From: Siphonodentalium dalli
Taxonomy: Eukaryota; Mollusca; Scaphopoda; Gadilida; Siphonodentaliidae
Direction: 5' to 3'
Assembly (NCBI GenBank): GCA_032622095.1
Contig: CP136069.1
Span: 161,871,043-161,935,042, forward strand
DNA: 64,000 bases
Shown here in pieces: positions 1 through 64,000 of the stretch. Under the pieces are notes generated by a model. That model was given only the letters and a program-made list of their open reading frames with translations, did no database searches and was not told the origin of the DNA. Positions within the stretch are counted from its first letter, which is position 1. The number at the start of each line of letters is the position of its first letter. The translations under genes were made by a program, and so were the position numbers.

Positions 1-213
1 AGTACATTATCTCAGATATGCAAATCTCTCATAGGGAGCCTTGCATATATAAGAGAAAGCCTGTACAGCCTACAAAGTCAACGTAAATATTGTCAGGCCA
101 ATGTATTCTCTTATATATTTGAGGCTCCCTATGGGAGACTCACATATATAACAGAATGTATTGGAATGAAGTTTTCGCAATATTTCAGGAAGTTCCAGTC
201 ATGGAAGGGTTAA
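1..213. mobile_element. Partial TTAA-flanked MITE (family CCCTTCCATGACTGG)
   Basis: The right end reads CCAGTCATGGAAGGG followed by TTAA (210-213), the reverse complement of the left end of the copy at 771. The left end lies outside the window. It holds one complete palindromic module (98-164) and part of another (about 20-60). The repeat is seen directly; the TTAA-specific (piggyBac/Kolobok-like) origin is inferred. Confidence 0.7.
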
Positions 214-770
214 GAAGCAAAGAAATTACATGTATGCTTTATTTCAGAGTTTGTACCGGTATTGAAAACAAATTAAAAACAATATTTTTAAATATTCATG
301 CAGACTTACAAGATCTGACATTTAGTTTTCCAGTTATTGTCGAAAGGTTTTCACAAACATTCAGCTTGCATATATTTCTTCATATAACATTGTGCACAGA
401 TATTTGTTTTCAATAATTTAACATACATATATAAATACCTCTAAACTTTCCCCTTAAGAGGTTTCCACCCATGGCCTATCTCCAGATGTAGACAGTTTTG
501 ATGGACCTATACAGAAAACTATCTAAATAAGATGGTACACCACCCGGAGGAATCTAGGCTACATGTATCTGAAGACCACATCACACATATTATATAACAA
601 TAAAAATGTCAAAAACATGACCTTGATCCTATTTTTAAGGAAAAATTTTGACCGTTCTCAGTAAGTTTTCTAATTCATTGAAATGAATAACTGCCATAAA
701 AAATACATGATCTGAACCAGTGAAAGGATAGAATGACTATTTAATTGAGAGCAACACTGCTTCAAGTATG
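214..770. other. No gene seen
   Basis: AT-rich DNA with short chance frames only; I see no motif, repeat end or splice-linked coding segment. Confidence 0.5.
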
Positions 771-1034
771 TTAACCCTTCCATGACTGGAGCTTCCTGAA
801 ATTTTGTGAAAACCCTGTGCCAATGCATTCTCTTATATATGTGAGTCTCCCATAGGGAGCCTCGCATATATAAGAGAATACATTGGCCTAACAATATTTA
901 CCTTGACTATGTAAGCCAGTGCAATCTCTTATATATGCAAGGCTCCCTATATAGGAGGTTTGCATATTTAGATAATGCACTGGCACAGGATATCTAATGC
1001 TGCACCAGCACAGCTCCTGTCATGAAAGGGTTAA
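771..1034. mobile_element. TTAA-flanked MITE, complete copy
   Basis: It starts TTAACCCTTCCATGACTGG and ends TCATGAAAGGGTTAA, giving inverted ends inside a TTAA duplication. Two palindromic modules lie inside (820-886 and 916-983). The same architecture is found at 34944-35216. It has no coding capacity. Confidence 0.8.
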
Positions 1035-1539
1035 CAGAATGTTAGTTGAGTGCTAGAAAATTGTGAGCAGCTTTCAAATGGTAGTTTTCTGTATACCGGT
1101 ACATGTAGGTCCATAAAAAAAATTCCACATCTAGAGACAGGCTATGCATGGAAACCCCTTAATAGCCAGGTTCAGCCACATGAACGTGTAATTTTGTAAC
1201 ATGTTTTGTCATTGCCAACGGAAGTCACCTGACTCATGTGACCATTGCCCATATACGTACACAGTCAAACCTTTCAGAAATTGTGTCAAACGTGTAGCAT
1301 AACTAGTACTAATACTAGTACTCATGAACATTTCTCATTTTATTCTGACCCTTCCAGTTATTTCCGTTTTTCGGAAATTGAGATATGTACACCCATCGCC
1401 AAAATCTGTAGTCCGACACCAATTATTTAACTGCATGTGTGGAGCTATCAAAGTCATTGATGCTCATTTTCATATTCAATATTGATGAGCTAACTATTTT
1501 CAGTTTTAAAATATTTAGTGAATTCTCCTTCTGCGACAC
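1035..1539. other. No gene seen
   Basis: Unannotated AT-rich sequence. The longest open frame is about 60 codons and has no recognisable content. Confidence 0.5.
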
Positions 1540-1543
1540 TTAA

Positions 1544-1995
1544 AGGTACTCAATCCAATTCGAAGGTACCCATATCATCAGATTCAAACAACAACAATTT
1601 TTTAAATGCCGCTTTGAACAGTTATCAAAATTGATTAATTGCCCAAAAATAATGCTAACCGCAGTCAACTACATGTACTAGTATAGTATAAAATTTCCCA
1701 AAACCTGTTATGTATCAACATTTTGTACAACAAAATTTGGCCGGTTTGTCAAATAACTAACACACAAAGCCTTTGATTTTAGAATTATCCATCTTCATCG
1801 GCAATTTGGTCCGAGATCGTCCACTTTATGTCAGGCCACCAAAAATTGCCAGTGATGAAATATGATAGATTTTAAAAATTGATATCTGATCACTCTGAGC
1901 TTTGATGGGAGGGTTCCTCGACTCGAATCAAAATATTTTTTACCCCCAAGCCAAAGAAATAGTAATTTGGGAGCGTTAATTCGGATTATGCATCT
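1544..1995. mobile_element. TTAA-flanked MITE, family AGGTACTCAATC, copy 1
   Basis: It is flanked by TTAA at 1540-1543 and 1996-1999, starts AGGTACTCAATCC and ends GGATTATGCATCT (imperfect inverted ends). A second copy lies at 32949-33293 with the same interior, including GATATCTGATCACTCTGAGC. Non-coding. Confidence 0.75.
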
Positions 1996-2023
1996 TTAAA
2001 TTTCAGAGAAATGTCAGTTTTAA

Positions 2024-2436
2024 AGGGGTACTGTACACTAAATCCCGCCATTTATGGGACCATCCCCTTTTATACTCAACAGAATATATGCAACAAATAA
2101 ATGAATTTGAGCCATGGATTAGTGCAAAATAAACTTGTGTGCTCTATTAACGATGCAAACCACAGGTCCCCAGAAATTTATTTTTACCCACCCCCCCCCC
2201 CCCCAATAGTACTTAATCCCATATAGGTGCCATGGCAATTATAATGAAAATGAATAAATGGCTGGAGTTATAAATCATTTTCATTATAATTACCATGTTT
2301 GTTTGCATCGTTCATAGAGCACACAAGTGTATTTTGGACTTATCCATGCTCAAATTCATTAATTTGTTGCATATTTTCTGCTGAGTATAAAAGGAGATAG
2401 TCCCATAAATTGCCGGATTTAGTGTACATTACCCCT
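2024..2436. mobile_element. TTAA-flanked foldback MITE, family AGGGGTACTGTACAC, copy 1
   Basis: TTAA duplications lie at 2020-2023 and 2437-2440. The long inverted repeat extends about 150 nt from each end, with the left arm matching the reverse complement of the right up to a C-tract near 2188-2204. A 137-bp short version lies at 34354-34490 and a remnant end near 42270-42295. Confidence 0.8.
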
Positions 2437-2440
2437 TTAA

Positions 2441-3628
2441 GTGGACAAGGGTCAACTTTTTTATTTCTCCGAGTACATCCGATAAATATTTGCATCATCT
2501 CATGCCCTATATCTACATGTACATAATTTTGAAAAAATAAACTTAGTGGAAGCTTAGGACTGAAAAATAATGCCAGGACTGCCTCAGCCTGTCAGATATT
2601 TTATGATTCTCTCTCTGACGTATATGTCCGACACTGTGGCATTGCTCAGACCTGTAATGGCTGTATATGGTATGTGAAATTTCAGGGCAATCTGACCCAT
2701 TCTGAAGAGATATGGTCAAATATATTAGGCCAATTTAGGGGGGAACCTACATATATTATCAAAATAAGTGTCTGTTTACAACGAGGTTGTAATCATGTAA
2801 TGTCAACGAAAGGCAGTTGTTTAATTTCCAACGTGTTGATGGTGCCGTGTAAATGACAGTGAAGACCGCGTTCTAATTAATGTATAATATGGTATATCAA
2901 CACGGAATTACATTAGGCTATTTTGTAGCATAACTTTAAATTTTCTTTCATATAGGCCTACGTCCACAGCTGAATAATTTTGTGTTATTTTCCCACTCCT
3001 AGTATCTGTTTGGATGTGATGTAGTTTTCCATTCGCAATGATGTTGTAAATGATGTTGTAAATAAATCACTGTTTAATTGTTTTATTTCATCAAGACATT
3101 TGTTTGTGAATAAACCAAGGTTAACTTAAGTGTGTTAAATATTGACATATTTACGAACATCGCGAAGTACTTACTAGTAGTAGATTAGAGCATGTGGTCA
3201 CTTTTCCCAGAATTTTTTTAGTTGTATGTATGTGACTTGAACAACTACATGAGGACCTCAACCAATTAGGACGTTCATACTTAAAAATAAATTTTCACTC
3301 CAGGAATGAAAGTATGACAAATTTGTTTATTTATTTATTTTATAAGCCAATATCACTTATAAGCCATTATAACTTTAATATATGACAATATGGCTAGCCA
3401 TCATATCAGTCGACAAGCACGTCATCCGCCAAAACAGGCAGGCACAAAGACATCACAATGTATCGCTGGTGGAACCTGAGGCATCGTTCTGTTTACGGTC
3501 ACCTACAGGGTATGTACATCACATTATGTTGCGCTGACAGTTTTTTTCACCATGTTGAGGAACATTTCAACCACATTGAAGTAAAGTTGTGACCGCATTA
3601 ACACTAGAAATTTATTATATACCGGTAA
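2441..3628. other. No gene seen
   Basis: AT-rich intergenic DNA without recognised genes or element ends. Short direct repeats of GATGTTGTAAAT occur near 3040-3065. Confidence 0.5.
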
Positions 3629-4032
3629 TCTATATATTTTGGAACTTCTGTCTGTATGTATATATATGTGTCTTATAGACTTGAAAACTGCTTGACCGAT
3701 CCGACTCAAATTTGGTATGTAGACCTACTTTGATCACGGGAAAAATATGGGTGCGCCCAATTTCATGTGCGACCATGTCTTTGCTCATATATTAAGCATG
3801 TTTCTGGACCTCAACCGATCCGAATTATATTTGGGATAGGCGCGTACTTTGATCATGGGAACAATATGGACCTGTCCAATTTAATGTGCAACTGTGTCCT
3901 TGACCTTGAACTCGCACATATACACTCATATAGGCAAGTTTCTGGACCGACACTGTATAGTATTCTGCCCAGACGGAGGCGATCACAAAGAAATCCCTAA
4001 ATAGCCTGAACGAAGTCGGGCACATCAGCTAG
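3629..4032 (+). mobile_element. Helitron-like non-autonomous element, copy 1
   Basis: The 5' end is A|TCTATATATTTTGGAAC and the 3' end is CATCAGCTAG|T, matching the TC...CTAG ends and A/T insertion site known for Helitrons. The interior carries a roughly 120-nt unit (GACCGATCCGACTCAAATTT...) more than once. Related copies lie at 25998-26585 (+) and 24715-24825 (-). The 3' hairpin is weak, so Helitron assignment is an inference from the ends. Confidence 0.6.
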
Positions 4033-4091
4033 TTTATAATAAAAATGTATGTTACATTTTAAAATAAATTAATAATTAATAGAAACATCAC

Positions 4092-4387
4092 GTGCCATTT
4101 CCTGTTTCTGAGCCAATATTTGAACCCCTTGAAATGAGTTCACGAACTATGTCAGAATGTCCCAGTATTGAGGCAATCTCGATTGGTGACTTTCCATCAT
4201 CGTCTCTTTCATTAATCAGATCTCCTATACAATCTTTGAACTTGTCGGTGTCGTCTTCATAACATTTTTTCAGTCGTTCGATGTCGTTTTTGTAAACACA
4301 GTGAGTGACGATGGTTGTTTCTGGAATTAACACTTCTTCTTCAGCTTGTTCTTCTTGTGGAATTTTCTCCTCCATTTGTACAGGCAT
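4092..4387 (-). CDS. ankrd45: First coding exon of an ankyrin-repeat protein, probable ANKRD45 orthologue
   Basis: On the minus strand an ATG in good context (ACCATG) opens a 99-residue frame. It has an acidic N-terminus (residues 1-25, EEKIPQEEQAEEEV), then VTHCVYKNDIERLKKCYEDD and an ankyrin repeat with DDDGKSPIEIASILGHSD and IVRELISRGSN. The order acidic leader, helical cap, ankyrin and the final ETGNG match my memory of ANKRD45, a small two-ankyrin protein linked to cilia. The frame stops shortly after a GT (ggcac|gtgatg) suitable as a splice donor, so this is read as exon 1. Later exons should lie at lower coordinates but I cannot find them; they may be outside the window. An earlier in-frame ATG at 4426 adds 13 AT-rich codons and is less likely. 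Ankyrin identity is firm; the orthologue name is moderate. Confidence 0.6.
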
Positions 4388-4524
4388 GGTGAAGAATTTG
4401 CTATGCTTATTATTATATAAATGCAACTAAAATCGTGTTCTACATGACCGAAACACCGACCTTTTTTCCCAAAACTTCTAAAATCAAATCATGTTTCTAC
4501 CGAAAACAAATGACGTATTTCCGG

Positions 4525-5895
4525 GGGACACACTAATAGTTGTAGTCCGAGTCCGAGCCCGAGCCCAGTAAAATGTGTAGTTGGGATTTTCAATTTCGTT
4601 TATTGTCGTTTATATAATTCCAATAGTGATTAATTTTGGTTTGTGGTAAGTTATACCAATTACAAATAAAAAAAACTGAAAAGATAATATGTAAGTCTTA
4701 TATTTCAACTTTTATCGACATTTTTCCTTCTCCAGCACACTAAAAGTTGTAGTTGGAAACAGCCGAGCCAGCCGCCGAGTCGCTAATTGGCTGTTAATTG
4801 CTATTGTTAGGAATATGTTGGCGGCTCAAATCAATGAATTTATGAGTGAAGACAAGAGTGTTTGCAACTTATAGTGAAATATCATCAAAGTACTGTTATA
4901 CAGTTACTTGTTGTTACAAGTGTGATCATATCACGCACAGGAATGTTTTTTTTTAAAGATGTCGCAGCTGATTGTATATGGGATAGCGGTAGGCCTATTT
5001 AAGATGAATACTTATAACTGAATACTTATCACAGAGTTGTTTACACCAAAACTGCCAAAATGAGGTTCCGTTTACCGTCTAACAGGCTACTCCAACGCCA
5101 TTGACCATCACCAAGGCAACGCCCATCAAGAAAACACCGTCCAAATCCAAGAAACGTCTGAAGTATGAGTTGCCACATATATATTCCTGACATTGATCTG
5201 CCAAGCATCGAAGAAGAAACCACCGAGTTGCCACATATTCTTGACATTGACATTAGTGACGCACGCTGAACGTGTAGCTCCTTGGTATAAACGTATCGGA
5301 AAACGAGGTAGACATCAGTCGGATTATTATAGTGTCATTATGTAAATAATATATTAATAATGTACTAATATCACGTTTTATTTCAGGTGTTATTAATGTT
5401 TTTCAAGTTTATAATTTCAGGTGTAGTTCATGGCGAAGAAGATGGAAGTCAAGGCCACAGGGCCACACACTTTCTCCTAAAGAGTAATCTTTAAAATTGC
5501 TAAACCTTCATATATTGCTTAATAAACAAAAGTCATTGTTTGTTTTTATTCCCACTACTTACCCTTTGATCTTCATGTGACCCACCACTGACTTAATCCA
5601 ATTAGCCGCCTAACAATAGCAATTAACAGCTAATTAGCGACTCGGCGGCTGGCTCGGTTGATTCCAACTACAACTTTTAGTGTGCTGGAGAACGAAAAAT
5701 GTCGATAAAAGTTTAAACATAAGACTTACAAATCATCTTTTTAGTTTTTTTTATTTGTAATTGGCATAACTTTCCACAATCCAAAATTCATCACTATTGG
5801 AATTATATTAACGACAATAAACGAAATTGAAAATCCCAACTACACATTTTACTGGGCTCGGGCTCGGACTCGGACTACAACTATTAGTGTGTCCC
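4525..5895. mobile_element. Foldback DNA element with perfect 8-bp target duplication
   Basis: The target duplication ATTTCCGG is present at 4517-4524 and 5896-5903. The ends GGGACACACTAATAGTTG and CAACTATTAGTGTGTCCC are inverted repeats, and the inverted arms run about 280 nt (to about 4800 and from about 5600). A second, inner copy of the terminus (CACACTAAAAGTTGTAGTTG) lies about 215 nt inside each arm. An 8-bp duplication fits hAT or Merlin superfamilies; which one is not resolved. The centre (5060-5280) holds a degraded coding-like stretch rich in Lys/Ser/Pro (KKTPSKSKKRLK), possibly a remnant of the internal gene. It lies about 140 bp upstream of the ankyrin gene start. Confidence 0.85.
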
Positions 5896-5903
5896 ATTTC
5901 CGG

Positions 5904-6760
5904 TGTTGACCAGAAGCAATCAAATCTAGGAATCGCAAAATGACAAAAACGAAACGCATGCATGTTTAATTACGGATCATCACTGCCACAATGAATCGAT
6001 GACAGTAAGTGTTTCGTAATTTCCAAGCGCCATCCGCAACTCATTCGATAATAGATTCTCCATTAAGATCGATGTACGTTGTGTTCAGTTAAAAATCTAT
6101 CTATACACTCTGGTAAATCTATCTATACACTCTGGTAAATCCTGCGGTATATTACCATTGCGTACAAAATAATAACCACCAATTTTGAGATTGGTTGGAC
6201 TCCACCTTGAAAAGTTGTTTCCTTTTTGTACTTAATTATACAAAAACCCAACCCACCTAAATTCTTGTCCCTGGTTGAAATACGTTTTGTATGATCGGTA
6301 GTGTAAGTCCGAACTGCTACAAAGACAACATATCAGACTTTATTCTAGCAATATAGGACCTAGATTCATACTATTATTCCCCGTGTATCACTTCAATTCA
6401 CTTGTATATTATTGTATAGCATTACCTCACCTAATTCAAAATTAAATTATATATGTGTTATTGGCTGCCACATGACATTAATAATAGAGAATGTAGAACT
6501 CAGTTATTCACAAAATCCATCTCTGAATGGAACCAACCCATATAAAAGCACCCTGGTTGTATAGAGCGCCACATTTTGAAGTAACTGACAATAATTGTTT
6601 AAGTAAAGCGTTGTTTTAAGGGCGGTTTTTCGTCGAGGAAATCTATATAGACTAAATAACGGATGTGCTAAAAAATATATAAAATAGTACGAACATTTAA
6701 AGAGCGTATTAAAGAGAATTATTATTGAAGAAGTGATTTACTACAGTATGTTCAGAATTA
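5904..6760. other. No gene seen
   Basis: AT-rich DNA. A short perfect duplication (ATCTATCTATACACTCTGGTAA) occurs near 6095-6140, and a partial copy of the AACGCTCTTTAT motif near 6699. Nothing else recognised. Confidence 0.5.
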
Positions 6761-6764
6761 CACA

Positions 6765-7505
6765 GAATTTCATGGGGTTTTCCTATGTACGGTATGTCCT
6801 TTTTCACCAGAATTTTGATACAGTAAAGTGAGGTAAACCATGCCATTATGTTCATGGTATTTACAAGGGTATGCTTTTTACATGGGTGTACATGCATGGG
6901 TTTTACCAGAGTTTATCATTGTTAACCTGAATTTACCATTGTTTACTTGGAATTACAACGGTCTGTCCATTTTAAATGGCTTTTACCAGAGTATATCACT
7001 GTATCTAAAGTGAAGTACACCATGCCCTTACATTCCTGGTATTTACAAGGGTACTTTTTTTTTAACATGGGTGTATACATGGGTTTTACCAGTGTTTTTC
7101 ATTGTTAACCTGAATTTACCATTGTTTACTTGGAATTACAACGGTCTGTCCATTTTAAATGGCTTTTATGTGAGTGGGTATGTATACATCGTGCCCTTAC
7201 TTTCATGGAATTTACAAGGGTGTCTTTTTTACAAGGGTCTACATGGATTTTACCCGAGTATATCATCGTAAACCTGAATTTACCATGCCTTTACTTGGAA
7301 TGTACAAGGCTATGTCATTTTACATTTTTGGGTTTTAACATAGCTTTTATTAGAGTATATCAGATTGTAAACCTGACTTTACCAAGTTAAACTAAGGTTT
7401 ACCGGGCTTTTACAAGAGTGTTTTTATTGTAAATCTGACTTTACCTCATTTTACCGGAGTAAAACCTAGTAAACCATGGTTTACCGGGCTTTTACCAGAG
7501 TGTGG
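6765..7505. repeat. Degenerate tandem repeat, about 100-185-bp spacing, TTTACCAGAGT-rich
   Basis: Related units start near 6835, 7018, 7186 and 7282 with a CCATGCC-TTAC-TTC-TGG core, separated by repeated phrases such as TTTACCAGAGT and TTTACAAGGGT. The open frames here are repeat by-products. Confidence 0.65.
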
Positions 7506-7930
7506 TATTTTATAAGGGCTTCCAAATCCTTCCGGGCCCCAAATTCCTAATAAATCATCAGAATGAACCTAACATATATTTGTTATTGATAAGTTGCGCT
7601 TTATAGGTACATATATATTTCATGCAGTTCGTTCGAGTTTACTAACACGCGACAATGTTAAATTTCTAGAAATGACGTTTCTTTGGTGTCCAGAAATAGA
7701 TAGTTGATGGACGATGACATTGACTTTTAAATAAATCGATCAGGCTTTGAATTTGGGATTAGAATTTTTAAAACTAGCTTTTCTGTATCATGTTTTATGG
7801 TTGTCAATAATGAAGATAAAGAAGGAAGGGATATAATATTTAGTGCTGTCAACAAATTTGATAGTGTTTTTGACGCCATTTCCAGGGTTATTTTCCCCAG
7901 ACTTCGTGTGATTTCATCTAAAGTGGGTTA

Positions 7931-8394
7931 TGTGACCCGCCATATCAAATCCAGTCGTAAGTCGGGATTTTTTTTACCCTGTGCCAATGCATTCTCTTAT
8001 ATATGCGAGTCGACCATAGGTCGCCTCGCATATATAAGAGAATGCATTGGCCTAACAATTTTTATAATTTGTTTTAAATAAATGTTTCTTACAATTTTTA
8101 GGACATAAAATTAAAAAAACATACATTACCCTGCAGGGAGCCCCACACAAATATAGAAGCATAAAGAAGAGTGTCGTCTGCTCATGTGTGTCTGGGGCTC
8201 TGTATATGGGTGAAATTATAAAATTGTTAAAGAATACAAGAAAAAATTATTAAAATTGTAAAAAATTGTTTAGGCCAATGCATTCTCTTGTATATGCGAG
8301 GCGACCTATGGTCGACTCGCATATATAAGAGAATGCATTGGCACAGGGTAAAAAAAATCCCGACTTACGACTGGATTTGATATGGCGGGTCACA
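7931..8394. mobile_element. TA-flanked foldback MITE, family TGTGACCCGCC, copy 1
   Basis: It is flanked by TA at 7929-7930 and 8395-8396, as in Tc1/mariner-type insertions. The inverted ends are TGTGACCCGCCATATCAAAT and its complement; arms extend about 130 nt and each contains the palindromic module (7984-8050 and 8275-8341). A second copy at 25070-25510 has its interior in the opposite orientation. Confidence 0.85.
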
Positions 8395-8396
8395 TA

Positions 8397-9035
8397 TGTG
8401 AACCTTCTTGTAATATATAATGGAAGTCAGAAGAAAAAAGTTCTCAGATCCCTGTTGTATAAACATATACGCGTCTTGTTTGTGAATTGTGTCATGTGCC
8501 ATTGATTGCTGCCATAAATATGACGTTTTGTCGCCCTTGATCTACGCATGCATATATTGTCCAGTAGTAAACGGGGTAAACTTTCTTCCACGAGAAAGCA
8601 GATGACAAAACTAACATTTAGTAACAGGACAGGGGATGGATTTAAGTTTTTGTGGCCCAATGGATATAGTGGTATCTATCATCTGAATAGGTTACTGTGT
8701 CAACATAATTATGCAGACCTGGTGGACTCATTGTTCGGTCTCATTCGCCTGTGTGCACTGGTCCACATTTCGAAATGGAAAGGAACATTAATATCAGTTA
8801 GTCTTAGCATGATGTTATATAAGGCGGGTGGTGACATTGAGCATTATAGCCCTATATAACTGACGAACTCGGCATGGGATTTTAACAAACGAGAACGATG
8901 GGAATGTCGCGTTTGAAACAAAATTCTCTGCATCGACCGGTAAGGGGCGTGTGCTTCAAACTCAGAAATAGGAATTTTAACTAATAGTTGTGAGAAAACG
9001 ATCACTAATCAGTTAATGATTTATTGTGTCGCCTG
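8397..9035. other. No gene seen
   Basis: A 103-codon open frame at 8548-8859 has no recognisable domain and no supporting splice or promoter pattern. Otherwise unannotated. Confidence 0.4.
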
Positions 9036-9039
9036 GTCG

Positions 9040-12000
9040 ACCCGAAGAAACAAGTTACATGAACATGAACACATAAGGACATAGACACATTAGTGAAGTA
9101 GATTAAGTCAAATTTTCAAGGCAATTGTTCAAATTGTGACTAAAGAATGAAACTTTGCACATATGTACATGTTCACATACTTTTGATATTAGATATGGAG
9201 CCGTGCTGAAATTTCACTAAAACCCCTCTTTTAATGGGTTTTTCGAATTTAAAGAGCGTTTAGTGATTATATAATTTATTAAATGTCGATATTAATCTTA
9301 CCATGAAATATGCGATTTTAAATTAGGCATATACAATAAGTATGACTCTGGGAGATATAATGCCACATTTTTATGGTAAAATTGGAACTCCCCGTCCAAG
9401 ATGGCTGTCAAAATGGCGGCTGAAAGAGGAAATTTGACGCTTTTCACTAATATCTTCTAGATCAGGCTCTGCTGTATGGAACTGGTTACGGAATGTGACA
9501 TTATTTTGTATTGTTCGTGTTAAGTGATCATTGGAGCAATGAAATATGCCATTTTTGTGACCCCCAGTCTCATCCGAACGCTCAATAATTCGGTTATACA
9601 GAACTCGGTATGAAATTTCACCAAAAATCACCGTTAGGATTCTAGTCATATTTTAACAAGAAATTGACAGAACTGTGCAAATTACGTGTGGCATACAATT
9701 ACTTATGAATATTTCAACTCAATGGAACAAAAATTGTCATCTTGTCTGAAAATGTCGGCCAAAACCTGGAAAATGGTCAATATTGCCCCATCATGTAATG
9801 TAATCGCTTACAAGTTGTGGATGACAAATGCTATGCTGTCTTATATACATTAAATTCTAACAGTTTTAATGCACATTGGCTAAGTGTTAGTAATGTAACC
9901 ACTGACATTACCAGAATTATTGGATTTTTATATCACAAACTTGACATCAAAATCGGCAAAAAAATAACTTTTCAGGTTTGGACCATTTATTCAAGTAAAG
10001 GAATTATTTTTGGTATCACTAATGTGTTTTTAGATATCATTACTGAAGATGGCTTCCAAAATGGTAAAATGTGGGGTTTTTTTTTACACATATCCCGAGC
10101 AGTATTCTCTGTTCCCAAGAGTTGGCAAATTGTATCTCACTTGGTTATTAACCATGTTACTTACTCCACTGACTGCTACATCTTTCATTGTCCTTGTCCC
10201 TATACCTTCTGAGGGATGACAAATTCATTTTAAATGACGTACTGTAGTGTCTTTTGGGACTCTGGCCATATTTTTGAACGGAAATGGGCAGAACGTCCAA
10301 ACGGAACTGAGTGAAACCATAGTATGCGGCTATTCTCAACCATTAGCACAAAAATCAACTTAATATATAGTGTATGTCAAAATGGCATAGATTTCTCATA
10401 GATGAGGTGAATAGTTGTACAGGGAGTTATTGTATGGTCATGAATGATATGAAGGAGTAGCCTCTTTGTGGGGACCTGCGAATCGTTCATTTTAGGTCGA
10501 ATCGAATCTCGAACCGAATCAGGGATGTGGTTTCGAATCGAGCCGAATCTCGAATTATGATACCGTAAAATAAACACACGCTGAACTTTTATCAATAATA
10601 TGAATCAAATTAATCGAGTTCACGAATGGTATCCTTTTAATAAAAATGCTTATTGAGACACTAATCGGTTATCTGTGTTTTATTCATTCTGTCAGTATTT
10701 ATTTTGGAATGCTCGATCGTAGGATAATGCGCAGTAGCCAACAACATGCGACTGTGATCAAAACGGATTTCGTGAATTCTATCAGATTCCGAAAATCCTA
10801 TTGAAAATGAAAGTAAGATTCCGAGAATCCCACAGGTAGCTCTAATCAGGCAAGATTACAGAAAATAGTTCCCAAATAAATATCACTGTAAACTTTATAT
10901 TAAAAATAATTAATAACTTCAAATCGATCATAAACACCACTTGTTATTAGCAAGTGAAATGTTGTCTTAGAATTAAAAACACTAAGTGGAACCGCAGTAT
11001 ATCCACGATGAAATTGTCTTTGACACCACTACATTGTTTACAAAAGAACGTGCCACACATGCATGACGTCATATATTCCATCCAGTCGGTACATTCCGTT
11101 ATATTTTAATTGTGATTGACTTTTAAAATGTCTTTTTTATAATTATGGCCTCTATGGGTGGACTATAATTGTTATCTAAATTGGTATATTGGTATATCAA
11201 TTGGTGAGGTGTATATGTAACTTTGATTGGCTCTATGGTCATGGGGGTGTATGTGTATATCTTGAGTGGATATATGGTCATATGTGTGAAGAAAAGGTAT
11301 ACATGCAGGGAGTGACTGTATGGCCAATAGTGAGTTGCTGCATGTTGTTTTGCTATATCTAGAAGGTCTATATGGTCAATGGTGAGGTGTCGATGTATAC
11401 CTGGCGTGATTCTATAATAGACATTGGTGGGGTGTAAATGTACATTGTATATACTTATTGGCTATATGACCAATGTTGAGGTGAATTGGTAAACAAGGAC
11501 TGACTATGTGACCACAAATGTCGTTTATGGGTATACAGTGAGTGGCTGAATTGTCTTGAGTGAGGCGTATATTCAAGCCTGGGGTGTGCGAATGGCCATA
11601 TGTGCAGGACATTTGTATATACACAACGGTTGGGTGCCCATTTGTGAGGTGTATATCGATACGAGGAGTTAGTCTATGGTTATGGTTGCAGTGTATATGT
11701 ATATCTTGAGTGGATATATGGCAATAAATGTGGCAAATAGATATACAGGGAGGGAGTGTATGGTCAATGTTGAGGCGAATTAGGTATAAAGAAGTGACTG
11801 TATGTATGATCACGAATATATATAGTCATGTGTGCGGATTACGTGTAAACCAAAATGTGGTTATATGGTCATGGGTGAGGCGTATATGTATAAAGCGATT
11901 GGCTACATGATCATTTGTGTGGTGTTTATGTATATATAACATGATAGTATGGTCATGGGTGAGTTGTGCAGTTGGACCTTCGGTGGCTATCACTTTCCAT

Positions 12001-14055
12001 AATAACTGAAGTGTATGTTAATCGATTGGGAGGTAATGTCAGAGAGTTCTTCATCTTGGTGGCCTTTTATATGCACAATGGAGGAAACTGTGTTCCTAAC
12101 ATTAATTTAGTCAATCAATATTGATGCCAATGGCCTAGAATGTTATCTTATTAAGTAGTTTTTCACTCTTCTCCTAGTTTGACATTCTAAATGGCCTTCT
12201 GGTCCACCTGCCAGTGCTTTACGCTGGCTATTTCTGTCGTCCTAGTGTACTAGGTGTGGGGGACGCCTACCCCGATAGACGTATTACCTAGTATGACACA
12301 CACTTACCTTTGGTGATTGCACATGTTATTGGGCCAGAGTTGGCACATAAGTATCCCCTCTCAGTTCTGCTCATTTTCGTTCAAAATCATGATCAGAATC
12401 CCATAAGAATTTTTCGGAAAAATTACATACTGCATGATTTAAAATGAAATTGTCGTGTCGCATAAGGTACTGGGACAACCAGAATAGAACATTGTCAGTT
12501 GATTAAGTAACATGTTTAATAACCAAATGAATTACAAAGTGACACCTTTACAGAAGAGCAGAGAATAATGTCTGGGATATATTTGAAAATATCAACTTTT
12601 CTACCAAATGTTGTGGACATTTTGCAAGCCAGCTTGAGTATATGTTTCTAAAAACACATCAGTGTGACGAATTTAAGACGGATTAAAGCAATAAACACAA
12701 AAGATAGTTCCATTTTAGTTGAAAACATTGTGCAATCCTGAATCTTTTTCTTTTTTTTTCGATTTTGAGAGAAAATTCCAATAATTTTTGGTAATGTTAT
12801 AGTACACTTATCCCAGATGCATCATACATATTAGTATTCAAATATATATGACAGGACAGCCAATTTGCTTAATCATCCACAACTTTTAAGCGATCGATGA
12901 CACGACGCGACAATATTTACCATTTTCCATTCTGACAGCCATTTTTAGCCAAAGTGACAATTTTGTTCCATTGAGTTGAAATATTCATAAGTAATGATAT
13001 GCCTCACTTAATTTACACAGTTCTGCTCATTTCTTGTTGAGATATGACTAGAATCCCAATGGTGATTTTTGTTGAAATTTCATACCGCATTGTGTAAAAT
13101 CAAATTATTGAGGGATCGGAAGGTGTTGGGATCCCAAGAATGGCATATTTCATTGCTCCAGTGACCAGTTAACAGGATCAATACAAAATAATTCACATTT
13201 CCGAACCAGTTCCATACAGAAGAAACTGGTCTGGAAGATATTAGTGAAAACACGTCAATTTTTCCAATTACGGTTGCCATTTTGACGGTCATCTTTAATG
13301 GGGAGTTCCAATTATGCCCTAAAAATGTGCCATTATATCGCGCTGAATCATACTTGCTGTATATGCCTAATTTTAAAGCGCAGATTCCATGGTAAGATTA
13401 ATTGCGAAATTTATTAAATTATATACACGAAACGCTCTTTAACTTCGGAAAACCCCTTAAAAGAGGGGTTAAAGTGAAATTTAAGAGTGGCTCCATATCT
13501 AATATCAATAAGTTTGTGAATATGTACATATGTGCAAAATTTCATGCTTTAGTCACGAAGTGAACAATTCTTTTACTAATCTACTCCACTAAATAATGAA
13601 AACAAGGCAAATAAATACACGCAATAACATAAATGACAAGTGCACTAAGAATCATGCAGACAAACAAATTCAAATCAAATAAATAATCATCTGACAATGT
13701 TTTCTAGATTGGTGAACCAGAACTACAAGCAAATGAAGAAATTGAAGTCACAGCCTTCATTTGATTTACTGCTATGTACACGTTTGTTAATGTCAGCAAT
13801 GTATTATTGAATCACCTGATTAAATGGTAGATTAATACTGGCGCAAAAGGTGTTAATTGAAATGTCCTATCTATAAGACTATAACTTTCATGCCGCCTAC
13901 CAAACTATCATGACAAACCAAACCAGTATTGTCAATTTCCATGCAGTTGTAATTCTTATAATATTAAGATCTATAAATGGGTAGGGAGGGTGGGAAAATT
14001 GGTTTGCCTAGATCAATTTCAAATCAAATCTCTGGACCGAACTTGTTTCTTCGGA
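9040..14055. repeat. Large degenerate inverted repeat (about 5 kb) around a minisatellite
   Basis: The left arm (about 9040-10340) matches the reverse complement of the right arm (about 12360-14055). Examples are CCGAAGAAACAAGTT at both ends, TTTTGAACGGAAATGGGCAG at the inner left against TTGAACGAAAATGAGCAG on the right, and shared GGAGTTCCAAT and ATATGGAGCC blocks. Arms are clearly diverged, so it is old. Each arm also contains a partial internal duplication (the 12360-12560 segment resembles 13020-13220). No coding gene is recognised; frames at 9371-9649 and 9817-10212 are unsupported. Confidence 0.65.
11130..11975. repeat. Degenerate minisatellite, roughly 55-65-bp unit
   Basis: Repeated phrases such as TATGGTCATGGGTGAGG and TGTATATGTATATCTTGAGTGG recur through the block. 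It sits at the centre of the inverted repeat. The minus-strand 133-codon frame (11412-11813) is a by-product. Confidence 0.65.
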
Positions 14056-16378
14056 GTCAAATAATAGCTAGAATGCCTACACGGCATACACAAAGGAATT
14101 TCGCGCGAAAAATATTACTCACTCATTAATGAAACCCGCCAATGATACGGTCGATAAGAATAACCAATCAGTTGCCTTAAACTAATTCACTGCGACTAAC
14201 TCAACACAGCAGAGACATATTTAGTTAAAGTGACATATTCAAATGGTGAACAATAATTATTTTCAAACCAATTTCCCAAAAGGCTTTCCTACTCTATTAG
14301 CGAATTATGTTATTTGTAAACAAATTGTACATTTCGCAATGCCCTATACAAGAACACACGCAATACAATACAAACAAGACATGGCCAGAAATACATGGTA
14401 ACACCCTCAAAATCATATTACTAGGCATATATATATATATTATAATATAAACTTTATTGGTTTCATGAATGTACCACCTCAGAATTCCGTTAAGACAACG
14501 AATCCTTCAAATTATTACAACAATTACAGGGGGGGGGGGGGTCGGAACAAATTTGCAGGCACGTATGCTGATTTTTGACTTTCGACCCTTGTTGGGACCC
14601 ACCCACCCCCGCGTCCAAATTATTTTCCGTTTTCGGCAGTTTTTTCCAACCATTTTTTGACACCCACCCTCTTTTAACACTAAAACAGAGATTTGCGGGG
14701 GGAATTTCACTGTAAACAGTTGTATATGAATTCATGTGCATAATATTAGTCATGGATGTGAACATTGACATGTAAATAGGAACAAGTCATTTTGGGGTTA
14801 TTCGGTCAAAAAAAACATGGCTGCCAGCAGACATCTTGGATTTCAAAATTCAATCCATTAGCATGGGCTACAGGCTATACTGTTTGTCTGATCATCATGA
14901 AAATTGTCATTTATGTTAATATTGACATATAGATGTGTTTTAAGCCAAACTCATTGCAAAAACAGTCAAAAAGACTTGCAGGAAAAATATTTTTGAGTTA
15001 CGGAAAAAATTGTTTGTTTGTCCTATCGACCACCCACCCACCCCGACATACGTGCCCGGAAAAAACTTTTTTTCCACCCCCTGACAACTACGGCAAAATA
15101 TTATCACTGCAGGTTTCTCCTTCATCACACCAGAAATCCTCTAAATACGGACCAAAAATCTACTAATCGGATTAAATACACACCCGATACTTCGCAATAC
15201 GACCGTTAGTCTAAATTCCAACTGAGACATCTACTTCATCAGCAATGTTAGCTGTTATAGTATGCACTGTGTTCCCGCAATAAAATCTTCAAGAGTTACC
15301 CAGCCATTGTTCACACCGCGAATACATACATACATCCTGCAAAATGTATAACTGGTACGCAATGTAGCTAGTACATTAAAAATCATATTTCCTAACATAA
15401 CTCGCAACGTGTGAAACCAGAAATGTGTTGTTCTGCGAGATATCCACACAGCTGCATTGATACGACCAGATCAGCATAACAGTAAACACCCATGGGGCAT
15501 AATAAGCACAACACCAGCACATTATTGTAACATGCACTCTTCAATATAAACACATTGTCTTTTACGGATATGGTCATTGCTTAATGGCCTTGCTACCTTT
15601 AAAAGAAGCAATTTTATCAAGTTTTTTTTAATGTAAGTCGGGTGCCCAAATATCAAAAGGTTACGTCGGGGGGGGGGGGGTGGGGGGGGGGGGGGTGGCG
15701 ATCAAGGATAGTAGATCCAATGTTTTTTTATTTTATTATATTTTGGGACTCAACTCCCCTGAAATGCAAGTATTTTTCCTGTCAAATATCGTATACCTGC
15801 CCATCCCTCCAACGCAAAGTTTGCTGAGACACGATGCAGATTTTAATTCATAATACATGTTTAAGAGTATATAGGTCCCAGAAATTGCATATCTATGTAC
15901 CCAATAATTATTATCGTACAATAATATAGTAAACATGTATATATGTTTTAATATTCTAGAAGAATTAAATGAACTGACATTGTCATCACAGGTATAATTG
16001 ATGGCCAAAAAACAATGAAAACCTATGAGAACTGTATATTTATTTCATACCCCCATTGCTGGAGAAGATATTATCTACATAATACAATAAGAATAATGGT
16101 TTCGTACAAAATGGTGATGTGGAATAATACAGATGTTCTTCATTTGTGTTGATGTCTAAGTATGAACACGATCGATCAGTTGGCACATAACAAAGATAAA
16201 ATAGGCAGAATCAAGGATGATTTGGTCTAGGTTCTTTGTTATGACGTCGGGTGGATTAAACAGTCGCTTTCAAGTAGGAAGGCGAGTAGTGAACAGTCAT
16301 CACTCGAGTCCAAGTGCTAAAATGTAGCCACACCGAATCGGTTAATTATATGCTCCCAATAGGCATTCCTGATCGCAA
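14056..16378. other. No gene seen; homopolymer G/C tracts
   Basis: It contains a G-run at 14529-14540 and a long interrupted G-tract at 15669-15696, plus CCCACCC-rich stretches near 14598-14612 and 15030-15045. The short frames crossing them are not credible genes. Nothing else is recognised. Confidence 0.5.
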
Positions 16379-16576
16379 TCAAACGGTCGTCTGAGCAGGT
16401 GCGATTGTTGTCAACGTCGTTCTGTCCAGAAGTAAGGAGAGGGCTTTAGATTCCGGGAACACTGGTGATGACATTTGAGCAATCTCCAGATGCTCCAGAC
16501 TGAGAGTGGTTGGCGGTGTGTTTTTCCCCCCAGTGGAATTGCTTCCTCGCCCGAAGCCGGACGCATACCATGACAT
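16379..16576 (-). CDS. Possible first coding exon, unrecognised protein
   Basis: A minus-strand frame opens with ATG in favourable context (aaccATG) and reads MSWYASGFGRGSNSTGG, then a Thr/Ser/Leu-rich stretch (LSLEHLEIAQMSSPVFPESK, LSLLLDRTTLTTIAPAQT). It stops directly after ACC|GTTTGA, a usable splice donor. Its composition is visibly richer in G+C and more protein-like than its surroundings. I do not recognise the family and see no downstream exon. It may be a real 5' exon or chance. Confidence 0.3.
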   Translation of the reverse strand: MSWYASGFGRGSNSTGGKNTPPTTLSLEHLEIAQMSSPVFPESKALSLLLDRTTLTTIAPAQTTV

Positions 16577-17380
16577 GGTTCCAATTTATATCAAATAATT
16601 TACATAGGCCTCAGTGTTAACCAATCATGCTGGCTTGTAATCTCAGGAACGCTTTGAACCTGCACATATATCACACATTGAAGAACGTCCTTTTAGATAG
16701 ACGAAAATGTGCCCCAAAGTAATTGTCACCGTATTGTGTCGCACTACAATTTTGACAAACGTCACACTACCCTTAAAAGGGAGAAAAATATGGCACCGAA
16801 AAAAAACACCAACCCCTCCCATAAATCATACGTCCATTTGACAGCCGTAACCTTTGATCGTGTCGCTTTATTTGATAGTTCTCGTCGGGAAACACATTTG
16901 TGCATTTTTTCGAGCACTTTTCATCCATGTATAAGTTAGTGGCCATTCAGCTGCCAGGATTGTTTTTATGCTGATCTTAATTAGCTTGGTGGTCCTAGGG
17001 GAAATCACTCTACTAATTTGTATTTGGCGCATTATATCCATATCGTGTTATAAAAGAACAAAATAGAGAAATGATGTCATGCAGACAACCACATTGGACG
17101 CCATCTTGGATAACAAAGTTTCCTCAAAACGGATTTTAGCGGATTTTAAATATGTTATACTGAATACTCTTCTGCGTCTTTTGACACCAAAATCGCTTTC
17201 TTACTAAGTTTCCCTGGTTAACCCATCATTTCGCGTACCACGGAACCGGACATTGTAGATTAAATTTGGCCGCGAGTTAGTGACCGGGCGGATATCAATC
17301 TCTACCAGTGGTGCCTCTTACCGAAAACACCTCTGTTAAATTACGAATTAAATTATCGTCTGCTATCAAATTATTCTAAT
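16577..17380. other. No gene seen
   Basis: If the minus-strand frame at 16379-16576 is real, its promoter would lie here, but no TATA box is obvious. Otherwise unannotated. Confidence 0.4.
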
Positions 17381-17736
17381 AATGGCACCGAGTTACTGTG
17401 CATAACTATGGGCGGCCATTCGGTCGGAAATTACATGAAATAAAAGTTAATGGTGGTTTGTGAAAACCAATAGTCTCCATTTTCAAACCAATAGTCGTTC
17501 TTTGATTCAATAAGAGACAATTCCGTTTTAATAGATATAAATACACAATCAAGGTTGACCGATGCAGAATTAATGTTCTATTTTAATTTAATAGTATTCA
17601 TTGTTCAACTAATATCTAATAACAGACATAATAGTACAATATTCAATAATCGTACATTCCGTTTCAATAGCCATATTTTCTTAATCAATAGACATATTTC
17701 AAACCAATGGACGATTTCCCACGATAAATGATTATT

Positions 17737-18030
17737 GTTATCAAACTAATAACCTTATTGTAAAACTAATAACTTATTGTAAAACTAATAGCTAAAACCG
17801 TAATTAACTTATTGTAAAACTAATAACTTATTGTAAAATTAATAGACCTTGTTGTAAAACTAATAACTTATTGTAAAACTAATAACTCAAACCGTAATTA
17901 ACTTATTGTAAAACTAATAACTTATTGTAAAATTAATAGACCTTGTTGTAAAATTAATAGACCTTGTTGTAAAACTAATAGACCTTATTGTAAAACTAAT
18001 AACTTATTGTAAAACTAATAACTAAAACCC
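17737..18030. repeat. Tandem satellite TTGTAAAACTAATAACTTA, left arm
   Basis: About 20 short copies of a TTGTAAAACTAATA(A/G) core spaced roughly 13-22 nt. The mirror copy is in the right arm at 20646-20850, with fewer units. Confidence 0.85.
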
Positions 18031-18343
18031 GAATTAACGCTAGAGGTCTCTGGTGAAGAAACTTTGTTCATGTGACGTCAGAAATATATAAATAAACATG
18101 GGAATTCCCAATGTCATATCGGTGTGACGATTTGAAGTACGTCCTTTTGCGGAGGTCCCCGAAATCGCGGATGTCCCCTAACATGTGCGAAATATGTTGA
18201 TTTTAATGAGGGAACGGGTCAATTGATACCTATTTTAAACAAATAACGACACGATCATCATAATAGTGGTTTGTTCTATCAATTATATGCGCCGAGTTCA
18301 CTTGGTGCAAATCAAACGACGATAAATATTCACTATATATATC

Positions 18344-19528
18344 TACGGCAGCGTAGAATCGCCACACCATTGTATATTTCAACAGGGGTGTAAATGGGGT
18401 ATGGACCATTTTCGAGAACGGTAAGGATTTCGAACGAGTTGATGGTATGGGTGGGTGGCCCGCCCCAAATATCCCCTAGAAACATCCGATCCCCCGCCCA
18501 ACACCCCGGGGGGTACCACACGAGGGGGTGAAAATGGGGTATGGACTATTTTCGAGAACGTAAATGATTTCGACCGATTTGACGGCATGGGTGGGTGGCC
18601 CGCCACACCCCCCCCCAGAAACACTCCGACCCCCACCTATCACCCGTGGGGGTGAAAATGTGGTATGGACCATTTTCGGAAACGGTAAGAATTTCGGTCA
18701 TTTTGATGACAGGAGTGTGTGTCTCGCCCTACATACTCACTAGAAACGCCTCAAACCTCACACCCGGGGGTACCATCCCAAGGGAGTGAAAATCTGGTTT
18801 GGATCTTTTTATTCCTTGTTTATTAGGGATGAGGGTGATGGGGGGATCTAGGTGGTATTTGGTGCGGGTCACCCACACATGCTGTCAAATTGACCGAAAA
18901 AAACGTGTTTTTTTTTCGAATAAGGAATAAATAGATCCAAACCAGATTTTCACTCCCTTGGCATGGTACCCCCGGGTGTGAGGCTTGAGCCGTTTCTAGT
19001 GAGTATTTAGGGCGGGACACACACTCCTGCCATCAAATTGACCGAACTTCTTACCGTTTCCGAAAATGGTCCATATAGCACATTTTCACCATCATATGCA
19101 CGGGTGATAGGTGGGGGGGGGGGGGGGGTCGGAATGTTTCTGGAGGTATTTGGGGCGGGCCAACCACCCATGGATGCCGTCAAATCGGTCGAAATAATTT
19201 CCGTTCTCGAAAATGGTTCATACCCCATATTCACCCCTCGTGTGGTACCCCCGGGGGTGATGGGTGGGGGGGGGGGGGTAGGGATGTTTCTAGGGGATAT
19301 TTGGGGCGGGCCACCCACCGATGCCGTCAACTCGTTCGAAATCCTTACCGTTCTCGAAAATGGTCCATACCCCATTTACACCCCTCAGGGTGGTACCCAC
19401 CCGGAGGTGATGGGTGGGGGTCTGGGAGTTTCTAGGGGGTATTTAATTGTTCTGTTTAAACAGATTAGTAATCTGCTTAAACAAATCTGTTGAAATATAC
19501 AATGGTGTGGCGGTTCTACGCTGCCGTA
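18344..19528. repeat. Inner foldback 1 with mirrored roughly 140-bp tandem repeats
   Basis: The ends TACGGCAGCGTAGAATCGCC and CGGTTCTACGCTGCCGTA are inverted. Inside, units containing TGGGGTATGGACCATTTTCG run in one orientation to about 18880 and in the opposite orientation after it, with G/C homopolymer runs (e.g. 19113-19128, 19265-19278). All open frames here are repeat shadows. Confidence 0.8.
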
Positions 19529-19529
19529 T

Positions 19530-20338
19530 AGATCTATATGTCCTCGTATGCCAGAAGGACTCCTTAAATTGTGAATAAAATGAAGAATATTTAGTAGATG
19601 TTATTTATTAAGTCAATCAAATAATATTATTCATTAGCTAGCGCATATGTATATAATCTCGCAATTTATAATCCTGCATGCTAGCGATATGAGTCAGAAT
19701 GCATTCCGCATATTTTATTGACTCGTTATTGTTGCATAGCCCCGATTTTTCTACATTATATATACTTGAATTTATATATCTTTATGTAATATATAAAGTG
19801 CATATAATAGTATTGAGTTCATGCATCGACTTAGCTATACACCCACTGCCATTTTTCGAAACGCCGGCTTTCTGTGGTGTTGTGGCGCATTCCGGGTGCA
19901 GGACTTCCGTACGCCATCGAGATAATATTCCGGATGCCGGCTGCTGGGTCTTTTTATATACAGAAATTTAATTAGGACTCAACCTCACCAAAGGTTAAGA
20001 AGATCCTATATAGACTCTATATAGGTGTGTCTGATTACCAAAGTCTGGCCAAACATGTCATATTAAATATGTGATTCGTGTTCATATATTACACGATATA
20101 TAACACAACTATATTTACTGGTCAATAGATATGTCTAGTTTCAATTAATAACGTCTTCTTTGGCTGAATCCTCTTAGCTAACACTATTCCGCATGCCGTC
20201 CCTCTGTTATGAGTATTCCGGGTGCTAATGAATAATATTATTTGATTGACTTAATAAATAACATTTAATAAACATTCTTCATCTTATTCACAAATTTAAG
20301 GAGTCCTTCTGGCATACGAGGACATATAGATCTATATA
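19530..20338. repeat. Inner foldback 2
   Basis: The arms (about 19530-19645 and 20225-20338) pair: TATGTCCTCGTATGCCAGAA at the left against TTCTGGCATACGAGGACATA at the right. The core holds several copies of an ATTCCG(G/C)(G/A)TGC phrase (about 19890, 19928, 20186, 20216). Confidence 0.8.
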
Positions 20339-20645
20339 GTGAATATTCATCGTCGTTTGATTTGCACCAAGTGAACTCGGCGCATATAATTGATAGAACA
20401 AACCACTATTATGATGATCGTGTCGTTATTTGTTTAAAATACGTATCAATTGACATATACGCACCCGTTCCCTCATTAAAATCAACATATTTCGCCCATA
20501 TTAGGGGACGTCCCCGAATTCGGGAACCTCCGCAAAGGGAACTACTGCAAATCGTCACACCGATATGACATTGGGAATTCCCATGTTTATTTCTGACGTC
20601 ACATGCACAAAGTTCTTCACCAGAGACCTCTAGCGTTAATTCGGG

Positions 20646-20850
20646 TTTTAGTTATTAGTTTTACAATAAGTTATTCGTTTTACAATAAGTTAATTACGGT
20701 TTTAGTTATTAGTTTTACAATAAGTTATTAGTTTTACAACAAGGTCTATTAATTTTACAATAAGTTATTAGTTTTACAATAAGTTAATTACGATTTTAGC
20801 TATTAGTTTTACAATAAGTTATTAGTTTTACAATAAGGTTTATTAGTTTG
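20646..20850. repeat. Tandem satellite, right-arm mirror copy
   Basis: Complement of the satellite at 17737-18030 (AGTTATTAGTTTTACAATAA core). Confidence 0.85.
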
Positions 20851-21489
20851 ATAACGATAATCATTGATCGTGGGAAATCGTCTATTGGTTTGAAATATGT
20901 CTATTGATTAAGAACATATGGCTATTGAAACGGAATGTACGTTTATTGAATATGCGATAGCTGTACTAATTGTCTGTTATTAGATATTAGTTGAACAATG
21001 AATACTAAAAAATTAAAATAGAACATTAATTCTGCATCGGTCAACATTGATAATGAATCTATATCTATTAAAACGGAATTGTCTCTTATTGAATCCAAGA
21101 ACAACTATTTGTTTGAAAATGGAGACTATTGGTTTTCACAACCACCATTAACTTATATGTCATGTAATTTCCGACCGAATGGCCGCCCATATACATAACA
21201 TTAAACTGGTACCATTACTGGGATGCAGTAGTGCAGTTGTCTCGACGTGTCATTCAGACGCCAAAGAAATCTGAAATGAGATATAATACGATGGTAAAGG
21301 TACTGCAGACAAAATAGTCCTACGCAAATGTGGCGTTTAATTGGGAACTCATCATTTATGGACATGTCTAAACACGATTCTGTCATTATGTGACGAGTCT
21401 GTCTTATCGGTGACAAAATCATTATTTAACACGTATTTTCTCCAATTTACAAGAATTTTGTAAATTCTGAGAGAAGTTAGAGACGGTGT

Positions 21490-21882
21490 ATGATAGCTTG
21501 GGCGTATATATATCAACATGATGCAATCCGTGCCGGGTACTCTACCACCAGCAACAACAACATCAGCACAGACACCACTCGCTCTGTGGAAGAGACCATG
21601 GCCGAGGCCGACAGAGTGATGAAATGGGCGAAAGAGGAGCAGAAATTACAATTCGAAGAAGCCAAGAGAGTGCAACAACAAAGTTTTAAAGACCAGGAAG
21701 AAAAATTCCAACGCCTTATACAACAGCACCAACAGAAATCTCCTCCATCTCCACAATCGTCATCAGAAAAACCTCCAAAAAGAAAAAATAATCTAAAATT
21801 TGTTATTGTATTTGATTGTATTCTAATTTGTTTTTGTTTTTGTTTTGTTCTCTGTAATAAAGGCAAAAACATGAGGGATTAA
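21490..21882 (+). CDS. Coiled-coil ORF, possible single or terminal exon, unrecognised
   Basis: The protein-like part starts near NNNISTDTTRSVEETM. An ATG in strong context (gagaccATGg, 21598) begins a charged, Gln/Glu-rich helical stretch (MAEADRVMKWAKEEQKL, FEEAKRVQQQSFKDQEEKF), followed by a Ser/Pro-rich and basic segment (SPPSPQSSSEKPPKRKNN). The last about 25 residues are hydrophobic and come from a T-rich stretch that also contains AATAAA (21857), so they could instead be 3' UTR read through. An upstream AG (accaccag|caac) could make this a terminal exon. The family is not recognised. Confidence 0.4.
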   Translation: MIAWAYIYQHDAIRAGYSTTSNNNISTDTTRSVEETMAEADRVMKWAKEEQKLQFEEAKRVQQQSFKDQEEKFQRLIQQHQQKSPPSPQSSSEKPPKRKNNLKFVIVFDCILICFCFCFVLCNKGKNMRD

Positions 21883-22294
21883 GGAAAGGGCCTCTCGGCG
21901 CTTTCGACAATCCCGGGGCCAGCCACCCCAAACCACCCACTTATATCCGTGCAGATCAATGTAACACTAAGGACAGTAACGCGTCCACAATGTGTCACTC
22001 TAAATGGATAGCTCCACTCCCTCAACAAACGCCGTTGGTCATGCGTATACGGCCGTTTAATCTTCATCAGACTGGGACTTAAAGTCCGGTTGTGCCATTA
22101 GGGTTGACACTCAACGCATGGCAATGAATTATCCCCGATCATGAAAAATGACATTCGCGCCTCTCGCTGTCTCGTCTAATCCAAATCGTCACCCTCGTAG
22201 AATTGCCTTACCTGATTCCGGATTACCTGATTGGTCTCATCCAACTGTCAGCTTTGATAAATGAGCTCGTTTGAGAGTTCGGGACCGGTTACAG
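21883..22294. other. Upstream region of the secreted Met-rich gene
   Basis: No coding sequence seen. It is comparatively G+C-rich, consistent with a proximal promoter for the TATA box at 22295. Confidence 0.4.
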
Positions 22295-22303
22295 TATAAA
22301 AAA
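22295..22303 (+). promoter_or_regulatory. TATA box of the secreted Met-rich gene
   Basis: TATAAAAAA, preceded by a G+C-rich stretch. A start site about 30 nt downstream (around 22325) would leave a short 5' UTR of about 55 nt before the ATG at 22381. Confidence 0.6.
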
Positions 22304-22380
22304 GCGCGGGCGACATCTCGAGGTATTAGAGTTTTCGTTTTCGTTACAATAGATAGGGGTCAACATTAACATCAGGGAAG

Positions 22381-22404
22381 ATGAATACAGTATTCTATTG
22401 CGCA
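22381..22404 (+). CDS. Exon 1 coding part (8 codons)
   Basis: ATG through GCA, then donor GTGAGT at 22405; phase 0. Encodes MNTVFYCA, the start of the signal peptide. Confidence 0.7.
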
Positions 22405-25400
22405 GTGAGTATACAGTTCGATGTGATGCGACAATCGTGCCCCCTGCAATGCATCCAAACTCTACTTGGGTGGTTTAGGATATTATAATGGAGGATTGGG
22501 ACACAAATACGTGTATAGGGCGGTTTAGGACTCCCGGTGGATTGCCGGGAAAACTGTTTGGGTGGTTTGGGGTACTCATTGGATGGCATGGAACATTTAT
22601 TGTGTGGAGTGGGACATTGGGTGGTTGGGGACACTACCTGAGTGGTTTTGGAGCACTCGTTGGATAGTGTGGGACACTCATTGAGTGGTTTCCGAAGCAA
22701 GTTAGACGGGTTTGGACACTACAGTCATGTGTGATCTGTGACACACATCGTTTATAATTTGGGACAGTCATATTGTGGTTTGGGTCACCAGTTGGATGGT
22801 TTTGGGATACTATGTCTGTGGTTTGTGACAACCGTTGTGTTGGTTAGAGAATTCATCGGATGGTATGTATATTGTGTGGATTAGGACGTCCGTTTGGGTG
22901 GTTGGTGGTTGGGGATACTAACTGTGTGGTTTGGGACAGCCGATGGGTGGCTTGTGCAATCATTGTATGGTTTGGGGCACCACTTGGGCTGGATTGGGCC
23001 ACTCATTGGATCGTTTGGAACATTCGTTGGGTGGGTTTGTGCACCCTTTGTAAGCTTTATGACACGTCTATTGAATGAATATGAACAGTCATTTTGGGTG
23101 GTTTGGCACACTTACTGGATGATTTTGACACTCGTTATGTGGTCTGGGACACTCAGTCTGTGGGTTGGGGCACTCGTTGGATGATTCAGAGCAGTACGCG
23201 TGTAAGAAAAAAAACCACATTACATGGGTATTTCAGGACACCCGTTGTATGGTTTGTGAAACTCACTGGATGGTGCGGCACACTCATTGATCGGAATATG
23301 ACAACCGTTTGATGGTTTAGAATACTCGCTGGTGGTTTTGGATACCCATTGGGTGGCTTGGGATATTACATGGGTCGTTTGTGACATTAGCTGTGCATTT
23401 GGCACTAATTTTATGGTATGGAACACGCAGTGAGTGGATTGTGACATCCGCTTGATGGTATGAGACACTACGTTATTGGTTTTTGGGATACTTGTTGTGA
23501 GGATTGTGCACTCATTGTGTGTTTTCGGACATTCATTGGGTCGCTTGGGACATCCGTTGGGTGGTTAGGATCATCACCAGTTAAAGATAGCTGTCTATGT
23601 GCCATACTAAGCGCATGTCACGTACGTTTCGGCTCGTTACTTGCAAAAATTCCAACTACTGCTGTATCAGTCATGACATTTCCAACTGTTGAACAATTTG
23701 TTAGACATATTCTACACCACCCCACCCCATTATCCCTGTTCTCTTTCCTCCTGGAAACACTTCCAACAACAAAAATATAGCCAACTCTTTGTGATGACGT
23801 TTGTATTTACATTCACTTTAAACACAAGAGAAGCATTTTGTCGTTACAAATTCCTATTAAAAGTGTTTTTAAAAGATATATTTTGAATCTAAATGTTGCC
23901 ATATCCTAAAATAAAATTGGAATAATTTCATGTTCCAGTTTGGGAACCGTATTGGGAGAACAACTATTTTCTGTTGACAGGAGGTCCTCTTAACTGGTCT
24001 GAATACAATTTATATTTATAGCTCTGAATCAATACAGATTGTCTAGGGAAGAGATAAGTAAGAAATAACGAGACCTAGCTGGTCTTCGTGTCTCTCGATA
24101 CAGATCTGCACCTCAAGCCTGCAAATAGTGTGTTGTCTGTCATTTGCAAGAATGAGATTCCAGAGGGTTAATTTAGCTATGCGGGATATCATCACCAAAT
24201 TTACCCTCTGGGTACCTCATTCTACTTAGGCCTCATCTTCTGGGAAGTATCTATCGTCTCAAATTAGCATTGTTTTAGTTACTTTTTCATTTCTGGGAAG
24301 TTTCTATATCCCCTAATTTGCAGAATAAGATAAAATGCATAATCGAGGTGACAACTGGCTGAACATCACCCACTTCAACTGGGGAACTTCAGCCTGATCC
24401 TAGGTCTCCCATAGCAGTTGAGGCCTAAGCAGAATGAGGTCCACAGAGGGTGAATTTGGTGACGCTAGCTCGCTGTGCGAGATATCATCACTAAATTCAC
24501 CCTCTGGTGACCGCATTATGCAACTGACAGACACACTATTTGCAGCCTTGTGCACCCTCCCACTCCTTTGAAAGGTACTGTATCTCCTCTTTACATGTTT
24601 ATTTTATAGATTCCGGGGTGTAAAAATAATAAATATGAACCCATAGTTTCACCTCCAGGAACCGCTTCAATCAATTAAAGATTGTCTATCTCTATGTAAA
24701 CATGTGTCATATAGTTAAATTAGGCCTACATACCAAATTCGGATCGGTCGAGCAGTTTTCGAGTCTATAACACATACACACACACAGACAGGCAGACAGG
24801 CAGAAGTTACAAAATATATAATAGATATTCCAAATAAAATCAATAGTAATTGATAGAAGCGTTTCCGGACATGCTCAATTCATATTGATTATTCTATACC
24901 CACGAAACTATTTCAAAATTGTTCTATGAAGAGATAATCCATCTTTAATGTTGAATTTATTTCGATTTTTTTCTGTCACAAAACATACAATCTTTCGGGA
25001 CGGTTTTTACGGACATTTCAGATGATCTCACGGAAACGCACGGAGCGTAGAATTAGTGAGAACTCCATATGTGACCCGCCATATCAAATCCAGTCCGAAG
25101 TCGGGATTTTTTTACCCTGTGCCAATGCATTCTCTTATATATGCGAGTCGACCATAGGTCGCCTCGCATATATAAGAGAATGCATTGGCCTAACAATTTT
25201 TTACAATTTTAATAATTTTTTCTTGTATTCTTTAACAATTTTATAATTTCACCCATACAGAGCCCCAGACAAACATGAGCAGACGACACTCTTATATATG
25301 ATTCTATATATGTGTGGGGCTCCCTGCAGGGTAATGGATGTTTTTTATTTTATGTCCTAAAAATTGTCAGAAACATTTATTTAACAAAAATGATAAAAAA

Positions 25401-28400
25401 TTGTTAGGCCAATGCATTCTCTTATAGGTCGCCTCGCATATATAAGAGAATGCATTTGCACAGGGTAAAAAAATACCGACTTCCGACTGGATTTGATATG
25501 GCGGGTCACATATTCTTAGCACTCTCGATCGAGGCAAAATGTCATTTTGATTTAGATATTTTGCTCGGCGACATCAGGAATAAGCCACTTTATTATGCCG
25601 TTATACAAAACTAATATTATACCAAATCCTCATTTTGTCTGTGTTTTATTCACATAAAAAGGTATTTGTATTGTCTGGAAATCGGGTTTTGATAAAAAAT
25701 AAATATGTTGTTGTAATTGTGGCCCGGAAGAAATACAACATCTTTGAGGACATTGGGGTGCAACATTATTGCATCCATCCCATGCAGTTTCTAAAGACAA
25801 TAAGCATTGGATTATCGCGCTTTCATCACGTTTGACATTGCCCTCATCAGCTGTACCATGCACACTGTCTAACGATCACAGCTGACCGTCGATAACTAAA
25901 TAGTGACCAAAAGTTTGAAGTTTGACGTTCTCTGATATAATCATTCCGAACTGTAACATTGTTTTGTATTTGTGCAGTACTTCTTCTGTGACAGTACTAT
26001 TATATATTTTTGGAACTTCTGTCTGTATGGATGTATGAGTGTATGTGTTTATGTCTGTTATAGACTCGAAAACTGCTCGACCGATCCGACACATGGTAGG
26101 TAGGACTACTTTGTTCCCGGGAACAATTTGGGCGGGTCCAATTCCTCGTGCGACCGTGTCATTGACCTTGACCTCGCCCATATACGCTCATATAGTCTGT
26201 TTCTGTTTCTGTTTCTGTGCCTCGACCAATCCTACTCAAATTTAGTATGTAGGCCTACTTTGATCCCGGGAACAACATGGGTGGGTCCAATTTCACGTGC
26301 GACTGTGTCCATGACATTGACCTCGCTCACAATCGCTCATATAGTCATGTTTCTGGACCTCGACAGATCCGACTCAAATTTGGTATGTATGCCTACTTTG
26401 ATCTCGGGAACAATATTGGCGGTCCAATTTCATGTGCGACCGTGTCCTTGACCTTGACTTCGCTCATATACGCTCACATAGGCATATTTCTGGACCGATC
26501 GAACAATAATTTTTTTTCTTTCTCCTAATACTTTTCAACGTTGAAATCCCTAAATAGCTAGGACGAAGTCGGGCACATCAGCTAGTTGTTTTGTATTTGT
26601 GCAGTGCTTCTGTTCGGCGTGTACCATTGTTTTGTATTTGTGCAGTGCTTCTGTTCGGCGTGTACCATTGTTTTGTATTTGAGCAGTGCTTCTGTTCGGC
26701 GTGTACCATTGTTTTGTATTTGTGCAGTGCTTCTGTTCGGCGTGAACCATTGTTTTGTATTTGTGCAGTGCTTCTGTTCGATGTGTACCATTGTTTTGTA
26801 TTTGTGCAGTGCGTTTGTTCGATGTGTACCATTGTTTTGTATTTGTGCAGTGCGTCTGTTCGGTGTGTACCATTGTTTTGTATTTGTGCAGTGCTTCTGT
26901 TCGGTGATAGCTGTCGCCATGCCACAATTTACGCCGCCGCCGCCATACATAGATCCCATGCTCGGTATGCCACTCCAGCCATTTCCAATCCCAATGCCAT
27001 TCCCCGCACAGACAGGAATGACAGGGACGGGGTTGCCAGGGACAGGGCTGCCAGGTACAGGCACAGGGACAGGAGGAATGACAGGTTAGTTAGAAATTAG
27101 CGCGCCCTATACTATCTCTTGCTTGCTTGCTTGTTGTGGAAATCACTCCTTTAGGTGAGGAGCACCCCATTATATTGAGTACTGTATATAAAATAATAGT
27201 AGTAAAAAAATTCTAGTAAAACTGTCGTAATGATAGAAGGGTTGATAAAACTGTGGTGATAGTAAATTAAGAGGTCATTTGTGTGTGTATATTAACACAT
27301 AAGAGCTTTTGAGCATTATAGGTTATCTAATATGTGTGGCCATACGCATACTACACTTGTATATGCATATTATTCTGTATTGGAGGTAAATAAATAAATA
27401 AATAAATCGCATATATAAGAGAATGCACTCGCTTACAATGTCAATGTAAATATTGTTAGGCCAATGTATTCTCTTATATATGCGAGGCTCCCTATGGGAG
27501 ACTCGCATATATGGGAGAATCCATTGGTACAGGTTTACACAAATTTCACGAAGCTCCAGTCATGGGAGGGATACTAGTATGTTTAACCCTTTCTATAATA
27601 AATATTCATTGATGAGTAGTTCCAGTTTCCTAGGGAAATGTTCAGATAATAAGTTCAACAAACGAACATATTGTTGTCTTATTATCTGCAATTTTTCCCC
27701 ACAAATGAATATGAATCCTTCAGAACTTGTATTATCTTTTCGTCTGACAGTCGTCTGCTAATTTATCCTGAACACCCATCTAAACGAATAATAGACCATT
27801 CTAATGTACAGTTTTATACCTGAATGGGAAAATCCATTTGGAAATGAAAGGGTTTAGGTTAATAACTTGTAAGTTTTAACTTCTCCCATAAAGCGCCATT
27901 TATCTATTTAACACCTTATGCCTCAGTCTCTTTTAACCCTTCAATGATTGGAGTTTCCTTAAATTATACGAAAGCCCTGTGTCAGTGCACTCTCTTGTAT
28001 GTGTGAGTCTCCCATAGGGAGCCTCGCATAATTTATAAGAGATTACCCTGGACTAACAATATTACCTTGGCCTTGTAAGCCAGTGAATTATCTTATGACA
28101 TGTATATGACCTAGCTATATATAGATAGAACCCATATCAGCCCAATTTGTTATTGGCAGTCATGACCTTAATTTTTAAAGGCCCACTTAATTTTCGAACC
28201 CCCAGATTACTTTATAAAATATATACCATATTATATACCATTTGAAAGAGGAAGCTCCACAACACTGTATTATCAACTTATTCAGTGTAATAAACTGTAG
28301 ACAATATTGTTTTTGTTGTTGTCAACGCGTTTTTTCATCAAGATTGAAGTAAACATCAGTATTTGTTTTATTAAAGATAGAGTTCTTCCCCTTGCATTGA

Positions 28401-31400
28401 AACAGTTTGAATTCTGTTGCATTCTGGGTGCCAGAGGGGGGAAGTCTTCAGCAGTTTTCTATTTCTCTGTGGGCATCTTCTGAGACACAGATGTTTCAAA
28501 TAGTGATGAATTATAGTATTTTAATCATATTTTATAACATATATTGTTATTAAAACCGTATATCAATTCACTATAAAAAATAATAATCGGCGACTCGAAT
28601 ATTAAGTGGGCCTTTAAAGATAATTTATGTCATAAATGTATAGAAACTGGGCTTGTAATTTCCAGCTGATTGAGGCTGATTGGTGTTTTTTTTAATTGTG
28701 TCCCATTAATAACATGTACCAAATTAAAAAAATAAATTCCAGATAAATTTAGAACAAAATCCATTTTGAAATATCAAGAAAGTTTCATGGGCGTCTAGCC
28801 TATTATGTAATTGTTGATGAATCCTGTTTATTTAGATATGATGTTGGTGGACCCTATATTCTTACTAAATAATGGTGTCGGTAGGTCTTGCCAATTTAAT
28901 GACATTGTGTGACGTTGTTGCGTGCTGCGGGTTCAGCTATGTGATGCTGATGTAGCCAGCTTACTTACCAGACCATGCAAGTCTTCTCGGTCCGCAACAG
29001 CTAGCCCTGGTATCGGCTGTGTTGATACTGTTTTGGGCCGAGTCCCGATCCGTTGCTCTTCTATAACGGAATTAATTCAAAAGACGTACTACGTGTACAC
29101 ACGTGGAGCCCGGGCATTGAGGTAAATCCCTGAATATGATTAATCATCTAACATGTCCGCGATTAATCAGTCTTCAAAAGTGGTAGACCATTTACTGTGA
29201 TATAAACAGGTATAGTGATGATACGATCGTTTAATATATTGTTTGCATGCATTTTCTGATTATCTGGCAAACAAGGCTTTGTTTACTTATATCAATCTCG
29301 TTGCTTTGACGTTGAACGGACATCTGATGTGTGTTTGTTAGACATCACCATGCTTGGGAAAGTCTACCCTCTATGTTTATGTACACAAAGCTTCCATTTG
29401 ACGACATAAAAGCAAGATAACCCCCGCCCACGATTCTGGGCGTAAAGTCAGTTATAGAAGAGTAACGGGTTGGGACTCGGTCCAAAACAGCATCAATCCA
29501 ACCGATATCCCAAGCTTTTGTGGACAGAGAAGACGTATATGTGGCGTCGGTGTATCCTATTGATTTATTAATAGTTTGCTCATCCGCGAATATGGTGAAG
29601 AAGACCAATATACAAGTCAATGCAGGAACCTACGTCACCAACCAAGTCTCTAACCCAAAGCGGTTTTGATTTTAAATATGTTTAAAGGCACGGGCGGCGC
29701 TCGTTGCAGAAATATTCATATTTGTTCAAATCGCCATCAACAGAAGGAAAAATACAATGTATATAGTTTTGTTCATATGCCAAACATAATCAGCGCGTAA
29801 ATAGTATATTGTCATCAGGACGTGCGATGGTATACGTAAACAAGAACTTGTTCTATTGGTTAATTACACAAAAATTGTATAAACGCTCTTTATTATTTCC
29901 ATATCACGAAAACAGTAACAAATAACGCTCTTTATGTTTACCATATCCGGATCTAAACAAAAGCCAGGTAACGTAACGTTTTTTTGCTTTTGTTTACATA
30001 ACAAAGGAAACACAATTGACAATAGCATGATGTATATGCCATATTTCTGATTGGTATAAGAACAAAATCTATCTATATTTTACTATTATTTCTGTGAATA
30101 TTTTAACAACATACCGCCAACGCCGCCCGTATCTTTAAAACGTATATAAACGGTTGTCTGACGGGATATAATATAGTACCACGCAGAGCTGTGGAAATTT
30201 ACAATACACATTCAAAAATCAGTAATCTCGTATTTATAAACTGAAATTTAAAAGGAAAATAGGTATAGGTTCTGTTCCGATTTTGAACATCATACACACC
30301 TCAACCATGCATTGAATAGATGTTCGCCAAATTCACATAACCCCTTTCGCCCGTAAGTACAATAACTCATGTAACACATATATAGCTAATCCACTGCATG
30401 ATTGCCGATAGCAGCTATCTGGACGTCTAAAGTGACGGTTTGGAGATTACATTAGTGACGTAGGTTCCTGAACGTCTGAAGTGACGGTTTGGAGATTACA
30501 TTAGTGACGTAGGTTCCTGAACGTCTGAAGCGACGGTTTGGAGATTACATTAGTGACGTACGGTTCCTGAACGTCTGACGCGACGGTTTGGAGATTACAT
30601 TAGTGACGTACGGTTCCCGAACGTCTGACGCGACGGTTTGGAGATTACATTAGTGACGTAGGTTCCCGAACGTCTGAAGTGACGGTTTGGAGATTACATT
30701 AGTGACGTAGGTTCCTGAAAGTCTGACGCGACGGTTTGGAGATTACATTAGTGACGTAGGTTCCTGAACGTCTGAAGTGACGGTTTGGAGATTACATTAG
30801 TGACGTAGGTTCCTGAACTTCTGAAGTGACGGTTTGGAGATTACATTAGTGACGTAGGTTCCTGAACGTCTGACGCGACGGTTTGGAGATTACATTAGTG
30901 ACGTAGGTTCCTGAACGTCTGAAGTGACGGTTTGGAGATTACATTAGTCACGTAGGTTCCTGAACGTCTGACGCGACGGTTTGGAGATTACATTAGTGAC
31001 GTACGGTTCCTGGACGTCTGACGCGACGGTTTGGAGATTACATTAGTGACGTACGGTTCCCGAACGTCTGACGCGACGGTTTGGGGATTACATTAGTGAC
31101 GTACGGTTCCTGAACGTCTGACGCGACGGTTTGGAGATTACATTAGTGACGTACGGTTCCTGAACGTCTGACGCGACGGTTTGGAGATTACATTAGTGAC
31201 GTAGGTTCCTGAACGTCTGAAGTGACGGTTTGGAGATTACATTAGTGACGTAGGTTCCTGAACGTCTGAAGTGACGGTTTGGAGATTACATTAGTGACGT
31301 ACGGTTCCTGAACGTCTGACGCGACGGTTTGGAGATTACATTAGTGACGTAGGTTCCTGAACGTCTGACGCGACGGTTTGGAGATTACATTAGTGACGTA

Positions 31401-34400
31401 GGTTCCTGAACGTCTGAAGTGACGGTTTGGAGATTACATTAGTGACGTAGGTTCCTGAACGTCTGAAGTGACGGTTTGGAGATTACATTAGTGACGTAGG
31501 TTCCTGAACGTCTGAAGTGACGGTTTGGAGATTACATTAGTGACGTACGGTTCCTGAACGTCTGACGCGACGGTTTGGAGATTACATTAGTGACGTAGGT
31601 TCCTGAACGTCTGACGCGACGGTTTGGAGATTACATTAGTGACGTAGGTTCCTGAACGTCTGGCGCGACGGTTTGGAGATTACATTAGTGACGTAGGTTC
31701 CTGAACGTCTGAAGTGACGGTTTGGATATTACATTAGTGACGTAGGTTCCTGAACGTCTGAAGTGACGGTTTGGATATTACATTAGTGACGTAGGTTCCT
31801 GAACGTCTGACGCGACGGTTCGGAGATTACATTAGTGACGTAGGTTCCTGAACGTCTGAAGTGACGGTTTGGAGATTACATTAGTGACGTAGGTTCCTGA
31901 ACGTCTGACGCGACGGTTTGGAGATTACATTAGTGACGTAGGTTCCTGAACGTCTGAAGTGACGGTTTGGAGATTACATTAGTGACGTAGGTTCCTGAAC
32001 GTCTGAAGTGACGGTTTGGAGATTACATTAGTGACGTAGGTTCCTGGCCCTGATATTACTATATATTTCCGTTGAAATGTTGCATCGCTGGCGTCAAGAT
32101 TACTTGTACTGTCTCGTTTGGATTTGTTGACAACACCCTTGACATATGGGTTCAAGCGTATGTGACTCTCTACGAGCAAACCGCAACTCCCATTTTATTA
32201 ATCTGACTATGTGTATTTCCAGGCGGTCAACAGCGCCGGGGCCCAGGAATGAATCCACTTTGTGAGTACAGTATATATATTGAGTACTAATATATAGTCC
32301 AAGAGATATTGGTCGACCTTTGCATCATAGGAGTCAACTTCACCCCACTATTTTCTTCCGTAATGTCTCCTCTAATTTGTTTCGGTTGTTAACAAGAAAA
32401 ACAAGTGGCCTCAGGGACTCCAGACAAGATGGCATACATCATGGCGGCCATTTTACTTGATATGCACCATCTCTCTTTGATCGCCATTATAGTAAACATA
32501 TATAATATCACATGCGGTTTTATTTTCAAAGATCCGACTCCAAGTCCAAAATCTAATATGGCGGCCAAGATGGTGGCCAAAATATTAAAAAAAAATGCTA
32601 AATCTTATAAAAGAGTGATTTACGCACACAAAGAGACCATTCCTGGTCGGATATTTTTGCCTGATATCACGTTTTTCCAAATGCCGATATATATATAAAT
32701 ATTTTCGTCATAGAAAACCATATGGTGCGATAATATGAAGGGAAACATGTGTATTAAATGCATCTGTACCAAATCTAACGACATAATAAGTAAATGTATG
32801 TATAGTTCCGCGTATATAGGCGCGTATATAGAAGCGGCGTACATGTGCAGCGCAAAAGGGGGCGGGCAGCGGAGCGAGTTACAGGCCCCTGTGTTCATAC
32901 CGGTGTTATATTGGTGTGTTTTAACTGCGAGCACCCATGGCGATTTAAAGGTACTCAATCGGACCAGAGTGTTCCCATATCATCAAGATACAGCAACAAC
33001 AACAACAACAACATTTCTTCGAAATACGATTAATTGTCAGAATCGATAAATTGCAACAAAATAATGCTAACCATGCACTGTCAACTATGGTATTAAATTT
33101 CGACACCGTACGTTTGACGGAGTGTTTCTGGGGCACAAATAACTGAACATCTCGAGAAATAACGCACTTCAAAAATCGATATCTGATCACTCTGAGCTTT
33201 GATGGGTGGATTCCTGGACTTGAATCAGATATTGTTTGAACCCGGAAAGCAAAGAAAAAGTAATTTAGGAGCGTTAAAATTCGGATAATGCATCTTTAAT
33301 TAGCGATTCTTCATAAAGAGAAAGTTATATATTGTGTCACTTCCTCAACTTGACATTTTTAATTTTCCACGCGCGGCTTTGGATTTTATTTATGTACCAT
33401 CAAATGCAAGTTTTCCGATTGATCATACCCATGCAATTGAAATGCAAAGCCTCTAATTGAACAGCGTTGAACACTTTTACTAAGTTTGTATTACCCATGA
33501 TCCCTACAGCTATCACATAACAAGCGTGATCTGTCAAGTTATTAGCGGGTTGAAAGGCCCACCTAATTTTCGAATGCCCAAATCACATTATATACAATAT
33601 ATTCCATATTATATAAATAAAATCCAAAACCTCGCGTGGAAAATGAAAAATGTCAAGTTGAGTTTCGTTCTCATTGACACTTTAATAATGCACCAGGCTA
33701 CACTTCTTTCCGAAACAGTATCGAGTATCGATTATAGATTTTGTTATGTGATTACTCATAGCCGCAAGGGCGCCCGAATTTTAGGTGGGCTGAGACTCTT
33801 TGTACGACTTAATTTTACATGATATACTCACGGTTGTAACACAGTTTTTGTATAATATACCTTTTATATACACATAAATATAATAAACTAGCTTCAAATT
33901 CACCTTAAATATGTATAATTCTGGCAGAAATATGAAATATACTATAATTTGCCACAATTTCCCCCTGAAATACCATTCAATTTGCCCGAAAATTGCCCGA
34001 ATTGGACCGAAAATATTATCAATTTGTCCGAATATTGCCCGAATTGTGAGCTTTCAAAACGCGTGGGGGGGGGGGGGCTGCTGCATCCCTCTCAGCCGCT
34101 AACCCGGTTGTGTGGTTATACTTATCCGTTTATTTGATATTTTCTCGAGAATTGTAGAAGACAGTAACAATACAGTATCAAAATGGCGCATAGGTGACAC
34201 AATTTTCCATCATCAAAGAAATGTCAGTTACCCAGTTGGATTTTGAGAGTGTCACTCATTTTCATGTACAGTAAACTGGACATCTTTTCTGAACTGTAGC
34301 TACTTATGGATTTCAAGGGGAGATAATTCATAAGAATTAGGTGACATATTTAAAGGGGTACTGTACACTAAGTCCGGCCATTTATGGGACCATCCATGGC

Positions 34401-37400
34401 TCAAATTCATGTATTTGTTGCGTATATTATGTTGATAATAGAATTAGTAGATGGTTCCATTAATGATCGGATTTAGTATACAGTCCCCCTTTAACAGAAA
34501 CAAAATATTTGTAAAAACTAAATTACATCAAACTGGAACTGAATCTTCATTAAAAGCACATACAGTAATGCTCTAATTAATCGACTCCTAACCACAGCAG
34601 AATTATGGGTAAATTTTCAGGATTTAGTCTGAAATATGGCTTGTTGCCATTCATCGGAAAGCTCTCACCGAGAGCTTTCCGATGAATGGCAACAAGCCAT
34701 ATTTCAGACTAAATCCTGAAAATTTACCCATAATTCTGCTGTGGTTAAGGAGTCGATTAATTAGAGCATTACTGTAACTGGATAGTAACTGGCATTGGTT
34801 TATATTATAGTGGTTTAAGTTGACTCATTTTTGGTAGGAAAATCCTGTTTGTCTTGAAAACCAGAAAGTCTCGTTTTTGGAAGTTGCCTGGCAAATTATA
34901 CAAATTATTTCTGTTCTAAGAAAATAAACCAATGCTTAACTAGTTAACCCTTCCATGACTGGAGGTCACTGGAGCTTCTGAAATTTGGCGAAAACCCTGT
35001 GCCAATGCATTATTTTATATATGTGAGTATCCCATAGGGGGCTCGCATATATATAACAGACTATATTGGCCTAAAATTATTGACCTTGACCTGGTAAGCC
35101 AGTGCATTATCTTATATATGCGAGGGTCCCCATGGGAGTATCGCATATGTAAGAGAATACACTGGCACTGCATCGTTAATGGTGCATCAGCGCACCTCCC
35201 GTCATGAAAGGGTTAAGTGTTCTAACTTTTAAATGAATCCACGTAGATTTGTTTATGGAAGATTTAGATTTGGAAGGAAAAAAAACATTGCTATGGCAAC
35301 CAATGCTGAAATAAAGCCATCTGTGTCCGCTAAACAGTTAATGAACATGGAATTGAAGTCACGTTTTATTTCTTTTACAGTAATGATGGCTATGATGAGG
35401 TAAGTAATATAAGTTGTAATTATCTTATGATGAGATAAATAATATAAGTTGTAATTATGTCAGAGTAATAATGGTTATGGTGAGGTAAGTAATATAATAG
35501 AGGAACTGTAACGAGTCGCAATTATATACGAAAGTTATTTACCGACTGCACTAAATTCGATTCTCGAATCGAATTTAGTGGATGAGGTTAATATGACGAA
35601 TTTGATATCCGTTTTATTACGTAATCACATTTTAGCAGCGAATCGGCTGGGGTTAAAAAAAAATAATATTGATTTCCTTATCACAACCAAAGAGGAAGTA
35701 ATTACACCTTCAACAAATATAGTTACATATTAAATGTGTGTTTTCATTTGACAAAATTGTTCAACCACCCTTATCACCCATGTTATTATTATCTCAGTAA
35801 CACTCACACCCAAACTTGGGTCAAAACTTTCAACAGTTGAAATTTCATACCAGACCAAACATTAGTTGGAAATTTCACACCAACAACAGGTTGAAATTGT
35901 TCTCGTAGTTTGATTTTCCAACAATTTGTTAGTGGGGAATTTGTTGTTTTAGACCAACATTTGCATATTTTGCTACCTTTGGAAAGCCATCAGTTGGACA
36001 TTTTCCAACTTTATAGGCAGGGGGTGTCAGGTTGGAAATTTCCAACACTTGGAAAGCTTAAGGAGAGTCTAGATGTTGGGATTTTGTAATTTCCATGCTC
36101 AGAGGTCGGTACGGCGTGTGGTGTGCCCACCCCCGTGGCCAGTCAAAAACTGCTATAATCAATTTAAGAAAGAAAAAATCGGGGAGTGAATTTGCCTCAA
36201 TGTCATCCGTTTCAGATATCCAACTGTTCTCATCCTGGGCCGAACCATGGTCGTCCCAGTAGATCCCCCCCCCTGGTCAGTGGCCTCAACTAGACTGCTG
36301 ATCTAATCAGAATAGCCTCCGAGCCAGGCGTGCGATGGAACACTTGTGAACATTGAAGGAGGGTGCAAATGGAATTACGAAACTTGTGAGTCGGTCAGGT
36401 TCAAGAGGAGTTCAGTTGGAAATTACAAAGGGCATACCAGAGATACTCTAGGACTGACAATGTAACGGACTACCATAATAAACTTGGTCTAGCGATCATA
36501 GATTAATTTACCGGTTATATTGTAAATATTGTAAATATTGTATATATGTTATAGCATGTTTCGCCTTAATTGACGACTTTGCAATAAACAATCAACAATT
36601 TCCATAAAAAGCGAAAATAGTACGTACTATCAGTCCAGAATGACACAAATAGTGGTGTTATATTTGTTTAAGTCAAACAATTATACGCCTGGCAATACCA
36701 GTATATTTAATAAGCAAACTCCGTGCACCAACACTTTATATGCCTATGCAATAGGAGTGATAAATAATCAAATCACAACTAGTCCGTGATAAAGACATTA
36801 TGCCGAAATTCAGCACGGATATTAATTGTGTGTTCAAAACGTCCAATATATCGTGGACCGATAACATATGTGACAAAAAATGCTCGGAGCTAACGGCACA
36901 GATGAAGATGTGACCAAACGCCGAGCTTCTGTGCAATAAATATGCGTATCACTTAAAGGCACGTGCGGCCTTAATTGTCGAAAATATTCATATTTGTTCC
37001 AAACACCGTAAACAGAAAAACATTAAAACGCATACAATTCCGTTCATATATACCATGACCATCGCGTAAACAGCATGTTATCATAAAGACCTACTATATT
37101 TTACCTAAGCAAGAGCCTGATTGTGTTACAGAAGACAGCACAATGGTACTGGCTAATCACACACAAATGGAATAAACGCTCTTTATTAGTTCCATATCAG
37201 GTATTCACCAACAAAGAACGCTCTTTATGTTTACCATCATAATATAAACAAACACCAGAAAAGTAACTTTTTATGCTGTTGTTTACATAACAACGGTCAA
37301 ACATATGACCATAACATACTGTTTATGCGATATTTCTTATTTGTATACGGACAAAGTCTATCTACATTTTGATGTTCTTTCTGTTTGTGGCGGTTTTTGA

Positions 37401-40247
37401 CGGGTGGATATATTTTCACAGGATACCCACCGCCAAGGCCGCACGTGCCTTTAAGGAGTTCTGATGAGTTTTCGAGTGTTTTTATGTGATCAATTGGACT
37501 GCGAATGTCATCTGAAATATGAATCCATAACATATTCGAAATATTGTGTGCATATATATTATGAATGTATTTCAATTGAAATTAATTGAACATCCATCTC
37601 AGCATTCAGATTTGCGATCTCAAAAAGGTGAATGAATGATAACGCGATGCCTTGATCACACGCACGTGAATGCTGCCGTTCGTATGCATGCAGCTACTCG
37701 GATATTCGTTTAGTATTAACATGCTTGGAGTTTGTATATAGACCACACATGCCGGACGACACGCTACGGCGTATCAACGATTTGTTATAATCATGTTTAT
37801 TTTACAGACTTTATGACTCGTTCCCACTCGAGTAGACCGTTACGCGACAATGAAACCGAATCATCTTATCGAATATACATATATCGTATTTCTCCAAATT
37901 ATGCAATTCTGTCTTTTTTAAGAGTCATCAGATAATATTGTAACGATTCTATGTTAACCTTAAACATCCGTACATATATCATCACAATGTGCTATGTGTG
38001 TAACACGTGTGTGCCTTCTCATCTGGATGTCGATGAGCCTCTGTATTGTGTCTATAGAGCGCATGTAGTCAGCTTACCAAGCTACAACACCATGTTTAAA
38101 CAAAATCAAACCAGACCATGCGGTTTTTATTTAATTGTTAACACCTCTCCTTGTTCAACCGATTTTGGTTGTCTTTTGTCTATAAAATGATGGGATTGAA
38201 AACAAATTTGTTAAGGGCATTTCCGCCCCGATAATTTTGAGACATGTATATTCGATCGATATACATGTATAGTTTCATCATTGTGCGGTCTTTTTTCAAT
38301 CCCGAAATTTGTACTCAATTTCGATGCATACACCAGATTTCTCGATGTTTTAATGACATTTGGCCAGTTATCTCCTTTTTTGCTGCATCCTATACATAAA
38401 AAATGCAAAACCAGAAAAGTTGATTTTTGCAAGACCGCTTTGGATGTTTCGACCGCACAATGATGAAACTATATATCGACAGAATATACATGTCTCAAAA
38501 TTATCGGCTGAAATGCCCTTAACAATTTTTTTTTCAAACCCATCATTTTTATAGACAAAAGACAACCTAATCGGTTGAACAAGGAGAGGTGTTAACAATT
38601 AAAGTGCAAGATAACTAGTTGTGACTGGCATGCAAAAATTAGGCAGACCGGATTTCGTCTGCATAAAGTCGCGGTCTGCCTAATGATGGTCGAGAGCACG
38701 TATAAATATCTATCTTTTTGCTTGCGATGTTTTGTATAAGAATTCACCTTTTTGAGATCGCAAATCTGAATGCTGAGATGGATGTTCAATTAATTTCAAT
38801 TGAAATACATTCATAATATATATGCACACAATATTTCGAATATGTTATGGATTCACATTTCAGATGACATTCGCAGTCCAATTGATCAGTCCCAGATACA
38901 CATAAAAACACTCGAAAACTCACCAGAACTCCTTAAGTGATACGCATATTTACTGCACAGAAGCTCGGCGTTTGATCACATCTCCATCTGTGCCGTTAGC
39001 ATCTTTCTGGACCGACAGTGGTCCCTTGACTCCCTTCATATCGCGCGGATATTGAGAACGACACGGATTTTTAAAATTCTGTCAAATCCTATGCTTCATT
39101 GACAGATTCAACTATATATACCGGCATTTGTTTTGGAAGCATGGAAGTCCAGGAACTATACTAGTGAATGGATGTTCTCGAAAATTTTAGTGAGCAAAAG
39201 CAAAAACACCATTGAAAAAATTCGCCAAAAAAATTATGGTTTGATCTGGGAAAACTGATTGACAACTGGTGGATAAATACTCCTGCTTCGTGTGGACATA
39301 CACATACGATGATCGATGTCTGTTTTACGATGATAAACAAACATATCCCCATATCATACACGTGAAAATGTCTTTCCAATTTCCTCGGCTTTGGCGATAC
39401 CCTCGGCTTTGGCGATACCACGTACACGGGGGTGATAATGATGTGCCATAGCTCGCCATGTTGCCCGCTGAGTTTCCGCACAATGAGTCGACTCGACCAA
39501 TTGACCCATTGCGTTTCACCAAGGTTGATCTCTACTCATTACGTTTTGCTACATTGTATTATCTACGATATAATATAATTGCACGATCGATCGTCCAGAA
39601 TTGTGTTTGACCATGGCAATCCATCATTCACTTACATATCATGCACGTTGTATTTTATTGACATGATCTCACTGCATGTTTATCTACTTATATTAATTTC
39701 ATGCGTATTAAGACAGTTCCCAAATTGCATTTTTAATTTTGCGACGTTTAATTCTACGCATAATTCCGCTAACATTATCATGTGGGCCGATGAAGCTGTG
39801 TCGGAATTGTCGGGAGAAATTCAGCTGAGAGAAAGTATCTGGAATAAACAAAGCGAACAATATATACAAGGACCAAAACAAGAAAAAGGCTGATCATAAC
39901 GAACGTTGGAAGACTCGTTGTGCGAATATGCAGCGGGCGACATGGCCAGCTATGGCATATTAATTGTGACGACCAATTATCACCAAACTCCAGCATAATA
40001 AATTGTCACACCTACTATGCCATCGCTACTGTGATACGTGTGTCCGCAGCCAATTGTACAGGTGCGCTGATGTTAATCCGATGATAATGTTATATTCTCT
40101 ATTTAATTGTTCAGGCGCGCCGATGTTAACCCGATGATGATGTTCATGATGCCACAGCTGCTGGGTATGGGCGGCCAGGGTGGCGCACAGAACCCAATGA
40201 TGAACATGTTGTTACCCATGGCAATGATGGATTTCGGATTATTCTAA
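22381..40247 (+). CDS. Five-exon gene for a small secreted Pro/Gly/Met-rich protein (exons 22381-22404, 26892-27084, 32223-32261, 35381-35399, 40115-40247)
   Basis: Joining five segments with GT-AG borders gives 408 nt, 135 residues and a stop, with phases 0, 1, 1 and 2 matching at every junction. The N-terminus MNTVFYCA plus CFCSVIAVA is a typical signal peptide with an AVA cleavage site, so the product is predicted to be secreted. The mature chain starts MPQFTPPPPY, passes through Pro/Met repeats (PFPIPMPFPAQ), then TG/PGT repeats, a basic GGQQRRGPGMNPL, and a Met-rich end (NPMMMFMMPQLL, NPMMNMLLPMAMM) finishing in DFGLF. There is no cysteine after the signal. A TATA box lies upstream and AATAAA at 40376. 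I do not recognise an orthologue. Low-complexity secreted Met/Gly-rich chains are known among mollusc shell-matrix proteins, so a biomineral or extracellular matrix role is a guess. Confidence 0.75.
22430..23580. repeat. Degenerate minisatellite in intron 1, roughly 30-40-bp phrases
   Basis: Repeats of TTTGGGACACTCGTTGGGTGG-like phrases run through the block with no fixed exact unit. Many short frames on both strands are by-products. No gene is seen in it. Confidence 0.75.
23581..24069. other. Intron 1 sequence, no feature seen
   Basis: AT-rich intronic DNA with short chance frames only. Confidence 0.5.
24075..24560. repeat. Imperfect foldback in intron 1
   Basis: GCAAATAGTGTGTTGTCTGTC near 24122 pairs with a complement near 24525-24545, and GGGATATCATCACCAAATTT appears near-directly in both halves. 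It contains paired ACCCTCTGG motifs. Probably a decayed element. Confidence 0.55.
24715..24825 (-). mobile_element. Helitron-like 5' fragment, copy 3
   Basis: On the minus strand it starts TCTATTATATATTTTGTAAC and continues ACTGCTCGACCGATCCGAAT, matching the 5' part of copies at 3629 and 25998. The rest is missing. Confidence 0.55.
25070..25510. mobile_element. TA-flanked foldback MITE, family TGTGACCCGCC, copy 2
   Basis: TA at 25068-25069 and 25511-25512, with the same ends as the copy at 7931. The interior (GGGGCTCCCTGCAGGGTAAT) is inverted relative to copy 1. The right-hand palindromic module (25409-25457) has lost its left half. Confidence 0.85.
25513..25955. other. Intron 1 sequence, no feature seen
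   Basis: No repeat end or gene recognised; the frames of 66-77 codons here look random. Confidence 0.45.
25957..25997 (+). repeat. Outlying unit of the 41-bp acceptor array
   Basis: It reads ATTGTTTTGTATTTGTGCAG and then TACTTCTTCTGTGACAG, clearly a diverged unit of the array at 26586-26915. It is separated from the array by the Helitron-like insertion. Confidence 0.7.
25998..26585 (+). mobile_element. Helitron-like non-autonomous element, copy 2, inside the acceptor array
   Basis: It starts near TTATATATTTTTGGAACTTC and ends GGGCACATCAGCTAG followed by T. It carries about three tandem roughly 120-nt units (TTTGGTATGTA...CTACTTTGATC). Its 3' end abuts the first full 41-bp acceptor unit, and a unit fragment sits just before its 5' end, so it landed within the array. 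Confidence 0.65.
26586..26913 (+). repeat. 41-bp tandem array of eight splice-acceptor/signal-peptide units
   Basis: Units start at 26586, 26627, 26668, 26709, 26750, 26791, 26832 and 26873. Each contains TTGTTTTGTATTTGTGCAG followed by TGCTTCTGTTCGG or a close variant, i.e. a polypyrimidine tract, an AG acceptor and the first codons of exon 2. The last unit provides the true exon 2 border. Because 41 is not a multiple of three, all three frames stay open as long unsupported ORFs on both strands. Confidence 0.9.
26892..27084 (+). CDS. Exon 2 (193 nt)
   Basis: It begins after tatttgtgcag and reads CFCSVIAVA then MPQFTPPPPY and Pro/Met and TG/PGT repeats. It ends ACA G before donor GTTAGT; phase 1. 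It completes the signal peptide begun in exon 1. Confidence 0.75.
27085..27385. other. Start of intron 2, no feature seen
   Basis: Intronic AT-rich DNA with a short CTTGCTTGCTTGCTTG repeat near 27119. Confidence 0.45.
27386..28110. mobile_element. Two degraded TTAA-family MITE fragments and an (AAAT)n microsatellite
   Basis: An (AAAT)n run at 27386-27407 is followed by a MITE fragment ending CCAGTCATGGGAGGG (about 27555-27570) with a module at 27461-27527. A second fragment starts TTAACCCTTCAATGATTGGAG at 27933 with a module at about 27982-28052. Both belong to the family at 771 and 34944. Confidence 0.6.
28180..28613. mobile_element. TTAA-flanked MITE, family AGGCCCACTTAAT, copy 1
   Basis: TTAA at 28176-28179 and 28614-28617. 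The ends AGGCCCACTTAATTTTCGA and CGAATATTAAGTGGGCCT are inverted. A related shorter copy with lost flanks lies at 33555-33791. Confidence 0.8.
28614..28900. other. Intron 2 sequence, no feature seen
   Basis: No gene or repeat end recognised. Confidence 0.4.
28915..29115 (+). pseudogene. Exon-like segment, inverted partner of 29360-29620
   Basis: The + frame contains IGCVDTVLGRVPIRCSSIT, resembling IGWIDAVLDRVPTRYSSIT on the minus strand of 29360-29620. It ends GCATTGAG|GTAAAT, which resembles a donor. It is probably a decayed duplicate of one exon rather than an exon of the Met-rich gene. Family not recognised. Confidence 0.35.
29345..29575 (-). pseudogene. Exon-like segment on the minus strand
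   Basis: The frame reads TDATYTSSLSTKAWDIGW, IDAVLDRVPTRYSSITDF, then GGGYLAFMSSNGSFVYINIE and GRLSQAW. The frame lacks an upstream ATG but has a possible acceptor (aaatcaatag|gatac) and a GT after the last codons. The spacing of W, P, G and Y faintly recalls a MAM domain, which I would not rely on. With the partner at 28915 it forms an inverted pair. Confidence 0.35.
29686..30134. mobile_element. TTAA-flanked MITE, family AGGCACGTGCGG, copy 1
   Basis: TTAA at 29682-29685 and 30135-30138. The ends AGGCACGGGCGGCG and CGCCGCCCGTATCT are inverted. It holds two AACGCTCTTTAT motifs (29882 and 29924). The second copy, at 36957-37450, is in the same orientation. Confidence 0.85.
30135..30420. other. 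Intron 2 sequence, no feature seen
   Basis: AT-rich DNA between the MITE and the 49-bp minisatellite. Confidence 0.4.
30421..32046. repeat. Minisatellite of about 33 units of 49-50 bp in intron 2
   Basis: The unit contains ACGGTTTGGAGATTACATTA then GTGACGTAGGTTCCTGAACG and TCTGAAG or TCTGACG. Two variable sites recur: GAAGTGACGG or GACGCGACGG, and GTAGG or GTACGG. Units are very similar, so amplification is recent. Each unit carries a TGACGTA core. A single inverted piece (AGGAACCTACGTCACC) lies at 29622-29637. Confidence 0.95.
32223..32261 (+). CDS. Exon 3 (39 nt)
   Basis: Acceptor tatttccag and donor GTGAGT. With the G carried from exon 2 it encodes GGQQRRGPGMNPL and leaves phase 1. A 39-nt exon is unusually small. 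Confidence 0.7.
32262..32948. other. Intron 3 sequence with ATGGCGGCC-rich repeat remnant
   Basis: It contains ATGGCGGCCATTTTACTTG near 32443 and ATGGCGGCCAAGATGGTGGC near 32559. No gene recognised. Confidence 0.4.
32949..33293. mobile_element. TTAA-flanked MITE, family AGGTACTCAATC, copy 2
   Basis: It starts AGGTACTCAATCGG after TTTAA and ends AATGCATCT before TTAA. It holds the same interior as the copy at 1544, plus a (CAA)n stretch. Confidence 0.75.
33300..33860. mobile_element. Degraded foldback including an AGGCCCACCTAAT MITE copy (33555-33791)
   Basis: CAACTTGACATTTTTAATTT near 33347 pairs with the complement near 33640-33660. The inner MITE ends AGGCCCACCTAATTTTCGAA and CGAATTTTAGGTGGGCT are related to 28180-28613, but its flanks are not TTAA. 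Confidence 0.55.
33861..34349. other. Intron 3 sequence, G-tract at 34063-34075
   Basis: Short TTGCCCGAA repeats occur near 33978-34040. No gene seen. Confidence 0.45.
34354..34490. mobile_element. TTAA-flanked MITE, family AGGGGTACTGTACAC, short copy
   Basis: TTAA at 34350-34353 and 34491-34494; 137 bp. It is an internal-deletion version of 2024-2436. Confidence 0.8.
34561..34776. repeat. Near-perfect 216-nt hairpin with a 3-nt loop
   Basis: The arms 34561-34666 and 34670-34776 are reverse complements with one single-base indel; the loop is ACC between GCTCTC and GAGAGC. It is far better preserved than neighbouring repeats. Confidence 0.95.
34944..35216. mobile_element. TTAA-flanked MITE, family CCCTTCCATGACTGG
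   Basis: TTAACCCTTCCATGACTGG at the left and CGTCATGAAAGGGTTAA at the right, with modules at 35002-35069 and 35099-35165. It matches the complete copy at 771-1034. Confidence 0.8.
35381..35399 (+). CDS. Exon 4, 19-nt microexon
   Basis: The acceptor tttcttttacag has a strong polypyrimidine tract and the donor is GTAAGT. With the T carried from exon 3 it encodes LMMAMM and leaves AG, which joins G of exon 5 to give Arg. The phases fit only if this exon is included. Confidence 0.65.
35400..35500 (+). repeat. Tandem duplicates of exon 4 and its donor
   Basis: A second 19-nt segment at 35466-35484 is followed by GTAAGTAATAT and preceded by CAGAG. Between them another copy of the donor region has GATAAAT instead of GTAAGT. 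The second copy has a weak polypyrimidine tract, so its use is uncertain. Confidence 0.6.
35501..36885. other. Intron 4 sequence with a repeat rich in TTGGAAATTTC phrases
   Basis: GTTGGAAATTTC and GAAATTTC(A/C)CACC phrases recur at about 35835-36060 and resemble parts of the element at 57101-58317. No gene seen. Confidence 0.45.
36888..39001. repeat. Nested foldback in intron 4
   Basis: The outer arms (36888-37632 without the MITE, and 38746-39001) pair: GCTAACGGCACAGATG at the left, CATCTGTGCCGTTAGC at the right. A second inverted pair lies inside (about 38145-38290 with 38435-38600, centre near 38365). The left arm contains the MITE at 36957-37450; the right arm has the unfilled TTAA at 38933-38936. 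Confidence 0.85.
36957..37450. mobile_element. TTAA-flanked MITE, family AGGCACGTGCGG, copy 2
   Basis: TTAA at 36953-36956 and 37451-37454. The ends AGGCACGTGCGGCC and GGCCGCACGTGCCT are perfectly inverted. It contains two AACGCTCTTTAT motifs (37175 and 37217). The other arm of the enclosing foldback preserves the empty site. Confidence 0.92.
39440..39965 (+). pseudogene. MADF / Myb-SANT-like domain fragment in a small inverted repeat
   Basis: At about 39780-39892 the + frame reads MWADEAVSELSGEIQLRESI and WNKQSEQY. A frameshift to another frame then gives NKKKADHNERWKTRCANM. This follows the MADF/Myb-like pattern (W-D..V..L...I....LWN..S..Y). Such domains occur in host regulators and in PIF/Harbinger accessory proteins. 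A complementary segment at about 39449-39495 pairs with 39912-39960, so this may be a decayed element. Confidence 0.4.
40115..40247 (+). CDS. Exon 5, terminal coding exon
   Basis: Acceptor tttaattgttcag. With AG from exon 4 it reads RRADVNPMMMFMMPQLL, then GMGGQGGAQ, NPMMNMLLPMAMM and DFGLF before TAA. Met is the most frequent residue. Confidence 0.75.
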
Positions 40248-40375
40248 ATACAGCGGACACAACGATATGGATATCAGCTATATACAGCCTCGTTTCGGAT
40301 TGATCCATTCAGAGGACACGGGTTATTTTTGTTTGCTCATACACGTGCAACCGTATTGTTTTGTGTTTTGTCTTC

Positions 40376-40381
40376 AATAAA
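40376..40381 (+). terminator. Polyadenylation signal of the Met-rich gene
   Basis: AATAAA about 130 nt after the stop codon, following a T-rich stretch. Confidence 0.6.
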
Positions 40382-40543
40382 ATTAACTTATTATAATATG
40401 GTTCCGTATTTCAATCTGTATTCTCACGTATATGGTAAAGTCGTGGCGCACATGAACAAATTGCCAGTAGCCGAACAACATACTTGGTATAATTTCGCTT
40501 CGCGAATTGATGCACTATGCTGTTCGGCCACTTACAATTTTAC

Positions 40544-41058
40544 CAGGCCAGGAACATCCTGAATTCCACTATTATAATGGTATTCCACTATTATAGTGAT
40601 ATATGACCATTACTATTTTGTGAATTTGATAAAAAAGGGATAATAAAAAAATCATATTTCACACAAATTATTCAAAATCAGAGTCGCACTAATTCTGTAT
40701 CAGACATATATTTAGTTCATGAGAATGATTAATCATGACGGCACACGATTAGCAACCCAGTTAGCATTCAATTAGTTTAAATGTTGTTATGAAGGAGCAA
40801 TTGAGTCATCCTTTTATTGTCATTCAGAAAGGCATATATTATAAGTAGTAATATTATTGAATAACAAAAATGGGGCAAAAGATTGCACAACGAATTTTGT
40901 CGATAGACTGTTCATTCGCTGTGATATTGCAAGAGTAGAATTCGGCTGTGCGCTGGTATGCACCGTCTTCTATTCCCAACGCAAATAAATGAAATATGAA
41001 TATATTATGGTCATATACCACTATAATAGTGGCATTCAGGATGACTGTGCCTGACCTG
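40544..41058. repeat. Foldback element downstream of the Met-rich gene
   Basis: CAGGCCAGGAACATCCTGAA at the left and TTCAGGATGACTGTGCCTGA at the right pair, as do several CACTATTATAGTG boxes. The interior is AT-rich and non-coding. Confidence 0.7.
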
Positions 41059-41202
41059 TTTATAAGCCCATAACATTAATGCAACAAAAATAGGTTGATG
41101 GCATATAGATTGCAGAGCGTTTATCTCCTTTACATAGACATCGAGAATGTTGATGGGTTAAGTGCCGTCTCACAAGCATCCTCGAATACTTTAGTATATT
41201 AA

Positions 41203-41683
41203 CCCTTTCAGTGCCAGGTGCCGATCTCATCGGCCCTACTTTACGGTATGTAGAGTGCCAGGGCCGATCAAATCAGCCCTAAAAAAATTAAAAAAACATT
41301 ATTTTAGATTTTTTGTTTGTTTTTGGGTTAAATTTTTTGGGTACGCTTAAGCATGCTTTATATAGCGAATTTAAAGACAAACTGGATAAAACATTAGGGG
41401 CATGTTATAACTCAAAACTATCACCATGTATTCATAGTAATAATGTTGATACCCATGAAAAACGTAAGATTTCCTGGCACTAAACCTACAAAATAAGTCT
41501 GTTAAAGAATATAAGATTTTTTTTTTTAAATTGTAAAAAATAATAACAAATGATGAAAAATTGTTAGGCCAATGCATTCTCTTATATATGTGAGGCGACC
41601 TATGGTCGACTCGCATATATAATAGAATGCATTGGCACAGGGTATATGGGTTGATACAAAAATCGGACTTGGCACTGAAAGGG
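41203..41683. mobile_element. MITE with CCCTTTCAGTGCCAG ends
   Basis: It starts CCCTTTCAGTGCCAGG after TTAA and ends TTGGCACTGAAAGGG. The right TTAA is mutated to TTTT. It contains one palindromic module (41569-41635) and a second internal inverted box (GTGCCGATCTCATCGGCCC). Confidence 0.7.
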
Positions 41684-43299
41684 TTTTTTTATTTACTCCC
41701 ACTGAAATAACTTTCAAGTTAGATTGTGTTCGCCTTATACGAGTGTCGTATAAACCTAATTTAGCGAAGAAAATATTGATCTTGGAAACAAAAATATTAC
41801 GATTTCAAACTACGCGCCATGTTTTTGACCTTCACCGGAGAAAACGCATGAAGAACCGGAAGTTCGTTGTTCGCAGCTTCAATCTCTTTCATCGAACAAT
41901 CTCACTCCCTATAAAAATACTTGACGCTTTGAATCTTGTTTCTTTCTCGTTTTTTTCCGAATCGGTTATAGCGGGCCTTTCTTTTGCAGGTAACATGTTT
42001 TGTTTGCAACTCAATAATGTTCGCGAACGGCCGTCGATAAAAGTCACCCAACATATGAGATTTCAAGAACGGTAACTCGTAATGGCATAATTCTCCATTT
42101 TATGACTCCAGCCATAAATTGATTTTTTTATATTAAATAATTCAATTTTACTTTTATGATAGCCTGTTAACCGGACGGAAGGTTTTCAGTAGACATCATC
42201 GACTCAAATTAGTTATTTTAAAATATAATATTGATATTAGATAGCTATTGTCACCAGGAATTTATTGAAATTGGGGTACAGTACCCCTTTAAGGAACAGA
42301 CATTAACTAAGAAATATATCACCTGCCTTATGTTTTTCAATGTAATATATAGTCCCCTGTTAAATCATCAATCAGTTCCAAGGTTTTGAACTGATGGGGT
42401 AATTATGATCTGTATACATGGGCGTATAGCCAATGTAGATATTCATGGCCTGGTTTAACCACCACGTGACAGGCCACCTAAGTTGGCATATACACGTAGT
42501 TGATAGCCAAAATCTTCACTAAATTGCATTGATATCTCATAATACTATTGTTGACAGATAATCTTGAACGGACGAACAATTAAAACGTCAATATGAACAA
42601 ACAGAGATAACTCTATAGAACGGTAAATTATATTAACAACATTCAATTGGTTGTCAACATCCGTACAAAATTTCATTGAGATATCGGAAAACCTATATGA
42701 CTGGAATCTGCTCGGAAGTACGAAAAATCTGGATTAGCAGGGGCATAACTCTAAAATGGAATTGCTAGTATAGCGGACAGGTGGGCGGAGGACAGGGCGC
42801 GTGTAGCCCAGTATACATACAATTCACTTCGTTAGTGTGGCATCACTTCTCGTCGTAAGGAGAACTAAGTGGTAATGCAGGTATCAGAGAGTTATGTTAT
42901 CAATTGGCATCACCCTCCATTGGGCTGCTCGTAACAGTTGTTAAAATCCCTTAAGAGTGATGTTGCTGAAAATCGTAGGAATGATATAAACCACAACCAA
43001 AAAATATCATGACTATAATTCTAACTTAATTTCGTATTTCGGCCCCTGCTCAAGTCAAATGGCGCCTCATAAGAGAGACTGGCCCTTATCCGAGAATATA
43101 TGTCGTGTCTGTCTGACAGACTAAGTCCTGGTAAGTTTTGAAAATGGCAATGCGGGAGGTAGGCCTATGCCCAAAGATGCTTATGTTCCAATATTTTAAA
43201 AAAATTCTATTTTTGTATTTGTCATTTTTATGATGAAGATTAAAGTTTTATATCAAATATTGAGTTTCTATTTGTGTTTATTTTATAAATATACTCACC
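41684..43299. other. No gene seen
   Basis: A 147-codon frame (41632-42075) begins inside the MITE and has no recognisable domain. A MITE end remnant (GGTACAGTACCCCTTTAA) lies near 42276-42294. A possible TATA box (CTATAAAAATA) lies near 41910 but no gene follows. Confidence 0.45.
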
Positions 43300-44059
43300 T
43301 AAATGAAACATCAATGAAAACAAAGCTTTATACAGCTACTTTGAGTGTGAAATACATCATATCGATTCGAGATCGACACCGAATTAGTCCGCTGATTCGG
43401 ATATTTTCGAATCGGTGTTACTTTGATGAGCAGAACGACATTGGTCAAATGGTAAACTTCACGTGTAAGCGATTCAATGATGCTGTTAGTGAACTTGATG
43501 TACTTCACGGTAAACAAATCCAAACAACCGAGCGTTCGATAGACCTTGATAAACTCGGTATGAAGTATAACTTAATTTTTGTGGGCATTGCCGAAGAATC
43601 GAAGATGAAACTAACAATAAAACAACAGAAGCCGTCTTACGTGACTTCATTGTGAACACTCTTGACATTAATGATCACATTGACTTCGGAAACGTACACA
43701 GGCTCGGAAATAGGCGCAATACACCCCACAGCAAGAGGCATCTCATAGCTAGGTTCGCCAATTATAATCAAAAGGAGCTAATCAATCGATCCGTTAGGGG
43801 ACTCGGTCAACCTAATGAGTTTCGTGTATACGAACAGTTTCCCAAGGAAGTTCAGGAATACCGTAAACAGGTGCTCATACCCATAGCTAAGGACACCAGG
43901 CGTCGAGGTGAAAACGCGCGTGTGACTGGAGATAGGCTTTTTGTGAATAAGGCGATGGTATATGTTACATATTGGGTCCCTGATGTGATTGTCGGACATG
44001 TTGACAGCAACACAGTTTATAGCGAAAAAGATCAATTTATTCAATACAGATCCTAACAT
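43300..44059 (+). pseudogene. LINE ORF1 (RNA-binding protein), decayed
   Basis: Two frames joined by a frameshift near 43640 give a coiled/basic N-part, then YNLIFVGIAEES, then HIDFGNVHRLGNRR, RHLIARFANYNQKE, FRVYEQFPKEVQEYRKQ and VLIPIAKDTRRRGENARV. This order (GI.E, VHRLG, ARF, EQFP, RK..PI.K..R..G) is the conserved RRM-like ORF1 core of many non-LTR retrotransposons. It acts as a nucleic-acid chaperone in retrotransposition. It is followed by ORF2 in the same orientation. Confidence 0.8.
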
Positions 44060-44760
44060 ACAACCAGCTCGATGACGTCACAAACTCAGTACAAAAGTAC
44101 GGAAGCCCAGATCAATACATGACAGTATATGCAGACGAACAACCAACATATCGCTGGTACCCGGACAGACAGACCCATAACATTCAAAAGTTACCAGTTA
44201 ACATGTTCAGCTTCACCCGTCCTCCCCCGGTGGGGGCCCCTTGCTGACCGGGCCAGTTGGTGCACCACGGGGCTTTGCGACAGGATCGACCTATTATACA
44301 GGGTCGCTACCTATGAACGCAGCGTGTTGTGGTCTGATTGGATTGGTCAGCGGTGGAGGCCCCACCGGATGCGGAACTGTGTATCAACACCAGGGAAGCT
44401 TACCAAATGTGTCTTTATCAGGTTCAGGACCTGTGTTCCCGTTGGGGACTGCGCCGCCCGGTTCAATGTGTGTGCCTATCGTGGGCGGGTCTGTTCCATC
44501 CCCGACAACGGGCATCGCGGTCAACAGTGCGATGCCTGCAAAGGTTGTATCGACTTTTCCCAGCGATGTCTGTTGTGACTGGCGATGGACCGGCCCCTGT
44601 GCCTACCACAACTACAGCAGGCCCCCGTGGGGTTGGCGCTGTCACGTCACAACTGGCGCATCATATTTTGATGAAATTCCATGTATGACCGGAGGTTCGT
44701 CCAACCACCCACCCCAAACAATACCTGTATCCCATAGCTAGGAATTCGCGGGTGAGAGGA
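44060..44760 (+). pseudogene. LINE inter-ORF region
   Basis: G+C-richer than its surroundings and open in two overlapping frames (44241-44741 and 44338-44688), but neither has a recognised domain. Probably part of ORF1's end or the ORF1/ORF2 linker. Confidence 0.4.
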
Positions 44761-45659
44761 CGGCCCACAAACTGCAGATATGTTCCCTGCATGTGGGTGG
44801 TATCATTGGACGGATGCAAGATCCAGAATTCATTTCGTTTTTAACACAGTATGATATAATCTGTCTTCAGGAAACGAAAACTGATAGTTTAGACAAAATT
44901 GACATCCCGGGGTTTGATGTTCTGATCATCCAACATAGACATGAAATTTCGAGGTTTAAATCCGGTGGTCTATACGTTTTAGTCCGAAAGAAACTATCGT
45001 GGCTAGTTGAGCCATTACCAGTTGTCAACAAGTATGTAGTTTGGTTCAAAATAAAAGCGGACAGGGATCCAATTTTCGTTGGAAATGTGTATATTCCACC
45101 CGAAGGTTCTAAATACAGCTCGAACGAATCTTTCGATCTATTATTGACAACAATTGCCACAATTAAATCATTCTGACCAAATGTAATGCTTTTCGGCGAT
45201 TTTAACGCACTTTTGGATTTCACCTCAGGAGAACCGCGAGATGGAAGCGCGTCCTTCAACCCGGAAGATGTGACACTGCGTTACTCGCAGGACAAGCACA
45301 CCAACAAGTTTGGTTACAGATTAATTGATGTGTGTAGAGCATCCGAAATTCTTATTACCAACGGAAGAGTGGGCGCTGACAAAGATATTGGTCGATTGAC
45401 ATGCAAAAAAGCAAGTGTTGTTGATTATCTCATATAATCGTGGCTATCAATGACACTGATATCCAATTTCCGCGTGGGCGGGCACAATCCTTTGTTGTCG
45501 GACTGTCATGGTCCAGTTATCTGCGAGCTCACACTGGATACCGACAATCATACTACCATTAAACACTCCGTGTGCATCACGTTGACTACCACCGATACCA
45601 CCATCTCTGTGAACAAGAAAAGAAGATGCATGCATCAGGTCCCCCATGAACTATTTTAA
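44761..45659 (+). pseudogene. LINE ORF2 part 1: apurinic-like endonuclease
   Basis: In one frame with two stops (near 45174 and 45435) it reads YDIICLQETKTDSLDKIDIP, FKSGGLYVLVRKKL, VGNVYIPPEGSKY, MLFGDFNALLDF, then NKFGYRLIDVCRASEI and LLSDCHGPVICEL. These match the exonuclease-endonuclease-phosphatase motifs (QETK, GD-N, SD.PV). It breaks off at about 45660 after NKKRR; the next part resumes near 51000. Confidence 0.85.
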
Positions 45660-45849
45660 TCACGTATATTTGGAAACTATTATAAATTTAATATATATAA
45701 TTATAACACAATTAGCCCCTAAATTCGGCCTCATGATTTAGCAAGACACACGTTTATTACCGGCACGCGCAGTGACGCAAGAGCTTAGAGCAATTATATA
45801 ATTGGCAACACCAGAACTTTAGTATTATGTTAAAAGTCCAGTGCATTTG

Positions 45850-47262
45850 TGGCTTTCCCTCAAACTATTTGCAACAAAGTTTCTCATTGGGAATAAGTAC
45901 ATTAGCCAATTAAAAGCAACATGCTAAAAATAAAAAAGAATCAAGAAAGGCTAAATTTATGAATTTGTGATTTTTGTGAAATAAATTTGGTAAAATACTC
46001 AATTTATGATTTTTCAACAATGTTTATAAAAATAATATTTCACAAGGCCTTCCATTTGTGTATCCATTTTGTAAAGTGCGTAGACAATCTAATTTCAGAG
46101 CCGCAATTTCTCAAAATTAGCCAAAATCCATTTTTTGTGGTCTTGTATTTTGAAAACTAAAGGAAAATGAAGGGATTTCTTGTTGTTTTGTTAATGTATT
46201 CTATAGATTATGCACAAACAAAAATCATTTCCTTATGCATCTATGATTGAGAAGACAAAAATAAAAAATATATATTCTTCCATGTCTTCCATTACATGGA
46301 CAGACAAATTTGCCTGTGATCGAGAACCGGCGTGATGAAATAGGATATTTGAGGTCATACAACTCAATAAATATAAATCCATATTCCCTTCGTTTCTCAT
46401 AACAAATTAAGTATACATGGTTAAACACACTGTGAAGGAATTTCAAAAAAACATTGTATAGAAAATCAACTTATGGCCCAATGAATCCTCAGTATTAATT
46501 TTTTTTTCTAAAAATGCGATTTCGGGCCGCTTTTGTCCATTTTAAAAGGTTTTTGTGTATAAATAGTAAAATCAATATTCGTTGACCCTAAAACTCTTAG
46601 TGTTGAAATAATAGCTTTACATTGGATATGTCAATGAATGTCACTGGATTTCACTCAAGTTTCTGGAAACTGACTCCAAATTTGAATATCGGAGATGGGG
46701 TAGGGGAAACCATATTGACAACATCTCAGAAAACATGGATCTTATTACATAAAACATTACTAAAAACATTATTTCATACATAGTTTACTTCTTCTTGATC
46801 AGATGTTCATATTCAGAGCTACAATCCTTTTTTGCACAATCTAGTTAGGAAATTAATACAACAGCAATATATCCTTTTTTTTAAATACTGGACCATACAA
46901 TATGGATTTTAACTAATTCTTAGAAATTGAGTCTCCGCAATTAGACAAACTCCCAATTTCGGAGTCACATAACTCGAAAAATACTCAACGTATTGGAAAA
47001 TGTTTGCTGCTCTGTAATCAGAATTTTGTACTCTACAAAATGAATAAACAAATGGAAGGACTTGTTAAATTGAGTTTTTTTAGAAGCATCATTGGAAAGG
47101 CATAAATTGAGTATTTTACCAATTTGGGCAAATTTATTTCACAAAATTTACAAATTTCGCCTTTCTTGATCCATTTTTATTTTTAGTATGTTGTTTATAA
47201 CGGGTTAATAGACTTATTCCTGCTAAGAAACATTGTGTTGCAATTAGTTTGAGGTTTGGCAC
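45850..47262. repeat. Foldback element
   Basis: The arms (about 45850-46110 and 46985-47262) pair: AAAAATAAAAAAGAATCAAG near 45932 against CTTGATCCATTTTTATTTTT near 47166, and TAAAATACTCAATTTATG with its complement. The interior is AT-rich and non-coding. Confidence 0.75.
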
Positions 47263-47329
47263 TTTTTTTCTCATAGCAATTAAAACTTGCTGCGTATGTT
47301 GGAAGTTATTAAGCCGAGCTCGGGGAGGG

Positions 47330-49075
47330 GTGATAATGAAACATGTCGGTATGGTCCAAGGGGCATGCATTAAAGAGACCAGCCATGATAACATACACAC
47401 GAACAGTTCAAATAGACCAAATTACAGTGTCCCATGCAATATAAGTACCCGGGCCACACCAACCAAATATGACAGTTCCATGCATGTGACCTGCCTTGGA
47501 ACATACACATGACTTTATAAATGTGTCACATGCAATATAATTACAACTACTTTCGTTTTCGTCGAAATGCCGGCATTTGATTGGTCGAGAGGCTACCGCG
47601 TGACCTGCGTCTATCAGTGCATAGACTTTGCAGTAGACGAGTCACATCGCGTAGTGACACTTTAAGAAAATTGGGCGAGTCTATAACCGTCCCCCCACAC
47701 GACGTCCCCCGGATGACGCGAAAGCGCGGAACGAGAATTCCATTAGAATTTCAGTGAAAAAACAACTCGAAAACTCAATGTTAGAAACATTTGAATAAGT
47801 AGTCTATATTCCATGTCTCTGCTTCTTATCTACACTATACTATACTTATGTCTGTTCATTTCAGCCGTATTCATGTTTTTGTAAAGCTCGATTGAACACT
47901 CAAAGTTTGTGCCGCGTTTTTTATTTGTCCAATTTTCGAAAAAGCGTCTATGACAACGTGTATAGTTACTGATGTGAACACAACTTATCATAAATCAGGC
48001 TGATCAACATGGCATAATTTATTGGAAATAAATAAAATGTGTTACCCGATTACAAGCCTTTTAACATTTTTCAGCTTTATTACAATGCTAATGACATGAC
48101 ATTTGTCACGAGCACATTAGATATGATCAGGGCATTTGTTTACAAATTACATTGGCCATGATCGGACTGGAGTCTGAACTGGTCTGGAGTTAATAATTTT
48201 ACCGGAGATCGCGGATTCGACTCTGTGTGTGTTGATACTTATTGGGTTGTTGTTGAGTCATTTTAAACGTAAATCGTAGCCAAACAAGTAATTCTTTTTA
48301 TCATGGATTGTGCATTGCTGAAAATTGAAGTTGAAGCGTAAATATTTATTTTCTGAAAGTTTGCTTGACGAAGTTGCTCGTTGACAATTTCGGCCAATTT
48401 ATTTTCGGCCCATCAACCAAATTTTGAGATCGTCCAACAGAAAATCATGTTTTGGCAATTAATTTTCCGAGATGGATTAATAGTAGATAGCTGAAAATAA
48501 AGTGTTATAGTTGTAATTATAAGCCATCAACGTCGTTTTTCGGTTGATCTATGAGCGTATAGACCGATCAGTAGACGAATAACATACTTAGTATAATCCG
48601 CTTCGTGGAATTATACAGTATGTTATTCGTCTACTGATCGGTCTATACGCTCATAGATCAACCGAATAACGACGTTGATGACATATATAAGTACGTACAC
48701 CCAACCCCATATGTCGCCACGTCCCTACGTTTGACCAGTTTGAGAGCATGTGCATGCAATTTTAAAATAGACCCGACACTGTCCCAACTAATATGAGTAT
48801 GCGTGCACCTCAACCCTCTGTCGCCGCGTCCCTGTATGTTACCAGTCTTGATAACGTACACATAGAATTTCCATATAGACCGATATTGTGCCATGCAATA
48901 TGTACGTTAATCCAAAACCATCTGTCGCCGCGTCCCTACACGTGATAAATCTTGAGAACATGCGCATATAGTGTTCACCGCGTCCCTTATATACATGTAA
49001 CCAGTCACGTGTTCAAACAGTCACGACAGTGTCCCCGTGTATTATAAGTATGTACACCCAACCTCCTATATCGTC
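47330..49075. repeat. Degenerate tandem array, roughly 105-110-bp unit, interrupted
   Basis: Units with GTCGCCGCGTCCCT, then CCAGT-TTGA-AACAT and ATAGACC-GACA-TGTCCCA phrases occur at about 47340-47510 and 48680-49075 (e.g. CGTCCCT at 48718, 48827 and 48930). About 1.1 kb of other DNA, ending in a hairpin, separates the blocks. Confidence 0.6.
48523..48682. repeat. Long perfect hairpin (65-nt arms)
   Basis: 48523-48587 pairs with 48618-48682 with one mismatch. The loop itself can pair (TATAATCC with GGAATTATA), giving an almost continuous stem around CTTCG. Confidence 0.9.
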
Positions 49076-49109
49076 ATGCCCCTACAACAGGCTGAGTGTA
49101 AGGTAATGC

Positions 49110-49707
49110 GGGGCATAATGCGACACATAAGCACATTAGACCCCTTCATGCCAATAAAAACGATGGAAGGGCACACATTATTAAACTATAAGTTAAATAA
49201 ATATTTCCACTATACATATTAATACTCATACTTGCCTGGGAAGCACCAATTTCTGAACACCATTACTCCCCGTCGAAGTACCCATTCCGTCGCATTATGC
49301 CCCATACACGGGGTACAATGCGACACATTTGACATTACAACATCCGCATATTCCGAACTTAATAAATGCAAAACGGTCTGCAGTTTCTTTTCTTTTGTGG
49401 GTTGAAAGAATGTATAAGCGTTATTTCAAGTCATAACAGCAGACCAATGAGATATTTTATTGATTTATATGGCGGGTAAACTAGCACCATAAAGTTTTGA
49501 TTTCGGGAAAATGGCTGGGGTAGGGTTAACAATAATTATTTATATATATCATGTTTTAATGTTTGGGATTGATCGAATATGTTTTTTTATTTCTTTTCTT
49601 TTGAACTAAGGTTACGATAAGATTTATTTTTCCAGGTTTGATTTGCGATATGCCTAATCATAATTTGTTCTCGCACTGGTGTACCCGAGTGTCGCATTAT
49701 GCCCCAC
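49110..49707. mobile_element. TIR element with GGGGCATAATGCGACAC ends
   Basis: GCGGGGCATAATGCGACAC at the left and GTGTCGCATTATGCCCCA at the right, with a further inverted pair at the centre (about 49290-49328). A stray ACATAATGCGACACATATA occurs in the LINE remnant at about 51773. Non-coding. Confidence 0.65.
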
Positions 49708-50119
49708 AACCAGACAACATGTCTCTCCCCCAATATGAGTGAATGTGAATAACCGATGTACATAGAACAGATCAACTTACTATATAACTCGTCTTACTTT
49801 ACCAAAATACGCACGTAGCTTTGGTGGTAGTGGTAAGATGTTCTCGTTTTAACATGTACAATACCTACCGAAAGTTATAAACCATTCAAAAAGGGGGTCA
49901 CCAAATGTGGGTACCCCTACTCCGGCCTTTCGCATGTGAGATTAAACAGTCATAATTATGTCGGTCCAATTGGGATGTCCAATTCTATGATTGGTCTTGT
50001 AAATGTGCGATTCAACTTCAGTCATGGAAAAATCATATGCCCCACATTACCCGACATTAAAATTAACCTGCGCACAAGGAATGGCGTGCATGGGTTCTCA
50101 TGAGACAAAAGCACTATGT

Positions 50120-50840
50120 TGCATGGCCACTAAAATCATCATAATTAGACGCCACATGGGGGTTCGGTTTGTTCGCTTCATTGGCGGCGAACATATAATC
50201 GGCGATGATGACATATCGAGGGTTAATTGCCAGGATATGTTGGGCAATATTCCTTATTACTTCGCGAATCTATAGTCGACGTTATAGTTCCGCTATACCG
50301 ACATATGTGGAGTTCTTCGTGGTACGATTGTGATAATATTGAAATTGTGGAAAGTAAGGGGTTAATACTTAAACGCGCGGTCGCAGCCCCGGCCCATCCG
50401 TGCGTGGGTGGGTTTTCATGTGCTTCATTGCGACAAACATTGTGATGTCGCCATTTCGAGTGATAATTTCCTGGCATGCATGGCTTTGGTGGGCGATTCC
50501 CACTTGTTTCTATGCGAATATAGTCGATGGTAGTTTCGCTACATATATGTGTATGTGGTCTGGACAGTTTGCCATGTAATGTCAATTTGGTATGCAGATA
50601 CCATATTGAAATTCTGGAAAGTAGGGGTTAATATAGCCACACTTTTGTGTGGCCGCGGCCCAAACACTGCGTATAGAGGTTTCATGAAATCCCGCACTGT
50701 TCGGGTCTCTAAAATCCCGCATAAAAACAATGCGTGGGTCCGCGGGCTTATTCGGATACTAGCAGCTTCAGGTGGTTTTTATTCACGACATACTGTCAAT
50801 ATATTTGGGCTGGTATTCTGCGATTCGGGGCTGGATTAAT
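50120..50840. repeat. Tandem repeat, about 250-bp unit, roughly three copies
   Basis: TTCGCTTCATTGG (50169), GTGCTTCATTGCG (50419) and a third near 50675 mark the period. GAAAGTA(A)GGGGTTAATA and GGCC(C)GCGGCCC-like blocks recur at matching offsets. Confidence 0.65.
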
Positions 50841-51003
50841 ACGATTCCATATGATAACAAAGAACAGTAATATTAATTTCGGACTAACATTTACTCCATG
50901 ATGTCCATGCGAAATAAATTGACACAGGGGAAATAAATCGACACAGGGTAAACACAATATCACGTATTAAATATCCCCTATCGGGAGAAATAATACGGCG
51001 AGC

Positions 51004-53386
51004 GTGGCAGTTATAAACTGCTGCGACCAAGGGAAAGAAGCTGAGTTCTCTACGAAAATTAACCTCTCCAAAATCACGCAGTTCACGACAGATTTGGAAC
51101 GCATTAGTGGTAAGAATCCTATATCGGCACATGATATTTCAGCTCTCAATACTAAACTTAAGTCTATTTATCTGGATACTGCATCATCGGCTCTCGGAAC
51201 GCACAAGAGTCACGAAAACCGGTCGAAAAAGCGGAAATCTACTATGCCTTGGTATTCCAGGGATTGTGCTAATTGTCGGATACTTTACCGCCGTGAATTG
51301 AAACGCTATCAAAGCAATCGCTCCGAATCTTAACAGAACGAGACTCAGTGACGCAAGAACAACGTATAGGCGAGTGACGCGAATGAGCAAACGCAAGTAT
51401 GATAACGAAACTCAACTGAAAATGTCTCGTCTTCGCACATCCATACTTGTGTTTTTAAAAATATTTGTCAAACTATATACCGTGTGCCGATGCTGTTAAG
51501 TTAAGTTAGCTATATAAAGAATATTAAGTGCATTGAAAAAACACGAATACTCAGTTGCTTAACAGCCTTCGCTCACGGTATAATGGTCGGAATTTGTTTT
51601 ATGTAAACATGTATTCATTACATCTTCTCTTTATACCACCTGATTTGGTGGCTAAAAGAATGAATAAACTATATGGCGCGAGTTCTGGAAGATCATAGGT
51701 AGTAAAAATACATCTCCGTCGCTTAATGAATTTAGGGATTATTTTTCCGAAAATAATGTATCACCCGACCAACATAATGCGACACATATATAAGTTTAGA
51801 TTCAGTGAACTTAGAGTTATCGGAATTGAACCGTGATATCGAAAAAGACGAGATAGATAGGGCTATACGCTGATTGCAATTTGGAAAGGCCAGTGGGATA
51901 GATAACATAACAAATGAATACATAAAAATGACATCGGGCCATTTAAATGAACCTCTGCGATTATTTTTCAATATTATTATCAATTCAGGCATATGTCCAG
52001 ACGAATGGGGAATTAGGATAATACAGCCGCTTTTCAAATCGTACATGTGTAAGATCAGAAAAATCCTCAAAATTACAGACCAATAACACCAACCAGCTGC
52101 ATTGCGAAGCTCTTTACTTCGATTCTAAATGACCGAGTTCAGATCTTCCTAGAACATAATAAACTGCTATCTCATAACCAATTGCAAGCCGGCTTCAGAA
52201 AGAACTATTGCATTATTGATCACATATTTTCGCTCAACTGTCTCATAGATCTTGTAAACTTACAGAAGAAAAATCTGTTCTGTGGTTTCATAGACCTTTC
52301 GAAAGCCTTCGATCGTGTGTGGAGAGCGGGTTTATGGAAGAAGCTTTTCGATATTGGGATCGAAGGGAAAATATTGAATGTGATAAAAAATATGTACGAA
52401 AATACTAAGTCATGTGTGACCTGGAATGGCAAACATTCTGAGCTATTCCCGTGCCAACTTGGTGTACGGCAAGGTTAAATCTCTCCCCTATTTTGTTCTC
52501 GATATTCACCAATGATTTAGTATATTTTTTAAGTGCAAACAGTGTAAGTGGAATTGAAATTTCTAATTCTAAGACCCAGTCGAGCATCAACTATCTGAAA
52601 CTATTCTGTCTATTATATGCCGACGATACAGTGCTCTTGTCTGATACATGGACCGCAAGCCATGTTACACAATTATTCAACGTATTGTCTGACATGGAAA
52701 CTAACGATTAATATTGCTAAGACCAATGTAGTAATTTTCGGTAGAAAACGGAAACATAACTACAAATTCACTTTGGATGGCCAACCTATTGAAACCTCAC
52801 TTCATTATAAATACCTAGGTGTTACATTCTCCAGCAACGGTTCCTTTGTAGAAGATAAAATGTAGGTGTCAACACGCCAAACGAGCAATATTTGCGCTAA
52901 TTTCCAAGATGCGTAGCCTGAACCTGTCTCTTAAATCATGTTAAATGCGTGCTACATATATATGACACAACTATTATCCCTAGCCTGTTGTATGGATCAG
53001 AGGTCTGGGTTTTTGGGAATAACGCCATTATACAGCGTCTTGAACTTTGGTTCCTAAAATATTTCTTCAAATGGAAAAAATCAACACCGAGTGTACTAAT
53101 TTATGGCGAGATCGGAATGTACCCAGTTACGACCAGAATCAAACAACGGATCTTGAATTATTGGGCCAAACTCATTAGTGGCAGCCGGGATAAGATCAAC
53201 TGCTTACTTTACTAGACATTTTGCAGTAGATTTGGCCCGCGCGACAAACTTTACGAACAACAACAAGTCGTGGATCAACCACGTGTCAAATATTTTTGAA
53301 TGAAATTGGTTTACACGGTATATGGGATTTGCATCATGTGGGCTCACTAAAGTTGTTCAGTCATGCCATCACGCAACAGTTACAAG
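51004..53386 (+). pseudogene. LINE ORF2 part 2: reverse transcriptase, decayed
   Basis: With several stops and frameshifts it reads EIDRAI, FGKASGIDNITNEYIKM, NEPLRLFFNIIINSGICPDE, QAGFRKNYCIIDHIFSLNC, FCGFIDLSKAFDRVWRAGLW, NGKHSELFPCQLGVRQG, then the catalytic LLYADDTVLLSDT. The connection region LLYGSEVWVFG follows. These are the standard RT motifs of APE-class non-LTR retrotransposons. The frame is cut at tacaag (53381-53386) by the giant palindromic element and resumes at 63740. Confidence 0.9.
53381..53386 (+). repeat. Left copy of the 6-bp target duplication (tacaag)
   Basis: It matches tgcaag at 63740-63745 with one mismatch. Removing the element and one copy restores a continuous LINE reading frame (…ITQQLQDNFFQEW…). 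Confidence 0.8.
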
Positions 53387-53508
53387 AGAAGATAGAGCCA
53401 CTCGTTGGGTGCAATCGTAAAATTGGGCGTAAGTGTATTTTGAGTATGTTAGTACTATAGTACTATATATTTGAGAATTGTTGATAAAAATTGGCGTAAG
53501 TATATTTT

Positions 53509-53845
53509 CGATAGAGCAGGGCGTCATATTTGAGCGTCCTGTTGGTATGTGTATATTGTTGACTAACAAGTTGGTTCATCGTGTATAAGTGTGAAGTTGT
53601 TTTTTTTGGGAACTTTGTAATTTCGGTCGACTATTGCGTGTCTGCAACTAAATAATCTCAGCTTAAGATGGCTTAACCAAATTATTCATAGAGCAGGTCG
53701 TCATATTTGAGCATCATGTGGGTGTGTGTATATTGTTGGTTCATCGTGTGAAGTTGCTTTGTAATCTCGGCCGACTATTAAATGTCGGACACATCAACTA
53801 AATAATCTCAGCTTAAGACGGCTTAACCAAATTATTTGCGTAAAG
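53509..53845. repeat. Subterminal direct repeats of the palindromic element, left arm
   Basis: Two roughly 160-190-nt units, each with ATAGAGCAGG(G)CGTCATATTT, GTGTATATTGTTG, GGTTCATCGTG, then AACTAAATAATCTCAGCTTA and GGCTTAACCAAATTATT. Mirrored in the right arm at about 63280-63620. Subterminal repeats often bind transposition or replication proteins; that role is inferred. Confidence 0.75.
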
Positions 53846-54690
53846 ATTCAGACACACATACATCTTACTGTATTTTGATCAACAGATAAATATTCCCACC
53901 TACTGGATAGTGCGTATTCATCCGAAGAAATGTCTGATTCTGTCAACTGGGATTAAAAAAATGAACACTTTAAATATTGTATATCCTACCATATGTGAAC
54001 TTGAATTATGTCATCACCAATAAATACATGTATAATCGATTATCTTTTCAATAATAATATCTCGCTGGGTTCTATCGTGGTAAAAATCTTTTGTTTGACA
54101 AGAGATTTTCCACTCAATGTTTGTCACAGACCTACGTCATAATACTCCCCCTACCCCAACCACCTTCACATCTCACATCACTTACCCGCACCTATTCATG
54201 CACGTATATATTGTACAATGTGTACGTGTCGGAGCACAAGACATCCAAATAAGGAGTATTACCTCATAGTAAAGGAACGCTCTTTATTCATATTTCAACA
54301 TAAATGACACACTTACATTATCGAGAATTATTGGAAAACATAGTAATGTGATAGCGAACATCAAACGAGTCTGCGCACGCATATCTGTCAAAAGATACAA
54401 TAGCAGTCATTGGTCAATTTATCCACGGTGTCAGCTCAGTACACAATCGGCACGAAGCCGGAGGTCAACTCAGTACACAATCGATTTCATCATGTCACCA
54501 GGTTACACATATCTATATAATAGAGTGTTCATATTGAAATCACTCATAATTGCATTGACATTTGTATAGGTAGGTTGGATTGTAGCCAATGTGATAAATT
54601 TGTATCCAGTACAAACAACACGAAGAGACGTTGTGAACGACAGCCTGAACTAGTTAACTAGTCCACCACGTTTCCCTTGTTTCTGTTCTA

Positions 54691-54698
54691 TATAAATA
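54691..54698 (+). promoter_or_regulatory. TATA box of the left-arm ATPase gene
   Basis: TATAAATA, 52 nt before the ATG at 54743; the same sequence is present in mirror image in the right arm (about 62429-62436). Confidence 0.55.
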
Positions 54699-54742
54699 TA
54701 GGTGCATAGAAGAACGCTCGATTTCACTGATTATATAGGAAA

Positions 54743-56451
54743 ATGAAGTATCAATGTGAAGAGTGCTTAAGTGTCTATGCTTGGCAACAACAACAACAAC
54801 ACCAACAACAACAACACCACCAACAACAACAAAAACAACAGCAGCAGCATCATCAACCGCCACAACAACAACAACAACAGCAACAACAACAACAACATCA
54901 TCAGCCGCCACAACAACAACAACAACAACAACACCAACAACAACAACAACAACAGCAGCATCATCAGCCGCCACAACAACAACAACAACAACAACCGCAA
55001 CAACAACAACAACAGCAACAACAACAACAACAACAGCAACCAATCGACATAACATCCTGCTTTGATGATCCAATGGCCAAAATCCAGGAAGATTTTATTT
55101 TCAAGCATCCATTCACGGCATGTGTAAGTGGACCGACATCTAGTGGGAAGACGTACTTAGTGAAAACCTTGCTACAAAAGTCTGCCTCAAAAATATCACG
55201 AAATAAAGTATACCGTCACCCCTCATGTCAACTTTATACGAGGAATACCAGCAAACTTGGATTCTCTTATCAACCCCCGGTATAAAAATCTAGTTATACT
55301 CGATGACTTGATGCAAACTTCATCAAAAGACCAGAGAGTTAATGATTTGCATTCCGAAGGAAGTCACCATTTGAACTTATCTTTGATAATTTTGAACCAG
55401 AATTTCTACTACAACAAAGATCCAACGCAACGACGAAATTGTCAATATTTGGTATTGTTCAATAACCCAATCGACAAGGGATTAATTTCAACATTATCAA
55501 GACAGATGTATCCTGAATGTCCTCAGCGTATGGTTCGAGAGTTTTCTGGAAGCGACGAGTGAACCGTGCGTTTACCTACTGGTGGATTTAAAAGCCGCAA
55601 CACCGGACACATTACGTCTGCGACAGAATGTACTAAAAGAGGACACGAACCAACATATGGGTGAATGGAATGGCATGAAATACGATGACAGAGAACACCC
55701 AGATGAACAGAATGGGATGAAAAAACATACAAAAGACACTGAGACCCAGGGTCAACAGAATGCGATGAAATACGATGACAGAGAACTCGCTGGTCAAGGC
55801 ATAGCATATAATTATATTGTGCCCCAGGGTCAACATAATGGCTATACTAAGGACATAAGGCCACCTGGTGAGCTCGATGAAATTAATAAGAAGAACCGTC
55901 AAAACATAGACATTCGAGAAGACATGTCGTACCCTTGTAATGACTGCGGGCTTTTGTTCGAAGATCATTATGATGTTCAGAGACACGTAAAAAACTGGTG
56001 TAAAGAAAATAAGTTAAAACGAAAATTAACTGAGGACACGGATGATAGTCAGAATAAGAAAATTAAATTGAATGAAGATGAATACTTCCAAAGTTTGTGT
56101 GATGAGAGTAGAGATAAAACACATGAGGAATGGAGTGATAAAGTGGAAACGTATAAGGAAAATGGCTCGACAGAAACAGAAACAAAAGAACAAGCTGACA
56201 AGGACCTTAAAAGTGAACACATGAGGCAATTTATGAATGGTTATGCTTGGACAATAGTAGCGTATCTGCAGCTGCGCAATGGGACTCTGCACAACAGAGT
56301 CATGGATAAAATCGACAAATATTTGAATAATGGTTATGAAGATCGTGATGCAGTGAAAATGTCAATATTAAAGTACAAACCGATGCTAGAAAAATCCATG
56401 GACGAAACAAATGACACTTCTGACGAAAGTGATGACAATTCGGACGATTAA
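54743..56451 (+). pseudogene. Polinton/adintovirus-type packaging ATPase with zinc finger and Gln-rich tract, left-arm copy, broken
   Basis: The order is: start MKYQCEECLSVYAW (first half of a C2H2 finger; the second half is missing here); a Gln-rich tract of about 80 codons with PPQ and HHQPPQ repeats; Walker A in FKHPFTACVSGPTSSGKT; Walker B in KNLVILDDL; then LSRQMYPECPQ; a linker; a second finger (CNDCGLLFEDHYDVQRHVKNW); and a Lys/Glu/Asp-rich tail ending DESDDNSDD. The family is the FtsK/HerA-like A32 ATPase that packages DNA into virions. Breaks: loss of about 50 nt near 55200 that shifts frame, and one extra T near 55545 (GTTTTCTGG). Only one intron-free gene, with AATAAA at 56457. Both copies are inactive as they stand. 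Confidence 0.8.
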
Positions 56452-57100
56452 ATTTCAATAAACTTCATCAACATGATATTCTCGTTTTCGTTATATATCT
56501 ATAAGCGGGGAGAGAGTGAGTGGATTATTGGGAATTGTAGAGTGAGAAACGATACGTAATGATAAAAGGCGCATTAAGAGCCCGAAAATTTGAACTTTAA
56601 ATATTGTTCTGTGTCATTTTAACTTTCAACCACTGCGCTTGTATTGTTAACATTCATTCATAATGAGTGTCTTGTGTCCCTTTAGAGTGTCTTGTGTTCC
56701 TTTAATATTCAAACACCAATATTGCATCACGTCCCTTGTTTCGTGTCACTTTAACTCCTTGAGTGTATTGCCCCTTCTAATGATGTCATAGCATGGGTAC
56801 ATGCAAGACAGTATAACACTATGACTATGTCTGTATCTGTTGTTGGGAAGATGTGAAATATAAATTTCAGTTCATTCGTGTAGTAATTTCGTATGAATGA
56901 AACACTCTTCATTCGTGTATTACCAACAGGAAGTTGTACTATTTTTGAAAGCAATCACGATGTGTAAAATTTTCATTAAATTACAATAAACCAAGGGCTA
57001 AGGTGTAACAGGATTATGGTCAAATAACCCAGAGTGACTTAATTCACAATGAAGTAGACTCCACTGTAGATGCGAGATGTATTGTTTGTCCATAGCTCAA

Positions 57101-58317
57101 GGGCGCGTACACATGGCGGGCAAGAAAATATCAGGTATGCCCCATGTGACTTACTTGACCAATCAAATAAATAATACCGGAAAATATCCGACGAAGGCAG
57201 CGCGCTGATATTTTATCGCCAGTTGGTGATATGTGTTCACCTTGATTGGTGGCCATCGGTATCCGTTAACTAATCTCTATAAGGGACACGCTGGTAACCG
57301 TTCACGCACTCGAGTTATGGTCCATCAATATTATCGCCTGTTCAACAATTGACTTCGTAATTCCATTTTGGATTGTTTGACATAATCGCTGAGCTATTAT
57401 ATGGATATGTGTGGGGACATATATTTTTGAGGGTTTCCGCTGACGGAGGATGTCCATGGATTTCCAACTGCACCCCCTCTTGAATCGGGCCAAAGACCCA
57501 AGATCACATAATTGAATTTGCACACCTCCCATCGTCTTTGAATTTCCAATATGCATATGTTACCTCACATACCTTGAATTTTGACTGGACATCGGGGAGG
57601 GAGGGGCCTAGAAGAAATTCCAAACCAATAATTTGATCAAAGTAGGAAAAATGCAAATGTTGGTCTAAAACCACTAATTCCACATACATTAATGGTTGAA
57701 AAATCAGACTACAAGAACAATTTCAAACCATTGTTGGTGTGAAATTTCCAACTAATATTGTTTCCGAGTTGTCCCCATGTCCCCACATGCACCATGTAAG
57801 TTCGGTAACGTAATGTACACCACAGCCCCATGCACCAAGCAACAATCTCCTGAAAACTTCATATGGGGTCTCAATGGGGGTGGGGTCATCAGATTTGCCA
57901 CAAAACCATAATAACATTTGTCACCCCACATATACATGCACTGTGAAATTATAACATTTCCAAATTTCCAAATAACGTGACCACTTTCTCATTATGCAGA
58001 AGATCTTTATGCATGAGATTAGCAACGTTGCTACAGGTTAGTGGTGTCTAATCCCACCGACTTCGGTAATACATGTCAACTTTACAGTTGGAAATTTCAC
58101 AAAGCTATGAATTGCCAAAATGGACTATATGTTATTTACCGGATGCAATTCACTTGAACCAGCATGACTAATACTGTTCTGATTGAGCTCAATCAACGCC
58201 ATCTATAAACCGCCGCGTTCTCACGGGTGTAATCTTTGCAGCAAGAAGATATCAGTGTGCAATTTTACCTGATATTTTCTTGCAGATATTTTCTTGCAGC
58301 TTCATGTGTACGCGCCC
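57101..58317. mobile_element. Insertion in the left arm with GGGCGCGTACACATG ends
   Basis: GGGCGCGTACACATGGCGGG at the left and CATGTGTACGCGCCC at the right are inverted, with further inner boxes (AAGAAAATATCAGG and CCTGATATTTTCTT). The right arm of the palindrome lacks it and preserves TTAA at 59898-59901; here the flanks are TCAA and TAA, i.e. a degraded TTAA duplication. The interior has GGAAATTTCAC phrases related to 35835-36060. No gene seen. Confidence 0.85.
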
Positions 58318-58341
58318 TAAGTGTGTAAACATCACATTTTG

Positions 58342-58356
58342 CTCGTCACGCTATGA

Positions 58357-58402
<46 letters not shown>
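58342..58402. repeat. (TA)n microsatellite, left arm
   Basis: About 30 TA units. The mirror tract with an added (CA)n lies at 59807-59859. Next to it, about 130 bp (58403-58530, with CTATACCGGTTTCGGCAC) is absent from the right arm. Confidence 0.9.
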
Positions 58403-58406
<4 letters not shown>

Positions 58407-59163
58407 TGAAAATTAAGAAAGGTATCCGTTCATTGTTGAATATTTATTACATGTATGTACAAACAGCTATACCGGTTTCGGCACATCTTGCCTTTTCAAT
58501 AGCTTGGAGTTCTGCGTGGCTTGTATATAGATATATATATATATGTGCACACATGATACAATTCTAGTCATACCTGAGATTAAGTATAATGTAAACATAG
58601 GATTTGCTCATCAGACGATAATCTGACAATATTTACGCATGGTAAATTTATATTCATGCGTAATGGTAAGGTTAAGGTAATGTTTTTTGTTATGGTCAGG
58701 ATTTTGTTGCGGCCATGTTCTAGCATAGATCGATAAATAAGATAAAGATTGTTATAAGTAATCGTTGTTTCACAGACAGTTCTATTGGTGATCGAATTTG
58801 ATAACTATTTTGTTGGAAAAACTAAGAGTGTTAGAGTAGCCTCCCTGTTATTTAAATAAAGAGCGTTTGTTTCGCTTATGTGCGATTGAGCACAGGCGGT
58901 AACTAGGTCTATCGAGTATATAACATATAGCGCCATCATATAAAAGATGAAAGAAACATATCAACAGCTTTGTTTAGTCTGATATTACGTATGTATATGT
59001 GTGCACGTCTAACATGTGACCTTTGGTGAAATAGTGCTACACGATGCTTAATAACTTCATCGTTATAGAGAGGTGATGAATAAACGCTCCTTGTTATTTA
59101 CGTGAGAGTATAATGTCCAATTATTGCAAATAAAACATTGTGGACATATGTGGACACCCGATT

Positions 59164-59186
59164 GGCACACTTACTGATCACGTGAT
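59164..59186. other. 23-nt spacer at the centre of the giant palindrome
   Basis: The arms meet as ...ACCCGATT / AATCGGGT...; the spacer contains TGATCACGTGAT, itself partly palindromic. Confidence 0.85.
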
Positions 59187-59802
59187 AATCGGGTGTCCAC
59201 ATATGTCCACAATCTTTTATTTGCAATAATTGGACATTATACTCTCACGTAAATAACAAGGAGCGTTTATTCATTACCTCTCTATCATGATGAAGGTATT
59301 AAGCATCGTGTAGCACTATTTCACCAAAGGTCACACGTTAGACGTGCACACGTATACATACGTAATATCAGACTAAACAAAGCTGTTGATATGTTTCTTT
59401 CATCTTTTATATGATGGCGCTATATGTTATATGCTCGATAGACCTAGTTACCGCCTGTGCTCAATCGCACATAAGCGAAACAAACGCTCTTTATTTAAAT
59501 AACAGGGAGGCTACTCTAACACTCTTAGTTTTTCCAACAAAATAGTTATCAAATTCGATCACCAATAGAACTGTCTGTGAAACAACGATGACTTATAACA
59601 ATCTTTAACTTATTTATCGATCTATGCTAGAACATGGCCGCAACAAAATCATGACCATAACAAAAAACATTACCTTAACCTTACCATTACGCATGAATAT
59701 AAATTTACCATGCGTAAATATTGTCAGATTATCGTCTGATGAGCAAATCCTATGTTTACATTATACTTAATCTCAGGTATGACTAGAATTGTATCATGTG
59801 TG

Positions 59803-59861
<59 letters not shown>

Positions 59862-60545
59862 TCATAGCGTGACGAGCAAAATGTGATGTTTACACACTTA
59901 AGCTATGAACAAACAATACATCTCCATCTACAGTGGAGTCTACTTCATTGTGAATTAAGTCACTCTGGGTTATTTGACCATAATCCTGTTACATCTTAGC
60001 CCTTGGTTTATTGTAATTTAATGAAAATTTTACACATCGTGATTGCTTTCAAAAATAGTACAACTTCCTGTTGGTAATACACGAATGAAGAGTGTTTCAT
60101 TCATACGAAATTACTACACAAATGAACTGAAATTTATATTTCACATCTTCCCAACAACAGATACAGAGATAGTCATAGTGTTATACTGTCTTGCATGTAC
60201 CCATCCTATGACATCATTAGAAGGGGCAATACACTCAAGGAGTTAAAGTGACACGAAACAAGGGACGTGATGCAATATTGGTGTTTGAATATTAAAGGAA
60301 CACAAGACACTCTAAAGGGACACAAGACACTCATTATGAATGAATGTTAACAATACAAGCGCAGTGGTTGAAAGTTAAAATGACACAGAACAATATTTAA
60401 AGTTCAAATTTTCGGGCTCTTAATGCGCCTTTTATCATTACGTATCGTTTCTCACTCTACAATTCCCAATAATCCACTCACTCTCTCCCCGCTTATAGAT
60501 ATATAACGAAAACGAGAATATCATGTTGATGAAGTTTATTGAAAT

Positions 60546-62014
60546 TTAATCGTCCGAATTGTCATCACTTTCGTCAGAAGTATCATTTGTTTCGTCCATG
60601 AATTTTTCTAGCATCGGTTTGTACTTTAATATTGACATTTTCACTGCATCACGATCGTCATAACCATTATTCAAATATTTGTCGACTTTATCCATGACTC
60701 TGTTGTGCAGAGTCCCATTGCGCAGCTGCAGATACGCTACTATTGTCCAAGCATAACCATTCATAAATTGCCTCATGTGTTCACTTTTAAGGTCCTTGTC
60801 AGCTTGTTCTTTTGCTTCTGTTTCTGTCGAGCCATTTTCCTTATACGTTTCCACTTTATCACTCCATTCCTCATGTGTTTTATCTCTACTCTCATCACAC
60901 AAACTTTGGAAGTATTCATCTTCATTCAATTTAATTTTCTTATTCTGACTATCATCCGTGTCCTCAGTTAATTTTCGTTTTAACTTATTTTCTTTACACC
61001 AGTTTTTTTTACGTGTCTCTGAACATCATAATGATCTTCGAACAAAAGCCCGCAGTCATTATAAGGGTACGACATGTCTTCTCGAATGTCTATGTTTTGA
61101 CGGTTCTTCTTATTAATTTCATCGAGCTCACCAGGTGGCCTTATGTCCTTAGTAAAGCCATTATGTTGACCCGGGGGCACAATATAATTATATGCTATGC
61201 CTTGACCAGGGAGTTCTCTGTCATCGTATTTCATCGCATTCTGTTGACCCTGGGTCTCAGTGTCTTTTGTATGTTTTTTCATCCCATTCTGTTCATCTGT
61301 GTGTTCTCTGTCATCGTATTTCATGCCATTCCATTCACCCATATGTTGGTTCGTGTCCTCTTTTAGTACATTCTGTCGCAGACGTAATGTGTCCGGTGTT
61401 GCGGCTTTTAAATCCACCAGTAGGTAACCGTACGGTTCACTCGTCGCTTCCGAAAACTCTCGAACCATACGCTGAGGACATTCAGGATATATCTGTCTTG
61501 ATAATGTTGAAATTAATCCCTTGTCGATTGGGTTATTGAACAATACCAAATATTGACAATTTCGTCGTTGCGTTGGATCTTTGTTGTAGTAGAAATTCTG
61601 GTTCAAACTTATCAAAGATAAGTTCAAATGGTGACTTCCTTCGGAATGCAAATCATTAACTCTCTGGTCTTTTGATGAAGTTTGCATCAAGTCATCGAGT
61701 ATAACTAGATTTTTATACCGGGGGTGATAAGAGAATCCAAGTTTGCTGGTATTCCTCGTATAAAGTTGACATGAGGGGTGACGGTATACTTTATTTCGTC
61801 ATATAGGGGCTGCCAATATTTATAAAACCATATTATTCTGTCAGGTGCGGGTGATATTTTTGAGGCAGACTTTTGTAGCAAGGTTTTCACGAAGTACGTC
61901 TTCCCACTAGATGTCGGTCCACTTACACATGCCTTGAATGGATGCTTGAAAATAAAATCTTCCTGGATTTTGGCCAGTGGATCATCAAAGCAGGATGTAA
62001 TGTCGAATGGTTGC

Positions 62015-62048
<34 letters not shown>

Positions 62049-62384
62049 TGTGTTGTTGGTGTTGGTGTTGTTGTGGCGGCTGATGATGCGGTTGTTTTTG
62101 TTGCTGTTGTTGTTGTTGTGGCGGCTGATGATGCTGCTGTTGTTGTTGTTGTTGGTGTTGTTGTTGTTGTTGTGGCGGCTGATGATGCTGTTGTTGTTGT
62201 TGCTGTTGTTGTTGTTGTTGTTGTGGCGGCTGATGATGCTGCTGCTGTTGTTGTTGTTGGTGTTGTTGGTGTTGTTGTTGTTGTTGTTGCTGATCTGAAG
62301 GTGTGTGTTTAACTTTGATATGACTCTTCAAACTATCTTACCAAGCATAGACACTTAAGCACTCTTCACATTGATACTTCATTT
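60546..62384 (-). pseudogene. Polinton/adintovirus-type packaging ATPase, right-arm copy, broken differently
   Basis: Reads on the minus strand from ATG at about 62382. The N-terminal finger is complete in spacing (C-x2-C-x12-H-x4-H) but a TAA replaces one codon inside it. Then come a Gln-rich tract of different length and phase pattern from the left arm, Walker A with GPTSSGKTYFVKTLL, then KYWQPLYDEIKYTV (lost from the left arm). A missing A near 61718 shifts frame before Walker B. The next frame (61690-60980) is long and intact through FSEATSEPYGYLLVDLKAAT, characteristic of A32-type ATPases. A longer A-run near 61008 shifts frame inside the C-terminal finger; the tail (60929-60546) is open. 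Lesions differ from those in the left arm. Confidence 0.8.
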
Positions 62385-63739
62385 TCCTATATAATCAGTG
62401 AAATCGAGCTTTCTTCTATGCACCTATATTTATATAGAACAGAAACAAGGGAAACGTGGTGGACTAGTTAACTAGTTCAGGCTGTCGTTCACAACGTCTC
62501 TTCGTGTTGTTTGTACTGGATACAAATTTATCACATTGGCTACAATACAACCTACCTATCCAAATGTCAATGCAATTATGAGTGATTTCAATATGAACAC
62601 TCTATTATATAGATATGTGTAACCTGGTGACATGATGAAATCGATTGTGTACTGAGTTGACCTCCGGCTTCGTGCCGATTGTGTACTGAGCTGACACCGT
62701 GGATAAATTGACCAATGACTGCTATTGTATCTTTTGACAGATATGCGTGCGCAGACTCGTTTGATGTTCGCTATCGCATTACTATGTTTTCCAATAATTC
62801 TCGATAATGTAAGTGTGTCATTTATGTTGAAAGATGAATAAAGAGCGTTGCTTTACTATGAGGTAATACTCCTTATTTGGATGTCTTGTGCTCCGACACG
62901 TACACATTGTACAATATATACGTGCATGAATAGGTGTGGGTAATTGATGTGAGATGTGAAGGTGGTTGGGGTAGGGGGAGTATTATGACGTAGGTCTGTG
63001 ACAAACATTGAGTGGAAAATCTCTTGTCAAACAAAAGATTTTTACCACGATAGAACCCAGCGAGATATTATTATTGAAAAGATAATCGATTATACATGTA
63101 TTTATTGGTGATGACATAATTCAAGTTCACATATGGTAGGATATACAATATTTAAAGTGTTCATTTTTTTAATCCCAGTTGACAGAATCAGACATTTCTT
63201 CGGATGAATACGCACTATCCAGTAGGTGGGAATATTCATCTGTTGATCAAAATACAGTAAGATGTATGTGTGTCTGAATCTTTACGCAAATAATTTGGTT
63301 AAGCCGTCTTAAGCTGAGATTATTTAGTTGATGTGTCAGACATTTAATAGTCGGCCGAGATTACAAAGCAACTTCACACGATGAACCAACAATATACACA
63401 CACCCACATGATGCTCAAATATGACGACCTGCTCTATGAATAATTTGGTTAAGCCATCTTAAGCTGAGATTATTTAGTTGCAGACCCGCAATAGTCGGCC
63501 GAAATTACAAAGTTCCCAAAAAAAAACAACTTCACACTTATACACGATGAACCAACTTGTTAGTCAACAATATACACATACCAACAGGACGCTCAAATAT
63601 GACGCCCTGCTCTATCGAAAATATACTTACGCCCATTTTTATCAACAATTCTCAAATATATAGTACTATAGTACTAACATACTCAAAATACACTTACGCC
63701 CAATTTTACGATTGCACCCAACGAGTGGCTCTATCTTCT

Positions 63740-63745
63740 TGCAAG
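63740..63745 (+). repeat. Right copy of the 6-bp target duplication (tgcaag)
   Basis: One mismatch from tacaag at 53381-53386. The LINE frame continues directly after it. Confidence 0.8.
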
Positions 63746-64000
63746 ACAACTTTTTTCCAGGAATGGTTCACCACCGTTCAATCGTTTTCTAAGTATAAGT
63801 TATATGTGGACACCAAACCTTATTTCAGAGAAGAACCCTATTTGGTGAAACTAAGAACATCAGAAGCAATTTTAATGTTCAAATTTCGTACTAGAAATCA
63901 CAGATTACCCATTGAAACCGGTAACTGGGCTGGTCTCCCTACACACGAAAGAACATGCCCTTCGTGCAGCAAAATCCTTATCGGAGATGAATATCACGCT
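63746..64000 (+). pseudogene. LINE ORF2 part 3: C-terminal region, runs off the window
   Basis: Open frame reading DNFFQEWFTTVQSFSKYKLY, YFREEPYLVKLRTSEAILMF, FRTRNHRLPIETGNWAGLP, then ERTCPSCSKILIGDEYH. The NHRLPIETG...C..C....GDEYH pattern is the common ORF2 tail of this LINE type. No stop occurs in this part. Confidence 0.85.

What the first reader, a model, noticed from the sequence alone, without database searches (positions are those of the whole stretch)
53387..63739. 10.35-kb element that is nearly all inverted repeat, carrying two head-to-head packaging-ATPase genes
Seen: perfect AG...CT inverted ends, arms of 5.8 and 4.6 kb around a 23-nt spacer, a 6-bp target duplication, and one ATPase gene per arm pointing towards the centre. 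Known: Polintons have 6-bp duplications, AG termini and an A32-type ATPase, but short inverted repeats and many other genes. Inference: a new palindromic, non-autonomous lineage (or a hairpin-derived replication product that then integrated) keeping only the ATPase. Why an ATPase would be retained without a capsid or polymerase is open; it may promote its own packaging by a helper.
Basis: partly seen in the sequence, partly recalled or inferred. Interest (0 to 1): 0.88.

Follow-up and report, generated by a model that had tools for sequence, protein, structure and literature searches.

The report
Palindromic defective Polinton family
A virus-like jumping element that has lost every recognised gene but one has folded back into a mirror-image copy of itself, and such copies sit in many places of a large eukaryotic genome, probably spread with help from a complete relative in the same genome.

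Summary
In detail: 53387-63739 is a 10.35-kb near-palindrome (arms 95-99% alike outside a Gln/His tract, 23-nt loop at 59164-59186) with matching ends and one A32-type ATPase gene per arm, pointing inwards. The 6-bp duplication is imperfect (TACAAG/TGCAAG).

It is not unique. The 2.23-Gb genome holds many relatives. Of seven independent two-armed insertions examined, five have perfect 6-bp duplications and two match at 5 of 6. A single-gene form (L053, 7.3 kb) has 2.2-kb terminal repeats and one long ORF, the ATPase. A full 17.65-kb Polinton on C6 (PolB, integrase, decayed ATPase) shares these terminal repeats (93% over 1.24 kb with one palindrome). So this is a high-copy family of non-autonomous Polintons.

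Palindrome centres differ between copies, and at least one lies beyond the window's breakpoint. Palindromes with genes pointing outwards also exist.

Best explanation: snap-back during protein-primed replication of linear DNA makes a two-headed defective genome, which a Polinton integrase inserts in trans. One ancient palindrome with later trimming and arm conversion could explain part of the data. Helper action, extrachromosomal copies and the reason for keeping the ATPase remain open.

The parts
53381..53386 (.). left copy of the 6-bp target duplication, TACAAG
   Evidence: matches 63740-63745 (TGCAAG) at 5 of 6
53387..53520 (+). left terminal tip: (AGA)2 end motif, then the tip shared by other copies
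   Evidence: first 130 bases 99.2% identical to the right tip
53387..59163 (+). left arm of the palindrome
54743..56451 (+). left copy of the ATPase gene (C2H2 finger, Gln/His-rich tract, P-loop, A32-like core, second C2H2); broken by frameshifts and a deletion after the P-loop region
   Evidence: Pox_A32 22.8 bits, equal to the cut-off 22.8, on 55257-55562
57102..58317 (.). later insertion in the left arm only, with its own short terminal repeats (GGGCGCGTACACATG...) at a TTAA-like site; not part of the palindrome
58403..58523 (.). second small insertion in the left arm (a similar repeat lies at 35858-35981 of the window)
59164..59186 (.). 23-nt asymmetric loop at the centre; continues the sequence of the single-gene form L053 past the arm, then turns back
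59187..63739 (-). right arm of the palindrome
60546..62382 (-). right copy of the ATPase gene; broken by a stop inside the first finger and by frameshifts
63606..63739 (-). right terminal tip
63740..63745 (.). right copy of the 6-bp target duplication, TGCAAG

Best explanation
The element is one copy of a high-copy, non-autonomous Polinton (Maverick) family whose only recognised gene is an A32-type ATPase. Mechanism proposed: (1) linear element DNA with Polinton terminal repeats is replicated by protein priming and strand displacement [inferred from the end motifs and a resident Polinton with PolB]. (2) A displaced or incomplete strand that lacks one terminus snaps back on itself and is copied, which gives a two-headed palindrome with the same intact terminal repeat at both ends and a loop in the middle [junction anatomy shown; process inferred]. 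(3) Because both ends are functional, the palindrome is replicated and is inserted by a Polinton integrase with a 6-bp duplication [duplications shown; use of the C6-type integrase in trans inferred]. (4) Snap-back has happened more than once, on either side of the gene, giving convergent and divergent palindromes; some palindromes may then have spread as such.
For: Full Polinton at C6:65487979-65505625 with PolB, rve integrase plus chromodomain, (AGT)2 ends, perfect TSD TCCGCC and ITRs of about 1.74 kb; its ITR matches palindrome L041 at 93.1% over 1237 bp. Single-gene form L053, 7326 bp, TSD GATACA, one ORF of 150 aa or more (573 aa, Pox_A32 27.2 bits, cut-off 22.8). TSDs around whole palindromes: 5 of 7 independent insertions perfect, 2 of 7 at 5/6. 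Centres placed on L053: the window runs to 6008 and returns from 5983; L049 joins 5616 with 6109, past the window's breakpoint, so it cannot be a trimmed window-type palindrome; L048, L046/L047 and L054 turn elsewhere. Variants shared by exactly two arms: 838 within an element, 29 between; gene alone 20 and 8. Among scored ATPase places, 31 of 31 neighbouring pairs under 8 kb are inverted (29 divergent, 2 convergent, 0 direct), and the 6 pairs read off one search are all convergent (2 of these 6 are the 2). The one divergent centre fetched (L059) is palindromic over all 1908 bp.
Against: No extrachromosomal DNA, reads or activity were available. Short sequence matches at the turns, expected for snap-back, are mixed: 2 (window), 2 (L048), 3 (L054), 1 (L046/L047; 4 with one mismatch), 0 (L049), and 3 unmatched bases at L041. 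L041 and the window turn at the same base and L041's loop could be a trimmed form of the window's, so those two may descend from one palindrome. Deletions across the centre of an existing palindrome would leave the same junctions as in L046-L048. L046 and L047 are duplicates of one insertion, yet their arms pair within each copy in the tree (0.74, 0.93), and of their shared doubletons 5 are within a copy and 4 between copies: arms can be made alike by conversion after insertion, so arm likeness is no proof of separate origin. Two of six arm pairs have weak tree support (window 0.43, L046 0.74) and L041's partial left arm does not pair with its right arm. Many of the 838 doubletons come from diverged outer repeats. 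The C6 Polinton's ATPase is only 32-40% identical to this one, so the gene did not come from that copy. L045's centre is a minisatellite and tells nothing.
Confidence: 0.65

Rival explanations
1. One ancestral palindrome arose once and has since spread as a palindromic transposon; different centres are later deletions across the centre, and the arms are kept alike by gene conversion or hairpin repair.
For: Window and L041 turn at the same base and L041's loop could be a trimmed form of the window's. The duplicate pair L046/L047 shows within-copy arm likeness that must postdate the duplication if the tree is right. Matches at several turns are short or absent.
Against: L049's palindrome contains about 100 bases of terminal repeat beyond the window's breakpoint, which a window-type palindrome no longer has. 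A divergent class folds on the other side of the gene. L048's arms share a rearranged outer part not seen in the other loci.
Confidence: 0.27
2. Each palindrome was made in the chromosome after insertion, by inverted duplication or by two elements landing head to head.
For: Segmental inverted duplication does occur here: L046 and L047 are duplicates of one insertion, flanks included.
Against: A target duplication surrounds the whole palindrome in the seven independent insertions (5 perfect, 2 at 5/6), and the central loops of the window and L046/L047 are only 23 and about 35 nt.
Confidence: 0.04
3. Ordinary foldback-type cut-and-paste DNA transposon with very long terminal repeats that happens to carry an ATPase gene.
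For: Long inverted arms and short internal loops resemble foldback elements (recalled).
Against: Ends, 6-bp duplications and terminal repeats are those of a resident PolB/integrase Polinton, and the gene is an A32-type ATPase.
Confidence: 0.03
4. Assembly artefact.
For: Palindromes are a known hazard of long-read assembly (general knowledge); no reads were available.
Against: Private mutations, indels and a nested insertion in one arm only; separate loci with own target duplications.
Confidence: 0.01

Closest known systems
Polinton / Maverick elements (PMC8097293: passages, section 7 and part 1 of 2 of section 14 read)
   Same: 6-bp target duplications, repeated 5'-AGN end motifs ((AGT)2 is the commonest in vertebrate Mavericks), long terminal inverted repeats, A32-type packaging ATPase; shares terminal repeats with a full Polinton of the same genome
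   Different: palindromes measured here are 5.0 to 10.4 kb against a mean of 16.9 kb; no PolB, integrase, protease or capsid gene found; palindromic; an (AGA)2-3 end motif, which is not among the three types named in the section read
Snap-back defective genomes of adeno-associated virus (PMC8235507: abstract and passages read)
   Same: self-complementary, symmetric and asymmetric forms, left-end and right-end versions, helper-dependent
   Different: those are parvoviral genomes in virions; here the palindromes are integrated and in many copies, and the presumed replication is protein-primed
Palindromic two-left-end adenovirus genomes (recalled; one search found no paper)
   Same: protein-primed linear DNA; duplicated end with a central palindrome
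   Different: not integrated; no such paper was read here
Foldback transposons such as FB and Galileo (recalled)
   Same: almost wholly inverted repeat
   Different: different ends, target duplications and genes

Membership tests
Polinton / Maverick (autonomous) | 6-bp target site duplication, window copy | tested here: inconclusive
   5 of 6 bases
Polinton / Maverick (autonomous) | 6-bp target site duplication, family | tested here: met
   5 of 7 independent palindromic insertions 6/6, the other two 5/6; L053 and the C6 Polinton 6/6
Polinton / Maverick (autonomous) | repeated 5'-AG-type end motif | tested here: met
   (AGA)2 window, L041, L045; (AGA)3 L049; (AGT)2 L046-L048, L052-L055 and the C6 Polinton; compare PMC8097293
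Polinton / Maverick (autonomous) | A32/FtsK-type ATPase | tested here: met
   Pox_A32 27.2 bits, cut-off 22.8, in L053; 22.8 on a window piece; 32-40% identity to the decayed ATPase of the C6 Polinton
Polinton / Maverick (autonomous) | protein-primed PolB | tested here: not met
   no such ORF listed in the element; L053 has a single ORF of 150 aa or more
Polinton / Maverick (autonomous) | rve integrase, protease, capsid genes | tested here: not met
   ORF lists only; an integrase was seen in the C6 Polinton
non-autonomous Polinton derivative | shares termini with an autonomous Polinton of the same genome | tested here: met
   L041 ITR against C6 Polinton ITR 93.1% over 1237 bp; window outer repeat 75.8% over 467 bp and 84.8% over 158 bp
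non-autonomous Polinton derivative | mobilised by that Polinton's enzymes | not testable with these tools
   no expression or transposition data
snap-back (two-headed) defective genome | two copies of one terminus around a loop colinear with the unfolded form | tested here: met
snap-back (two-headed) defective genome | turn at a short sequence match | tested here: inconclusive
   2, 2 and 3 shared nt at three of six junctions; 1 (4 with a mismatch), 0, and 3 unmatched bases at the others
snap-back (two-headed) defective genome | extrachromosomal, helper-dependent form | not testable with these tools
   no reads

The most novel reading that the evidence does not exclude
The palindromes are a self-renewing class of Polinton satellites. 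Snap-back is their normal way of multiplying, the two-headed form being favoured because it carries two functional ends and two doses of the packaging ATPase. The ATPase is kept because it steers a helper Polinton's packaging towards satellite genomes, so the host genome is colonised by defective-interfering genomes that are inherited.
Probability: 0.25. Interest if true: 0.9.

Novelty: new variant of a known kind. Interest (0 to 1): 0.72.

Why it matters
Polintons are thought to replicate as protein-primed linear DNA and to make virions; the paper read here says their particles had not been observed (PMC8097293 abstract, listing). Integrated palindromes with a helper's ends are the expected scars of strand-displacement replication outside the chromosome, so they would give sequence evidence for that step and an easy assay (two-headed linear molecules). 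They would also be a natural, heritable analogue of defective-interfering genomes, with a puzzle attached: the only gene kept is a packaging-type ATPase. No palindromic or named non-autonomous Polinton turned up in the listings of the held paper library under the terms; subscription papers were not searched.

Tried and rejected
Two viral-contig scans with ATPase pieces found no relative. PHROGs and PDB searches with the ATPase gave nothing useful. A search of the plasmid collection with window DNA found nothing. Rfam and tRNA scans of the window were empty.

Selection on the ATPase: counts are too few to prove constraint. Among aligned copies, private changes look neutral (21 synonymous, 102 nonsynonymous on 210 and 924 sites); changes fixed between two subfamilies are 5 and 15. 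L059 against L053 over 105 codons around the P-loop gives 3 and 3 on 69 and 246 sites. A first version was spoiled by frameshift edges and is not used. A second stopped on a division by zero after printing the 91-codon core, where nonsynonymous-to-synonymous ratios were 1.1 to 3.0, against constraint.

A guess that L051, L055 and L056 are two-gene divergent palindromes was dropped: they hold one gene inside long inverted arms. None of the other PolB stretches (L011-L040, 30 loci of PolB with 1.5-kb flanks) matched the ATPase pieces, and 1 of 30 (L027, the C6 Polinton) shared DNA of 80 bp or more with the window element; these stretches do not reach the ends, so other Polinton types were not tested for shared termini, and the source of this ATPase is unknown.
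Full report
WHAT IS IN THE WINDOW. Positions 53387-63739 form a near-palindrome: arms 94.8% alike over the outer 1.7 kb, 98.6% over 1.9 kb, 97.3% over the central 640 bp, lower in the Gln/His tract. The left arm is longer because of a later insertion (about 57102-58317, own short terminal repeats, TTAA-like site) and a 0.12-kb repeat. Ends are AGAAGATAG... on both sides; the flanking duplication is TACAAG/TGCAAG. The left flank holds a reverse transcriptase domain, and both flanks read by eye as one decayed non-LTR gene. Each arm has a gene for a protein with a C2H2 finger, a Gln/His-rich tract, a P-loop, an A32-like core and a second C2H2 finger; both copies are broken.

A FAMILY, NOT A SINGLE CASE. 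The window lies in a 2.23-Gb assembly of 9 contigs. A 401-base ATPase piece gave 40 scored places of 956 candidates, at 97-100% identity; reading that list shows six inverted pairs, all convergent. The 236-aa ATPase piece gave 150 scored places of 2654 candidates. From that table, 131 of 150 have no stop inside and 77 of 150 lie in open frames of 500 aa or more; there are 31 neighbouring pairs under 8 kb, of which 29 are divergent, 2 convergent and 0 direct. Both lists are capped, so totals are lower bounds and some partners may be unscored. The terminal tip gave 40 scored places of 394 candidates; ten plus/minus pairs read off the list delimit elements of 2.1 to 16.8 kb.

FOURTEEN LOCI EXAMINED. 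These are the window and 13 stretches of 10 kb. Two-armed palindromes: window, L041, L045, L046, L047, L048, L049 and L054 (8 of 14; L054's gene copies are truncated). Five of these were chosen because one search already showed an inverted pair; among the eight fetched as unpaired hits, 2 of 8 are two-armed. L046 and L047 are an inverted segmental duplicate of one insertion, leaving seven independent insertions. L053, L051, L055 and L056 hold one gene within long inverted arms. L050 and L052 stay unresolved. Target duplications: L041 TATATT, L045 ACTAAC, L048 GATACG, L049 TATAGT and L054 ACCACA are perfect; window and L046/L047 match at 5/6; single-gene L053 has GATACA. In 22 gene copies, 4 have ORFs of 500 aa or more.

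THE RELATIVE THAT COULD HELP. A Polinton at C6:65487979-65505625 (17.65 kb) has PolB (open frame 938 aa), an rve integrase with chromodomain, ITRs of about 1.74 kb at about 98%, (AGT)2 ends and the duplication TCCGCC. Its ITR matches palindrome L041 at 93.1% over 1237 bp and the window element at 75.8% over 467 bp and 84.8% over 158 bp. Its own ATPase is split between frames and only 32-40% identical to that of the palindromes. Protease and capsid genes were not recognised by Pfam or PHROGs. Other Polinton types of this genome could not be read to their ends.

HOW THE PALINDROMES AROSE. The centre of the window element lies inside what is an inner part of the terminal repeat in L053 and, at 83.7% over 196 positions, in the C6 Polinton. 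So each arm looks like a single-gene element that has lost one terminus. Placed on L053, the window arm runs to 6008 and returns from 5983, with two shared bases. L041 runs to 5988 and returns from 5983, with three unmatched bases. L049 joins 5616 with 6109, no shared base. L048 joins 5189 with 5963 (2 shared). L046/L047 join 5252 with 5218 (one shared base, or four with a mismatch). L054 joins 3493 with 3920 (3 shared). L049 reaches beyond the window's breakpoint and is best read as a separate event; L041 may share the window's event. L045's centre is a minisatellite. A divergent centre, L059, is palindromic over all 1908 bases fetched, with a GC-rich loop; it is the only divergent centre read.

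ARMS BELONG TOGETHER, BUT WHY IS OPEN. In the gene tree, the arms of each of the six elements with two full arms are sisters, with support 0.43 (window), 0.74 (L046), 0.86, 0.93 (L047), 0.97 and 1.00; L041's partial arm is not placed with its partner. Variants shared by exactly two arms: 838 within an element, 29 between, over 3691 columns that include diverged outer repeats; in the gene alone 20 and 8, six of the eight among the single-gene copies L051, L055 and L056. The duplicate pair L046/L047 cuts the other way: being copies of one insertion, their arms should pair across copies, yet 5 doubletons are within a copy and 4 across. Arms can therefore be made alike after insertion, so arm likeness fits both recurrent snap-back and conversion.

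WHY THE ATPASE. Open frames are common, but private changes look neutral and between-subfamily counts are small and mixed. Retention for use is suggested by the many open frames, not shown. I consider it most likely that helper-supplied PolB and integrase suffice for spread and that the ATPase gives a packaging or copy-number advantage; this is inference.

KNOWN KINDS. Maverick features (6-bp duplications; (AGT)2, (AG)3 or (AC)3A ends read as jumping-back motifs; mean 16.9 kb; TIR 46-1447 bp) come from PMC8097293. Snap-back genomes with symmetric and asymmetric forms and left- and right-end types are described for adeno-associated virus in PMC8235507. PMC12220804 was seen in passages only. No paper on palindromic or named non-autonomous Polintons was seen in the listings.

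VERDICT. Observation confirmed, reading partly supported: a new variant of a known kind, a palindromic non-autonomous Polinton family, best explained by snap-back during linear-DNA replication followed by integration in trans, with a single-origin palindrome as the main rival.

Noticed in passing
L043:2721-3245 (+), inside the C6 Polinton: The full Polinton carries a 174-aa ORF with two TATA-binding-protein repeats (PF00352, 97 bits; best PDB match, a TBP-like protein, E 2e-21). A TBP gene in a Polinton is unexpected to me (recalled).
   Followed up: partly
L043:1103-1214 and the region upstream of the ATPase gene in the palindromes (for example L059:744-855, window about 54340-54433): A 78-112-bp piece upstream of the ATPase gene is shared (89-94%) with the C6 Polinton, where it lies between its PolB and TBP genes: perhaps a common promoter.
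   Followed up: no
G000, 149 PF03175 matches: Two PolB types with long open frames (about 952 and 1312 aa) occur in many closely similar copies: the genome looks rich in recent Polintons.
   Followed up: no
C9:162871159-162873263 and C2:88622791-88626059: Very short elements (2.1 and 3.3 kb) bounded by the same tips, with no ATPase match in the scored lists: perhaps gene-less derivatives.
   Followed up: no
C7:106186434-106203216: A 16.8-kb stretch bounded by window-type tips that contains the ATPase locus L056; the gene is broken and no other long ORF was seen in the 10 kb read.
   Followed up: partly
window 30419-32046: A 49-bp tandem repeat with 33 copies at 96% match.
   Followed up: no
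window 26586-26904: A 41-bp tandem repeat (7.8 copies) that keeps long open frames on both strands.
   Followed up: no
window 54785-55040 and 62010-62292: The Gln/His-rich tract of the ATPase gene differs strongly between arms.
   Followed up: no
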